Positions 1 to 64,000 of a stretch of DNA of 64,000 nt are shown in pieces. Made by a program: the position numbers and the translations under genes. This stretch comes from Sordariomycetes sp. S80-01Y (taxonomy: Eukaryota; Ascomycota; Sordariomycetes). Position 1 is the stretch's first letter. The number at the start of each line of letters is the position of its first letter. The notes beneath the pieces are model-generated. The model ran no database searches, was not told the origin of the DNA, and saw only the letters and a program-made list of their open reading frames with translations. The stretch spans positions 761,872 through 825,871 of the forward strand of contig JAXQJY010000020.1 in the NCBI GenBank assembly GCA_037042185.1, in the 5' to 3' direction.

Positions 1-1190
1 CACTCGAGATACCTCAATACGCTTTTGATCATTTGTTCCAAGTAGTCCTGACTCCTGGCCTTGTCTCAGCTGCGGATTAAATGGCCGATTCTCATTTCTC
101 GGTATGTCTTATTTCTTGCATCAGCTCTTTGCCTTATTCAGATCTATTCCTACATTTGGCTACAGCGCCGCTTGTGGACCAGTCCCAGGACCATGTGGTT
201 GCTCCCGCCTCGTTTACCATATTGGCCTAAAAAGAAGCAAGAAGACCCAGAGTAAAAGCGTCATTTACTAGCGTCGACCCAGGAAAAGATTCAGAGCTAC
301 ATTTCCAAGGCGAAGAAAGGACGGGCTAGACCTACCCAAGCGGCGCTATTGCCGTTTTATTCAACCGTGAACCTTGTCATGGCGGTAAAACATCACAACC
401 ATGTACGTGTATCTCCAATGCAAAGAAGGATGATATTAGCATATTCTCAAAAGCCTTGAAGTAAACTTTGTCCGAATTCATAGAACCATCTAAAAAGAAT
501 AACTTTCGTAGCGTTAGTAAAGGGCTTCTCAAGGAGATAATTCGAGGTGCTTGGTCGTCAGATCAGTCTCGACCAGGACATTAGGTGAAAATTCATCTTC
601 ACACCAGCCAGAACGCGTCACTCTGAGCGAGTGATGATAGGTGACTGAAGTCAAGAGTCTAGGAATACGATATGATACACACACGAAGCTATACAATAGC
701 GATTAGCTCCTCCTGCACGAGATACTGGTTCTTTTCAGCGATCACTTTGATCTTGCTTGCCATCCAAATTACGACGTAGCATTGCCACTCACGACGGTGG
801 GAGCCTTCATTTATGGCTTTGTCGATCAAAAGAAAGAAAGCAACAAGGCAATAAACGTAAGCAAAATTCAAAAAGAAGAGACGACGGCGCGCTCCTTGCA
901 CCGAAAACATCCATTCTGAAAGAGATACACTCAGAGCTATCATGGGTCTCTAAGGTTGAAGATAGCCCTGTAAGGCAATTCTGTTACGGAAGTCACGGGA
1001 AAATTGCTCGCTCACAAAATTGGCTATTATGGGCGATGAGCTTTGGGAAGCGGTTATCTTGTTTTGGACGTGAAGTCTACAGAGCACAGAGGACTGGACA
1101 TTCTGTGCAGTTCTAAATTAAGACCAAGCGGTACGTAATCCCCCGAAACCTTAAAAATGAGTTTTTGAATATTCTCCCTTGAGTTTCCCC
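1..1190. other. No gene recognised (left edge)
   Basis: Only short open frames occur here, most without an ATG start. The one at 61-255 begins at TTG and resembles no family I know. The stretch may contain the decayed edge of something outside the window, but nothing supports a gene call. Confidence 0.5.
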
Positions 1191-2105
1191 TCAGATCCGG
1201 GGGTTATTCTCTCTGAAGAACTCTTCTAAGCTTTTCCATTTCAGGTCGGGGTAACGTCCGTTATCTAGCGGGTCGTTCTTTCCATCTCCGGACATCATGT
1301 TCTCCATGTACTGCATTGCTTGCCAGGTAGGCATCAACTCGTCCTCCCCGCCGAGAAGGCGCATGGCCCGAATCGTCGCCTTCACCACGGCAGGCGGACC
1401 CATCCATTTGACAGTGTACTGATGACCTGTCACCTTCGTCTGTGCATCAGCCATATCCTGAGCACTGGTGACTGTGCTGGCGATGCGGAGGAAATGCGGT
1501 GCTGGATTTGGATCGACGGCCACAGCAGCAGTGTAAGCAGCAGTATCGGCCATAGTCGTGAAGTCAAGGGGCTGCGTTGGCTGACCAATGTAAGGAACTC
1601 TACGGGTCTTGTGGTCGATCATGGGGCCATGACCTGCCAGTAAATCCATAAAAGCTCCGTTTAGAATGCTTGTCCACGAGATTCCAGACTCTTCGAGTTT
1701 CTTATGAAATTCCCGACGGAGGTCAAGGTTGCGATTTGACCCGGGGTTTGTCTTGGTGAAGTCCAAAGAGAAGTCAGAAGGTATAAAACGTAGCACACCT
1801 GCAGCTTTAGACGCGTCGAGCAAGTCGCCTTGAGCGCCGTGCATCACGTTCTCGAGGCCCTGTAGACTAGACACAACGGCCATAGCTCCAGCAAGCTCGC
1901 GAGTCAAGATAGGTATATTCGAGAGGTCCATCGGCACAATGGTCGCCCCTGCCTTGGCTATGTCTTCAGTGCGAGAAGCACTCGTGTTCGGGCGGACAAG
2001 AGCTTTAACAACGACCCCACGAGCCAGAACAGCCTTGGTTATCAGCTTCCCAAGTGCGCCGGTGGCGCCAGCAACGACGACGAAGCCCGTCTTTGTTGTC
2101 ATCAT
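1191..2105 (-). CDS. NmrA-like / isoflavone-reductase-type NAD(P)-binding protein
   Basis: A single-exon 304-residue protein with an N-terminal Rossmann strand-loop-helix, GATGALGK at about residues 13-20, preceded by the hydrophobic strand FVVVA. This is the atypical-SDR glycine motif of the NmrA / PCBER group. An RFIPSDF segment near residue 105 is also typical of that group. Two ATGs stand at the start (2100-2105); the outer one is taken. There is no signal peptide, so the protein is probably cytosolic. Members either reduce small aromatic or secondary metabolites with NADPH or sense the NAD(P) redox state as regulators. The sequence does not decide between these. The nearest gene is 1.4 kb away on the other strand, so no operon-like context exists. 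The reading frame is intact and of usual length. Confidence 0.85.
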   Translation of the reverse strand: MMTTKTGFVVVAGATGALGKLITKAVLARGVVVKALVRPNTSASRTEDIAKAGATIVPMDLSNIPILTRELAGAMAVVSSLQGLENVMHGAQGDLLDASKAAGVLRFIPSDFSLDFTKTNPGSNRNLDLRREFHKKLEESGISWTSILNGAFMDLLAGHGPMIDHKTRRVPYIGQPTQPLDFTTMADTAAYTAAVAVDPNPAPHFLRIASTVTSAQDMADAQTKVTGHQYTVKWMGPPAVVKATIRAMRLLGGEDELMPTWQAMQYMENMMSGDGKNDPLDNGRYPDLKWKSLEEFFRENNPRI

Positions 2106-3513
2106 GTGTCGAATTTCAGGGCAGTAAAATGTAGGATAATTCGCAATGAGAAGTTGGAGGTAATGGTCGCCGTATTTTCTGGTGATGTGTTATATAAATT
2201 GGGGAGAACCTCGATGTAAATGCGTTCTGGTTGGGAATGCCACTGAATCGGGAAGGCGCTAACTCCGGGTTCGCTATGTCGAGAGGGGTCCGCTCGCCAA
2301 GTTCTGGAGCCGATTACAAGGTTGCGGACATAGAATCCGTCCTCTGCACAAGATGGATGGAACTCCGCAATGTAACTACGGCGATGGAGTCGATGACGAC
2401 TACAATATCGGATGATACAGCCTCAACAGCGGAGATTCTATATTGGCCCCTCTGATATCGACTCTCCGGGCATCCTCGGAGATAACGGGTACCTTTTAGG
2501 GGACTTGGGTTGCTTTGAGGAGGGTTGCCCCCACTCCGTCGGCAGTCGGTGGCCCGAGACCAATCTACAAGACAATCTGTCAATGGGTCATCCCGCGCGC
2601 GGCTCACAATACTTGGCAACCTCAGCGGGCGTAACTTCGAGAAGCTCGAACTTAGGGGCTGTGTAATATAATATACCAAGACAGTAGGGTCTGCTATCGC
2701 TTGCCTCACGGTCGTGTCCAAACTGAGTCCCAAATCATGAACAAAGGTTCTCATGTCTTTATGTTGTCTCCACTCAAGAGAAGTGATGGACGGACAACCA
2801 ATGCATATGATTTCCTTGCGGATATACTAGATATAAGGAGCCACTTACGTGGTGGTAGTAGTTGCCCTCATCGCAGAGAAGCATCAAGCCCTCAAAATTG
2901 GCGATCAACGAGACAAACTAACTTCCCAAAGATGTCTTGGAACAAAGACGAGTAAGCAATTCACGAATGTGGTCATTCGCTTTCTTCGTTTTCGGGGACC
3001 TATGGATATTGGAAAGGTTTGCGACACACTTAGGTCAGAAACGGCCGAACATCGGTCCGCTTGCCAAATTCGACTAGCCTCAGCCATTATTTTTAGGTTC
3101 CAATTCCAGTGCGTCGCCTCAGCCTGCCGATCAGTGCCGCGTATGTGGGAACCGCCTCCAGCCGCATACAAGATCGCCGGCTTTCGTATAAGCCGTATCG
3201 ACACAATGTCCCGACGAAAGAGATCCGAGACTAGCAATGGCTGATGGACAATTCGCTTATCCTCCGATTTTTCAAAAGCGGATACCCAGCTGAATGAATC
3301 CACGTTGCATGATCGGCACTTTCGCAGCCGCTTCCACTAAATCAGGATCTCAGCTGCTGACTGACACCTGCCGCAGCTATCCCGAAAGTACACGACTCGC
3401 GAGCCCACGATCTGGTATAAATACCGAGACGATCGCGAATGTTTCCACTTCCTGAGGTGCACCACGCGTCGTTCTCAGCGAAGAAGAATATAGAAAATCA
3501 CCCAACAGTCACC
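2106..3513. other. Intergenic region with no recognised gene
   Basis: This is the divergent promoter region between the NmrA-like gene and the NlpC/P60 gene. Several overlapping open frames of 70-146 codons on both strands show no domain and no consistent coding signal; I regard them as chance. Confidence 0.5.
3416..3423 (+). promoter_or_regulatory. TATA box of the NlpC/P60 gene
   Basis: TATAAATA lies 91 bp before the chosen ATG at 3514, a normal fungal distance. It supports transcription starting close to 3450 and therefore the shorter protein rather than translation from the upstream ATG at 3439. Confidence 0.5.
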
Positions 3514-4257
3514 ATGCAGTTCAGGCTCCTTGCTATCACAGCGGTTCTGCCGCTTGTGAGCGCCTATCCCATCACTGTCGATGGGGTCAACTGCCGCGCT
3601 GGTCCTGGAACAGGTGAGAAAATTGTCAAGAAGTACGCCATCGGAACCGACGTCGATGTAATCTGCCAGCAACATGGCCAGATGATTGAGCACAACACCC
3701 TCTGGGACAAAACTGGCGATGACTGCTATGTTTCCGACTACTACGTCAAAACCGGATCTGATAGTATGATCGCCGACTACTGCGACAATAGCTGGAAAGA
3801 GCCGGAGGACAGCTCCGAGTACAAGGGCAAGATCACTCGCAAGGAGATCATGGAGCGTGCCAATTTCTGGATCCAGCAGCATATTCCATACTCCATGACC
3901 GGCTATGAGCCTGATCACCTTGGCCGCGACTACCGCACAGACTGTTCTGGCTTCATCTCCATGGCCTTCCATGCCGCACCCGCTTATTCCACCATCAATC
4001 TCCCAGACATTGCTCAATCCATAGAGTGGGGCGAGCTTAAGGAAGGAGACTTTGTGGGCACCCTAGGTGAGGGCACTGGAGGCAAGTACGGCCACGTCAC
4101 CCTGTTCAAGTCCTGGGTCGACGACGAGCAGACAGTCTACAACACGGTCGAATGCAAAGGAACTGATGGCTGCGTCGAATACCAACGGGAGAAGGCCTGG
4201 ACTAATTATGGGTACACATCGAAACCTTACCGCTACACAAATGTTGAGGAAGAATGA
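3514..4257 (+). CDS. Secreted NlpC/P60-like cell-wall hydrolase
   Basis: A single-exon protein of 247 residues. The start at 3514 is chosen because it directly precedes a good signal peptide (MQFRLLAITAVLPLVSA); an in-frame ATG at 3439 would bury that signal behind 25 residues. After the signal comes an SH3b-like segment (VNCRAGPGTG, about residues 23-32), then the catalytic part: TDCSGF with the nucleophile Cys144 and KYGHVTLF with His194, the Cys/His pair of the NlpC/P60 peptidase fold. Family members cleave D-gamma-glutamyl-diaminopimelate or similar bonds in bacterial peptidoglycan. In a fungus, a secreted copy is most simply read as acting on bacterial walls outside the cell. The substrate is inference; family and secretion are well supported. 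Confidence 0.85.
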   Translation: MQFRLLAITAVLPLVSAYPITVDGVNCRAGPGTGEKIVKKYAIGTDVDVICQQHGQMIEHNTLWDKTGDDCYVSDYYVKTGSDSMIADYCDNSWKEPEDSSEYKGKITRKEIMERANFWIQQHIPYSMTGYEPDHLGRDYRTDCSGFISMAFHAAPAYSTINLPDIAQSIEWGELKEGDFVGTLGEGTGGKYGHVTLFKSWVDDEQTVYNTVECKGTDGCVEYQREKAWTNYGYTSKPYRYTNVEEE

Positions 4258-6845
4258 ATGTGCTTTGTGGGGATGGTTTACTGCACAAAGGTGCGGGGCT
4301 TTGATGGAGAGTACAAGACGGTGAAGATCCTGTGCCAGGCAACATGCAAAGAAGCCCTTCAGCTTCTGGTGCAGTTAAAGGGAATGTGATGTCCTCGTCA
4401 GTGAGATATATAGATGATAGGAAATGCAGCTGTTTGGATCGTTCCATTCAACATAATAACCAGGGGTCAGCGTGGGATGCCCACAATGCGGCCAATAATT
4501 CAACGGCCAAGAGTTCAGCATACTGTGCTTGAGTGTGTCATCATAACCCTCTGCGCGCGTTCGCCGAAGCTACGAAAAGATGACTCATGTCGACCGAAGC
4601 AACCCAATCCACAGTTTTGTCGATGCTCGGAGTAAAGTATTTATACACCGTCAGCCATCCTTGAGACCCTGACAAATATTACGCCGTTGCTAGAGGATGT
4701 TTCCAGGCGAAAAAGTATAGAAGTATCTCCTCATGCTGGGTCATTAGGACGTTCTTATCTCATCGGGGTAGAAAGCCCTGAATTTATTTCCCTTGACACG
4801 CTTCGGTGTCAGAACGAAGATCTGAGTACAGCCGGACTGCCTTTCCTTCCGGGCTGCCCGTTGGCATAATGGTAAACTTACACCCTCTGTCCGGTACAAG
4901 TACTTAGCTCAGCTATTTCCGCATGTTTCTCAGCTAGATAGGTAGGAGCTGTTTATGAAATAGCTGTTTACGAAATAGCCGTTTCTTCATTGTCAATGCC
5001 TTCGGAGATCTGACCTATCTGTCTCTGCCACAAATATGTGTGGTATAAAGAACGGGTGCATCGTTTTGTTGTCTAAGCTCAACCGAGCCCAATAAAAGGT
5101 TTGTTCTACCCTTATGAAGAATATGGGTTTGTATGACTGCGAGGGGTGAGCAACGTGGAGTGTGATTTTAGTAAACTCGATATGGGGTGTGATGGCGGGA
5201 CCCAATATCCCGATTATTACACAACGGACTTGAAAAGAGGCCGGACAACTCAAATGCAATAGCTCAAGGTTCTTGAGGTGTGATCAATCAAAGAACGCTC
5301 ACCCAACTGGATTGTGGGAGCATGGGTTTGAGCATGAAGTTATGGACCTTGTTGGACAATGTAATTGGGGCGTCTGGATTTTTTGCTTACGAATCAAGAG
5401 TATTTTAAGTCTTTCTAGTTTTGATCGTAGCACTGGAAATCGCAAGGGGGTGGAAATCGTTCACATGGAGCTGTTGAACACAAGGTGTTTCCATGGGCTG
5501 CCTGTCTCAGTCACAAGCTGATCTGCCCATGTGGAGAAGTTTCCCAAATCTGAGATGCGATAGACCTAGCCGTATTCTTAATGATGCATTGTTGTTGAAA
5601 TAGACCACCTATATTCAAGCAAGAGGCCACCGGACGACCGTACTAAAGGACATTGCCACAGATGCCGCTACCGTACGCGCAAACGACACACGCATATGGG
5701 CCAAATCGGAGCGCCCTGCCTAAAAATAACCCGATATTAAAGCACGATACGGTTCTAGCAGGTTTTAGAAGCATATTTGTCCTACAAGCGAAAATTGACG
5801 ATGTAATGCCCCTGCTGGTAACACGTCTAACCCGTGTTATACAATGCGCGCGAGTTTTTTACTTGCTTCCACGCAAAGACCGGTGCAGAGACACATGCCG
5901 ACATACTTGCTATCCAACCCCACCACTGTAGAGCCATAGCATGCTCAATTCTTCGGATAGCCATTAGGATTGGAGGCTGGACAGTAGTCTCCCACCTCAC
6001 TAGAGATTAATGGGGACTGAAGTGTGGAGCTATAGCTTCATTGCACTAAGCACGGAAGTCCAGTAGCCAAAGGAAAAGACGCAGCAGATCATGAGGGTCA
6101 TGCGTGTGGTGGCATGTGAGTGGCAAAAAGTGTGCGAGGGCTTACCTACGACAGGTATGAAAGTCCTAATAGCGGAAAAAGGGCTTTGGACAACAAGTTA
6201 TGAGACATATTACTTACGGGGTTGTGCTGCCGCGTTCAAGATATTAGCACCAAGGTTCATGTGTCAGAACACATAACGCGAAGCGTGTCGTTTCAAAAAG
6301 AAAATGTCCGGGATAGTGAGCTCCAGCTCAACACTTCTGGGGTTCAGGCAAAACCTCGATTGACTTTCCTTCATCTTTGAAAGCTACGTGATGTACCTAC
6401 GTAGTATCCGGTAATTATACCTTTCGAAGGCTCAGTCCGAGTATGCACGTCCCATATCTTGTGCAGTCTGATTGCCGTGTCTCTGGCCCTGCGTAGGTTA
6501 ATTTTCCTTAGCTTCTATCGCAACTGAACAATGTCTCAGCGCAGCGTCATCGATATGCAGCCTTGACTCAGATATCAGTGTCTCGGCTGTACTCTCTTGC
6601 CAGCTGAGCTAGGGTACGTACCGACAACGCGAAAGCGGCAATGAATCTCATTCCACGCCCACCTATGAATGTGGATTTGACTAATCTGGCTTAATATTAA
6701 TTTCTAAGAGAGATGCACCCCCGCTCGCTTGCTACTTCTGGAAAAGAGATGTCTAGCTTAGCTAGTAGTGGGGAAACAGGGCTGATGTTCTTGTTTGGGT
6801 TGGGGCTATGCTTCTTGTATGTTCGTCTTCACTTTTTAGCAAAGG
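4258..6845. other. Long gene-poor stretch
   Basis: About 2.6 kb without a convincing gene. Scattered open frames of 60-92 codons (for example 4687-4869 and 5653-5931) lack domains and start context. No tRNA-like or repeated structure was recognised by eye. Confidence 0.45.
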
Positions 6846-6849
6846 TCAT

Positions 6850-8026
6850 TTCAACATCTTCCGTTTCCTGACATCGAGATCTCAAAAGGCTTGGACCGTC
6901 TTCACTGTCTCGATATGTGGACGAAGGATCCATTGGACCGTGCGTCAAGCACTCTTTACTCGGAATTGCCACACGTCGATGGCGCCCATTGTGGATCAAA
7001 GGAATGGGTTACGATGGAAGAAGTATTGGGGCACCCGGAAGAATGGAATCATGCTGGGGGCTTTAATTGCAAAATTGGTTCATATCAAGATCTTTCCAAC
7101 AGCTACAGTCTCGATTGTAATGCATCAGCCGTCATGAGCAAGGGTGAGAATGACTGCGCAATGTCTTCTTAATCTAGCGTGCGTACCGAGATGGCGAGAA
7201 ATCCTGTCAGGTCCTCATATGCTTTAGTTCGGTAGCCGTGGGGCTCAAAGCATCGAAACCTTGCGGTGTTGCTCCTCCTTCTGAATCTTAACTTTTTGGA
7301 TGTTATTTTCGGCAATACTATGATGCTTCAAGATCTTCAAAGCTCTCTAAAATAAGTCTTTTGACGCAAATATGTGCCACCCCTGACTTTCCACACAACC
7401 AGTAGTCGAGATGCTTGGCACTGTTCTTTCGGCTTTTAAGAAGGCTATAATAATCGTTGAAATGGACGTCAAAATATAACAACAGCTTGGGCTGTCGTGT
7501 ACCGGGGCCGTCATGTACCAAGAAAAGTCGAGCCCCAGGCCAGAAACCTCACATTTGTGGCTCCGGTCTTGAGAATGTTAGCCGCGGAATTGAATTCTTG
7601 CAGTTCGACCTCTTAGAGGAAATTGATGAACCACCAGCAGCCCATCGCCGCTGTTTCGGACGCTAGACTTGGGATGTGGACCTCGGAACGTGGGCGAAAC
7701 AAGTACAAGTGTCTATCATCGCGTCGCGGAATGACATGGGACTGGAAGATTGGTGTCGCATCATGAATCACGTGACTCGTCACCATGCGGATCTCCGAGT
7801 CATGGGAAACTCAGTCAATGTAGAACTCCGTCGTTTCATTGCATCCTACATTTTGCAATTGGGTTTGCCATACGTCGTAGGTCCAAGGGGCTCTGAGTGT
7901 TCATGTACGAAGGCTCGGTTAACGTGCCGACGGATAAGGCGGCGTGGGCGTGGGGCGTGCTGGACAAAAATCCCCAGTCAAACAGCCAATTGGATTACAC
8001 CGAATAGAAAGTGCTGTTCCCTTTGA
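6850..8026 (+). pseudogene. Possible decayed gene, family unrecognised
   Basis: Two blocks read like real protein but do not connect. The first, 6891-7172, contains cysteine-containing phrases such as HVDGAHCGSKEW and GGFNCKIG and then stops. The second runs in one frame from 7457 to 8026 with a single stop at 7664-7666; beyond it lies an amphipathic stretch beginning DLGTWAKQVQ and containing LEDWCRIMNHV. The start codons of both frames are weak. I do not recognise the family. A broken secreted cysteine-containing enzyme is one possibility, chance open frames are another. Confidence 0.25.
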
Positions 8027-8260
8027 AGTCAGATCTCGGCAGTTTGGAGCCGAGACTTTTCTTACCTGCCAGAACGGGCACAGATGTTCGGGTGCTATCA
8101 ACAACATCTCAAATAGGAGAACTTTTGGTAAATGAGGAATGCGGAGGGGTCGCGGTGATCAATTCGCTTGATGTACTTAACGGAGTCGGCCCATTCCAAC
8201 CAGCAACAGTCAGTTCTTTTTCCGCATTGCAAGTTTGTACATCGTTGTTCTAACACCACC

Positions 8261-10306
8261 ATGGTTCAACTCGCTTTTATTGTGGCTGCGCTGGCGGCGA
8301 ATGCCGTCAATGCTGCTGCTACTCCGCGTGCTCGCAGCGTCTACCAGCTCAAAGAAACACACCCCGCTCCCAGGAGATGGCAGAAGCGGGAACCCGCTCC
8401 CCAGAGCCACGTCATTGACCTACAGATTGGCGTGAGACAGAGCAACTATGAGGAGCTCGAGAAACGCTTGTTCGAAGGTAAAACCTGCTTTTAGACTCAA
8501 CGGATTGGCGAATTGAAGCACATGTCTGACATTCTCAGTCTCACATCCTGATCATCCTACTTACGGCAATCACCTCAGTCACGAAGATGTCAATGAGCTC
8601 ATCAAGCCCAGCGAAGAGACTCTGAGTCTTGTTCTCGAGTGGCTTGCCGACAATGACGTAGTACCATCGGCGTATAGCGCTGCCAAAGACTGGATCACGG
8701 TTTCGCTGAACGTTAGTATGGTCGAGCGCCTTTTGGACACCAACTACCATACCTATGAGCACGAAAATGGCAATCGTGTCCTTCGTACATCGCAGTGGTC
8801 ACTGCCTGCACACCTGCACGAACATATTGATGCAATTCAGCCGACAACATCATTCTTCCGTGCCCATGCTCAAAGCGTCGATCATGTCGTTGAGGACTCC
8901 ACTGCTATCCAATCCATGGAAGCACAGGATTTCGGGTCCAATACGCCTGATAATACCGATGGCGTTTGCAACGTGACTTCTGTGACACCCCAGTGTTTTG
9001 AGAAGCTGTACAAGACGAAGGGATACGAAGTCAAGGCGCCCGGCAAGAACCAGATAGGGTTCGCCAACTACCTCGGAGAGCACCCTATCCGCACCGACTT
9101 GCGCCTCTTCCTGGCCAAATTTCGCCCGTTCGCTGTGAACGTCGCCAAGAAGTTCAAACAGCTTGTCATTGCTGACGGCCCAGGGGATGGACCTTTGACC
9201 CCTGATGATCTGGAAAACTCCAGGTGCAAGGAGGCGAACCTGGATGTGCAAGCCATCGCAGGAATCAACTCGGGCACACCCATCGTAAGCTTTTCTACTG
9301 GTGGCAGGTAAGTTGACTCTTTCCTATACTTTCTTTGCCTCCGAAGCCTTAGCTTACGTTAATTGCAGCCCACCTTTTGATCCCAGCCTTTCAACGCCTG
9401 AAAATACCAATGAGCCGTACCTCGACTGGGTTAACTGGCTCCTCAAACAACATTCGATCCCTCAAGTTATCTCCACATCATACGGTGACGACGAGCAAAC
9501 TGTCCCAAAGTCTTACGCGGAGCGCGTTTGCAAGCAGTTCGCTGCCGTCGGCGCTCGAGGAACCTCCCTTCTTTTCTCCAGCGGCGACAACGGCGTCGGC
9601 TCGTTTGAGGGATCCGAATGTCTCAGTAACGATGGCAAGAATACGACCAAATTCCTCCCGTCATTCCCTGCCTCGGTGAGTTTGTTCCAGCACCGATGTA
9701 CCTGAAGTATCGATCTAGAAAATGACTGACCTAATCTTCCAACAGTGTCCTTTCATCACTTCAGTTGGTGCAACCAAGGACTTCTCTCCCGAAGTTGTGG
9801 CGTGGCGTCCCGCTTACGTTGGTGAGGACGGGGTCCAGCACGGCAACTACTCTTCTGGAGGTGGATTCAGCAACTATTTCTCCACCCCGCATTACCAGAA
9901 GAAAGAAGTAACCAACTACGTCAAGGGCCTGGGCGGCAAATACGATGGTCTATTCAACAAGAAGGGGCGAGGATACCCTGATATCTCAGCCCAAGGGCTG
10001 TACTTTGCCTACTTCTGGAACGGTACTGAGGGAGTGATCAGTGGCACCAGCGCCAGTTGTCCGCTAACGGCTGGTATCATCTCTCTGGTTAACGACGCCC
10101 TGATTGTTTCAGGAAGGCCGGCGCTGGGCTTTTTGAACCCTTGGCTGTACACAAAGGGGCACAGGGGCTTTACAGACATCACTGGCGGAAGCAACTACGG
10201 CTGTGACACTGATGGCTTCGCGGCTACGGAGGGATGGGACCCAGTCACAGGATTTGGCACTCCAATCTTCCCTGACCTAGTAAAGCTCGCAAAGGGTGAG
10301 CATTAA
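8261..10306 (+). CDS. Secreted tripeptidyl-peptidase, sedolisin family (S53)
   Basis: Four exons: 8261-8477, 8539-9307, 9369-9675, 9746-10306, giving 617 residues. All three introns have GT..AG borders and preserve frame. A signal peptide is followed by the activation pro-domain ([14 protein letters not shown] spans the first splice junction), then the catalytic domain. Catalytic Glu304 and Asp308 lie in EANLDVQ; the oxyanion segment is SSGDNG; the nucleophile is Ser533 in SGTSASCP. These are the three landmarks of the acid-active S53 serine-carboxyl peptidases that remove tripeptides from protein N-termini outside the cell. Length and intron pattern fit the fungal SED-type enzymes. The pro-domain indicates an autoactivated zymogen. 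Nothing is missing, so it should be functional. Confidence 0.93.
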
Positions 10307-12144
10307 CTCGAATGTATCTTGGCAATGTGAAGTATAGAAGGCATCATGGGGCTCGCCTTCTTATAGATACTTTGGTCAAGATATGGAGACATTCAGTAGC
10401 CCGAATGAGAGAGAATAACTCATGATCTTCCCAGACTCGAAATTCCAGGTCGTCCGTTTCGATATAGGATGTGAAGTCTCGCCCGGATGGCTGAACACAT
10501 GTCCTTTGGAAATCGAACCCTACATTACCTACCCTGTAGCCCGACAGGCTCAAGCGGCACAATATTGAACCCATGCGCAGCAGCAAAGACCGCGGAAAAT
10601 GTCACCTGTCATTTGATATCAAGCGAGGGAACTTGAGATGTATTATGTTGGTTTCGTGTCGAGTATCTGACATCCGCCCGTGCTAATGGTTTGATCGCTG
10701 TCAAGAAACCGTATTCCATAGCCACAAATGTCCAGGGTCTTGCACAACAGAGCTTTTCTCAAACACTTCAGCGCCGACAATTTAAGCGGCCATGTTGTAA
10801 TTCTTTTCTTTGGCTGGTAACCCAGGATCTTGCAGTTTCGAACGGCTAAACGGTCCAATTGCAACCATCATTACCATCAGTAGCATTGTTGGGTCCTCTT
10901 CAGAAACGCTGCGGCCTGGCAGACAGAACTTTCGTGTGACTCGTGTGCTGACATTCTCGGCATGGGATAATTGGAGCTTATGCATCTGATCAAATGCGCC
11001 GACTTGGTTACCTACCGGGGGCGGTATTGAAAGATTCCGTATCCAACCGACTTTACACCTCTGGCGATGTCACCTCCACGTTCGAAGCCGGGTGGGGGAA
11101 TGGGGCCTTGAAGATTTCGAGATTTGGGCCGCTTTCCACGAGACAGATAAGGATACTGTTTCTTATTCAGTGATGAGTTGCAAGAGCGCGTTGCTTCATC
11201 TCCGAAGCCCATTTGGTTCTTTGAATTAGTAAATCTGTTTGCACAGTGAGACAGATGGTCGCATAGTTTGTGACGTTCCATGATCTGCGCAGCAACAAAG
11301 GCACCGGCCTGGGAGAAGACAATGTTACCCTAGGTAGGAGTCCCGACTCCGAGGCCAAAATCACTTGTGTGAGCTGCTAAGGTCGTGCCATGGATAGACG
11401 GGATACAGGGAGCAATGGCTCGGGTCGGCGCCCAATGAGGCCAACGTTCCAGTGACACAAACTTAAGAATTTGAGCTCATTTCAAGGTCGGGTTGCAGCG
11501 AGCGATTTACAGTTCTCTCGTTTTCTTGGGATCTGAATTAGTTCCATAGTTGATTAGATATCGAGGGTTCAACTATCTGATTAGGTCCAAACGGCGGAAC
11601 ACAGGTTTGATGTTGACGGCGCTTGGTTTCTGGCGCGAGGCAATATGCGATTTGGAGCCAACTTGTAGACCGACCCGAGCAAGCCGACAAAGTTCGCGGT
11701 GTCCAGCCCACTCAAGCTCAGGCAAGCGAAACCGCGCTTGAAAGTGATCAGATGCGCAAAGAACATTGTCAATGGTGTTGCTCCTGATCCTTGGCTCCAT
11801 ATATCGCCATTTGTAATATGCGGAGTTCGGAATGACTTCGGAGTGCGAGCTTGTAGCGAGCTGGGGCTAGGCTAACGCTATTCAGCGCACACACCAGCAT
11901 GAAGCATCGCATGTTGAGTAGATTACAAATATAGGTTTGCACGAATTTGACGTCGCTGTGCCTTCGGTGCATAGCTAACGCTTCTTGAGTGTACCATCAC
12001 AAACATAGGCATTGGGCTATATATGTCATAATGGCCTCCTCTGGAGATTTACCATGCCTCCATCAATTCATCTACTCAACACTCCTCTGACAACTTTCCC
12101 TACTCATTCAGCCGATACTTGTTCACTAGAAATCGCGAGATAAC
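10307..12144. other. Intergenic region with no recognised gene
   Basis: 1.8 kb with only short frames on the minus strand (for example 11012-11281), no domains and no repeats recognised. The last 200 bp before 12145 are CT-rich and probably form the promoter and leader of the hydrolase gene. Confidence 0.45.
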
Positions 12145-13254
12145 ATGGCTTCTCCGTGGTCTAAGCAGCCCTTGAAGTCTCTCTACTTTCTTTTCATTGT
12201 GCCCGCAACTGTGGCGTCGCTGGCTTACACTGCAGCCTATGGTGTCTTCCGTGGGCTCAGACCAGAACCCTCGTGGTCTTTCAAGAAGGCGGCACTTGTC
12301 CAGTTAGTTAAAGATGTCTTCCTCCGACATCTGTGCGCTCTCCGCCTGCCATCTCCTCTCTCGCTTGAGCCTGGCTTAGAAGGCGGCAGATTCGTCGTCA
12401 TCCAACCCACGAATGAGGCTCAGATCACAGGTCCAGTAGACGACACTGAGATCAAGCCGATCAAGCTGGGCGGCACCTGGACACCAGCCTCGGTCCAGAA
12501 ACCGAATGAAGCACTCATCGCCCTGCACTTCCATGGAGGTGCTTATGTGATGGGCGATGGGCGAGACGCAGACACAGGCTTCATCGCTCAGAATCTGCTA
12601 AAGAACACACCCTGCACACACGTCTTGGCGCCTCAGTATAGGCTTGCCAACAACCCTGGTGGCCGGTTCCCTGCAGCACTCCAAGACGCTCTTTCGGCTT
12701 ACTCATACCTACTAAATGACGTCGGGATCCCTGCTTCGAATATCGTACTCAGCGGAGATTCAGCCGGGGCGAATCTAGCAATCGCCTTGCTCAGGTACAT
12801 CGCAGATCATGGGTCCCAAATTGGTCTTCCTTGGCCTCGGACGGCCCTACTCTGGTCTCCTTGGGTTGAAGTGGCCTCGGCGTTGGACCCCAAAAACATG
12901 GAAAGGCATCGCAATTACTCCACCGACTACCTCCACAGCGCCTTCGGCAACTGGGGCGCGGAAGCCTTGACTGGTATTGGGGCCATTTCAGCGGAGGATC
13001 CTTACCTTTCTCCATTGCGGGAACCATTCCATATCGAAGTACCGATCTGGGTCCAAACCTGCGGCAAAGAGGTGTTTTATGACGACAACGTCCGATTCGT
13101 CGAGGGGTTTCGAGGTGCCGGGACCGACGTGGACTTTTACGTGGAGGAAGACGCCCCACACGACGTGATCATGATGGGAGCCAGGATCGGATTTGAACCG
13201 GAAGCAGAGAGGTGTGCGGTCAAAGCAGGGGAATTTTTGAAGCGGACTGCCTGA
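12145..13254 (+). CDS. Alpha/beta hydrolase, HSL-like (fold-3) esterase/lipase
   Basis: A single-exon 369-residue protein with an N-terminal hydrophobic segment (about residues 10-35) that probably anchors it to a membrane. The oxyanion-hole motif HFHGGAYVMG is at about residue 128 and the nucleophile elbow GDSAG has Ser206. A C-terminal EEDAPHD offers the catalytic His in its usual place. The HGG plus GDSAG pairing defines the hormone-sensitive-lipase branch, which hydrolyses short acyl or acetyl esters. Some fungal members deacetylate sterols or secondary metabolites, but the substrate cannot be read from the sequence. The two BAHD acyltransferases 12 kb away are possible partners in an acetylation/deacetylation cycle, which is speculative. 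Confidence 0.9.
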   Translation: MASPWSKQPLKSLYFLFIVPATVASLAYTAAYGVFRGLRPEPSWSFKKAALVQLVKDVFLRHLCALRLPSPLSLEPGLEGGRFVVIQPTNEAQITGPVDDTEIKPIKLGGTWTPASVQKPNEALIALHFHGGAYVMGDGRDADTGFIAQNLLKNTPCTHVLAPQYRLANNPGGRFPAALQDALSAYSYLLNDVGIPASNIVLSGDSAGANLAIALLRYIADHGSQIGLPWPRTALLWSPWVEVASALDPKNMERHRNYSTDYLHSAFGNWGAEALTGIGAISAEDPYLSPLREPFHIEVPIWVQTCGKEVFYDDNVRFVEGFRGAGTDVDFYVEEDAPHDVIMMGARIGFEPEAERCAVKAGEFLKRTA

Positions 13255-14044
13255 TGTAATAGGTGTGGAAAGAATAAGATGATGCAGGCGACATCAATGA
13301 GCAGCAGTGTTGCGGTGATACCCTGCCCTCGGCATTCAGCTATTTCGCCCACGCCACGTAGGTTTAAATAGCATCTAAAATAACATTTTCTGCCGGAATA
13401 CCGATTTATATCTGCGTAAAGACAAGCTATCATCAGAGTATGATACTTCTGAAGAATCATTTGCACCAGCATCTTCATAACATTGGCCTCTTTTGATGTT
13501 TGAAAACGTTCTGCTCGACGAGGCTATATCAGATGTTGACTAATGATCGAGTCGTTCCTAAAGCCACAACGCTTTATAACACTCTGTTTAGGAGATTGGC
13601 TTGAACAAAAGCACAATGCACGATTGGGACTCTGATAGCCACCAGCCGCTTAGCTTATTAGTATTTTTCTACGAAACGTTATTGGATGGCCTGGTGCCGA
13701 CAAGCCTACTAAGCTGTTGCTTGTACAGACATGTCTGCCAATTTTCACTAATTCCGTTTATCGCAACCGACTTGGACGTCCATAGGCGAGGCTGTTTCTC
13801 CAGGCCCTGTTTCGTTCTTAGTTAACGAACTCATAAACAAAGTGCGCTTGCTTGTTCCTCCTAATACTGATGCTGGGTGAAAGTTTGCTATCAGTCACCA
13901 CGAAGAATGCTTCATGACCTAAGGCTGTTAGATTGCTTTCGGTGAACATTTCCAGGAACCAGACAAACGTTAACGCCCAAGACCTAGGCCTGGTCTATTG
14001 CATACGGCTATGCTCAGTCTGCGAACGCCGAGTAACACCACGTC
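13255..14044. other. Intergenic region with no recognised gene
   Basis: Downstream of the hydrolase gene. Only one weak frame (13601-13825) is present. Nothing further recognised. Confidence 0.45.
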
Positions 14045-14876
14045 TCACATCACGTGGTAATCTCTGCCATTAGCACAAATAATCCTTCCGGTGACCCAAC
14101 GAGCTTCCTCGCTGGCAAGTAAGCCGGCAACATCAGCCAAATCCTGGGCCCTTTCCCATAGCCCCAAGAACAGGCTTACTCGACTTCAAGACTTCCATCA
14201 CCTGCTGTTTCATTTCAACAGGTGCCTCTCTGAGAAGCGCATCCTTAGCAGTGGCACCGACCAGGAGTGCGTTTACGGTTGTGCCTAGTGTCTCGGGATC
14301 GTTCCCCAGCAGGATGGCCCAGCTACGAGTCAGCGCTTCCATGGTGGCCTTCGTCGCACCCACGAGGTACATTGCTTTGTCAAGATCATCAGATCACCTG
14401 AAACGGGCCACCGTTGAAAGAGACTTACGGGTACGGAATCCTGCGGCCTGAAACGCTCGAGATGTTGATGATCCTCGAGTCCGGCTGTATACACCCACTC
14501 CGAAACAAGACGTCCACCGTCATCACCCAGGAATGCGTATTGCCGGTTAAAACCTTGCGCACATATTTATCATCCAATGACCCAATAGACCTTGTTTCGT
14601 CGTAGGCAGCGTTGTTTGCCAGAATACGTAGCTTGCCTCCGAAGGCATTTCGCAAAGTCTCGGCGATGAGCGTAGGACTCTAGAAGGAGAAGATGTCGGC
14701 TGCGATGCCAACCATCCTCGGAGTTTCGTACCCGGAGCCACGGTATATATCCCTGATCTCGCTGCTTAAAGACTAGATTCGATATATTGAGCAGGTGGAC
14801 GAGTAAGTGGCTAGTATGGAGACAGCGCGGCTCGCGAGGTCGACAGTAATCGCTCGGCCTATTCCTAGCTGGTACC
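14045..14876 (-). pseudogene. Broken short-chain dehydrogenase/reductase (SDR) gene
   Basis: Pieces of a classical SDR lie in the right order but in several frames. Reading the minus strand: LGIGRAITVDLASRAVS (cofactor loop and helix) runs into a stop near 14775. Next, ETLRNAFGGKLRILANNAAY carries the NNAA motif, with an in-frame TAG about 11 codons before it. INISSVSGRR holds the catalytic Ser. After an intron-like GTAAGT, YLVGATK supplies the YxxxK pair. Finally a frame change near 14135 leads into DLADVAGLLASEEARWVTG, the conserved SDR C-terminus, ending at a TGA (14045-14047). At least two stops and one or more frameshifts make it non-functional. It resembles the glucose-dehydrogenase-like branch. 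Confidence 0.8.
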
Positions 14877-16352
14877 ACTATTTAAACGGAAGGTAATACC
14901 GTCAGCAAAGGTGATCTGAAAGTAATTCCCTGTCCGAGACACAGGTTGCGGCAATCTCTCTACAATGGGTGAGTGAGTATTACGTGATGACTGCGATTTT
15001 ACCTGCCAGGTCCTGGCGCAGTACTCTCGACGAGGCGTTCGTAGCTGTGTCAGAACACATTTTGCATTATCCCTCGATAGACAAATGATGATCGAGGCAG
15101 ACGGTCCTTCCCATCGACAAGAGTGAATGGGGCGTATGTTTTCGCACTTTGAACATCAATGTGCATTACAAGGAGAGCTCTCTATGTACTCACGCACATA
15201 ATGTTTTTTGCCTTTGGCCGTTTATGGCGGAAGACATGTTCAGCTCTGATTTCGCTGTATCAGTAAGCCGTTATAGTCGGATCTCGACTTCCCGACCCTG
15301 CTTATACCGCGCCCCATGATAAAATATATGTAAACGAGATAATGCCGGCGTTCGTAGGAAGCGGCATCGTCGCGCTACGTTTAGTTTATTCTCGGCCTTG
15401 TTCTCGGCGCCGAGCCCCGTTAGAAGCCCTTCTGCGGTACGAGATGCGGCTAGGGAACGAACGGCTAGCGTCGGCGTCGGCGATATCGGGGTTGGTACAA
15501 GGGATCTAAGGAGATACTACACTAAAGTCCAAGGTTATTCATCAGTACCTGGCTAAGCTTGGAAGGTGCTTAGATGCCGGCGTCTAATTCGTATTGGCGA
15601 ATGATAAACTTTCTAGCCATCTTTAGGGTACATATACAGTGCAAACAGCGAGATCATGAATTGAGCAGCCAGGAGACGTTATGTTCCTCTTCGGCTATTC
15701 CCGTCGCCTTTAAATTCAATCGAGAGCCGACGCCATAATCTCTCTCGATGAACACGACACCCTACGCAAAAGAGGCAACCGCTCTGCTACTCGCAATTGG
15801 CGTGAGGCTGGGGTGAACTGGGATAAACCCATTCGCTCGACGACAGGTCTTCCTTGCGGCAGCTCTATTCGTATGTCACGGAAGGCAGAGATTGACTATT
15901 AGTCATGAAAGTGCCGGGTACCCACGGTGACGGTCGTAGCGCAGGTCGGTAACTCGCCGTGTGGCCGTCCAAAGGGTGATCACGCTCGGGCCAGACGAAA
16001 GATCCGGCAAATGTGAGATGCAGAGTATTATTCCAAAGCATCAAAACTCAAGAAAGGGACAGCAGCGAAGATAGCACTAGAAGGCTTCAAATAGGATAGA
16101 TCGATTAGCGAAACATTACCAATCCTATAACTCTCGAAACTATGTCTTAGAAACATAACTCTCACAATCATCCTCAACGCTGCGAGCCATGTTTCTTGCA
16201 ACGCCATACGGTGGATTTGAGGTGGGCTCGGCCTCGTAGCGCAACATAGATTCCTTTATGTGAGGTTCTGACGTCATCTCGACGGAAAGGATAGAAGCAC
16301 AGAATAACTGCAGCACTCCTTTGCTTTGCCGCAAACTACGTCCCGAGGTTCA
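14877..16352. other. Intergenic region with no recognised gene
   Basis: 1.5 kb with no open frame worth reporting. 15340-15500 is markedly GC/CpG-rich (many CGGC/GTCGGCG words), unlike the flanks. No repeat partner was found in the window. Confidence 0.4.
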
Positions 16353-18007
16353 TCACTGTTCTTCAATGAGACATTTATGCCCCTTCGGACCTAGAAGGAA
16401 GAAGATTTCCGGAACCATCATCTCCTCGCTCATACCCTCTCTGCAAGAGACCTTTGTATTGGGGAACCTGAGGAAGAATCTGGCGGCCCCGTGACGAAGC
16501 TCCATATAAGCCAAATGCATCCCGATGCAGACTGTGCCAGTGTAAGCGCTTTATCCTCATCAAATATGTCTTCAGCTTCACTTACTCCTCCCAGCTCGCC
16601 CGTATGGCATAAAATGGTCTTTCATCTCCTTAGTGGTGTGTTCCCACCTATATGGATCGAAAGATTCTGGTCGTGGGAATATCCTTGGGTCACGGTGCAT
16701 GGTGTAGGCCTGTGTACACACGACGGTACCTCCTGGAACCCAATGCGTCCCCAAGGCGGCTCCCTCCCGCGGCACTACCCGCGGGAGACTTGCTGGCGCT
16801 GCTGAGTGTAGCCTCAAAGTCTCGTCGATAACGTGGTTCAGGAGCCCCAGCTCTCGCAGATCCCGATCGGAGTAGTCCTGTGGAAGGCTTTTAAGCACTT
16901 CGAGAAGCGCGGCCATGATATGCGGAGACCTACACACGGACCAAACCAGATACGTCAGACTATTGGCAGTGGTGTCGGTTCCGGCTACAATATAAGTCAT
17001 CGCTGCGTTGCGCACTTCATCCGTGGTCAACCTCTCCTCCTCTTTGGCCTTAAACACGTTGGTGAACAAGGTGTGCTGAGCACGCGTCGGATCAGAGTCG
17101 AGGAGTCGCTGGTAGCGTTGCACCGAGTCCCTAGAGTACTCCGTTATCCTGTTCGTGGCGTCTCTAGCAGCCCTGAGTAGTGGGAGAGGAACATAATCGG
17201 TGAGCGGAATGAGGGAAGGGAACGTGGCCCGAAGGCCAGCGACCGGACCAACACGGGCAAGGTCTTTGGTGTACGCTGACGGCTTGTGTGAGAATAAGAG
17301 GTCAGCCGATATTGTAACTGTCAATGGTAGATAGGGTTTTGACTGACTTTCCCTTGTTCGAGAGTCTTGAAAGACTCTCCAAACGTCAGCGTGCCAATAA
17401 CATCGGTTGCCATAAACGTCCACCATTTCAGAACATCAGCGGCACCACGTTCGCTCATTTCCTCCTCCATCCGCAAGATAGCTAGCGCAGCAAGAGACGC
17501 GACCGTCGGCTTAACCTTACTTATGGATGAATCCGACATGGGTCCACCTAGAAGTCTTCTTAATCTCCGATTGTACTGGACATTCGCTGTGTTGAACATA
17601 TTTGGCTCCGAGGACACCGTGACGTCCGTATAAAAGGATGACTTCACAAATTTCTCCCTGAGGTGATACACATTTTTGACATCGTCAATGTCAACAATGC
17701 CTATCTCTCGAGGACTGAGGCGAACAGTAGGTCCGTACTGCTGATGAAGGGAATGCACGTAATGGGTTCGCTGTCCTTTGAGCCAGTGGTATGTGAGGAT
17801 CGTTCCTGTCCATTTCGAGTACCAAGGTCCTGGGATCTTGGAGATTGGTCTTCGCAGCACGAGAACCGCATACTGAAGGACGCAGGCATGGTCAGTTAGG
17901 ACACGTTCCACAGAGGGAGTAGTACTTACAAAGAGAACAGTGAAGACAATAATAGAAACGACGAGTCTGAGGTGATATTCGTCTTGCTGGTTTCCGATGA
18001 TGGACAT
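16353..18007 (-). CDS. Cytochrome P450 monooxygenase
   Basis: Four exons on the minus strand: 17930-18007, 17348-17872, 16586-17282, 16353-16531, giving 492 residues. The introns are 57, 65 and 54 bp; the first has a GTAAGT donor and CTAAC branch site. The third intron splits the heme loop, and splicing restores FMPYGRAGRICIG with the heme-ligand Cys435. Other landmarks are an N-terminal membrane anchor, a proline hinge (KIPGPW), the I-helix AGTDTT and the ExxR motif ETLR. It would be ER-bound and use electrons from P450 reductase. The long FGESF..LEQGK segment resembles the CYP3/5-like secondary-metabolite P450s. The neighbouring SDR gene on the same strand suggests a small oxidative module. 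Substrate unknown. Confidence 0.9.
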
Positions 18008-18647
18008 TGTGAAGAGTGGGCGTGCACTTGGAAGAGAATCTCAGCTACTTTGGTACTCTGCAAAAGCTGACGACGGCAGGAAAACAGCTTTAGGTCGAAG
18101 ACTACAGGGTATCCGCAATTTGATTCCTTTATGCTGCACTTGTCCACCGCAAAGCGCGGTAAGTGATCAATATCGGACAAGAGCCAAAGTCCGGTACGGT
18201 TGGCGCAGACTTTGAATGCCGGAGAAATGGCCTCGATATTCCAATGTCGGCCTTCTGCCAATACCGATGAACGGTAAAAGATCTGTGCCGACCCGTTCTC
18301 GCGCATTCATGGCTAGCCGGCTTGTCTCACTCGAATCTCGCACCATCGGCATCTCGCGTTGTCGGCATCTCGCGCTATCGGGTCAAAGGACTCCGTCCGC
18401 CCCTGCAAGCAGGTCGACGTTCAATGAAAAAGCGAAGGACACTTGTGCATTGGTCTTGTAACAAGTTTAAAAACTTTTCTGTCTTTCCTTCCTTTTCTAG
18501 AACAAAAGGCATCCCCGGTCTATTCCTATTTACCCGACAATCATTCTTGCGAGCTCATCCAGACTAGAGCTGAAAATTACGCAGCATAAGGTCGGACAAA
18601 ATGTCAAATTGCTGTCGGCGTTTGTGGACGGCGTCCAAGAAGGACTC
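18008..18647. other. P450 upstream region
   Basis: The 640 bp between the SDR gene's 3' end and the P450 start, both read leftward. It contains overlapping chance frames only and should hold the P450 promoter. Confidence 0.4.
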
Positions 18648-19460
18648 TTACGAACCAATGGCGCCGACGACAATGTGGTCCGTCTGGGATACAATGCTGG
18701 GCCACGTTTTCGCTACAAACTCGGCCACGGGGAGTCCCATAGACCGACCTCGTTCCGCACCCATGTAGTCATGAAGCTCCGCTGAGAAATCTTCAGTATC
18801 TTCTTTCAGATCACACGAGAAGGTCGGATGAACTTACTCTGGACAGCCGGAGGCCAAAGCTCAATTATCTTGGTGCCTGAGCCTTCGTTCTGGCGGCGTA
18901 GGCAGTGTATGTAAGTTGACAGTGTAGCTTTCGAGGCCGAGTAAGCCGGCATCATGACCGCAGGTACTTGTGCAAGCAGGGTCCCTGTGAATATCATAGC
19001 TGTAGGGAAACGCTTTTTCTGGAGGTGAGGCAGGAACTTCATAGAGAGGTCCACCAGTCGGTTAAAGTTAATGCTGATTTCATTGTGGAATGCATCGAGG
19101 TCGACTTCTTTGGGCCTGGACAGTCGAATCAGGCTCTGGACGCCCGAATTGAGAAAGACGCAGTCTATATCGGGGTACGAATTGACGATTCTTCAAGTGT
19201 TAATGAAGTTGCGGTACGTCGGATCGCGAGTACGGGGCTTACTCTCTCACAAAGGTATCAAGTTTGTCTTTGTCCGTGATATCGTATTTCACACCGCTGG
19301 CCTTGTCAGATCCATGCTTCTGGACAAATGCGTCGAGACGTTCCTGTCAGCGGCCCACAGCGACGACCTTGGCACCCTCTTCAATGAACTTGTCAGCCAG
19401 GGCAGTACCAATTCCAGAGGTAGCCCCAACGAGAAGGATTCGATTGTATGGAGACGACAT
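18648..19460 (-). pseudogene. Short-chain dehydrogenase with one in-frame nonsense codon
   Basis: Three exons on the minus strand: 19243-19460, 18838-19190, 18648-18781, 705 nt or 235 codons. The splice borders are clean and the frame is kept throughout. Start MSSPYNRILLVGATSGIG contains the TGxxxGIG-type cofactor loop, with an Ala replacing the first Gly context. LNSGVQ stands at the NAG position, and YSASKA is the catalytic YxxxK. The only defect is a TGA at 19347-19349, directly after VVAVGR, where relatives normally have a second Arg. A CGA-to-TGA change would explain it. No intron can remove it without deleting the cofactor strand. This is a very recent loss, a strain polymorphism, a sequencing error or read-through. 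Everything else looks functional. Confidence 0.75.
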
Positions 19461-21694
19461 GACGACAGCGCACGAACAAAAAGCAGCCCGACACAAGTAT
19501 CGTATGATGTGAGAATCTAAGAGTGGTAGAATTAAAGAGGTGTCTTGCTGTCGATCAGGGTGTCCTCCTATAGTTCTGGGGGTGCTGTTCATTTTAAACT
19601 AACCTTGATATAGCTCATAGCTAGCGCCTAACCGGATTGAGATTGCGGCCCCCCCACCGACGCGAAGATATCCAGACAGTCGGCAGTAGGAAAAATGCGA
19701 GACCGATGAGAGTAGTCTACAATGATGTGATCGCAGGCTTAGCTCCGAGGTGATCCATGCAGCAGTCTGATGGACTCCCACCTCGGTACTCGCTCTTCCT
19801 GAATCTAATCATAGACTCGTCTAGGGTAGTGGTAGGTAGCGGCTTGATCTATTTCCGCCCTGCCTCCTCCTCAGTGATTTCAGCGTTAGGAGCAATGTCC
19901 TTGAAAATGTCCGTAGCAGAGGTACAACCGTTAAAGATGATATGAATTGAGAGGAAACGGGTTGGGCTCAGCCAATACCCTTAGACAGCGGAGCGCGGAA
20001 GTCTGCTCAGTTGAACGTGGCAAAAGATGTATAACTATTCTCGCTGCCCATCACTATCCTGGAGTCTGCCTTCCTACGCTCAAGATAACGGCGGAGGACT
20101 AGAGCCGGGTCTATAAATAGGGCCAGTGGCAGTTGCCGTGATAACCGCGAGGGGCCGTTATCCGAGGTATTTGACGTTCAGCGTTGGTTACTAGGCCATT
20201 CCAATTGGCCGGAAATGCGTGCGTCCTAGTAATCATTGTATAGAAAGTCAAGTTTTGACCATGTCCTAATGAAGGTATGTAGGGACAGCGCGTGTTAGCT
20301 TCGATACATGTCGCGGACACCGGCGGGAAGAGCAATGTGTACTGCGGGGGTGGCGAGTAGCAGTCGCTAACTTTAGGGAAAGAAACAGCGGGTGTGGGCA
20401 GAGTGAGCGGACGCGAATGGAAACAGTGGTAACACAGGAACAGTAACATATTGGGGGATCAAGGGGAGGAAAAAGGTAATCAGTCTTCGTGGCGGTATGG
20501 GCGTTGCCTGCGTGTTATTTGTCTTTGTCATGTGTGTTGGTCCACTTGGGGATCCGGTTTCAAAACAAAGGCAGTCACGGGCCGAGACTCTCGCCGACAG
20601 ACCCCAGTGACAAGGTACTGGGGGCGTCACTGAGCACCTGCGCAGATAATACCAACTGGTCTGTAAACCCCACATGCCTCAACAGCTTAGTACACAGTGA
20701 GGGGCCGGTGGGCTAGTGGTGGACAGTGACGTACTGGAGTCTTGGTAAGGTGTCTTTCAAGCACAGGATCTTATTAACTTGTGCTATTTCGTCATTGAGG
20801 GTAGCCCAATGGGAATTTCAAGTGATTCGATAATATATTGGGACTTGGGAGCGTTGTGTCGCAGTAAACCTATGTTTCTTGCCCAGCTGTGCCTGGGTTC
20901 CAACCTTAGCCGCCCACGAGCGCGGCCTAGACTGCCACTCGGCAATGTGTTAGCTCCCGGCCAAGTTGGCTTACGGTGTATGCATATTTTTGCCTAATTG
21001 AAACACCATGTGCTCCCGTTCAGCCCCTTATCTTGCGACGCTCCGAGGGTTGCCTTTTTTGGAAGCGATCGCAATCACCCGTATTCATCACTCCAAAACA
21101 ACGATTGCCTCTTTAGGAAGCGGTCGCAATTAGCGGTATTCATCACTCCAAAACAACCAGAGGTCGCGGATTGAGTCGGTGGAAACGTCCAGCGTTTCTC
21201 ATAATAGAAACCAAGACTTTTTAATTTAATCGGCAATCGAGCCGGTTTTGAAGTGCCGTCGACCCTCATATGGCTTCCCCAGATTGCTCATTCAGCCTGA
21301 GTTGTTTTCAATTAGCCTGAGTATCGTCGATCAGCTGTGGAGCAGAAGGAAAAATCACTGCAGCTCTCCGGAGCTTTGGCTTCCTATTTCCAGGACCTGC
21401 CGGCTTAGCGTTGGTGAACGCGTTTTGGCACTCGTTGACATGGAAGGGTCTGGAACGCAAGGGTGTTTCCTAGTCCCAATTCTGCCGTGGATGTAACCTG
21501 TCGCATAGAACCAGGTGACGAATTTGACACACCCATTTCCTTCTGTCCGAGCCTGCTGAACGGATAAAGAAAAGAAAATCGGTATATAACATCGAGGTTG
21601 CCAGACTCGATACTATGCGCAGTTTGTATAAAGCCGAAGATCTTGAACATTTTAGCAGACGCAATTCTGACTGCCACAGAAACTTGAACTAACT
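19461..21694. other. Gene-poor stretch with a short tandem repeat
   Basis: 2.2 kb without a supported gene. Frames at 20111-20449 and 20373-20675 lack domains. The only structure seen is the two-copy 54-bp repeat at 21051-21158. Confidence 0.45.
21051..21158. repeat. Two tandem copies of a 54-bp unit
   Basis: Each copy starts TTGCC and ends in the identical phrase GTATTCATCACTCCAAAACA. The first half of the unit has diverged (GATCGCAATCACC against GGTCGCAATTAGC), mostly by transitions. It lies 540 bp before the deacetylase gene. Function unknown. Confidence 0.75.
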
Positions 21695-22522
21695 ATGTTC
21701 TGCAATATGGTTCATTGGCTTGCAATTCTAAGCCTGGCGCCAACGCTCGCCCTCGCGCATCCACCCAATGGCCTAACCAACATTTCACCTCGTGCGCCAA
21801 CCCCTGGTGTTGTCATCACCAAATGTTCGAGCCCCGGAATTCTGGCCCTTGCCTACGACGACGGCCCCTATCAGTACACATCTGAGCTTGTCGATATCTT
21901 GGACGCGGCTGGTGCAAAGGCTACCTTCTTCTTCACGGGCACACTCTACGGGTGCATTTACAACCAAGCTTCAGCTGTCCAGAAGGCATACAACTCTGGA
22001 CATCAGGTTGCGTCGCACACTTGGTAAGCCGTCGAAATCTCCCCAGAAAGCTTACCCATGCTGATTGTATGTTCCAGGACGCATCCTCAGAATTTTGGCT
22101 CCATGAGTAGTGCTCAGATTACAAACGAGATGCAAAAGCTGGAGCAAGCTCTCGTCAACATCATTGGAGCCAAGCCTGCTTATATGAGACCGCCGTATCT
22201 AGCTACCGGCGGCCAAGTGCTTCCCACTCTGGGATCCTTGGGGTACAAAGTGATTACCGATGACGTTGACTCGGGCGATTGGAACGGCCGCTCGGTAGCG
22301 CAGAGCGAACAGGCGTTCCAGCAGGCCGGTACCTCAGGTAATGGGCACATTCCGTTGATGCATGAAACCTATGCAACAACGGTAAGGGAGCTCACGCCAT
22401 GGCTGATTGACTGGGCTGGCAACAATGGCTTAAAGTTGGTAACGGTGGCTGAGTGCCTAGGGGATGCCTCGGGCGCCTACTCGGCACAAGGATTAACAGG
22501 AAATGGGCAGAATAGCTGCTAA
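21695..22522 (+). CDS. Secreted polysaccharide (chitin) deacetylase, NodB domain
   Basis: Two exons, 21695-22023 and 22078-22522, giving 257 residues. The 54-bp intron interrupts the Trp codon of HTW|THP. A signal peptide (second Met at 21707 is also possible) precedes a NodB fold. Motif 1 is AYDDGP, where the second Asp is the metal ligand and the first the catalytic base; motif 2 is SHTWTHP with the two metal-binding His; motif 3 is RPPY. A late MHE..AT segment matches motif 5. Such enzymes remove N-acetyl groups from chitin or its oligomers, remodelling the fungal wall or hiding chitin fragments. No carbohydrate-binding module is visible, so this is the short form. All catalytic residues are present. 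Confidence 0.92.
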
Positions 22523-24384
22523 GATGGCTGCGATGATTGAGATCAAACGCGATACGATAAGCTTGGATAGACCTAGTATGTCGTGCGTTCGACAATAGCC
22601 ATTCTCCGAGAAACTGTACCGCAATTAAGTAAAAGTGTATTGTACCCACAGAACGCATATGGGATGATTGCATGACGTGTATTCCGCCCTTGGATCCGTG
22701 GTGTCTTTATGCCCCGTGATTGATGGCGCCGTCGATGGTAAACTTTGTACAGTCGTTACGGCGAAGCAACGCTCAACAGTCATACTCTGCGTAATTCTGA
22801 TCATTTCAATTGCCAATACTCCTGGGCGAATTCCTGAAGCCTATGCGCTCGGGCTCCAACATCTCGAGGGTCTTGGCCGTATTCGTGTAGATCTAGTTGG
22901 GGTTGGCAATAATGAAGCGGGTCTTGGAATTCTGGATAGGGCTAAGCCGACAGTATGCTATGGATTGAACATTGTCGGAGCGGGTAGAGTCTCATTGGGC
23001 GGCCAACTGTGCGCTTGGGTCGACCTGCGACCTAGAGATAGAGACGTTAAGGAGGTTGTGCCCGCCTTGGACCTGGGCGATTATCTAATGGATGGTCGGC
23101 TAGGCAACGAATAGGGTGCCCACGAAATATTGTGTATCCGTAACTTTGTAACGGCTGACCCGTCTCCTTAAGTTGACGTCGAGAATACTCAAGATCAAGA
23201 TACTGGAGACTGAAATCCCTATATGAGATTATAGATCGGACCCTGGATGAATAGACAGTGACTTATCCATTTTGAAGATGGCCTAAACGAGGCATATATG
23301 AAGATTGTGGCGCTCGGTGGTTTTCGCCAAGCAGACAACTTCGAGGTCGCATGCGAGGGTCTAGTGCATCTATGTGAACGGGGCGATACAGCTCAATGCG
23401 TTTGATTCTCGGACTGTTCAAGAAAGTTCAAAGCGTAGGTCTTAATCGCAATATTCTTGTAACATTACCAGCCTTCTTCTTTTCTTTATCAACCGCTTGT
23501 GGGATTGATCGTCTTGGACGTTGCACGTGTGACTCGCCGGGTGAAAGAGTGAGAGAACATTCCAAGGGTAATGCTACATCGAATGGGAGACGGTGTGTGT
23601 TTATCTATGGATTCTGCTGTGTTTCAAATCTTCTTTGTTTCAAGGATGGCTAACCATATGTTGATTGGGGATGGAAGCTCGCTGCTCAATGTCAAAAAGA
23701 AAGGTATCTACCGCTTGATTCTTCTGCCCCTAGAGCTGTATATCTCTGATGAGGTCACGGTGTTATGTTTACCCCTGAGTAGTTAGTTCTCTGGCGCGCC
23801 ATACGAATAGCCCATTTCTGACAAACGCCAGCAGTCATCAAAGCAAACCCAGCAATCAAATACTTCTTCTGGGTCGCAAATCTGGAGTTGACGATGAGCG
23901 AGACCGACGACAACCATAATTTTGCCCTACTCGACAGCTCGAAGTCCCTTGACTTCGACAATCCTTACGACCGGTGCCCAACAATCGCGTCTTAAATGCC
24001 GTATCACTGAATAACAAACTGATGGACGCAGCGAAGACGGGAATCCGATTACCATTGTGTTGACATAGTTGCTTAGTATGACGAGGGCTACTAATAGGGT
24101 TTTGGCTTGCTTCGGGACGGATCGTCGAGGTGAGAAGCCAAACAGAGGTATTGGCGAAGAAGGGATGTATGGGGACACATGTGAGACGTAAAGCTTGGAT
24201 GCTATTTTTCAGAAATTTTGTTGGAGTAGCAATATAATTCACCGAGAACCAAGGTGACAACTCGATCCAAAAGTTTATGATACATATTACTTACTCATAT
24301 GTGCGGTAAGGAGACATGTGTTCTTCCGGTTTATGTTGCCTAGGAACTGAAACTTGACGGAATGATGGATCTTTATACAGTTCC
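22523..24384. other. Intergenic region, weak open frames only
   Basis: A 148-codon frame at 22668-23114 (+) is unusually GC-balanced, but I recognise no domain in it or in its complement. A minus-strand block at 23755-24260 with hydrophobic pieces in two frames might be a decayed membrane-protein exon. Neither has clear start context. Confidence 0.35.
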
Positions 24385-25965
24385 TCACAATTTAGAAGTC
24401 CGCCGATGCTGCGCCGCCATCTTCACAAAATCACCCAGAAGGAATTGACAGGACGCCATCTCTCCCAAAGAATCATCCATCTTCAATCTCTCCATAACAA
24501 TCCTCTCCCCTGCAAACATGACGCTAACCTCCCCGTTCTTCCACATCGGCATCAATGTAATCTCGCCACGTGGCGGAACTCGTCCGATATACGGCTCGCG
24601 GAACGCTTCACACGTTCCAAGTCCAGTGCCCCAGTCCTCTAGCACGGACTGCCCGGAACGCGTGTGATCGGTAGCGAGTGCATCAAGCGGTCCCTTGGGG
24701 ATGATACCTGGGTTGAGGGGGTGCATTTGGGCGATCGATAACATGTCGCGGAATTTGGACTCGCTCCAGTTGGTATTACTGCCTCGGATTGCCATCGCTG
24801 CTCTGGCGAGAGATTCGGGTGTTGCATGGGCTTGTTGCGTGTCGATTGTCGTGCATGCCGGGAAAAGGTCAACACAAGTGGGAAGGTAGTTCAAGGGTAA
24901 AGGGGGCGTGAGACGTTGACGAACGCTACCAGCGTAAACGATGCGCGTTGTATCAGGTATTGGTTCTGGTCCCGAAGACCCTGGTGCATATTTTGCAGTA
25001 ATGAATCGTTGCCAGGCGAAGCCGGTCAGGCAGTCGATCGATGAAAGTTTCATGCCCTCTGGTGAAGAGCTCAGAGCTACGCGCTTGAGCTTTTGGATGG
25101 ATGAAGCTGGGAAGGTCCACACAGAGACGGATATCTCGCGAAGATCGTCCTCGGGCGAGGCTGCAATGTCTTCATCTGTGAGGCGGGCCTTTGTGAAGAT
25201 CTTTTGCATGTTTTCAGCCATCTTTTCAGGGTCTCGGGGGTCGAGCAGGTCCCAATGCTCGAGCTTCTCGGCCCCAGCTGCTATCTTATCGAGGTCAAAC
25301 TCAGGCTGGGCATTTGACACCAAATGAGAGCGATCCAGAAGATAAGCAGGCATCTTTTCCGGTAGGGGAGGCTCGGGTCGATTGTGTGCTCTAGCGTTGG
25401 CGACAGCTTTTGTGTTTTGTGCCCAGGATTGCATGAGATCCATACACTGAACAAGGTCACACATTGCATGTGAAATAGACATGACCAATACTATGCCACC
25501 CTTAATGACATTGAACTGGGGTGCAAGGACAGGATCACCAGTCTGAACACTTGGGAAATCCGTTGGACGCAGTTTGCTCAGGCCATCCTGATCACCATCA
25601 GCGAACGGCCAGCCAAACTTTCGGAACTCGGAATAGGAGGGCATATCCCCATCATCCCTGTGGTCGCAATATTTAAACGTCGCACCAGCCTTTGGCGCTG
25701 GGAGGATTTCGATGGAATTGCGTCCTGTTTCGTCCTTGATGAACCTGCCGGATAGATGTGGTTGTGCATATAAGTAACGTGCGAGACCCCGTTTGCAATT
25801 CTCGTATAGCTGAAGAGGATTTGCTTCTGGCTCCAAGGGGAAGAAGTGCACTGGGGATGGATAGACTGCTGCGGTTAGGTTGTCGAGCGTAGACAGTCTG
25901 ATGACTTTGGCTCGTACTGGGCCTGCGGGCTCAACCCACGAGTTTGGTACTGTTGATCCGGGCAT
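24385..25965 (-). CDS. BAHD-family acyl-CoA-dependent acyltransferase (first of a divergent pair)
   Basis: Single exon, 526 residues. The start at 25965 is the first true ATG and gives MPGSTVPNSW; the open frame extends 49 codons further upstream only through non-ATG codons. The family signature HxxxD appears as SHAMCD (His166, Asp170), where His is the general base that transfers an acyl group from CoA to a hydroxyl or amine. The second family motif, DFGWG, is degenerate here (DWGTGLG near the C-terminus). Overall it resembles the trichothecene 3-O-acetyltransferase-like transferase group of fungi. No signal peptide, so cytosolic. It shares a 773-bp promoter region with another BAHD gene, which suggests coordinated expression. 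Substrate unknown. Confidence 0.88.
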   Translation of the reverse strand: MPGSTVPNSWVEPAGPVRAKVIRLSTLDNLTAAVYPSPVHFFPLEPEANPLQLYENCKRGLARYLYAQPHLSGRFIKDETGRNSIEILPAPKAGATFKYCDHRDDGDMPSYSEFRKFGWPFADGDQDGLSKLRPTDFPSVQTGDPVLAPQFNVIKGGIVLVMSISHAMCDLVQCMDLMQSWAQNTKAVANARAHNRPEPPLPEKMPAYLLDRSHLVSNAQPEFDLDKIAAGAEKLEHWDLLDPRDPEKMAENMQKIFTKARLTDEDIAASPEDDLREISVSVWTFPASSIQKLKRVALSSSPEGMKLSSIDCLTGFAWQRFITAKYAPGSSGPEPIPDTTRIVYAGSVRQRLTPPLPLNYLPTCVDLFPACTTIDTQQAHATPESLARAAMAIRGSNTNWSESKFRDMLSIAQMHPLNPGIIPKGPLDALATDHTRSGQSVLEDWGTGLGTCEAFREPYIGRVPPRGEITLMPMWKNGEVSVMFAGERIVMERLKMDDSLGEMASCQFLLGDFVKMAAQHRRTSKL

Positions 25966-26738
25966 TTTGCGAACTGTTGAGGCTCTCCAAAAGAATAACT
26001 CGAGCAGAGGGAATGATGTAGAAGAGAGAAAATTGCCCATAGAACCCGAATCAAACCCTGGCATCAACAGACAGCCCACCAGTATCTCGTTGCTCCTTCC
26101 ACCAAAGGTCACAGGGAAATCACATCAGAGAGGAAAATTACCGAGGTTTACGCCAAAAAAAGTCTCCAGCATCAGCAGACGCAATTTCTCAACCCTCTTC
26201 AGATAAGAAGATATCGAGATCGGCACATATTAACACCGACTTCGTGCATGCTTCGTCCCCACTTTGTGGGAGATCGTCACTTAGTGGATATAGGGTCACA
26301 TCATGTCCATGTCATTCGTCCCAGTAGGACGGGAGCAATTGCCGAGAAATTTGCATGATGGACCAAAACGATTAGGTTCTTTTCGAGTTTTGGGTTCCTG
26401 ACCGTCACAGTCGCAGGAACTGAGCTGGCCTTCAGCTTGGTGCTGCCCCTGACTAGGAGCTAGAAGGGTAAAGCTGACCCACATGATGTGTTGGGCGTGG
26501 TTTAGTCGGGATAAAGCCCCTTTGCGTTTGAGCTCGTTGGTTATCGAAGTATGTCATTGGGTAGGATTATCGACTGGAGGAGTAATGCAGTGATCAGGTT
26601 AGTGAGTTTTAACCCTTTGATTCCCGTAGCCTCGATATCGTGGACCCTCAATACTGTCCAACTCGCTCGAATTCCAATACTTCTGCTGCCACCAAGACCT
26701 TCCACATAACAGTGAAATGAAGGTACAGACAGCAGAAG
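25966..26738. promoter_or_regulatory. Divergent promoter between two BAHD acyltransferase genes
   Basis: The 773 bp separate two start codons facing away from each other. No conserved operator was recognised. The arrangement is the usual sign of co-regulated fungal metabolic genes. Confidence 0.5.
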
Positions 26739-28323
26739 ATGGCTGCAATAAGATCTGAGCGCTTCTTGCCGCCTAGCTCCCTCATCATCCTGAAGCCCCA
26801 TCCCTCCAGCCATGGGCAGGTGGTAAAACTCTCGGCCATCGACCAAATCGCTCCCCGAGACTACATGTCAATATGTCTCTTCTTCCGAACATCTTCAAGC
26901 ACAATCAAGGATCGAATCTTCAGCGTTCTCCATCAAGCCGTTTCCAGAACAGTCAGAGATATACCAGAGCTAGCATGCTGCGTGCAACAACGCGCGAATA
27001 ATTCCCGCGAGGAAGTTGAGCTACTCTTTGATGCGGAGAGGGGCGTTGAGCTTCATTACAAGGATTATGATTCGCCTGAGTTGAGGGATCTGTGGCAATG
27101 TGGGACGTTTGAAGAGTTGGAGCAGGAGCATTTTCCATTGAGCAAGATGCCGCGGAATTTGGTTTTCGGGACGTGTGGGAAGCTTGAGGGGGGCGTAAAG
27201 CTTCCATCTTTGATATTGCAGGCGAACTTCATCCCCGGTGGGGTGATTTTGGGAGGCTGTTTGCATGTAAGTCTTTCAATGTTTGGCACCGGCGTGCTGC
27301 TCGATAGTGCATCAATCAAGGTTACCCGGGGAATCACTAATGAGTTTATAGCACGTTGCAGGCGATGGTCGGTGCAACTTTATGTTGTGGTCTTCTATAG
27401 GCGCCCACTTTGAAGCAATCTCAGATGGCCTGGCTATGAAACAATTTACACCGGTTCGCTTCCTGGAGCGAAATGCCCTGGTACAGGGTGACACCAGCGC
27501 AACCCTCGAGGAACACCCTGACTGGAAGATTGCCCATGGCATAACACAGGTCTTGAACCCGACAAATTGCAACGTCAACGAGAACACGACATACGAATAT
27601 GCCACTTATTTCATCTCATCCGAAAAGCTGTCATCTTTGAAGAAACAGTTTTCTGCACTTTCTCCCGAGACCAAGCTGGGGACAGTCGACGTATTGGGAG
27701 CTTTTCTTTGGCGGCATGTCGTCCTGGCAAGAAACATTGATCCCCAAAAGTACCCCGAAGCAAAGCTCGCTGTCACGATTGATGCGCGAGGTCGTATGAG
27801 TGGACGGATGGTTCCATCTACTTACTGGGGCAACTTTGCAGAGCCGAATGCGGTGGCCAGACTTCCAATTGCAACCCTCCAGCAGAACTTATGCCTGCTA
27901 TCAGCAGCATCTAAAAAGAAATCGGGAAATGCCTACCACGAAGCAGCAAAACGAATCCGAAACGCAATAGCTGCAGTAGACGACACAGCAGTCAGGCGCC
28001 TCGTCGGTCTCTTGAACCAAATGCCCAAGAGCACGACCCTAACATGGAACGCTGACCGATGTCCTGGACCAGACATGCTCATTGTATGCATCCAGGGTCA
28101 CGGATACAATGACATTCATTTCGGCCAAGAACTTGGATACCCGTCAGCGTTGAGGGTCACAGTTGGAGATACAGAGGGCAAACCTGATGGTCGGTGCCTA
28201 ATTCTTCCACCAAGACGGATTGATGGAAAGGGGCTTGAGATTTCGTTGCAGTATCATAGCGCCACGTTGAAAAGATTGGAGGACAATAAGGAGTTTTCCG
28301 AGGTTTTTGTAAGGAGAAATTAA
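26739..28323 (+). CDS. BAHD-family acyl-CoA-dependent acyltransferase (second of a divergent pair)
   Basis: Two exons, 26739-27266 and 27352-28323, giving 499 residues. The 85-bp intron (GTAAGT..TTATAG) falls exactly inside the active-site motif: exon 1 ends LH and exon 2 begins HVAGDG, so HxxxD (His177, Asp181) is assembled only after splicing. Early LSAIDQIAPRDY and C-terminal HFGQELGYPSALR (the DFGWG position) match the fungal O-acetyltransferases related to ergot-alkaloid enzymes. It is only distantly similar to its divergent neighbour, so the pair is not a recent tandem copy. It probably acylates a hydroxyl of a small metabolite in the cytosol. Unspliced reading from 27382 would lack the catalytic His. 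Confidence 0.88.
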
Positions 28324-29750
28324 CGAGCTACTTGACAAATATGCAGATAATCTGCTGAGAACTGTAGCATCGCCGAGGACAATACCAAGCAGTACTTTGA
28401 TGCTTCCCACTGACTGTATTTGGACTATAGGTTTTATCCCATGAAGAGACTGATACATTGATATCCAAGGCACAGTGTAGTAGACTACGCGTAATTGTTA
28501 CATGATCACATCACTAGAAATCTGGTTATGTTGGTTCAACAAATCAGAGCTCCAAGAAATGCGGCTCCGTGGGTGTCAAAACAATAGGGGGTAAGTTGAT
28601 AAATCGCGTGTCACTATCTCCCAATGTTTCTCAGGGTCACGAGGGCTGAGAAGCCGTACCCGCCATTTTTTCCAAAAGATATGACCTAGTCACATCTTAT
28701 TTTGTTACAAGGTGGCGCTACGGTCATACCTCCCTACGGGATGATTTGCTGTAGGGTAGGTAAAGCAGGCTCTCGGTCCGTGACGCGGATGATGTCGGGT
28801 TACAAGTGCGGGAGGAACAGATCCGAATCTCACGATCTCTTAGCCCCGTAGCACGGACGGGACTAACATAAGAAGGTCAGTTTGAAGGCTAAAGAAGAAT
28901 TCATAAAGAAAATTTAGGCATTGGGACTTCGGCCTGTGAGGAAGGTATATTTGTTGAACTAGTACTTAGTAGTAATAGCCTTGTGTATGTGATGTGTTGT
29001 TTTCACTAAGGGAAGACCATTCACAGCCAGAATCAGGGGTTTAAACGCAGGACTATGTGGGGCGACTGCTATCTCAACGATATCTCTCTGCAGCTCGAGT
29101 CACGAGTAATACTTGGCATCACCTCCGAAGAGCCCAAGCCAGCCTCTGTCCTCCAGCGTCAGCGTGCCATTCGGCAGTGGCCATTTCCGTCCCTGTTCCC
29201 CTTCGTCCCCGCTATGGCTGTGGCTGTAGCTGTAACGTACTGATTATCCCTTGCTACCTGCATATTTAGGCACGGAAGTTGCCGGGGCGTCGAATGTGCA
29301 CTTTTCTGTTGCCCACTCACTCAGGTGGGCCACTCCTGTGTACCGACACATGCGTCGGCCGTCTACCATACGAAGTAAAGCAAAGGCTTATCCTTTCTGG
29401 TTTTATCTGGCAGACTCCGCAACCTTGCAAGAGATGCCTCACGGCCCACGTGGACCGGAGAGACCATTGGCGAACAGCCCAGTTCATCGCCGAAGCCCAA
29501 CGGCCGCCGATTGGTCTGTACGGGTTTATCTCATCTTATCTGATCCGCTGATCGATCATCCACAGCTGGAGCCACGAATTGTCCTTGTCGTCAGAGCCTG
29601 GTCAGCACGCCAGCTGAGATCATCCGATGTCGGCTCGGCAGAAGATGCCGAGGTGGATTATGGTGGGATGGCTATAAGAGAATATCTCCGACGTACACAT
29701 CAATCATCATCCACACTCTTCTCAGTGTCCCTCTGCCGTATCAAATTGAA
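28324..29750. other. Intergenic region containing an LTR-like remnant
   Basis: Apart from the repeat at about 28703-28960, only chance frames are seen. One runs 29251-29958 (+), overlapping the next gene in another frame. The last 100 bp are the promoter of the arylsulfotransferase-like gene. Confidence 0.45.
28703..28960 (+). repeat. Diverged copy of the dispersed LTR-like repeat
   Basis: Starts TGTTACAAGG. It shares AGGGTAGGTA, a TCGGT block and AAGTGCG with the copy at 42782, with exactly the same 58-bp spacing from the first to the last block. Ends are approximate. This copy retains more GC than the one at 62476. Confidence 0.5.
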
Positions 29751-31332
29751 ATGCGCTGCCTTTCAACTGCGCTGGCCGGCCTGGTCATTCTGTTGGAAGT
29801 TCAGGCATCGTGCAACACTACCTGGCCATGGCAATCATACCGCACCACCACGGCCGACCCGCCCTCCCTCGCGATCACCAAGTCGGGCGAGACAGCCCCC
29901 GGATACCTCTTTTTTGACCAGAACGGCCCCCAGGCGCACAACTACAGCCTCTATATAATGTCCGAGAAAAACGACCTGATTTGGGCCAGCCCGTTTGGTG
30001 GCTACAGCGCGTTCAAGCCGCAGTACCTCCGCGGCGAGCCGGTCCTGACCTTTATGAATGGCATCAGCTTCAGCGAGCCCTTTGGCTTCGCCTACGGCAT
30101 TATCCAGATCCTGGATAATACGTACGATAGCATCTACAACATCTCCTTGACCGTTGACCAGGGGAACTTTCAGGCCAAGGGTGGCTTCAATGAGTCGTTG
30201 CTGTACTCGTGGATCGACATGCATGAGGCGCGCATCACCAAGCATGACACCATGCTTGTCACACTGTACAACGTCACGCAGTACGATCTGAGCACCATTG
30301 GCGGCCCAAAAGATGGATGGGTGACGGATTCCCTCTTCTACGAGATTGACATTGTCACGAACGAGGTTCTTTTCACGTGGAGCGCTCTGGATCACATCGA
30401 CGAGATTCCTCTGGACGATGTTACACAGTTCTACCCGCTGGAGGAGTATGGCAGGAATCAAACCTTACCATACGGATACTTCCACATCAATTCGGTGGAT
30501 AAGTTTGAGGACGGCTCATACTTGGTGTCGTCGCGGTTCTTCTGTTCTGTATTCCGCATTGATCCTGACGGTCACGTTGAATGGACGCTGCAGGTCAATA
30601 CCTTCAACATACATACACAGGCATCTGGTTACTGACGAGAAGCAGGGAAAAACTGGCGGCGACTTTAAGATCGGCCCCGAAATTTCATTTCGCTACCAAC
30701 ATGACGCTCGGATTCGCAGCGAGTCGGCCGATGGCGTCGACATTAGCTTATTCAACAACGACAATTCCGATGTCACATACGGTGTCAACGAGACGGATGG
30801 TCTGTTCCTACATCTCGACACGAATAATATGAAGGTCAGCCTGACCCGCCAGCTGTTCGATCCCAAGGACCCCATCTACGCCGCTTCGCAGGGCAACCTT
30901 CAGGTCCTGCCCCAGGGCCACGACCTGATGAGCTATGGCTCTACGCCCAAGATGAAGGAGTTCAGTCCCAGTGGCAAGGTGCTCATGACTGTTCAATTCG
31001 GCTGCGGAGACGGCGAGATCTTCACGTACCGCGGCTACAAGTCGCCGTGGGTTGGTCTGCCCAAGGATCCTCCGAGTTTCTACAGCTGTCATGCAGATGA
31101 CGATAAGACGGCGATATACGCAAGCTGGAATGGCGCGACAGAGAGTAGATATTGGAGTGTGTTTGCTGGCGAGAGTGAGGACAAGCTCGAGAACATCAAG
31201 ACCGTGAAGAAAGATGGCTTTGAGACGATGTTTCACATTGACGGTAGCCATGCATTTGTCCAGGTCGAGGCCTGCGGAGATACCATCAAGTGCAGGAAGT
31301 CCAGTGTCATCACACCACAGGGTGATTGTTAA
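29751..31332 (+). CDS. Secreted arylsulfotransferase-like protein (ASST/Arylsulfotran_2)
   Basis: Two exons, 29751-30593 and 30646-31332, giving 509 residues. The 52-bp intron has an ACTGAC branch site and joins EWTLQ to GKTGGDF, keeping the motif unbroken. A clear signal peptide is followed by a beta-propeller-like series. Segments such as GYLFFDQNG, SWIDMHEARIT, YGYFHINSVDKFEDGSYLVS and RYQHDARI are typical of the fungal arylsulfotransferase family. The bacterial archetype moves sulfate between phenols through an active-site His, and HEAR/HINS/QHDAR are candidate His positions here. Several N-glycosylation sequons (NYS, NIS, NES, NVT, NQT) agree with secretion. Whether the fungal proteins catalyse sulfate transfer is not established. 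Confidence 0.85.
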
Positions 31333-31698
31333 ACTCACCAAGCAGCCATACTTGTTAGTACCCAATGCCTTTATATTGGGTATGTGATACAAGTGCACCT
31401 ACGTCCTATAGCCGCTTCATCGCCCCATGTTCAGTCTCCAGGGTTGGACCTATGCTTAGGCGATAAGTCTTTGGCGTTCTGGTTTGTACGATCTATGGAG
31501 TAGGTGAAATAGGTTTCTGTTTATCCGTAGTACGTTATGGTTATAATTACGAGATTAGCAAGTAGAGTATTATCAAATGCACTATTCAATTGATTAAGGT
31601 GTTCTCAGCAAGCTGAGAAAATGGATCGATCTGTTATTTCAGTTGCTGAGCCCTGTGTCGTGTCTGACATGTCAGAGCTCCTAGTCACACGCTATGAT
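31333..31698. other. Convergent 3' intergenic region
   Basis: The 366 bp lie between the stop codons of the arylsulfotransferase-like gene and the MFS gene, which point at each other. AT-rich, no feature seen. Confidence 0.5.
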
Positions 31699-33324
31699 TT
31701 ACTCTTCACTGTCTTCCGTGAGCTCTGGTACCTTAGGAACCAACCACCAGCACATGGCGCCCCCTATTATCAGCCCAAGAATCACGGGTTGAAGTACCTG
31801 CACGCCTGCCCGGGTGGCGATCAGCCCTGTCAGGGACGGGAAGATCGCTGCGCCGGCCTGAGCCAGCACAAATATGAATCCTAATATTGGTCAAGTGCTC
31901 AGCTATAGCCCCAACAGCGGTGACAATGTTATATGAGCGGTAGTCTACGTACCTAATGCTGTGGACTGGATCTTGCGAGGGAATATCCTGGATGCTACGC
32001 TCATGCCCGTCGCGAAGAAGGGGCCGAAGAAGAAGCCCATCAGGGAGAAAGCAATGGCACTCGCAATGATGTTCGGCACGAGCCAGAAGAGGAGCTGCAA
32101 TGCCAGGCAGACAAAGCTGAGAATCATTATGGAGCGCCGCTCGCCGAATCTATGCGTCGGCTCCGCCAGGATTAAACGGCCAAGAAAGAGGCCGCCCCAG
32201 AAACCTGTCGGGACGTAGCCCATTTGATCGACGGCACCGTCACGATGCTTAATGAGATACTCAACCACCCAGCCTGTAAACAAAAATGAGGTTCGTTGTC
32301 AGACGCCTGAGAAACAAGGATGGAAAATGGTGCAAGGGTGCGCAAGCTTACCTCCAGCAGCCGACCAGGCGCCACAGTTGAAGAGGTAGAAGCCGCCGAT
32401 GAGCCACAGGCTCTTCATTCTGACAAGCTGCCCAATTTCTCCTAGAGCGTCCTTATTTTAACGTCGCTCATTAGCGTCTCCCATGTTTTCAAGTGTACTG
32501 GATCTCCCGAATGGCACCGATGCGCGGCTCTTCCATCCCGACAGAGGATTACCAAATGCGACTAGCATGCCGAAGAGATTTAGAGCATGGATAGCAATCA
32601 GCGGATAGTACGCCACTCTCCAAGGTTCTATGCCGCGTGGTTCTGGTTGTCCTGATCCCGCTGCAGTAGCGACAGCGGTGGCGATGAGCGGTCCAATGAA
32701 GCAGCCCAGAGCGAACATAGCATGGATGAAGCCGAGGCAGCGATGGGCGCTGGGCAAGGTGCCGGCCCATGCATTGGCGTGTGAGTCTTGGTAGGCCATG
32801 CCGAGGGCCTGAACGGCGAAGCTGACAAAGAAGAGTGGCTGAGGCGCCCATGGCCGGAGACATTGCGCTAGCAGCTGGATGATTGCGCCTAAGGTGAGCA
32901 ACGCCGAGAAGGACAATTTGGCCGAGAGGAAGGGATTGGTGGCCGCGGCCAGTAGCCATCCCGCGAAGATGGACGCATAACTGGAGTTCTTCGTCAGGTC
33001 TAAGATTCTACATGGTTAGGGAACAGTCAGAACCACGCACATGATGGCTACTTCTCCGGTCCCGATGGTGAAGGACTGAATGATATATGGCAGCAGGGGA
33101 CCGAGAGTGGCTCCGTCGATTCCGGCGCAGAGGAAGGAAAATCCAGCTGTCAGAACTTTGAACCTTGGAACCAACTGTCCAAATTGCGCTGGTGCCTCTG
33201 CCCCCGAGCCAGGCCGCTCAGGAGCCCCAGGTAGGCCATGGGCAGTGGGGTCGAGCGCGCCCAGCTCATGGCTGGCCGCACAGGCTACCTCGGGCTGGGT
33301 CCCGGCGATCGTGGTGGTCAACAT
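31699..33324 (-). CDS. Major facilitator superfamily transporter (fucose-permease/FHS-like)
   Basis: Five exons on the minus strand: 33041-33324, 32499-32980, 32352-32441, 31953-32273, 31699-31880, giving 452 residues. Two introns are not obvious. A 60-bp one (donor GTGCGT) joins VAII to YASIFAGWLL. A 57-bp one (GTACAC, branch GCTAATG, acceptor CTCTAG) removes the only in-frame stop, TAA at 32458-32460. A cytoplasmic N-terminus of about 55 residues precedes about 12 hydrophobic helices. FAGWLLAAATN and the second-half GFWGGLFLGRL with FGERRS are typical of the sugar-permease-like branch. Plasma-membrane uptake or export is likely; substrate unknown. If the 57-bp intron is not real the gene would be a pseudogene. 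Confidence 0.82.
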
Positions 33325-34777
33325 GCTCAGACTGGGGCGATTCAGGCAGGCATGAACCTAGCTTCTTGATCAGAAGCGCACGACGGCACAGCGGCGGCAA
33401 CGGTGTGAAAGGTAGCTACACTTTGACTTAGTGGAGCCCATTCGGCCTGTGGCTTTGATAGCGCGATATCTGGCAGTGTGTGCCACACGTGACGTGGCAC
33501 AACCCCGCCCACCTCAGATGTCCTGTCCCTAAAGTGCTTCGACCTTAGAAAGAGAGCAGCTCCATAAGTTATGTCACCCCTGTCCTCGCCCTCTGATCGC
33601 GGAACAGATCCGCTGTCCGAGACTCATTTAGGGGATCGATGACGACGGCATTTGCGCGCAATTAAATGGCGCTAAGAAGTCATCGCTACTAGCATTTCAC
33701 GGCGACTTCGTCACCGCTGAACCAGAGAATTCCCTGCTGTGGGGTCCACGTGGTGTTTGAAAAGGGGGTGGTAGTTAACTATCTTCGAAGTGCTTCAACC
33801 TGGACAGTCGAACTTTGACACCCAATTTTAGCGAAGAACGAAGAAGCTTTGCAACCGAGGTTGTAAAGTCAAGGCTGTTGCGGGAGAAGGAACATCAGAA
33901 CATCAATCAATTCAATGAGAGACAGGTCAACCATCACTGCGTGGATTTATGTTTGATGTTGAGGGTCATGGAGTTTGAGTACCATGGAGTGTTCCATTTG
34001 CAAGAAAGATTGATTGAAACTGGGATGTTGTCCTCGCATGGCACGAACCCAGATGAACGCTTAATGACAGCGGTAAGTAGAGTCTTAATTGCAGAGACCT
34101 GCTCCACCAAACTTGTCCTACTGCTGGCGACATCACCGAACAATCACCTGCGTGGCCACTCTCGACAGCTACTGGTCGAATAGCAAGAGTGAGCTTAACA
34201 GATCATTTCTATATCTGTGAAACCATTTGCTGTGTACATTATAGGCTAAGTACAAGCGCTAGCACCACCGAGTCCGGAAGCAAGGCGTTCCGAGGAAATA
34301 AATCTGGGGTTGGGCATGCATGGGCCTCGGCACTTACTTGCGGAGGTTGCAGCGATCTCTTGGCAACCCCGGAAAAAAGGCCGTCAGGGGTCTTCAATGG
34401 ACGACTTCACTGAGCTAACCCACAATGACGAACGTCGAGAGGTCGCTTGATCGGCGTCCTGAACGACCTCCAGTCTTGTGTGTCCCAAATGGTACCCAGC
34501 AACTGAGACCTAGATTTGTAAATGCATTAGCTCGCGGGGTTCACGCAAAGGAAGCTCTTCTTGGTTAGGAGACTGCAAATATTGCTAAAATGCTTCTCGT
34601 GACTGGCCAGAGATAGGTCTGGACGAATGGAAGACGATATTTGTCATCCTCGGATGAGTCCTCTGTTCCCAAGTTGCGAAGGACTTATAAGACGTCGTTA
34701 TCCATCGTTACTCTCCATGCTTCATATCGTTTACTCAATATCACTATAATAGGCTACCTGACGACACAATCTAACAA
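33325..34777. other. Intergenic region with no recognised gene
   Basis: Divergent region between the MFS and peroxygenase genes. The longest frame (33815-34183, 122 codons) begins at TTG and has no domain. A 97-bp block before 34778 should be the peroxygenase promoter. Confidence 0.4.
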
Positions 34778-36180
34778 ATGAGGAGACAAGTGATTGCAAC
34801 TCTGGCCCTTGCGGAGGCTGCCGCTGCATGGCCCAGTTTCCAGCCTCGTAAGTATATCCCCGGACTCGTAAACGATCGCGCAGCTAAATTGGATAAGGCC
34901 AAGCTGTCCCAGAGATTGTGCCATTCCCTGAACACCCGGGCTTACCCAACCATGCGCTCTTTGATGAGTTCGACCCTGAAGAACAGCTGGTTGACGTTCA
35001 CGGCGATCACGAATACCAAGACCCAGGCCCGAACGATATCCGTGGGCCTTGTCCAGGACTGAACGCTGCTGCCAATCACAACTACCTACCACGCTCAGGT
35101 ATTGCCACCCTCGAGACAGTCAATACCGGTCTCTGGGAAGCCTTCGGCCTTGACAATACTGCCACGCAGTTCCTGCAACAGACAACAACATTCTTCGACG
35201 GAGATCCTCTGTCTCAGAAATGGTCTATTGGCTTCGCCTCCGATGATGTCTCTCTTCTGGGCCCCGTTCAAGAGTTGCTGCTGGGTAGACCTACGGGCAT
35301 CTGCGCCTACGGCCATCTCAAATCCGAGGGTGACGCGTCTATCACCCGGGGCGACTTTTTTGCACCCACTATGAATTCAAACTGCGCATCGTACAGCCAG
35401 TTCTACAACGAGCTGCTGGAGCTGTCCAACGAGCGCGCAGACGGCCTCATTACAGCCCCGGTCCTGGCTGAACACCAGCATAATCGCAAACTACACTCCA
35501 TCGCCACCAACCCTAATTACTTCTCTCCCGCCTTTGCTGGTGTTGCCTTCACGCCTGCTGCACATACGTTTGTTTGGGCTCTGATGGCAAACCATTCTTC
35601 GGAGCACCCGCGAGGTTTTCTCGAACATAACGTGCTCGATGATTTCTTCTCCTATAAGCTCAAGGAGGATGGAACCCGCGAGTACACCTATGGAAAAGAT
35701 CGCATTCCCGAGAACTGGTACCGCCGCAGCCACAAGGATCCCTGGACGCTGCCAGATATTCTCCTCGGGGTGGCGTCCCAATGCCTTGCGTTCCCTTCTA
35801 CGTGCAAGGTTGGAGGAAACACGGGCGAGGTGAATTCGTTCTCCGGCGTGGACTTGGGCGACATCTCGGGCGGTCTCGTCAATACGTTTGAGGACTTATC
35901 TGATCCGGAGAGACTAGGCTGCTTCATATCACAGAATATCCAGGCTGAAGCACCTTCGTCTTTGGAAAAGATTTTCACTGGCGCCCTGCTAAAGGAGGCT
36001 CTTGGTCTTATCGATTCGAAGCTTGTGCCGGCTCTTGCTGGCCTAGGCGAATGCCCGAATCTTCCACCTGGAAAGGGTGTCAACCAGTACTCTGAAAAGT
36101 TCCCGGGTGCTAACGTGCCTTCGGAGGGACCGCGTTCTGATACGGCGAAGGACAGTGACGGGTACCCGGATATTGAATAG
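34778..36180 (+). CDS. Heme-thiolate peroxidase / unspecific peroxygenase (chloroperoxidase family)
   Basis: Two exons, 34778-34847 and 34913-36180, giving 445 residues. The 65-bp GTAAGT..CCCAG intron links the signal-peptide exon to FPEHPGLPNHA. A short secretory leader is followed by the hallmark PCP motif in RGPCPGLNAAANHNYLPRSG, where Cys70 is the axial heme ligand. Family-2 peroxidases use hydrogen peroxide to hydroxylate, epoxidise or halogenate small molecules without a reductase. The length places it in the long group of peroxygenases rather than the short 250-residue type. Many acidic C-terminal residues follow. It could oxidise extracellular aromatics or tailor a secreted metabolite. 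The reading frame is intact. Confidence 0.9.
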
Positions 36181-38030
36181 TTCAATGATCCATTGACAAG
36201 TTGATATTGAATAGTATACACATACGTTATAGTAAATCCGTATATCTTTGAGTATCTCTAGTGTTATATTGAATTTTATCAACAAACGTATTAGCTAGTT
36301 CACGAGTATTTGACTAGTAGAATAAATCAAAAGGTCAAAGTTGGCTCGGTGATGATAGCCCAACTTATCCTCAACACCATTAACTTCGCCATTTGCTAGC
36401 ACGTTGTGCAGGACTAAATCATAAAATTCCTCAAGCACGACATTGTTCTGTCCAGTCAATCTCCCTCGGGACTTCATGAAGTCCATGACCGTATAGCCGA
36501 ACATAGAGGCTCAAGTCAATAGTGCCCGCATTGAGTTATCGTTCCACACAGTGCCGATCAAGAGCTGCTGTTGCATCATACTTTGTGAGACGTTTTGTAT
36601 GTCACAGATCAAGATTGGTAGAAGAGCAGAGAAATCTTATACAATTCGTGGCTTAGGTAGGAAGCTCTTTACGTATAATATAGCGGCGACTCGGCTCAAT
36701 GAATCGGAGGGGTGTTGGCGAGCTCTGTCTGTGTCAGGTACTAGGGCTTGTTGCATATATCTCTACACATGCTGTGCAATCCGCATCTACTACCTTTGGG
36801 CAAAGACTTCTGATTCTTGAGGAGATGATACTGGACTTATGAAAATTCTTCAACAAACCCGTGTGGATTAGTAGGAGGGGCCGAGCTATAGAGGCGTATT
36901 CCACAACCATTACGGTTTATGTAAATAAGGCAAGTCCTCCTATGTCGTTTATATTTGCACCGTAAACTTACATAATTTGCCTATCTGGCCGGGTTTCGCG
37001 GTAAGTTGGGCGAGTCGGCGGGGCAGGAGAGCGTCGGAAGTGGTTGGGAAGACCTCGCTAAAGCTAAGATATGGTCTATTGCCAGAACACATTGCGCCTT
37101 CTATGGTGGCTCTATGTCTCCAGCTTCATATTATATGACTACTGGCAGTAATTACATTATCACTTACGTACTATATTCAGAATCTCACTGCGCTACGGCG
37201 TCCCTTTGTACGACGTTTTCATGTACCCTGTCGTGTATTGGCTACGAAAATAGAGTCTAAGTTCCGCCACCTGTAAGGAGTAACTCTCGGGCCACGCACA
37301 TATGCAAAGCCCCGAGGGAAGCATTTTAAATGACTTTCTGACGTTTGTTGGATGGATGGTGAAGGTCGCGTTTCGGGATATCTAGCTGGCACGAAGTCAA
37401 CGCTACACCGCTAAGCCATGGCTTCTAAGATTGCGATCTTTGATTCACTGGCAAACAACAGACTGCCGTATCAATGCCCTCAAACCCCCTTTGGAATTGA
37501 AGCCAAACCGCGGCAAAGGTCACAAAAATCCTATTGAGGTGAAAGAATCGTCGATAACGTCGAAAGAAAATGAAGGGAATGGGCGATCAAGTTTGCTACA
37601 TTCTTCAGGCATCATCCTTCGCGGCGTCGCTTCGGGGTACTCGGGAGGCTGAAGAACTGTGCCACGCACAACGGCGGCAACAGCATCGTCACACGAAGCT
37701 GAACACGACCCTGGTTGGTGCAAAGTCGCTTATGCAAAGTCGCTTGTGGACTGAAATAGCCCCCGATGCGAAGTGGGGAAGCGTTGCTCTTGATTTGGCA
37801 CAAGTGTACGTACAGGGTAGAGAACGTAATATGCAAAGCTCATAACGCCCCTACGGTTGGCTGAAAAAGAGTTAGCTTTTGACTTATCTTTTCTTAAGGT
37901 ATGAACGATGCTTAAAGCCTTTGTCGATGCTCGCTTGAGTGACCCTCCAATATAATGGTGAATCAATGCATATATACTTTGTAGCTTTATCTTCCGCTAG
38001 AAAGGGCGCTACACGCACCATGCGACCGTA
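36181..38030. other. Gene-poor, decaying stretch
   Basis: 1.85 kb with only short frames on both strands and no recognised domain. It leads into the broken acyltransferase gene. Confidence 0.45.
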
Positions 38031-39400
38031 TCTTATAAATCGTTCACTTCAAGGTTCCCCAATAAACTCATCTTCGGACCCTTCAGCCAGCCATGGACAA
38101 ACCCATTCTTGTAAAACGATTCATATAACAGACACTGAACCGCGCCTCCCCATCCAGCTCCAGGGCTGTACGCACACTTGCGGCGCCAGCGTTTGGACGG
38201 CAAAGGCCACGTTTTGCACCTCGACACCGCCGTACGACTTTAGTACCACATGCTCCATGAAACCTACATGGCTCAAGTTCGGCTCCGTACTAGGTGGCGC
38301 CGTCGCTAGAAAGGATATCGCCTGCTCGACAGAAGGCGCCCATGCGAACTTGAGATCACTTTGCGGTCCCAACGGCTGCGCGTAGAGATCTTGAAACTTA
38401 GCCGCCATCGTATCTCACGACTCTGTCGGTTTGGCGATGACAGGCAATGCTACCAGACGAAGCGATGGCGCATGTGCAGGCTCATTGGCTGGTGGCGGAC
38501 ACTGCTTTCGGAGGTCAAAGGCAGCCGGCAATTTGTACCTCGCTGCTCCGTCGGCCTCCGCCTGTTTGAAATAGTACTCTTAGGTTAGTTGGACGACCGA
38601 AACATGCAAAGCTGAGGCGAAACGAATTGAGGAAGAGCCGACGTAATGGGCAGATCAATGGCGGGCGACCCATCGGTGAAAGTCGGCAGCATATAATCAG
38701 CTTTTTTTGAGCCACTTCTCAGTGTGAACATCCTCTGTTGACAGTCATAATACCTCCTCTAGGGCGGGCACTAGATTGGTTACCTCGGTCCCCAGAGCAG
38801 GTTGACAGGACGGTGGGGGCAAGCTCGCTACAAGCTCCATCAAGGCATCCAGCATCATGTGGCCTTGTCCACCCCAACGCCAGTGCGGAGATACGATGAC
38901 AAGTTTACTGCTGTTGGGCACCCAATGACAGGTAGCGTAATCTGATGGGCTAATTTGCACTTGGGGAACAGCTCGTCGACGGATCGAGCGCTGATTTCGA
39001 CGTGAAAAGTGGACGTGACATATTCTGTAAGGGCTGCGTCGTCAGCCGCAGGCAGGGATCACCTATCGTTTCGCGCAGAGTAAGAGCTACGTCCGGATGC
39101 TGGAGGCGCAAAATGCCCCAGGCATCTCGGAGTCGTTGCTCCTGGGTCGCGGCGTTGACCTCGGGCAGGAAGCCAAGCCGGAGCCATCCGAAGGTGGGCC
39201 AGCCAATGCACTCGGTCTAAGGGAGATCCTGCCGCTGGAATTGTTTGCAAAAGTAACCCATGGCAGTCAAGAGGCCGTCGCCAACATCTGCCTTCGTCGG
39301 TCCACGACATCGCTTCAATCTCATGCGGTTCAGTGGCTATCGCGCTATGAGACCCGAAATGATCCAACGATTCTACGTAGCTGTCGTTCACGGGGCCTTA
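38031..39400 (-). pseudogene. Broken condensation-domain-like acyltransferase gene
   Basis: On the minus strand, blocks of a fungal condensation-type (alcohol acetyltransferase-like) protein follow in order but in several frames. They are GRCWRRPLDCHG near 39290, then, after a TAG, GFLPEVNAATQEQRLRDAW with LRLQHPDVALTLRE. Next comes a frame change to STFHVEISARSVDELF and LVIVSPHWRWGGQGHMMLD (the active-site His region, which reads HWRW rather than the usual HxxxD). It continues with LPAAFDLRKQCPPPANEPAH and ends with YESFYKNGFVHGWLKG. Stops and shifts separate nearly every block, so it cannot make a full protein. Relatives are acyltransferases in secondary-metabolite clusters. The call rests on remembered family phrases and block order. 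Confidence 0.65.
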
Positions 39401-40753
39401 TCTTTCTGAAAAGCCCGAGGCCTAGTATCGTCAGCGAAACAACAACACCAACTTTTCAAATGACAGCTTGCGTGGCATACAATTCTAAATGCCGCACATA
39501 CCATAATCCATCTAGCGCTGCGTCTTCTCAACGCAAAGTCCTGGCGGACATGCAGCAGAGGTGACTGCAGGAAGCAAAAGGTTAGGTCTTACGTAGTATG
39601 AAGATACAGAGAGTTGCATTCGCACACCACATTATGAAGGACGTTCATGTAGTTGGTCAGATTTTGATGTGCCAAAGCGGCGCAAAACCCCACCGGAGAC
39701 CAGAATGGGGCCCCTTTCAGTGACAGCGCCAATCGTCTGTGGGGAAAAGGAGATGAAAGGGTCCGAAAGCTGCAGGTAATAGGGGTAAAGTCGAAATAGG
39801 ATGGGACTTTGAACAGGCACCTGTGGTTGGCTGTGGAGGGTGGACGAGTGCAGGAGTGGCGACTTCAAGCAGTTTTGGTCCAGATCATCCACACGAAAGT
39901 CAAACTTGCCATTGAGCCACGTGGCCTAAAAGCTTCTTCTATCCATGCTGCCCATCGCTTAGGGGCTTTGTCCATGTAAGATACAGCGCGACGCGATGAT
40001 GTTGTTACCCCATCGACCGTGGCAAAGCTTGATCGCCACTACAGATACGGTATGGGGAGTCAAAGACCTACCCCACCGGCGCCACTTGGTCAGCACTAGT
40101 GGAAGTCACAATTTCATATGGGAAGGGATAACTGCTGAATGTCCAATTATATAACGTACATACATGGTGGATATGCCCGCATAAAACGTAAGCCACCTTA
40201 CCGTGATTTAGTATATATCTTTTTTAATTCTATAATTTAAATTTTAAAAATATTATAAGTATATAGTCTTTATATTTATAACCTAATATATAATAAGTAT
40301 TAAACTAACCCTTATAGGTACCTACCCTATAATTAGAATAAGTCTAAATATTATACTAAGTAATCATTATAGTTAAGTACTAAAGATAGAGAATTATCTA
40401 ATAGCTAACCGTTAATGATTATATTCATAGCTAAAATAGAAAATGGTGGCCCGGTGGTTCTATATAGCTATAAGGGATATCCTAGGGTAAGATACTAAAG
40501 AATTATTTTATCCTAGGACGATATTGGTTAAAATAAAATTATGGGGTATGTGCCACCTGAAGACGCGGGACGTGTCGTAACACGAACCTCGCTGACCGGG
40601 CAAGGGTGCGGAAATACCGCGGCGAAAATCGAGTGGGGTTACAGTTCCATCAAACTCAGCTCGGACAAAGCAAGCATCGGAAGGCCTCTGTTGATTTCCA
40701 ACTATAACTAGCCATTTGACCCGCTAGGAGAGGACCGCTGCTTCACTACCATC
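39401..40753. other. Decayed sequence with an AT-rich block
   Basis: No gene seen. 40200-40540 is strongly AT-rich and, between about 40331 and 40480, matches the 3' half of the dispersed LTR-like repeat (shared core ATAGTTAAGTACTAAAG against CAGTTAAGTGCTGAAG). The promoter of the membrane-protein gene lies at the right end. Confidence 0.5.
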
Positions 40754-42003
40754 ATGGGTATCCTCTTTTCTCGCCCCGGCTTGGATGAATCGACTCTCCT
40801 CGCGGGAGCATTCACCGTTGGAGACCCTTCTTCTGCCCAGAGCTCATCTATTAAGCCATACCTGGGTGTCAATACTGGAGTCTACCGTGATAAGTCGCCA
40901 AACGACCTTCCGCCGATACCTCTCGAGTGGATGGTGTCGCCCAGGGATATTGACGGCGCAACATGTCCAAATGGGTCGAACATACTGGCTTGGTTCGCTG
41001 TAACTGAGGGGGTCATCACGGCTCTGACCCTGATTGTGGCGCATAGATCATTCATCCACCGTTTGTCCTGTCAGTTTCTCGGAAAGCGAAGACAAAGCTC
41101 GGTCTGGATAGCATGGACGATTCCATTTATCTTGCAGCTCGTTGCCAATGCAACAATTGCTGGTGTGGTGGGCAATACGCCTGGATACGAACACCTGAAC
41201 AAGCTTCATATCTTCACGACATACATAAGTCGACCGCGCTTCTACTTCGTCGCTTTAGCATTTCTTCGCGCTCTTGTCTCCGTCAAACGCCCGAAAGAGC
41301 TGGACAAGACAACCATCATCAAGCGTAGTCGCGATAATAGGGTCGAGTTTCCCTACACCGACGCCTGGATTACAACTGCTCTCTCCGAGCTGCTGCTTCT
41401 AATCATTGGCTCCATCTTCACAGGGGTCACTTGGGGCCGCATGCCTTCTGGGAGCAAGACGCATGACTACATCCAAGACCATGTCGGCTATGTCTCAGGC
41501 GCTCCAGGTATGATGGTCTTGTGCATGTTCGTCTTCATCCCCGTCTTCAAGCGGTACGGAGATACATTCCCAGTGCAAGGGCGCTACGGCGAATCGGCTT
41601 TCCGCGCGCAGGGCCGCAGATATGCCCCGGGACGTCGCTGGGGTGCCGTGGTGAACAGATCGGGCGAGGCGAGGATTGCTGTTAAGTTGGACCAGAAGAA
41701 GAAGAACACCGTTGTAAAAAGGGCGGTTAGCTCCGTCATAGGAGGCGTGTTCTTGGGGTTTGTCTGTTTGATTCAGTGGTCGTATTGGACTCGGTTTTTG
41801 GAGTTGCCTGGTGTTCTGTGAGTACCCAGTGGCATCATTTGCTTGACGATTGCCAACTTGCGCAGGTTTTGTCCGCCCAAACTCGTACAGAGTGGAGTCA
41901 TATGGGCTTTATTTACTATTTGCGGTAAGACCATGTTTTTATATGGCTTTGAGCCCCAACAGCTAACGATGCTTTAGGTCTTCTTGCTGGAGCTGCTTCA
42001 TGA
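40754..42003 (+). CDS. Multi-pass membrane protein, family unrecognised
   Basis: Preferred model has three exons: 40754-41817, 41866-41924, 41978-42003, giving 382 residues, with strong GTGAGT..GCAG and GTAAGA..TTAG borders. At least five hydrophobic segments are visible: about residues 78-95 (ILAWFAVTEGVITALTLIVA), 115-135, 210-228, 249-265 and 325-345. Positively charged loops separate them. I do not recognise the family; similar proteins are common but uncharacterised in filamentous fungi. An alternative donor at 41811 (GTGTTC) puts exons 2 and 3 in another open frame and continues to a TAG at 42161-42163, giving 433 residues with a charged tail. The exon 1 frame is not in doubt; the C-terminus is. 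Confidence 0.7.
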
Positions 42004-42163
42004 TACTACAGACCCCTCCAAGCTAGACGTTGATTTCGTGGGTTTTCTCCGAGGGATTGTCAAACCTCACTTTTCGACACTGCGGCCGGCCATTATAGAT
42101 CCAAAGGTGCTTGGGACTTCAGAGAGGCCAACAAACAAGGATAACACAGGAGATACCAAGTAG

Positions 42164-44940
42164 AATAGTATATGGCAGAATGAAAATAGCAATCTCCGCC
42201 CCTTCATAGACGTCGATTTATATACGCCATGTGGCTTATGGAGGGGCTCCCTTTCATTGATACCAACAAAGCCTCTCCAGGTGAATTTATACCGAGGTTA
42301 TATTATACTGAGGTGTTAGGGTTGGGGTTTATCTATTACAAAGGTGATTAAGTCCCCATTATCGTATATGTGATTGAGTCCCACTCCTATTAAACATTAA
42401 AACCCCCCAGTCTTGACGCAGATTCTAGATATTGCGCCAGAATTCGCACTGCGTCTGCATCTATCTTATTTCGTTTAAGAACGCGCGGCTGATAGAATGG
42501 TCTATGGCTATCGCCACCTCGTCTGCACCAGGGAGAGCCTCCATGCGATCGTGAAATAGGATGGCGTTATACCTCTCGTGCAGAGCGCTATGTATCCCAA
42601 ACCCTTTATAAACTCCCATAGGACCGCGAAGCTGGTCTAAGGGGAGGTCTGCACGGACCGATTGACGAATACCGCATCGCTGAGATGTCCGAGAATCGTG
42701 CGACGATCGTCCGGTAACAGTAGAGACCCCGTTCCTGCAGGCTTACGAGGTGACGGCGGAGGTGTGATGGGAGACGATGGGTGTGACGTTCGGGCCTGGT
42801 CTAACTACAGGGTAGGTAGATCAGAGGGTCGGTTTGTTGTTCGTAGTACGTTGGGTCATAAGTGCGAGACTGGGTAGTCGTCACAGTTAAGTGCTGAAGT
42901 TATAGAACTAGAGGTAACTAAGCGTTAATAATTATATTAATAGCTAAGTTATATTTAATGAATGTAAGTGACTCGTGAGTTCTATATACTAGTTGAGTGT
43001 GTGTCAGGACCTGGGTTGTTGAAGAGAGTGAGGAGGTGTGACTAGATGGACACTCGCGGCTAGGTTGCCGCGCTGTAGCAGGATAATAGCTAGGGTGCGA
43101 CTGGTGACTGTATTAATCTCTGCAGGTTCTATGATCACTGGGCCCGTGGGCAGCCTTCTTATACAGGGCCACACGTGACTCTGCCGTGGGGTCGCAGGAG
43201 GATCGCTGCTAGGACCCTGCGAAGTTCCTGACACTTGCCTAGACCCTAGATTGGGATATGGGTGCTTCCCGGATATTCCTTGCTAGTTTTATGTACCCTA
43301 AGAAGCCAGGCATTAGACTAATTTAATCCTATACCACGATATTAATATTAAGTAGCGGTAGTTATATATATATATTATTGTAGCGCTATGCCCTTGGCGG
43401 GATAGGGACCCTAGCTATTGTATTGTGGATGCTGTGAATTGGATTAACCCCAAAGCTAATATATCGCCGTCTCGCTGCCTCTAACTAGGGCATAAAGCCG
43501 TTAGATGACTATAGTGGAAATTACCGCGAACGGTCTTTGCCTCGTCATGCTCCTAGACTTGTGTAGTTATGGGTTATTTCGCTCCGCATGGCTTATAGAG
43601 GTCTGCCAGTTTCTAGATTAGATTTTTAGTCATGAGTGGAATAGTAGTTAGTTATGGTAGATATCTATAAGGAATTTTCTCACCCCGCTTCTATATATAT
43701 AGCCCCTAAAGAGGACCCCTGCCTAGGGTAACGCGATGTAGCTACGCGGGCCGTGGAGGTCTATATCTAGTCCCCACACAGTATGCACTCCGTAAGATAA
43801 GCCTTCATAGATATCCCCGACGTGGGAGCCAAGATATCTTTATTGCCTAGACATTACTCGAAAGCTCCTTTGGCGGGATTATTACTAGCACGTCGATACG
43901 TTCTAGGATCCACTTGAGGCTGTCTGGATGTATGTCGGCGGGTCGAGATACACTATATCGTAGTTCCTATGTAGATGTATCTAACTACTGTAGATCACCG
44001 TATAGACCTGCTGCGCCGAGTTCTGGCATGTAATAGTGCCACGGATTTGCTGTTTCATGCTGATCTAGGTGGCTAGCGGCAGCCCCATGCGCGCGTCTCG
44101 ACGAGCGACATGTGCAGGAACTCTTATAGATCTCGGAGTGGATATGGAGGCATGATTCCGAGTTTGGTGTTTTTGCCGAACCGGAATAGATAACTAGCTA
44201 GACCGCGATGGAGATATTATATAGAGATGTATTGTGTTGGGGATGCGGGGCGACGGAAGTACCAATAACATTGACGTTTGATATAGAAGAGAGTAAACCA
44301 GGCTACGACCAATAACCGCTACTAGAATAGTAAGTAAAGCCATAATAGTTTGGGAGCCTGGGATACTGCCCGGCGAATAGTCAATGTGACTTTTTATGTA
44401 ACGTTTTGCCCGAAGGCGGCTGTGGTGGCAGCAACGCGTATATACAGAAAATTGGCTGATAGGAATTTTGAAAGAAAACGAAGGTTTCATTCTTGTTTAA
44501 ATATGACAGCAGACGTAGCCTTTTGTACATAAGCTTAAGCCTAACTGAGCTACCCTAGGGCTTATATTCTGGGCACCCCATGCCGAAATCCCGTCACAGT
44601 ACATATAACTATTGGCTGACCTTATGTTGTTAGCCGCCTTTAGCGAGAATACGTATATGTTCCTAACCTAGAGGATCGTCCAGCATAAGCGTTTCCCTAT
44701 CCAGCCCCGCCGTCAGCCGTCTATTCTGTGCCCACTATTAGATGTTGGCAAAGCTACAACACGTGTAATATAACTTCAGCCATAACCTTCATACTAGAAG
44801 CGGGTGACATGCGCACAAATGTCGTGGGCGTTATATCGCTGCATGTAAAGACAGTACTCTAAGTATTTAATGCCTAGTAGCCCTTCCTTTCTTCATGTCG
44901 ACTTTCCCGCGTATTCTCCCAGTGCGTACCTCACCAGCTG
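42164..44940. other. Repeat-rich, gene-free region
   Basis: 2.8 kb without a usable open frame. AT-rich words (TATATA, CTAGG, TTAATA) alternate with GC-richer remnants, the usual look of RIP-degraded transposon debris. It includes the dispersed repeat copy at 42782. An inverted TTTGTGCG motif is at 44812-44819. Confidence 0.55.
42782..43005 (+). repeat. Dispersed LTR-like repeat, least mutated copy
   Basis: Begins TGTGACGTTCGGGCCTGG and aligns for about 215 bp with the copy at 62476. Almost all differences are C-to-T or G-to-A in the 62476 copy (for example CTACAGGG to CTATAGGG, TACGTTGGG to TATATTAGG). A TG start and short length fit a solo LTR or the end of a transposon. No internal coding region or target-site duplication was identified. 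Confidence 0.7.
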
Positions 44941-45350
44941 CCCATCCTCGAGCCGGGTTGAACGCGGTTTGCTGAGGTCAATGTAGTAGCAGCCCATCCA
45001 GATGTTGCACTTCGGCGGCTCCTAAGCCATACGCAGTCGAACCAGGAGGGTACATCTCGGATTCTTGGGCTCAACCGCAACAAGGGCGAGGTCATCGAGC
45101 TGCGTCTCCGCACTGACGCATACGACGGCTACCGTGACTACAAGACAATCGGCAAGACCCTCTGCCACGAGCTCACGCACAACGTGCACAGCGACCACTG
45201 CCGCAAGTTCTGGGATCTCTGCCGCCAGATCGAGCGCGACGTCGATCGGGCAGACTGGAAGCCAGGCAGCCACACCATCGGCGAGACCTCGGCCTACCAC
45301 AATCCGATCACGACGAGAAGGTTCGGCGGCTCAAGATTAGCCATAAAACT
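44941..45350 (+). pseudogene. Fragment of a WLM-domain metalloprotease gene
   Basis: In the frame of position 45001, about 115 codons read as the WLM (Wss1-like) domain: AEVNVVAAHPDVALRR, then LGLNRNKGEVIELRLRTDAY, then the zinc motif HELTH (45166-45180) followed by NVHSDHCRKFWDLCRQIE and a late YHNP. In functional relatives HExxH plus a downstream His bind zinc, and the enzymes cleave protein-DNA crosslinks or ubiquitin/SUMO conjugates. Here a stop at 44959-44961 cuts the N-terminus, no start is present and the frame runs out at 45430 in unrelated sequence. The complement carries an open frame that is only its shadow. It is a truncated relic, better preserved than its surroundings. Confidence 0.75.
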
Positions 45351-45696
45351 GACCACGTTGGTATTGGTGGACGTTTGCTCTGGCGGTATTCAACACACAG
45401 CTAGGAGCAAATATGGATGTTGCCCCTTTTAGAGACAAATTCAAGATAGGCCCCACCCGGCCCACCGATAGATCCAAGACGACGCTAATCTCCGCATCCC
45501 GTCTTACCGAAGATCCAAACAAATTGCTGAATCGTGCACAAATGCCTCCCCTAGATTTATGGGTTCGATGATACGGAAGCGGCACGGGTTTAGGATCACA
45601 TCGATTCATGCTTCTTCGGCGAGCGAGCCAGCCTCGGCAACAGAGGGCATACAGTCAGAGATTGAAAAACTGCCACATTGACGAAGGAAGAGGCAC

Positions 45697-45757
45697 TTGT
45701 GCGGAGTTTAGCGTTGTCTTGGATCTATCGGTGGATCCGTGAGAGGCATTTGTGCGG
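45697..45757 (+). promoter_or_regulatory. Two copies of the island motif before the DUF4396 gene
   Basis: TTGTGCGG at 45697-45704 and TTTGTGCGG at 45749-45757 lie 299 and 247 bp before the DUF4396 start. The same 8-9 bp word recurs at the other copper genes, so this is a candidate binding site for the copper-fist regulator. Binding is inferred, not shown. Confidence 0.5.
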
Positions 45758-45995
45758 GGTGCCGATCACTCACATAGTGTGGCACGTTTCGTGGAGGCAC
45801 AACCCGCGCAGAGAGGGGCAGAGTGGACGGCGCATCCGCCGTGTTGATCAGGTGTTCCACCGTCCCGATTCAGCTCTTGCCGAATGGATCCGGATTTTGT
45901 CCAACAAAAGAGCGTTTGAGGTCGAACCATCTGAGCGGTTTTCACCTACGTTCCTCCTCTCTACCTAGGGTTACTCTCATTCGACCAGTTTCGTG

Positions 45996-46685
45996 ATGAT
46001 GGTAGTGTCTCGGCTTGGCCACCTTCACGCAAGGCTGGCAACTCGAGTGCTTCAGCCCGTAAGCGCTTCCGTGGGCGTTTTCGGGATTGGCCACGGCCGT
46101 CAGCAATTCAGGGCAAGGTCATGCAAAAGCAACCAGCAAGAGCGACTGCTATCGCTAACATCGCCCGGATTCTGGGGCGCGACGCAAACGTGGAAGCGGG
46201 CAGGTGTGAACACATCCCGATGTCTCGTCGGGTGTACACTGGGCGACTTCTCCGCCATGTGGTATCTTCAGGTGTTTCACCCAGAAATTGGCATGGATAG
46301 CATTATGGCCATCTCAAGTTCGTGTCCTCCTCTCCTCACTCACACGGAATCAGGCAATGCGTTTCTTGTGCAGCGCACTGATCTGCTTCTAGTGACCAGC
46401 GGCCTCACGACGTCCCTATTACTGGAGACCGTCCTTTTGAAGTTCGGCCGCGACCGCCTGCCCTGGGTGGCGGCTGCGCGGACCGCGGCCGGCATGAGCA
46501 TGATTTCCATGATCACCATGGAGCTCGCCGAGAATGCTGTCGACTTCCACCTGACAGGCGGTGTGGTGCAACTGGAATCCCCTGTGTTCTGGATCGCCGC
46601 TGTGGTCTCCATGGCGGCGGGCTTCCTGGCCCCACTGCCGTACAACTACCTTCGGCTGCGCAAGTATGGCCGGTCTTGTCATTGA
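45996..46685 (+). CDS. DUF4396 membrane protein
   Basis: Two exons, 45996-46317 and 46393-46685, giving 204 residues. The first 50-60 residues are rich in Arg, Ser and hydrophobics with few acids, which could be an organelle-targeting leader. The rest matches the DUF4396 pattern: WKRAGVNTSRCLVGCTLGDF, then SGLTTSLLLETVLL, ARTAAGMSMISMITMELAEN and SMAAGFLAPLPYNYLRLRKYG. About four membrane helices are evident. The family is best known from bacteria, where its role is unknown. The 75-bp intron contains no stop and keeps frame, so an unspliced form with 25 extra residues is possible; homology favours removal. Its position beside a copper ATPase and under the shared motif suggests a metal-related job, which is inference. 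Confidence 0.8.
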   Translation: MMVVSRLGHLHARLATRVLQPVSASVGVFGIGHGRQQFRARSCKSNQQERLLSLTSPGFWGATQTWKRAGVNTSRCLVGCTLGDFSAMWYLQVFHPEIGMDSIMAISSSCPPLLTHTESGNAFLVQRTDLLLVTSGLTTSLLLETVLLKFGRDRLPWVAAARTAAGMSMISMITMELAENAVDFHLTGGVVQLESPVFWIAAVVSMAAGFLAPLPYNYLRLRKYGRSCH

Positions 46686-47411
46686 ACACAGAGGAAGGGA
46701 GAGCAGAATTTTTCGAGGCGTATTCGGGGCGTGATCTCGTTGGCTTTGTCGGCCGTCTCAGTTGTCACAGTGATTGTTCGATATATCTTACACAAATTGA
46801 ATTTTCAAAAGTGGGTTCCGAAATTGTGACCCGACTACTTGACGTAAGTGTTGACCCATTGGGAGCCACATTAAAGGGCGAAAAATGACCGGTAGACGAC
46901 GAGGCGAGGCGAGACGAGAGCTAAACTAAACAAAGATCGAGCGAGACGGACAGGTAAGGAAAGAACGCTTGTGCCCGGCCATGTGTGACGTTCGGGACTG
47001 GCCTAGCTACAGGGTAACCACATCAAAAGTGGTTTATATTAAAGTTCACCAGCGGGTCAGTAATCGAGCGGTTATTCGGGTCACAGTCGAATGCAGTAGA
47101 GTGATTTATACGTTAACATCATATTAATAGCTAGGGAGCTAAGTAGTAACTGAGTATGGTGAAGCTGGGCTCCCTATATACTACCTCTAGCCGCGTATGG
47201 TCGCCAGGCGACCAGGTGCCATCAGGAAGGAAGGCAGTCGCCTAACATTCGCACATGAGGTTTATGCGACCGACGGTTGATTGGATGAATAAAATTGGGG
47301 TGCCAGTAGGTCACGTGCCATGCGCATGACGACTCATTCCGACCGCATGTTGGGTCGTAACAACATGATCATCGACCAACACATTCTTGATACGGCCTGC
47401 CCTGTATGCCC
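46686..47411. other. Intergenic region with a dispersed repeat
   Basis: The 3' ends of the DUF4396 and copper-ATPase genes converge here. The region is mostly the repeat copy at 46983-47200. A 70-codon frame at 46676-46888 is probably chance. Confidence 0.5.
46983..47200 (+). repeat. Diverged copy of the dispersed LTR-like repeat
   Basis: Begins TGTGACGTTCGGGACTGG and keeps CTACAGGGTA, GGGTCA.TAA and CATATTAATAGCTAG landmarks in the same order as the 42782 copy, ending near CTATATACTA. Divergence here includes transversions, so it is an older or different subfamily member rather than only RIP-mutated. It lies inside the copper island. Confidence 0.6.
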
Positions 47412-50400
47412 CTACTTTTCGAGCGCAGCCTCAGGCTTGCTGTACCGATAGCCCAGCACCGGCAACCGCGTCTTCAGGAGAAGACTGCTGGTGATGACGC
47501 TGATGCTGCTCAGGGCCATGGCCAGAGCAGCCCAGACGGGGTCTAACCTGGTGTGGGCGCCATTCGCCTTGATCGGATAAAGCACACCGGCCGCCACGGG
47601 CAGGGCGATCAGGTTGTAGACCGAGGCCCAGATGAAGTTGAACTTGACACGCCTGAACACTACGCGACTGAGGCTGGCCAGGGTGAGCAAGGTGTATAAG
47701 TTGGAGTTGACTAGCACGAACTCGGCCGCGGAAATCGCCACATCCGATCCAGATCCGATCGCGACACCGACATCGGCAACAGCGAGGGCCGGCGAGTCGT
47801 TCACTCCATCGCCCACCATGGCCACCGTCGGCCTGCGATACACCGGCTTCCTAAGGCCAATGAAGCCCCGGTCAACTTTGATCTGACTCTTTTGGAGGTA
47901 CTGAATTTTCTCGGCCTTCTGCTCAGGCAGCACACCCGCAATGATGTTTTCGGGTGGGATGCCGACTATGGCGCCGACGGCATTGGCCGTCTTGGGGTTG
48001 TCCCCGGATAACATCCAGACCCCGATGCCTTGCTTGCGCAAGGCCTTGAGGACTGGGGCTGCCTCGGGTCGCAGAGCGTCGGAAACAGCGAAGATTGCGA
48101 GGGGTGACCATGCCGACGGGCCCCCCGGTTCGATGAGACGCCCGGCCGCAAGAACAACCGACTTGGCCTGGTCTTTCCAAGTGTCCAGCTCGTTCAGAAC
48201 GGTTCTATCAAAGACGGCTTGATAGTCCGCCATGAGGGCTTCGTTTCCCATGATCACCTCCATGGGCCTGGGAGATGACACGGGTGAAAAGGAGCCCTGG
48301 ATGCCCTTGCCTGGGACTTCCTTGACTTGCTGGGGCTTCAGAGGCTCCACGCCGCGCGACACAAAGAACGAGACAATGGCTTTGGCAATAGGGTGACTGC
48401 TGTTCCCCTCCAGCTCGTTCAGGCAGCTCGACACGACCTGCTCGGACCAGGTTGCGTCGTTGGCAGGCGTTAGGAATCGGTGGTCGGTTAGCTTGGGCTC
48501 TCCGCCCTCGGTCAAGGTGCCTGTCTTGTCGAACACCACGATGTCGAGCTTGCTAGCCTCCTGGAAGGCCTCGCCGCCACCCTTGGCGAGGATGCCGTGC
48601 TTGGCGGCCAGCCCCCCCCCGACAAAGAGGGCAGTAGGCGCGGCCAGGCCTATGCCACAAGGGCATGCGATGACAAACACGGCGATGGCAAACTGGAGAG
48701 ACCAGAAAGGCCAGCCGCCGATAGCGGTGTCCCGATAGCTCGGAGGCAGGCGGCCCGATTCGCCCAGACAGAGCCATGTCACCCAGGTCACTATGGCGAC
48801 AAGAGTTACAAAGGGCACGAAGTAACCCGTGATTGTGTCGGCGACGCGCTCAATCGGGGCCCGACGCGACTGGCCCTCGCGGACAACCTTGATGATCTGG
48901 TCCAGGAGCGAGCCGCCGGCGGCGCCCGTGATACGTATTGCGATGGGGCCCCCTTTGTTGATGGTACCTGAGTAAACGGCATCACCGAGCTTCTTCTGTA
49001 TCGGTCTTGACTCGCCCGTGAGGCTCGACTCGATAAACTCGGCTTCGCCGTCGACGAGAATGCCGTCCCAGGGCGGCGAGCCACCTTGCACGACCCTAAC
49101 AATGTCGCCCACGTCGAGCATGTCGATCGGCACGTTCTGGGACTTCATCGTCTCTTCATTGGGATCCTTCATGAGTAGTATGGCCTCCTTGGGCCGAAGG
49201 CTACCTAGCTTACTTACGGCGTCGCCAGTTTTCGCCTTACTGTACGCCTCTATCAAGCGGCCAATGAGCAAGAACAACGTCAGGAACACCACGGCATCGA
49301 GGTGCGTCTTGGTCTTCTGCATGTGATGACCGTCATCAGGAAGCGTCGTCGCAATGATAATCTCCACGATGGAGCCAAAGTAGGCAATCGTGGTGGCGAA
49401 GCTGATGAGCATGTCCATGCTGCCGAACCGGTAGAAGCGACGCAGGATGGGCGTTCGGCTGCCAGGCCTCCACAAGTTGTATAGCTCTTTGATCGTGCGC
49501 CGGTGGAAGACGTCCGTGGCGAAGAAGTAGACCGGCGTGGTGATGGCCAGATTGGCCCACTCTGCCCGGGAAACACCCTTCAGGGTCGACATGAGGTATC
49601 GCTGGCCTGGGTCTTCCGACGAGACGAGGTTCATGTAGATAACCCCGATGATGAGGGCGGGGATGGCGGCCACTAGCGACAAGATGACCCGGTAGAAGGT
49701 GCGTAGCATCGTTCGCCTGACCAGCTGCCTCGACCGCTCCTCCACCGTCGGTGGGTGATAGATGGTCACGGTGAAGGCTGGATCGGCCGCTGAGAGGGCC
49801 GACAAAATGTGTCTCACAGTTAGGCTCGGGGCCTGCGGTGTATACGAGAACGTTGCGTACGGCTTATCCAACGTCGGGGGCTTATCCATGACGACGGCAT
49901 CGCCGAAGGTCGCCACGGCCTCGATGGCTTTGCGGGGGCAGTGTTGGCAGTACATGCCGGCGACGTGGACTGTCAGGTTCCTGCGACTATCCCTGCCGCG
50001 TCCATCGGCCACGTCGACAAGGTCGTTCAGAGAGGCGGTATAGCCTACATCCTGGATCGTCGCGATGATCTCGCGCAGGTTACCCTTGTCCTCGAATACC
50101 ACCGTGGCGCTGGTGGTGATGAGATTGACGTCGACGGACTTCATCCAGGGAAGCCTCTCCAGCGCCTTGGTGATCGTCCCGACGCAGGAGCTACACGTCA
50201 TGCCTCCCACCGACAACGACGCTTGCCACGTCTCCGAAGGCGCACCAGCGCCAGCGACTTCAGTCAGCTCATCTAGGGTCGCTTCGTATCCGACCGAGGC
50301 GATAACCCTCGCAAGCTCGTTTGCATTTTCCTCGCCATAGAACCTGACGGTCGCTGTATGGGTCAGAAGGCCGACGCTGGCCAAACTGATCCACTGTTTC

Positions 50401-51011
50401 GCTTCGAGCGCCTCAGTTATCTTGCTGACGCAGGAGCTGCAGCTCATGCCACTAATCTCTAACACTGCCTGGTACGCTTGCGGCGGCTCTGACGGCCCGA
50501 CGACGACCAATGATCCCGCCTTGTCAGCTGGGAATGCCGTATCGACTGTGTCTTTCTCGCTACCATCGGCAGGGACAAGCTCGCCTGACCTCGGTTCATG
50601 GCAACGTCTGCAGTTCTTTGCGTGTTCCAGCCTCCTTGTTTCTTTGTCGGGGCCTTCACTACCTTGGCTCCACACCTTTGTCAGATTGTGGAGCCACGGG
50701 ACGGGAAAGTCATCATCGGATGGGCCGGCGGCCTCGATCGCCTCTTGCAGCTTGGGACTGGGAATGACGCTGTCCACCTCGTAACCCGAGCTGACCAGCG
50801 CTCTCGCCGCTATGCGCGGGTCGAATTCCGGGCTATGCTCGACGGTGACAGTGTGGTTGACAATTGTCGTCGTGACGGATGAGGGGGGCGGGTCGAGATG
50901 GAGGAGCAGGTTGTCGATGAACTCGGTGCAAGTGGCACAGTGAATGTTTGGCACGAGGAATGTGGTCGACAACCCCGTTACGGGAGATGTCGTGCGCTTG
51001 TCTGGAGGCAT
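47412..51011 (-). CDS. Copper-exporting P1B-type ATPase (CrpA/PCA1-like)
   Basis: Single exon, 1199 residues. The start at 51011 is the first ATG; upstream codons are open but begin at GTG. The long N-terminus has four HMA-like modules with metal-binding pairs HCATC (Cys25/28), GMSCSSC (191/194), GMTCSSC (273/276) and GMYCQHC (355/358), plus CRRC at 134-137. The core has TGES (665-668), the transmembrane CPC copper site (783-785), DKTGT with phosphorylated Asp828, SSHP, and GDGVNDSPA. CPC plus multiple HMAs indicates Cu(I) transport, probably export at the plasma membrane, using ATP. The size and layout match the fungal copper-resistance ATPases rather than the Golgi CCC2 type. It shares a motif-rich 864-bp promoter region with the ATX1-like chaperone gene. 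Confidence 0.94.
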   Translation of the reverse strand: MPPDKRTTSPVTGLSTTFLVPNIHCATCTEFIDNLLLHLDPPPSSVTTTIVNHTVTVEHSPEFDPRIAARALVSSGYEVDSVIPSPKLQEAIEAAGPSDDDFPVPWLHNLTKVWSQGSEGPDKETRRLEHAKNCRRCHEPRSGELVPADGSEKDTVDTAFPADKAGSLVVVGPSEPPQAYQAVLEISGMSCSSCVSKITEALEAKQWISLASVGLLTHTATVRFYGEENANELARVIASVGYEATLDELTEVAGAGAPSETWQASLSVGGMTCSSCVGTITKALERLPWMKSVDVNLITTSATVVFEDKGNLREIIATIQDVGYTASLNDLVDVADGRGRDSRRNLTVHVAGMYCQHCPRKAIEAVATFGDAVVMDKPPTLDKPYATFSYTPQAPSLTVRHILSALSAADPAFTVTIYHPPTVEERSRQLVRRTMLRTFYRVILSLVAAIPALIIGVIYMNLVSSEDPGQRYLMSTLKGVSRAEWANLAITTPVYFFATDVFHRRTIKELYNLWRPGSRTPILRRFYRFGSMDMLISFATTIAYFGSIVEIIIATTLPDDGHHMQKTKTHLDAVVFLTLFLLIGRLIEAYSKAKTGDAVSKLGSLRPKEAILLMKDPNEETMKSQNVPIDMLDVGDIVRVVQGGSPPWDGILVDGEAEFIESSLTGESRPIQKKLGDAVYSGTINKGGPIAIRITGAAGGSLLDQIIKVVREGQSRRAPIERVADTITGYFVPFVTLVAIVTWVTWLCLGESGRLPPSYRDTAIGGWPFWSLQFAIAVFVIACPCGIGLAAPTALFVGGGLAAKHGILAKGGGEAFQEASKLDIVVFDKTGTLTEGGEPKLTDHRFLTPANDATWSEQVVSSCLNELEGNSSHPIAKAIVSFFVSRGVEPLKPQQVKEVPGKGIQGSFSPVSSPRPMEVIMGNEALMADYQAVFDRTVLNELDTWKDQAKSVVLAAGRLIEPGGPSAWSPLAIFAVSDALRPEAAPVLKALRKQGIGVWMLSGDNPKTANAVGAIVGIPPENIIAGVLPEQKAEKIQYLQKSQIKVDRGFIGLRKPVYRRPTVAMVGDGVNDSPALAVADVGVAIGSGSDVAISAAEFVLVNSNLYTLLTLASLSRVVFRRVKFNFIWASVYNLIALPVAAGVLYPIKANGAHTRLDPVWAALAMALSSISVITSSLLLKTRLPVLGYRYSKPEAALEK

Positions 51012-51875
51012 CTCGACAGCCGCACAAGTGACAAGCTGGTGAAGGAGCTGAACGGTGCTTTGTGTGGATGGGGAACTTTGAACCTCTACCCTCACCCAAC
51101 CGACACGGCGATGGGCCTCTTTTGAACCAGCTTGGAACCGGGACTGCCTAGAAAAAAGTCTCGGTAATCTAGTCCAGTAGCTCCTTCGAGAAGACTCCAG
51201 AGTCCTTAGCTGCTAACTTGAGACCAAAGGGATGACGTCTGACGGTTCGCCTTGCCGGAACCGCCTTGGGAAAATGGGCTGACCCCGTACGGATGCAGGC
51301 ACTGTGGTGGAGATATTGGCGTTGAGCAAATTGTGCGACGACTTATACCCGGGGAAATGGGAACATCGGCTTCTTGAAGTAGGTCCTGCGCGGGTTGTGC
51401 GGCGACAAACGTCTGGGGAAGTGGAGCTATGTGTATGTCGTATGGGGTTGCCACGCCCACAAGATGCCCGACCTACGCCCGTTTTGCGTGATTTGTGCGT
51501 TGACTCAGCCTAGCTAACAGAATGGGTCTCTGCGCGGTTTGTGCGGTACGTTGAATATTTGTCACCCTGATAACGACCCTCAGACACCTCCAGAATAGCC
51601 CTGTCCCTCCCTTTTTGAGACTTTTGTGCGAAACCTCTCTTCGGCCAGCCGAGGAGTAATCCGAATCACCTCTCGGCTGTGGGATTGTCGAGAAATTTCT
51701 ACGTCTATGGCTCAGGGACTTCGGCTATGCCTTAAAAAGGGGCGGTGTTGGTTGCCGTCCCTCCCTCTGCTCAGTGTCAACCAACACCGAAGCCAACGCC
51801 GTACTTACCAAGTGCCCTCCTTTCTACCCTCCTTCAGATTATTCCAACGCCGTCGTTCACCGCTTGAGCGCCGCG
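51012..51875. promoter_or_regulatory. Divergent copper-gene promoter with five TTGTGCG cores
   Basis: Between the ATPase and chaperone start codons the word recurs, always in the same orientation: TTGTGCGAC (51331-51339), TTGTGCGGC (51395-51403), TTTGTGCGT (51492-51500), TTTGTGCGG (51538-51546) and TTTTGTGCG (51622-51630). Chance predicts far less than one 8-mer copy in 864 bp. It is not the classical Ace1/Cuf1 core (GCTG) nor exactly the Mac1 site (TTTGCTCA), although the TTTG start is reminiscent. The nearby copper-fist protein is the natural candidate ligand. Confidence 0.65.
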
Positions 51876-52153
51876 ATGATGCGCACTTTTCAGTTCGAAG
51901 TCCAGATGGCTTGCGAGAGTGAGTGCGAGGCAGACGCGACTTGTTGCGTACATAGGCTTTTGATTGACCGGATATAGGCTGTGCGTCGGCCGTCAAGAAA
52001 GCACTTGTCCCTATGAACGGTCTTCAATCCGTTGAAACGTCCGTCGAAGAGCAGATTGTGACGGTGATTGCCGCCGAGGAAATCACAATGGAGGAGGTGG
52101 GGAACAAGATCAAGTCGTTGGGCAAGGTCGTGAAGGACAGCTGGATTTTATGA
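51876..52153 (+). CDS. ATX1-type cytosolic copper chaperone
   Basis: Two exons, 51876-51918 and 51978-52153, giving 72 residues; too small and too split to stand out as an open frame. The 59-bp intron (GTGAGT..TATAG) interrupts the metal loop, and splicing yields MACESC with Cys13 and Cys16, the MxCxxC copper site. The rest has the ferredoxin-like beta-alpha-beta-beta-alpha-beta layout: FQFEVQ, SAVKKAL, SVETSVEEQIVTVIA, EVGNKIKSLGKVV. ATX1 proteins hand Cu(I) to the HMA domains of copper ATPases. Here the gene is divergent from just such an ATPase and shares its promoter region. Two ATGs (51876, 51879) are possible starts. The island copy may be specialised for the export pump. Confidence 0.88.
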
Positions 52154-53741
52154 GTGGACGCCTGTTCTGGGTGCTGGATGTTAACCCCCATGGCCGCACG
52201 ATTGGGCGCCGTATTGTTCTGAGCTCGTGTCGGACTAGTTCAATATTGCGTCCTCGTCCAATCGAACAGAAAGCTATTATCTCACCACTCGCAAGCCGAG
52301 CGCCCTGCGATGTGTCAACAACCACGATGCCATAGTTTGCCCCAATCATGGTGGCGGCTGGTGGAAGACCGAAGCCTCCACGGTGCGACTAAGACGGAGG
52401 AGGATCGACCCATGTTTCAATGGCGGTGGAGCTCTTTCTTGAGCTCTCCTTCAAGAAACCTCTCAAAGTTGTGGCCGCCGTACGATGCTTGTAGTCGTTG
52501 TGCTATAGTTGTGGATTTGAAGCCCTCATGTGACTCACTTAAGAGAAGGACTTCCGACATTTGTCAGGGTAACAGCATCGAAACCAAGACTTGTATGACC
52601 ACAGAGTACCTCCTAAGTCAGCCAGACAGTAGCATCTCACTAACTATTAACATTACATCTGCAATAAACACCCCACCAAACTCAAGCGTACCTCTAACTT
52701 AAGAGAAACTAGATGGGCATATATATCTAATAAACAACAGTCCACACAGTCGTATGGCCCACCACTAATCCTATGATCCCTAAGGTCAAGCTTTATACCA
52801 GCATCGCTGTTCAGTGGCATTCCCTCCAAGTTCTCAAAATCAGTCGATAGCAGCGTCGCTTTGCCCCCCAGCGTCCTGACAACGCCTTCAGGATTTCTTT
52901 TGTAGAATGTACAGCTCTGTTTCGAGAGCTATTGGATTTGAGCGAAGAGGTCCAAGTCATATACAGCAATTCAGTCTGCCGCTCTTCTCCAGTAAACACT
53001 ATTTTTTTTCAATGATTTCGTCATCGTAATCATCACCACCATTGTCATTGTCGCAATCATAATCATCGGAGTCAACGTCGCTGACATCCTGTCCCAATCA
53101 TCGTCTTCCACATGAACTGTTGTGCTCAGTGTCCATCCCCAACTCCCAATTCTCCTTCTGAAATAATCACTCCATCCATCTTGACAAGAGCTCAGACATA
53201 AAACAGCTAGAGAGACTATGGTAGAGGTTACCGACTGGAGCAGAAGGAGACGCAGTCCTTGCAAAGGGCAGCGTGATATCTGAAAGCAAGGAGCGGAGAC
53301 ACTTATTAATATTCGTACGCTGCATAGCTGCCGATAGGGCAGCTGGGACTCCTGTTGCATTGTCCTAGGAATGTCCTCGTCCTAGGAAGTTAGGAAGAGT
53401 GGCTAAACAGAAAAGGACCTCTGGATGCTTGCGAAGGTGTGGTATCTGGCTCGGTAGCTATGGCGTTGGAATAGTAATGTAGCATTCGTAGAGCTCAATG
53501 CGCATGAATGTTATGTGTGCCACTTGAAGGTTTGCATACGAGAGCACAGTCAGAAAATATAGTCCAAACACATACATAGATTATCCACACATCCCCAAGG
53601 ACACTTGCTGAAAGTCCAATAATAGACATAAAACCTTTTCCATTTCCAACCCGTTCAATACGATTGAGTAGAGATCCTCTGTCCTGCAATACTGTCTGCT
53701 TGTGCATTATGAAAGCATTGTGAAAGCCCATACGCATTGAC
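52154..53741. other. Intergenic region with a simple repeat
   Basis: 1.6 kb with no supported gene. 53011-53075 is an imperfect ATC/CATTGTC microsatellite; read on the minus strand it gives an Asp-rich phrase but without a start or upstream exon. A 129-codon minus frame (52971-53360) across it looks like chance. Confidence 0.45.
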
Positions 53742-55728
53742 TTACTTCACCGCGTACCTGCTTCGAGCTCGTAGTCTCGCGCCGTAGAAGTACAACGGAA
53801 AGATACCCCCAATACATGCAACGGTACACCCCGCCAGAATGCTGATACCGGGGCCTATACCAAGGTTTTGGTAAAGTGGGTAGGCGAAAAGCACAGCTCC
53901 TGCGGCGAGGGAGGAGCGGGCCGCATCATTACCCGCGAAGAGTGAAGCGGCGTACTGTGGGTAGGTAAAGGACAGGTACATGAACAAGCATTGCATCATC
54001 ATGAACATTCCGATGTTATAAATCGCAATCCCTATCACCGAAACTATCCAGTGAACAGATGTTCGCGAGGTCCAGCCTAATATTTGAACTGTCAGTTGAC
54101 TTTTTGATGCGTAGGCAGGCGGAACGACCCACCTGTCCAACCAGGCCACAACGGGGAAGCACTTACCGATAATGAAAAGCCCCACTGGTGGTACAAAACA
54201 CGCGTAAAGCCCCGGGATAAGACAATTTTCTGGAGCACCTAGCCCTCGCGCCCTGATTGCCGGCTGCCATACGGCCCAGATGTAGAGACAGTAGATGACC
54301 AGCGAGATAAGGACCCCTATCAAGACGGATAAGAAAACCAGACCGATTTCTCCGGGAGTGAAACCGTAGAAAACAGGATAGACGAGTGGCAACGCTTCGA
54401 AGAAAGAATAATAGGTGCCGTAGACCAGGCTGGTGTACACAGCCGTGTAAGTAATCGCAGGGTCGAGTATCATGATCTGCACTGGCCTCAGGAGTGATTC
54501 GACAAGACTTTGATGCAAGGTCATCTTCGATTGCTTGATTTCCCCCTGCGACTGGAGTCGTTGGTTACCCGTTAGGCGACGTAGACGAGAGGCACGGCGC
54601 AGAAGTATTGCGTCCGATAATGTCTCTGGCAGTAGGAAGAAGAAGGCGACCCAGACAGGACCACTCGCCCAGAGCATTTCCCACAGAGACCATCTCCAAC
54701 TATGATTTGGTAAGCCGAATTGACGATCAACAGACACACCTGAAGCATTCTTACCCCATCACAGGTACGCTAAACCCGGAAAGTAGAGGCCCAAGTGCGG
54801 GGCCTGCTACAGCGCAGACAGACCATAACGCAATCGCATAGGGCAGATTGATTGGAGAGAACTAGTGCAATAATCAGTTCTGCCCTCTCTGTAAATTTTA
54901 CATGCAACTTACAATGTCGCTCATAGAGGCAGCTCCGGTGGCGAGACAAGGTGAACCGAAAAAACCTTGCAAAAATCGTAGAGTGATCAGTCCCCCAAAG
55001 TTATTGACCATTGCAGTGGGAACAGATAAGATAACAAAGAGACCAAGAGTCACAATGTACGGCGGATTTCTGCCCACTGCCGGGATTTCACTAAGCGGTG
55101 AAAACAGGAGCGGACCAAGGCCATCTAGTCAAGAGCGCTCGAATCAGTAAAGTGTGGGCAAAAGCGAGAGTGGTTCTACTCACAAGCTAGGACATATAGA
55201 GCAAGCCCAAGAGATGCCGCCGTGTAGGAAACATCGAAAGTTGCCTTGACCCCCCTGATCCAAAGTTAGCGACGAGCGGGACTCATCTATGAAGTCTGAC
55301 TCACTCTATGCTTGAGACATAGATGGAAGATCCGCCATACACCACGAATGTGTACAGACTGCAGAAAATTTTAACTCTGTGCAGATAGGTCTGCGGGATT
55401 GGACGACTCACTTTATTAACGACGCAACGCATAGCTTCTTAGGTAGAGACCAGTTTTGCGGGTTCTCTGCATCGTTCTCGTCATACCAGTCCACCAAACT
55501 CTCGATCTGTGGGCTTGGAGATGCTTCCGAGTCGTTGATATCCGTCCTTGAAGAAGCCTCGAGACTGCTCAGTTGCGCATTTTCGCGGCCGAGTGAAGGC
55601 TCAGAGGGGTTCAGGTGCTGCACAGGCCATTGCCAGCTCGGTTTCTCCTCTGGATACAGGAGGACCCTCCTGCCAGACGCGAAACGGATCAGCTGGCCAG
55701 CTGTCGAGTCGCGGATAATGTCAAGCAT
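53742..55728 (-). CDS. MFS transporter of the DHA1 (drug:H+ antiporter-1) family
   Basis: Seven exons on the minus strand: 55412-55728, 55305-55358, 55184-55254, 54913-55124, 54755-54861, 54167-54699, 53742-54076, giving 542 residues. The introns are 50-90 bp, all GT..AG and frame-preserving. A cytoplasmic N-terminus of about 105 residues contains DENDAENPQNWS, the WxxxxPxNPxNWS-like entry phrase of fungal DHA1 proteins. LRFLQGFFGSPCLATGAA is the motif-C-like helix, and a central charged loop precedes the second half. Twelve helices are expected. The family exports drugs, polyamines and metabolites from the cell. It sits inside the copper island, but the nearest motif upstream of its start (56403) is 675 bp away, so membership in the regulon is uncertain. 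Confidence 0.88.
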
Positions 55729-57121
55729 TGTCGTTTCTTAGCGGTAGGCAAACACTTGATCGATAAAATGTTCAACGGCACCAGTCGTGGAACTTCGCAA
55801 GAGAGCAGTAGCTGCTAAGGCCATATATATAGGCATGTGCGGTCAGCGACTGACTGCTGTATCACTTTTGCAGAGAAGATTCCCTTATAATCTCGCCAAT
55901 TCCACCATGGTGTCTAGCCGGAGATGGCAAGACACTAACCTCATGGTCCTAGGTTTGACGGCCGGGATGATTGAGATTGGTGAGTCGAGATCCACTTTGG
56001 CAATTCTAAAAGCAGAAACCTTGACACGCATAACGCACGCAGAAGTCTAGAACATCTAAGATTTCCCCAGGGGTCTGCCGCGTCTTCAAGTGGTTAGGCC
56101 GAGAGACGATTCAATATGTACCCAGATGCAGAGGCTACGAACCGAACTCAAGCTTGCCCGGACTTAAGCATCATACTTTCCTGATACATTCAAAATGTGG
56201 AGCATATCACATCACGAGTTCGCCAGAGGCTGTGTTCCTTTAATTCTCAGATACTTCTATTCCGCTTCCTGATTTGAAATGCAAATATGTCTCAGTTGTA
56301 GTGGTATGTCTTCCAAAAGTGCAAGCAGAGATTAGTCTATTCTACTCGCAGCCTATGCAACTTTATTACGTTAAAAGATATCTACCGGATTCGGTTGAGT
56401 AGTTTGTGCGTTCTTGGGCGAGGACCGAGGCATTCCCATTTCGTAAAACTTGGCACATTTCCGTGAAAGCGATTTTTGCGGAAAGATGGCTCCTCGCAGT
56501 GTCACACAACTGGGCCTAGAGCCCTGCAACAGATTCTAACGCTTGCCCTTGGTGAATTGCGCCGAGCGTCGATCTCCTGAGCCTTATCATTTTTTCACGT
56601 CCGTATGCGATGTAGGCTGCTCCACACAATTGACGGTACGCACCATACCATTATGTTAACACTCTCAAGGGGGGAAGCGTAAGATGAATGAAATATGAAG
56701 AAGAGCTCTAAAGAGACCGAGACTTTTTACAGGAGCCTACTGAGTCCATAAGGAGCTCGACCGCCCCATGCTTACCCTGGTACAGAGACCACGACTCCAA
56801 CCAAGACTTAACCTGGGTAAAGAATCCACATATCCGCCTCTAAGAAGCTCCACTAGATAGCTGATTTCTCTAAAATGTGGAGTATATCATAAATTCTCCA
56901 CTTCTCACCAGGAACGCACAAATACCTCACATGCAGTAGTGGTGTGGCAAAAGTTGGAGTCAAACGTCGGCTGACTTTAGACCCTATGCCATGTGAAAAG
57001 GTAACGCCAGGGAGTATGCAGAGCTCGATTGGGGGGTTTTGGGGTTCTTTGTCGCGAGAAGGGTAAGACAATTACCCGTTTTTGTGTCACAAATGGACTG
57101 CTGATTGCTACTTTTGTTATA
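55729..57121. other. Intergenic region with two island motifs
   Basis: 1.4 kb without a supported gene. TTTGTGCGT occurs at 56403-56411 (+) and, inverted, at 56914-56922. I looked for a short cysteine-rich metallothionein frame between and beside them and saw none. Confidence 0.45.
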
Positions 57122-57741
57122 TTAAAGGACCATGGTATATAAGGCCGTTTCCGGGAACACAATTCTTTCTGAAGACCATCTATCCTTACGTTCGTTTATT
57201 GGATAACAGCGAATGGAGTCTTCTTTCTGTCCTAGTTCGGGGCCGGAGCCAGGTGAACGGGATAAATCCTGGCTCTCACCCGTCATTCCTGCCTTGATCT
57301 CTACCTCTTCCTGCTGGTTGCCGGTAAATTGGCTTCTTCCTAGCATGCCGAGCAGTGTACTGAATATTTTAGTGTAGGCTCTCTTCGATTTAGCTGCCTT
57401 CTCAATTGCTGCGATATCAGCGACCCACTCATTGAGCTCAGTCTCCGAGATCCTTACACTTCTGATCGTCGGCTTTGATCTTGCTCGGGGAAACGTGGAT
57501 CGGCGATCTTTGACACGGGTTGTTTGATCTTTGGTCATCCTAATGTTTGCACGATTCTTACGAGCACGGAAGGAGCCTGGTGTGTCTTGTCACTGATACT
57601 CGATACTTGGGAGTCATTTTGTTCGTGTAAATAAGGTCTCTTCCTGGATTCATGAGTGATCAGCTCACAGAGGGAGATGCGAAATCTCAAACCGTCAAAT
57701 TCCGGCAAGAGGTCGCGCTCCATTGTCAGAAAATCAGCCAT
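57122..57741 (-). CDS. Possible small hypothetical protein, two exons
   Basis: A tentative model on the minus strand. Exon 1 starts at ATG 57739-57741 and reads MADFLTMERDLLPEFDGLRF. A 71-bp intron (GTATCA..CCAAAG) would join it to a frame ending at 57122 that contains RISETELNEWVADIAAIEK. Each half has protein-like composition and a helical, charged character, but I recognise no domain and the splice borders are not the strongest possible. About 180 residues if correct. It lies between the DHA1 gene and the copper-fist gene, divergent from the latter. Confidence 0.3.
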
Positions 57742-58270
57742 ACTCCTACAATGGCGATCGACAGACTTTATAGCTAAGATGAAGGATTATTTTAGTTATA
57801 TCAATGGAGAGCTCGTACCTCAAACCCCTCAGAGGAAGTCTATTGTCCTACACTGCCTTTGACGCCTCCTGGTCTTGCCTGGTAAGGGCGACTATGCTTA
57901 CCGTGATGAAAGAGCAGGGGCTTGGGGCGAAGGGAGGGCAGCCAGCTCACAAATGACATGATTATTTTCATGGCGTAATTCTAAAAGAGGGCCCGATCGA
58001 GAAACATGAAACAGCCTCGCTGGACACTTTCTTGAAAAGCAATTCAGGACTCAACCATTCAGAGCACGCTTAAGATGTTGTACTTACGTATTGCTCATCG
58101 AGCCCGTGGAGACGTTACATAGGCCGAACCGGAATAATCGATGGGCCGATATCCGTGACCTGTGGAGCACCTCAGGCAATGACGTGTTCAACGTAGTCTC
58201 GGGGGAGCATAAAAACAATCAGCTGTGAACCCTTTGTCCTAGACAAAGGACTTCGCACCCCATCAAAAAA
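57742..58270. promoter_or_regulatory. Upstream region of the copper-fist gene
   Basis: 529 bp between the tentative hypothetical gene and the copper-fist start. No TTTGTGCG copy was found here, so the regulator does not obviously control itself through that word. No TATA box recognised. Confidence 0.35.
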
Positions 58271-59150
58271 ATGTTAATCGACGGAATCAGGTTTGCCTGC
58301 AATACTTGCATTCGAGGTCACCGCGCTGCGCAGTGCCAGCATAACGGTAAGTGTCACTTGGGGAGAGCTCGTACACTCACCTTGGCTGATATCCGAATAT
58401 AGACCGTCCACTCCATCATGTTCGTGGCAAAGGACGTCCAGTTTCACAATGTGGTCACTGCCGTTCGTTGCGCCAGACTCAATCTGTCCATACCATGTGC
58501 AAGTGTGCCCTCCTCTCACGAACCTCCAGCGATAAGCAAGTTCGCGCAGGTAAGCTTCTACGGCTGATCATTCGGAAGCTATAACTAACCGCTATTATCT
58601 CACCGTAGCACGATGCCTCTGTATTCACGGCGAGGTCTGTAATTGCGCTTCCAACCAGCCGAACAAGGAGCCTGGCGTGGTTTCGAAAGCCGTGCAGCAG
58701 AGCAGCAACCCATCTACCATCTCCTCCCAAGTCCAGTTAGCCGCGGACCAGAGCAGCCTCTACTCATTTCAGCCAGGCGGCTTGAATTCGAGTCAAGCTC
58801 CCGAATCTGGCGTAACGAACTACGTCCTCTTTTCACAGCAGTTCAATGAACCCACTGACTGGCATCTGAATGATGTCATCGGTAGCTTCCCCCCTTTAGT
58901 CGTCCCCCCTTTAGTCGGCAACTACACGACGGCCACCGCAAGTTTTGAAAACGGCGACTCGGTGTTCGAAGGAAATACGTTTCCGGTATTGGATGAAACA
59001 ATGTTTAGTTTTGAGGACTGGACGTTCGACTATTCGCAGCCTGTAATCGACTCCTCGATAACGGACAACGCGGAATTAGTCAGTTTCGAAGTGCAGTCGG
59101 GGATCGATGATAGCTACGAGGATGTTAGCATAACTTATGGACCAGTCTAG
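58271..59150 (+). CDS. Copper-fist transcription factor (Ace1/Cuf1/Mac1 family)
   Basis: Three exons, 58271-58346, 58403-58549 and 58609-59150, giving 254 residues; splitting hides the DNA-binding domain from simple frame reading. Residues 1-60 are a copper fist. MLIDGIRFACNTCIRGHR with Cys10, Cys13, Cys22 and His24 forms the zinc module. R33-GKGRP-38 carries the minor-groove KGRP element. QCGHC (42-45) and CKC (58-60) begin the copper-binding cysteines, completed by CLCIHGEVCNC (77-87). Such factors bind several Cu(I) through CxC cysteines and then activate or repress copper genes. The C-terminal two thirds are Ser/Gln-rich and then acidic, as in an activation domain. It lacks a second Cys-rich repeat, so it looks more like a copper-excess sensor than a deficiency sensor; that is inference. 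Confidence 0.9.
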
Positions 59151-60094
59151 CAGTGCAAGAAGGACCTTTTCCTTGCATTTGATTTTAACACCGCCCACTC
59201 CACCCTCAGGGGTTTTTTCAAGATATACCCTGCGTACGTCCGCGACTTATCTTAAGTGCAACCTTCATCGACATTCCAATCTGAATCCCAATTGTAAAGG
59301 CAGTTTTCTAAAGCCATGTACGAAAGTATGCAGCGTAGAGGGGTGTGCGAAGATTTGTGTCTCGCAGACAATTGATGCGGTTCACCATTCAGCTCGAGCT
59401 ACTACTTTGAGGAGTATAGATCCTAAGAAAGTTAGTGCTCAGAGATAGAATTAGGAGATAGCCCCACTCAAGATGAGATGTTTGTGCGGCATTGCGTGGT
59501 TTATGCTGAGAATAGATGAGAGGTTTGTGCGTCGCTGATGAAATTATTTGCTGATTAATTAGGTTTGCCGATCAGTACAGTAGAAGTGGGCGACTGGACG
59601 ACAACCTGTCTAGTACATCGGGGCACCAGACCAGCCAAGACTGAACGCTTAACGTCCAAGCAGCCCTCAGCGTCGCCAGGGTTAACAGATTAAAAGCTTC
59701 CGATTTGCCAAGAATCTCACATAATCGGGCAGCGAGCGGTCATTTTGCGCGCGCGAGCTTCTCACCTGTCGCATTTATCGGATTTAACCCCCACCGTCGT
59801 ATGCCACCCCAGCAGCACATTATTTAGCCCCCGATCCCCTACTTTGCATATCTTTTCTCTTACTCAGAGAGCCTAGCCTACCTACCATTTTCCACTTATG
59901 ATTAATACTTGCAATACTGTTGGGTGTCTATCTTAACACAACTTCATCTATCCGGATACTTCGTCGGCTGGTTTCCGCATCCTCACCACCCCACTGCTGC
60001 CTGTCACCACTTACACCAATCACAACGGTCACTATCAACTCACAACAAACCGCCGACCATCTACCACGCCGGCCAGCTTGACAGCCGGGATTTC
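59151..60094. other. Intergenic region between two transcription-factor genes
   Basis: A 103-codon frame at 59137-59448 has an ATG and a few cysteines but overlaps the copper-fist 3' end and resembles no metallothionein. The CT- and CA-rich 200 bp before 60095 are probably the leader of the Zn2Cys6 gene. Confidence 0.4.
59481..59532 (+). promoter_or_regulatory. Two copies of the island motif before the Zn2Cys6 gene
   Basis: TTTGTGCGG at 59481-59489 and TTTGTGCGT at 59524-59532, spaced 43 bp apart. They lie 614 and 571 bp before the Zn2Cys6 start and about 330 bp after the copper-fist stop. Confidence 0.5.
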
Positions 60095-61327
60095 ATGATG
60101 GGGTTTTCATCACCGTCAGAAGACCAGAAGCCGGTCACTATTTCGAAGAAAAGCCCAACATCCAACACTAAGTCCGTCAAGCCGCAACATCGTGCACCAA
60201 AGCGTGCTGGATCTGCTGCCTCAGTGCACCACTATGACAACCTCACTCATGGATTAGGTATGGACAGAAGGCTCAAGCGTGTTTGGAAAGCTTGTGAGAG
60301 ATGTCGCACGAAGAAGACCAAGGTACGTTTGGTGCATCTTGCAGATAGCGACGCGTCGATTGGCTAACAGTTAGTCAGTGTGATGGGGAGTTCCCCTGCA
60401 AGAGGTGTAAGGACGACGGACTTGTATGTACTGCTGGCGTGCGGAAGAAGATCGGGTTCAAGCAACTGCCGAGGGGGTATGCCCAATTCCACGGTTGTCA
60501 TCGAGATCATTCCACTCACATTCGTTAGATACGCTGAAGTTCTTGAGAACACGCAAATCGCCCTCATCGCTACCGTCCACAAGCTCTACAACATGGTCCG
60601 CAGCGGCGAGCAATGGCATCTAGGCGAGTCTGAGCTTAACGATCGAGGTCTCCCGGTTATCCACAACATCGCATCGAAACTCGGCGCGATTCGTCCCAAC
60701 AGCGACATCAATCTTCCCGTTCACTTGGTCTTCCCCGAGGACGAGGCTGGCATGGCCGAGCTAGCTCGACAACTTGAGGAGCAGCTCCCACACCAAGAAA
60801 CAATCCCGATGTCCTTGTCGCACAGGGGCGGCGGTTCCACAGCATTGTCGACGAACTCTCCTGAACTGGATCATTCGGATGATGGCGGGCTTGACAAGAA
60901 CTACAGGAGGCTAGCGTTTGGAGAGGGCAATCTAGCGACAGGAATGTCATCACTAGCAAGCCTGACACATAGTCTCGGCTTCGAGAACACCCCGTCTTCT
61001 GACTTCGAGGTCAGCAGCTTCAACCTCTTCTCGAATGAAGCACCGCCCGGTACTTTCACCCCGCCGATGTGGCGGGAAATGATGCCGCGACAATCCACAG
61101 AACTCCCGACTCTGACGCCGCAACAAACAGCTCGGATGCAACAAGTGCAACGGCAACGAGAACAGATGATGCAACAAAACATCGCGTTAGGGAGCAGTCA
61201 GATCATGGGTTATAACATGGGTGGCATGAAGCTCCAAGGGCTGTCGCATCCTAACTCCGATCCGATGATCTCAATGGGTGATCCTATGGTCTATCACAGC
61301 TTCGACGATAACGACCAGAGACCCTAG
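60095..61327 (+). CDS. Zn2Cys6 (Gal4-type) transcription factor
   Basis: Three exons, 60095-60322, 60379-60476 and 60529-61327, giving 374 residues. The first intron cuts the zinc cluster; splicing joins ACERCRTKKTK to CDGEFPCKRC and gives the full C-x2-C-x6-C-x5-C-x2-C-x6-C pattern (Cys67, 70, 77, 83, 86, 93). No fungal_trans middle domain is evident. After the cluster come a helical segment (YAEVLENTQIALIATVHKLY), a middle part and a Gln/Met-rich tail (QQTARMQQVQRQREQMMQQN) that could activate transcription. Two adjacent ATGs exist; the first is used. It is the last gene before the subtelomeric repeats. Target genes are unknown; copper involvement is suggested only by position and two upstream motifs. 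Confidence 0.88.
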
Positions 61328-61490
61328 CCTCTAACTGGCGGCGATTCTACTCTAGATAATTTTATTGATATTAGGTAAAAGTAGATACTAATTTAGACCA
61401 GTTTTCGATAGAGTAGATTTATTAATATATAAGGGTAAACCCTTACTCTTATCCTAATATTCAATCGGAGCAATGTTTAGTAGACTTAGT

Positions 61491-61640
61491 GTTACGACCC
61501 GTTATGCGGCCTTTACGTGACCCTAAAACACCCCCACTAATTTCCTCTAATTATCACTAAACACCTACTTAGCCTCCCTAGCTTATAATGCTCCTATATA
61601 GGCTCACTGTGAGCCTTAGGGAATTATAATAAGCCTGACA
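61491..61640 (+). repeat. Solo-LTR-like element
   Basis: 150 bp starting TGTTACGACC and ending CCTGACA, the TG..CA ends of a fungal LTR. ATTCAATCGGAGCAA occurs exactly 180 bp apart at 61460 and 61640 on either side, and the second copy directly follows the LTR end where a tRNA primer-binding site would stand. No target-site duplication seen. Less AT-rich than its surroundings. Confidence 0.5.
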
Positions 61641-62475
61641 TTCAATCGGAGCAAGCTATAGTAGAGCCCATAGAAAATCTCCCGCTAAATGAGAATATGC
61701 TAGTAAAGATAGGCATAGGGCCCATTAATAAAGGCCCATTAAATAAGATTAATTATAATTAGTCTAGCTATAGGGTATTATTAGGGAATAAATTTAGAAT
61801 AGAGATTAATAATAAGGGTCTATAAAATAAAGTATATAAGATTATTAGCTAGAGGAAGAAGTATATATAATTAAAGGAGTAAGGGTTTAGGGATAGGGAT
61901 AATATAAATCTATAAGGAGGGCTAGGTAAATTAGGATAAAGTATTATAGTTAGTAAAGGTAATTATAGAGCTATTTATTTATATATAAGTATTCCTATTT
62001 CCTATTTATTAAGAATATAGGTTTATATATATAATAGGAGAAGTAACGATAGGTTTATATCGATACTATTAAAGAATTAGGTTAGATAAATAAAAGAGAA
62101 TTATTAAAGCTATCTAGTAGATTATTAATTTTATCTAGATATAAGAAGAATTAAAAGATTTCTAATACCCGCCGCTAGATAGTAAGCTAATATAGTATAT
62201 CTAGCCGCTAATAAAAGACGGTATATAATATAATAAATATAGCTATATTATGTGAACCTAACCGCGAGGCCGGTGATATTTTGGGCCATAATACCAGCTA
62301 GGCTTAACCCCTGTCCCCTGCCAAAGGGTTCGCGCATAGACGCGATAGGGGTAATATAATACTACCTCTAAAATACCAGTTTATAAGCTAGCTAATTAGA
62401 GGAGATAAGGCGCCTAGGTTAGGAAATAAAGACCGAAGAATTCCTAAAGATAAAGGAAAAAGGAGAGGGGAAGAG

Positions 62476-62700
62476 TGTGACGTTCGGGCCTGGTCTAACT
62501 ATAGGGTAGATAGATCAGAGGGTTGGTTTATTATTCGTAGTATATTAGGTTATAAGTATGAGACTAGGTAATCGTTATAGTTAAGTGCTAAAGTTATAGA
62601 ACTAGAGATAACTAAGTATTAATAATTATATTAATAGCTAAGTTATATCTAATAAATATAAGTAACTTATAAGTTCTATATATTAGTTAAGTATACTAGG
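62476..62700 (+). repeat. RIP-mutated copy of the dispersed LTR-like repeat
   Basis: Begins TGTGACGTTCGGGCCTGG, identical to the 42782 copy for the first 18 bp, then differs mainly by C-to-T and G-to-A. This is the clearest pairwise RIP evidence in the window. Confidence 0.75.
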
Positions 62701-62703
62701 ATT

Positions 62704-62975
62704 ATACTATATCTTAGCGCGGTCTATATACTAGAGTATATAATGCCTTAGCGCGATCTATATACTAGAGCATATGATATCCTAGTGCGGTCTATATACT
62801 AGAGCATGCGATATCCTGGCGCGATCTATATACTAAAGTATATAATATCCTAGCGCGGTCTATATACTAGAGCGTATAATATCCTGGCGCGATCTATATA
62901 CTAGAGCATATAATATCCTAGTATAGTCTATATACTAGAGCGTGTAATATCCTGGCGCGGTCTATATACTAGAGC
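62704..62975. repeat. Subtelomeric minisatellite, eight 34-bp units
   Basis: Consensus units combine ATAATATCCTGGCGCGATCT and ATATACTAGAGCAT (34 bp). Eight copies in tandem vary mainly at GGCGCG/AGCGCG/AGTATA and GCAT/GCGT/GTAT. The array begins directly after the dispersed repeat copy and lies 950 bp from the telomere. The GCGCG core survives in most units despite the surrounding loss of CpG. Confidence 0.85.
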
Positions 62976-63923
62976 TATTAGTTAAAAATTATAGGGGGTA
63001 TTTTAGGGTTATATAAAGGCTATATAATGGGTTATAATATAATATCCCCTTTTCTAAGATCTTATCTTAAGATTAATTAAAACCCTAGCGTGCCCTATCT
63101 ATTAGTTTATCCCTTTTTCTTCCTTTTATTCTTTATAATATTAATAAGATATTAAAATATATTTCTAAACTATCTTATATAAAAACTATATAATATTATA
63201 TGCTTATTATAAAGATATAGAAAAATGGTATTAAAATTATACCTTATACCTAGTATTTTAAGATAAAGTATATTTATAAGGCTAAGGAAAATGGTTCTTA
63301 TTATTATTATTATACTCTTAATAGGTAGTCTTATAATAATATAAGCATGGCTTTAGCTTATAAGTCTTTTTATTATTTTTATATTTCCTAGCTAACTTTA
63401 ATAATAAATTAAACTTTAAAAGAGTAAGAGAGGATTAAAAAGGAGATTAAAAAATTTAAGGAGATACTTTAAGAGACTCTAGTATATTTATCCTAGTTAT
63501 AGTAATAATATAATTCTCTTAAGTCTTATTTTTTAAAGTTATTTAAATAGGGAATATAATAGCTTAATAAGGAGGATAGTATTTATTCCTAAGAGAAGGC
63601 GATTTTAGAGAAATAATAGACTATTAATATTACCTAGTTAATAAATTACCTTAATTTAATTAACTAGTTCTCTATACTTAATAGATTATTTCTTTTTAGT
63701 AATATTATTAAATTAGTTAGTGGTAGTTTATTAGATATCTAGTGGGTTCCTATATATTTTTAGTATTATTATATCCTTTCTATTTAATTAGATACTTAAC
63801 TTCTTTATTTATAATCTATTTATTAATAATTTATTTAGATTTATATTTCTCTTTATAGACTTTAATATCTAGTTATTATTTTATATTTTATAATACCTTT
63901 TCTAGTAATAAGATATAAAAGGT

Positions 63924-64000
63924 TTAGGGTTAGGGTTAGGGTTAGGGTTAGGGTTAGGGTTAGGGTTAGGGTTAGGGTTAGGGTTAGGGTTAGGGTTAGG
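63924..64000 (+). repeat. Telomere, (TTAGGG)n
   Basis: Twelve full TTAGGG units and a partial one run without error to the last base. The G-rich strand points outward, so this is the right end of the chromosome. Confidence 0.98.

Follow-up and report, generated by a model that had tools for sequence, protein, structure and literature searches.

A second set of copper genes near a telomere

We analysed a window of 64,000 nt from Sordariomycetes sp. S80-01Y (GCA_037042185.1, contig JAXQJY010000020.1, positions 761,872–825,871, forward strand), in which genes for a DUF4396 protein, a CrpA-type Cu-ATPase, an ATX1-like chaperone, an MFS transporter and an AceA/AMT1-type copper-fist regulator follow one another between 45996 and 59150, with a Zn2Cys6 regulator next in line (Table 1). 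All five genes named in an earlier note on this DNA (pump, chaperone, sensor, DUF4396 protein and transporter) are present in the sequence; the note placed them within 14 kb of the telomere, and their actual distance from the terminal repeats is about 5 to 18 kb.

Table 1 Genes, shared elements and other features of the copper-gene island, with positions in the 64,000-nt window.
Feature	Position	Strand	Details
WLM-domain metalloprotease gene fragment	44962–45432	+	PF08325 E=1.1e-28; left edge of the island span
Two variant elements, AGAGGCACTTGTGCG and AGAGGCATTTGTGCG	45689–45756	+	240–293 bp upstream of DUF4396 start
DUF4396 membrane protein	45996–46685	+	intron 46318–46392; PF14342 E=2.1e-44
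CrpA-type copper-exporting P1B ATPase (predicted)	47412–51011	-	open frame; PF00403, PF00122, PF00702
Five elements (51323, 51387, 51485, 51531, 51616)	51323–51630	+	divergent ATPase/chaperone promoter
ATX1-like copper chaperone	51876–52153	+	intron 51919–51977; PF00403 (HMA) E=2.2e-11; MACESC
MFS transporter, several exons	53742–55728	-	one exon: PF07690 E=3.6e-7, 29.9 bits, cut-off 33.4
Exact element	56396–56410	+	668 bp upstream of MFS start
Exact element	56915–56929	-	between MFS and copper-fist genes
AceA/AMT1-type copper-fist regulator	58271–59150	+	introns 58347–58402, 58495–58553; PF00649 E=6.2e-19
Two exact elements (59474, 59517)	59474–59531	+	564–607 bp upstream of Zn2Cys6 start, 3' of copper-fist gene
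Zn2Cys6 transcription factor	60095–61327	+	introns 60323–60378, 60422–60473; similar DNA on contig C10
Telomeric TTAGGG repeats	63920–64000	.	end of contig C3

The ATPase has an intact frame with the motifs CPC, DKTGT, TGES and GDGVND, and it matches TIGR01511 with 464.5 bits (cut-off 397). With CPC and the P-type core motifs as well as N-terminal CxxC and GMxCxxC domains, it is a CrpA/CRP1-type P1B ATPase, for which a role in copper export and tolerance is predicted. Three of the four HMA domains ascribed to it earlier are scored by Pfam; the fourth corresponds to a GMYCQHC motif that goes unscored. The chaperone consists of one HMA domain with the MxCxxC motif of ATX1-like proteins, and the regulator combines a zinc module with KGRP, a form of the (R/K)GRP motif, and matches the AMT1 chain 1co4_A (E=1.5e-12). 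After residue 40, the regulator carries eight further cysteines in CxxC/CxC pairs, as read from its sequence, and eight cysteines forming a polycopper cluster are given as a feature of AceA/Ace1/AMT1 copper-fists in an excerpt of PMC6514546. In local alignments with proteins of the same genome, it is 45% identical to the AceA-like protein over 88 positions (score 230), compared with 45% over 55 positions (score 100) for the Mac1-like protein, the start of which is missing from the sequence used. The transporter is assigned to the MFS on the match of one exon only, and its copper role is putative; in a profile search, its long last exon did not match the MFS.

Homologues of the pump, chaperone, copper-fist and DUF4396 protein, which we call the main copies, occupy four separate loci elsewhere in the same genome (CrpA-like, C16:1.52 Mb; AceA-like, C16:1.91 Mb; ATX1, C11:1.25 Mb; DUF4396, C13:0.31 Mb), and the island is therefore a second copper-gene set. 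The expectation that pump, chaperone and sensor are normally unlinked holds for the main copies in this genome, to which the island ATPase is 49%, the copper-fist 45% and the chaperone 34% identical.

A 15-bp element shared by the intergenic regions

The intergenic regions of the island share a rare 15-bp element, TGMG-N3-TTTGTGCG (that is, TGMGN3TTTGTGCG). The motif was spotted by eye before k-mers were counted, and its second half was recognised post hoc; in the count, CGCACAAA ranked first among the 8-mers of six stretches of the cluster, with nine occurrences against none in the left 44 kb. Genome-wide, TTTGTGCG occurs 670 times, a rate at which 0.32–0.36 copies would be expected in the island, against the nine found there. 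Random sequence with the dinucleotides of the island contained a mean of 0.6 copies and a maximum of 5 (500 runs), and no 8-mer of any kind rose above 7 in 60 random runs.

Within the island, the two sites in the DUF4396 promoter are variants (AGAG), not exact copies, and the last three of the five sites in the divergent ATPase/chaperone promoter (51485, 51531 and 51616) are exact. Sites near the MFS gene lie at least 668 bp from it, and there is no element between 56930 and the copper-fist start (58271). The trinucleotide GMG recurs at the same offset in 11 of the 14 island TTGTGCG sites, while the flanks of the element sites are mutually unlike by eye.

In the 30.9-Mb genome the exact element occurs 13 times, a count taken from the complete set of 50 TGMGN4TTGTGCG matches: seven sites fall in the island, where the rate elsewhere in the genome predicts about 0.003, two are situated upstream of the gene for the core CrpA-like ATPase and four are at other places. 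The core CrpA-like ATPase is the only locus outside the island with more than one exact site, and because only island sites were used to define the second half-site, the copies in this promoter are an independent check; the chance of such a match is about 6e-5, assuming equal base use. No copper gene was recognised by eye in 3.5 kb around each of the four single sites (on C10, C11, C12 and C15), at least two of which, also by eye, lie inside open frames. The core ATX1, CCC2-like, AceA-like and DUF4396 loci have no exact element among the genome-wide matches, so that a regulon defined by it would be narrow. The relaxed pattern TGMGN4TTGTGCG gave nine of its 50 matches in the island and 41 outside, the latter not far above the 27 of a reversed control.

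Other patterns were set aside as island signals. Short-spaced TTGTGCG pairs (gap 5–35) number nine genome-wide and none in the island, with 11 for the reversed control; one of the nine, at C5:941 kb, adjoins genes whose sequences were read as encoding an epoxide hydrolase and a P450. Wider pairs (gap 35–65) number 12 genome-wide, four of them in the island, with eight for the control. No copper gene was recognised beside the pair at C5:270 kb (46-bp spacing). Two known copper-fist motifs, TTTGCTC (five window sites, three in the island at 45374, 45405 and 51324) and TGTGCTCA (two window sites, one in the island), occur too rarely for a judgement. The yeast-type ACE core HTHNNGCTGD is not enriched: the window has 65 sites, of which the left 44 kb accounts for 51 and the island for 13, with 5 counted in the six stretches. 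The core CrpA-like gene has two such sites in the 1 kb preceding its ATG.

The element might be read by another regulator, for example the island Zn2Cys6 protein or a general stress factor, in which case the genes would be co-regulated without the copper-fist. Two exact elements do lie upstream of the Zn2Cys6 gene, and several sites run on as TGCGG, with a CGG triplet inside. We nevertheless consider this unlikely, since the sole other multi-site locus belongs to the core CrpA-like ATPase, and genes of this type are controlled by AceA in other fungi (excerpts of PMC5447758 and PMC7333239), and since a TGTGC core is common to the element and the A. fumigatus MacA copper-fist motif TGTGCTCA (excerpt of PMC6514546).

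A candidate copper regulon and its counterparts

On balance, we think it likely that the island is an accessory copper-detoxification cluster co-regulated by a copper-fist through the shared element, and its genes probably switch on together against excess copper. The earlier proposal that the island handles copper as a module, with a pump, chaperone and sensor of its own, is supported, with the shared element as further evidence. Excess Cu(I) would load an AceA/AMT1-type copper-fist (the cluster's own, the core AceA-like protein on C16, or both), which would bind the elements and turn on the DUF4396 gene and the divergent ATPase/chaperone pair, perhaps together with the MFS and Zn2Cys6 genes. 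The chaperone would pass Cu(I) to the ATPase, which would export it, and the DUF4396 protein may serve as a membrane Cu(I)-handling partner.

Excerpts of three papers (PMC5447758, PMC6514546, PMC7333239) describe AceA-type copper-fists as activators of CrpA in Aspergillus and Fusarium; a 2018 paper by Cai et al. reportedly deals with A. fumigatus AceA. The island resembles this axis in pairing an AceA-type copper-fist with a CrpA-type P1B ATPase, main copies of both of which are also present here, but differs from it in that the second set, a diverged one, lies near a telomere in linkage with chaperone and DUF4396 genes and shares a 15-bp element. Excerpts name the AceA element as still to be characterised in 2017 (PMC5447758) and indicate a single ACE core of the yeast type in the promoter of FgCrpA in 2020 (PMC7333239). 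A. flavus likewise has two copper ATPases, the redundant, AceA-activated crpA and crpB, whereas linkage to a chaperone, sensor and DUF4396 gene is not described in the available excerpt (PMC6514546). Titles and abstract openings in the literature searched contained, among the matches listed, no report of a fungal cluster of copper-fist, Cu-ATPase, chaperone and DUF4396 genes, nor of TTTGTGCG as a copper element. As a candidate for the sequence that AceA-type copper sensors recognise in a filamentous fungus, the element is precise and open to testing, and the gathering of apparently co-regulated copper genes near a telomere, while the main copies are scattered, bears on the ways in which fungi acquire copper tolerance.

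The DUF4396 protein scores 151.8 bits against PF14342 (gathering score 27) and is predicted to have four helices, a conserved pair of cysteines and a Met-Glu-Asn motif; a fold comparison found no close relative. Among 80 bacterial DUF4396 loci, 19 of which are shorter than 12.3 kb, eight have a P1B ATPase within 6 kb, against about 0.7 expected from a rough background, and 72 lack one nearby. Six of the 80 (Curtobacterium and others) hold DUF4396 together with CopA, CopZ and CsoR homologues, which supports a copper role for the family. The island and these bacterial loci now tie this little-studied family to copper genes. The island brings together the same four roles as these bacterial csoR/copZ-copA loci (regulator, chaperone, pump and DUF4396), but introns and separate promoters set the fungal genes apart, and the copper-fist is unrelated to the bacterial regulator; the resemblance is a likeness of design, not membership. 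More tentatively, and with the balance tilting against it, the island could be a eukaryotic copper regulon complete in itself, convergent in design with the bacterial cop operon, with DUF4396 serving P1B ATPases of both kingdoms as a Cu(I) partner in the membrane and TGMGN3TTTGTGCG as the AceA-type response element in this fungal lineage.

Duplication and mobility

The earlier note had also suggested that the island is horizontally movable or expandable, in the manner of Starship cargo. Expansion finds some support in duplication: part of the WLM fragment (45021–45323) is 94% identical to C13:317199–317502, about 6 kb from a DUF4396 paralogue in the same order and on the same strand, and this paralogue is 59% identical to the island protein, with its intron at the same place. 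Mobility fared less well. An exon-by-exon search agreed with the note that the window has no DUF3435 captain, and in the whole genome only two DUF3435 matches were found, both above the Pfam cut-off and both partial. The nearest lies about 426 kb to the left, at C3:381499–381750, and spans roughly one fifth of the profile; for want of a nearby captain, the Starship reading is not supported.

Horizontally acquired or Starship-type mobile copper cargo is, on the evidence of this single genome, unlikely. The subtelomeric location and the divergence of the island ATPase, copper-fist and chaperone from the main copies would suit such an origin, as would the metal resistance documented among Starship cargo (excerpt of PMC11623301); against it stand the distant, partial captain matches, the intron position common to the two DUF4396 genes and the surrounding repeats, which are copies of a dispersed repeat. 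The island thus groups metal-handling genes as Hephaestus-type metal-resistance Starships do (same excerpt), but unlike them is without a nearby captain.

A chance pile-up of ageing duplicates in the subtelomere, with no joint function, would fit both the dispersed repeats around the island and the neighbouring counterparts of the WLM fragment and DUF4396 gene on C13. We judge it highly improbable, given the intact frame and motifs of the ATPase and the excess of exact elements in the island over the rest of the genome.

A second set of copper genes beside a telomere

Contig C3 (825,871 bases; the genome comprises 30.87 Mb in 16 contigs) carries near its telomeric right end, which the window covers, a copper gene cluster, here called the island. 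Gene models built by eye from splice signals give the order, between window positions 45996 and 61327, of DUF4396 (+), CrpA-type Cu-ATPase (-), ATX1-like chaperone (+), MFS transporter (-), copper-fist regulator (+) and Zn2Cys6 regulator (+). The ATPase retains intact CPC and catalytic motifs, and the copper-fist protein contains the zinc module and KGRP, matches AMT1 chain 1co4_A (E=1.5e-12) and has eight more cysteines in CxxC/CxC pairs. The earlier note had placed pump, chaperone, sensor and DUF4396 together near the telomere, and the gene identities are upheld; confidence in the MFS assignment is modest, with an MFS_1 match in one exon (E=3.6e-7, below the gathering score) and none in the last exon by profile search.

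Features of the window and placement of the shared element (exact, 15-bp TGMGN3TTTGTGCG; variant, deviating copy)
Feature	Position	Strand	Remark
Acyltransferase	24385-26124		PF02458 / trichothecene 3-O-acetyltransferase-like family
Dispersed-repeat copies	42771-42998, 46983-47037, 62465-62692
WLM-metalloprotease fragment	44962-45432	+	left of island
34-bp tandem repeat	62709-62975		~8 copies, between cluster and telomere
Telomeric TTAGGG repeats	63920-64000		terminate C3 and window
DUF4396 promoter	240-293 bp upstream		two variants
Divergent ATPase/chaperone promoter			five elements, three exact
MFS / copper-fist intergenic region			two exact elements
Zn2Cys6 gene	564-607 bp upstream		two exact elements

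The island is a gathering of diverged second copies, not the only copper set of this genome. A genome-wide search gave three copper-fist matches, read from their sequences as AceA-like (C16, 1.91 Mb), Mac1-like (C16, 1.41 Mb) and the island protein, which matches the AceA-like protein at 45% along 88 aligned positions with a score of 230, and the Mac1-like sequence, taken without its start, at 45% along 55 with a score of 100. A CrpA-like ATPase on C16 shares 49% identity with the island ATPase over 949 positions, the main ATX1 on C11 shares 34% with the island chaperone and has its intron at a different position, and DUF4396 on C13 shares 59% with its island homologue and has an intron at the same position; a further ATPase on C14 appears CCC2-like and a gene on C6 CCS1-like. 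The main copies occupy separate loci, two of them ~0.38 Mb apart on C16, as the earlier note expected for pump, chaperone and sensor.

Counterparts of the WLM fragment and DUF4396 lie ~6 kb apart at C13:311064-317502, in the same order and strand as in the island. Their DNA identities, 94% and 68% respectively, indicate that the pair did not arise in one recent copying event, or else evolved at very unequal rates. The proposed Starship-like mobile copper cargo was not borne out, since a genome-wide search located no captain (DUF3435 tyrosine recombinase) near the island. The surrounding repeats are members of a family dispersed through the genome (at least 45 matches); by our own count, 21 of the matches lie less than 20 kb from the end of a contig. 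Elsewhere on this contig, an open frame of 150 aa matches part of DUF3435 at C3:381499-381750 and may be a remnant of a Starship captain.

A candidate promoter element shared with the core exporter

The repeated TTTGTGCG was first spotted by eye while reading the sequence, before a k-mer count comparing six mostly intergenic stretches (6.4 kb) with the left 44 kb of the window, in which this word or its sub-words ranked top among 6-, 7- and 8-mers (9 vs 0 for the 8-mer). Genome-wide it occurs 670 times, not above the 702 of its reversed control; the island contains nine copies against 0.32-0.36 expected at the genome rate, and random sequence with island dinucleotides gave a mean of 0.6 and a maximum of 5 in 500 runs.

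Alignment by eye revealed a second half-site, TGMG-N3-TTTGTGCG, with TGMG and TGCG starts 11 bp apart; GMG is present at this offset in 11 of the 14 island TTGTGCG sites. TGMGN4TTGTGCG has 50 genome-wide matches (reversed control, 27), and 13 of them are exact elements: seven in the island, two upstream of the core CrpA-like ATPase and four elsewhere. Both core sites match the second half-site though they were left out of its derivation, and, counted upstream from the presumed start ATG (C16:1523964), their distances are 303 and 819 bp, or ~30 and 546 bp if the in-frame ATG at 1523691 is the start. The genome search found no other locus with more than one exact site, and the four remaining, about the chance expectation (670/128, ~5, by our arithmetic), are near or inside genes with no copper function recognised in their surroundings.

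No element occurs in the 1.3 kb directly upstream of the copper-fist gene, and the layout agrees with A. nidulans, in which copper strongly induces crpA, not aceA, according to PMC7705104. PMC5447758, PMC6514546 and PMC7333239 place CrpA under copper-fist control in Aspergillus and Fusarium. The A. fumigatus MacA motif, given in PMC6514546 as TGTGCTCA, has TGTGC in common with the island element. For FgCrpA, PMC7333239 proposes the yeast-type ACE core, which shows no enrichment in the island. We infer that the element is a copper-fist target. The accessory copper cluster is real, and it is most likely co-regulated through this putative copper-fist element, which would also serve the core exporter. 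The kinds of gene are already known; as far as our searches show, their grouping, the element and the link between DUF4396 and copper are new within the partial literature covered.

DUF4396 as a candidate copper protein

In the literature searched, one paper names DUF4396, where it sits at the edge of a metal-resistance cluster in bacteria. Among the best 80 of at least 561 confirmed actinobacterial DUF4396 loci, a P1B ATPase lies within 6 kb in eight (72 are without), and six contain CopA, CopZ and CsoR homologues; four of the eight ATPase-bearing loci are from Curtobacterium, so that fewer lineages than loci are represented. As a rough background, 27 P1B ATPase matches in 35.2 Mb of five of these genomes, themselves chosen for having a P1B ATPase near DUF4396, correspond to ~0.7 expected in 0.93 Mb of loci. 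An alignment of two fungal and 37 bacterial sequences shows a conserved C-x3-C pair and an S-x3-M-E-x3-N motif; a bacterial model has four predicted helices, for which structure search returned no convincing fold match. We propose that DUF4396 may bind Cu(I) in the membrane as the pump's partner. In the Curtobacterium loci L058 (2355-6441), L065, L101 and L112, genes for CsoR/RicR-like, CopZ, CopA and DUF4396 proteins stand together.
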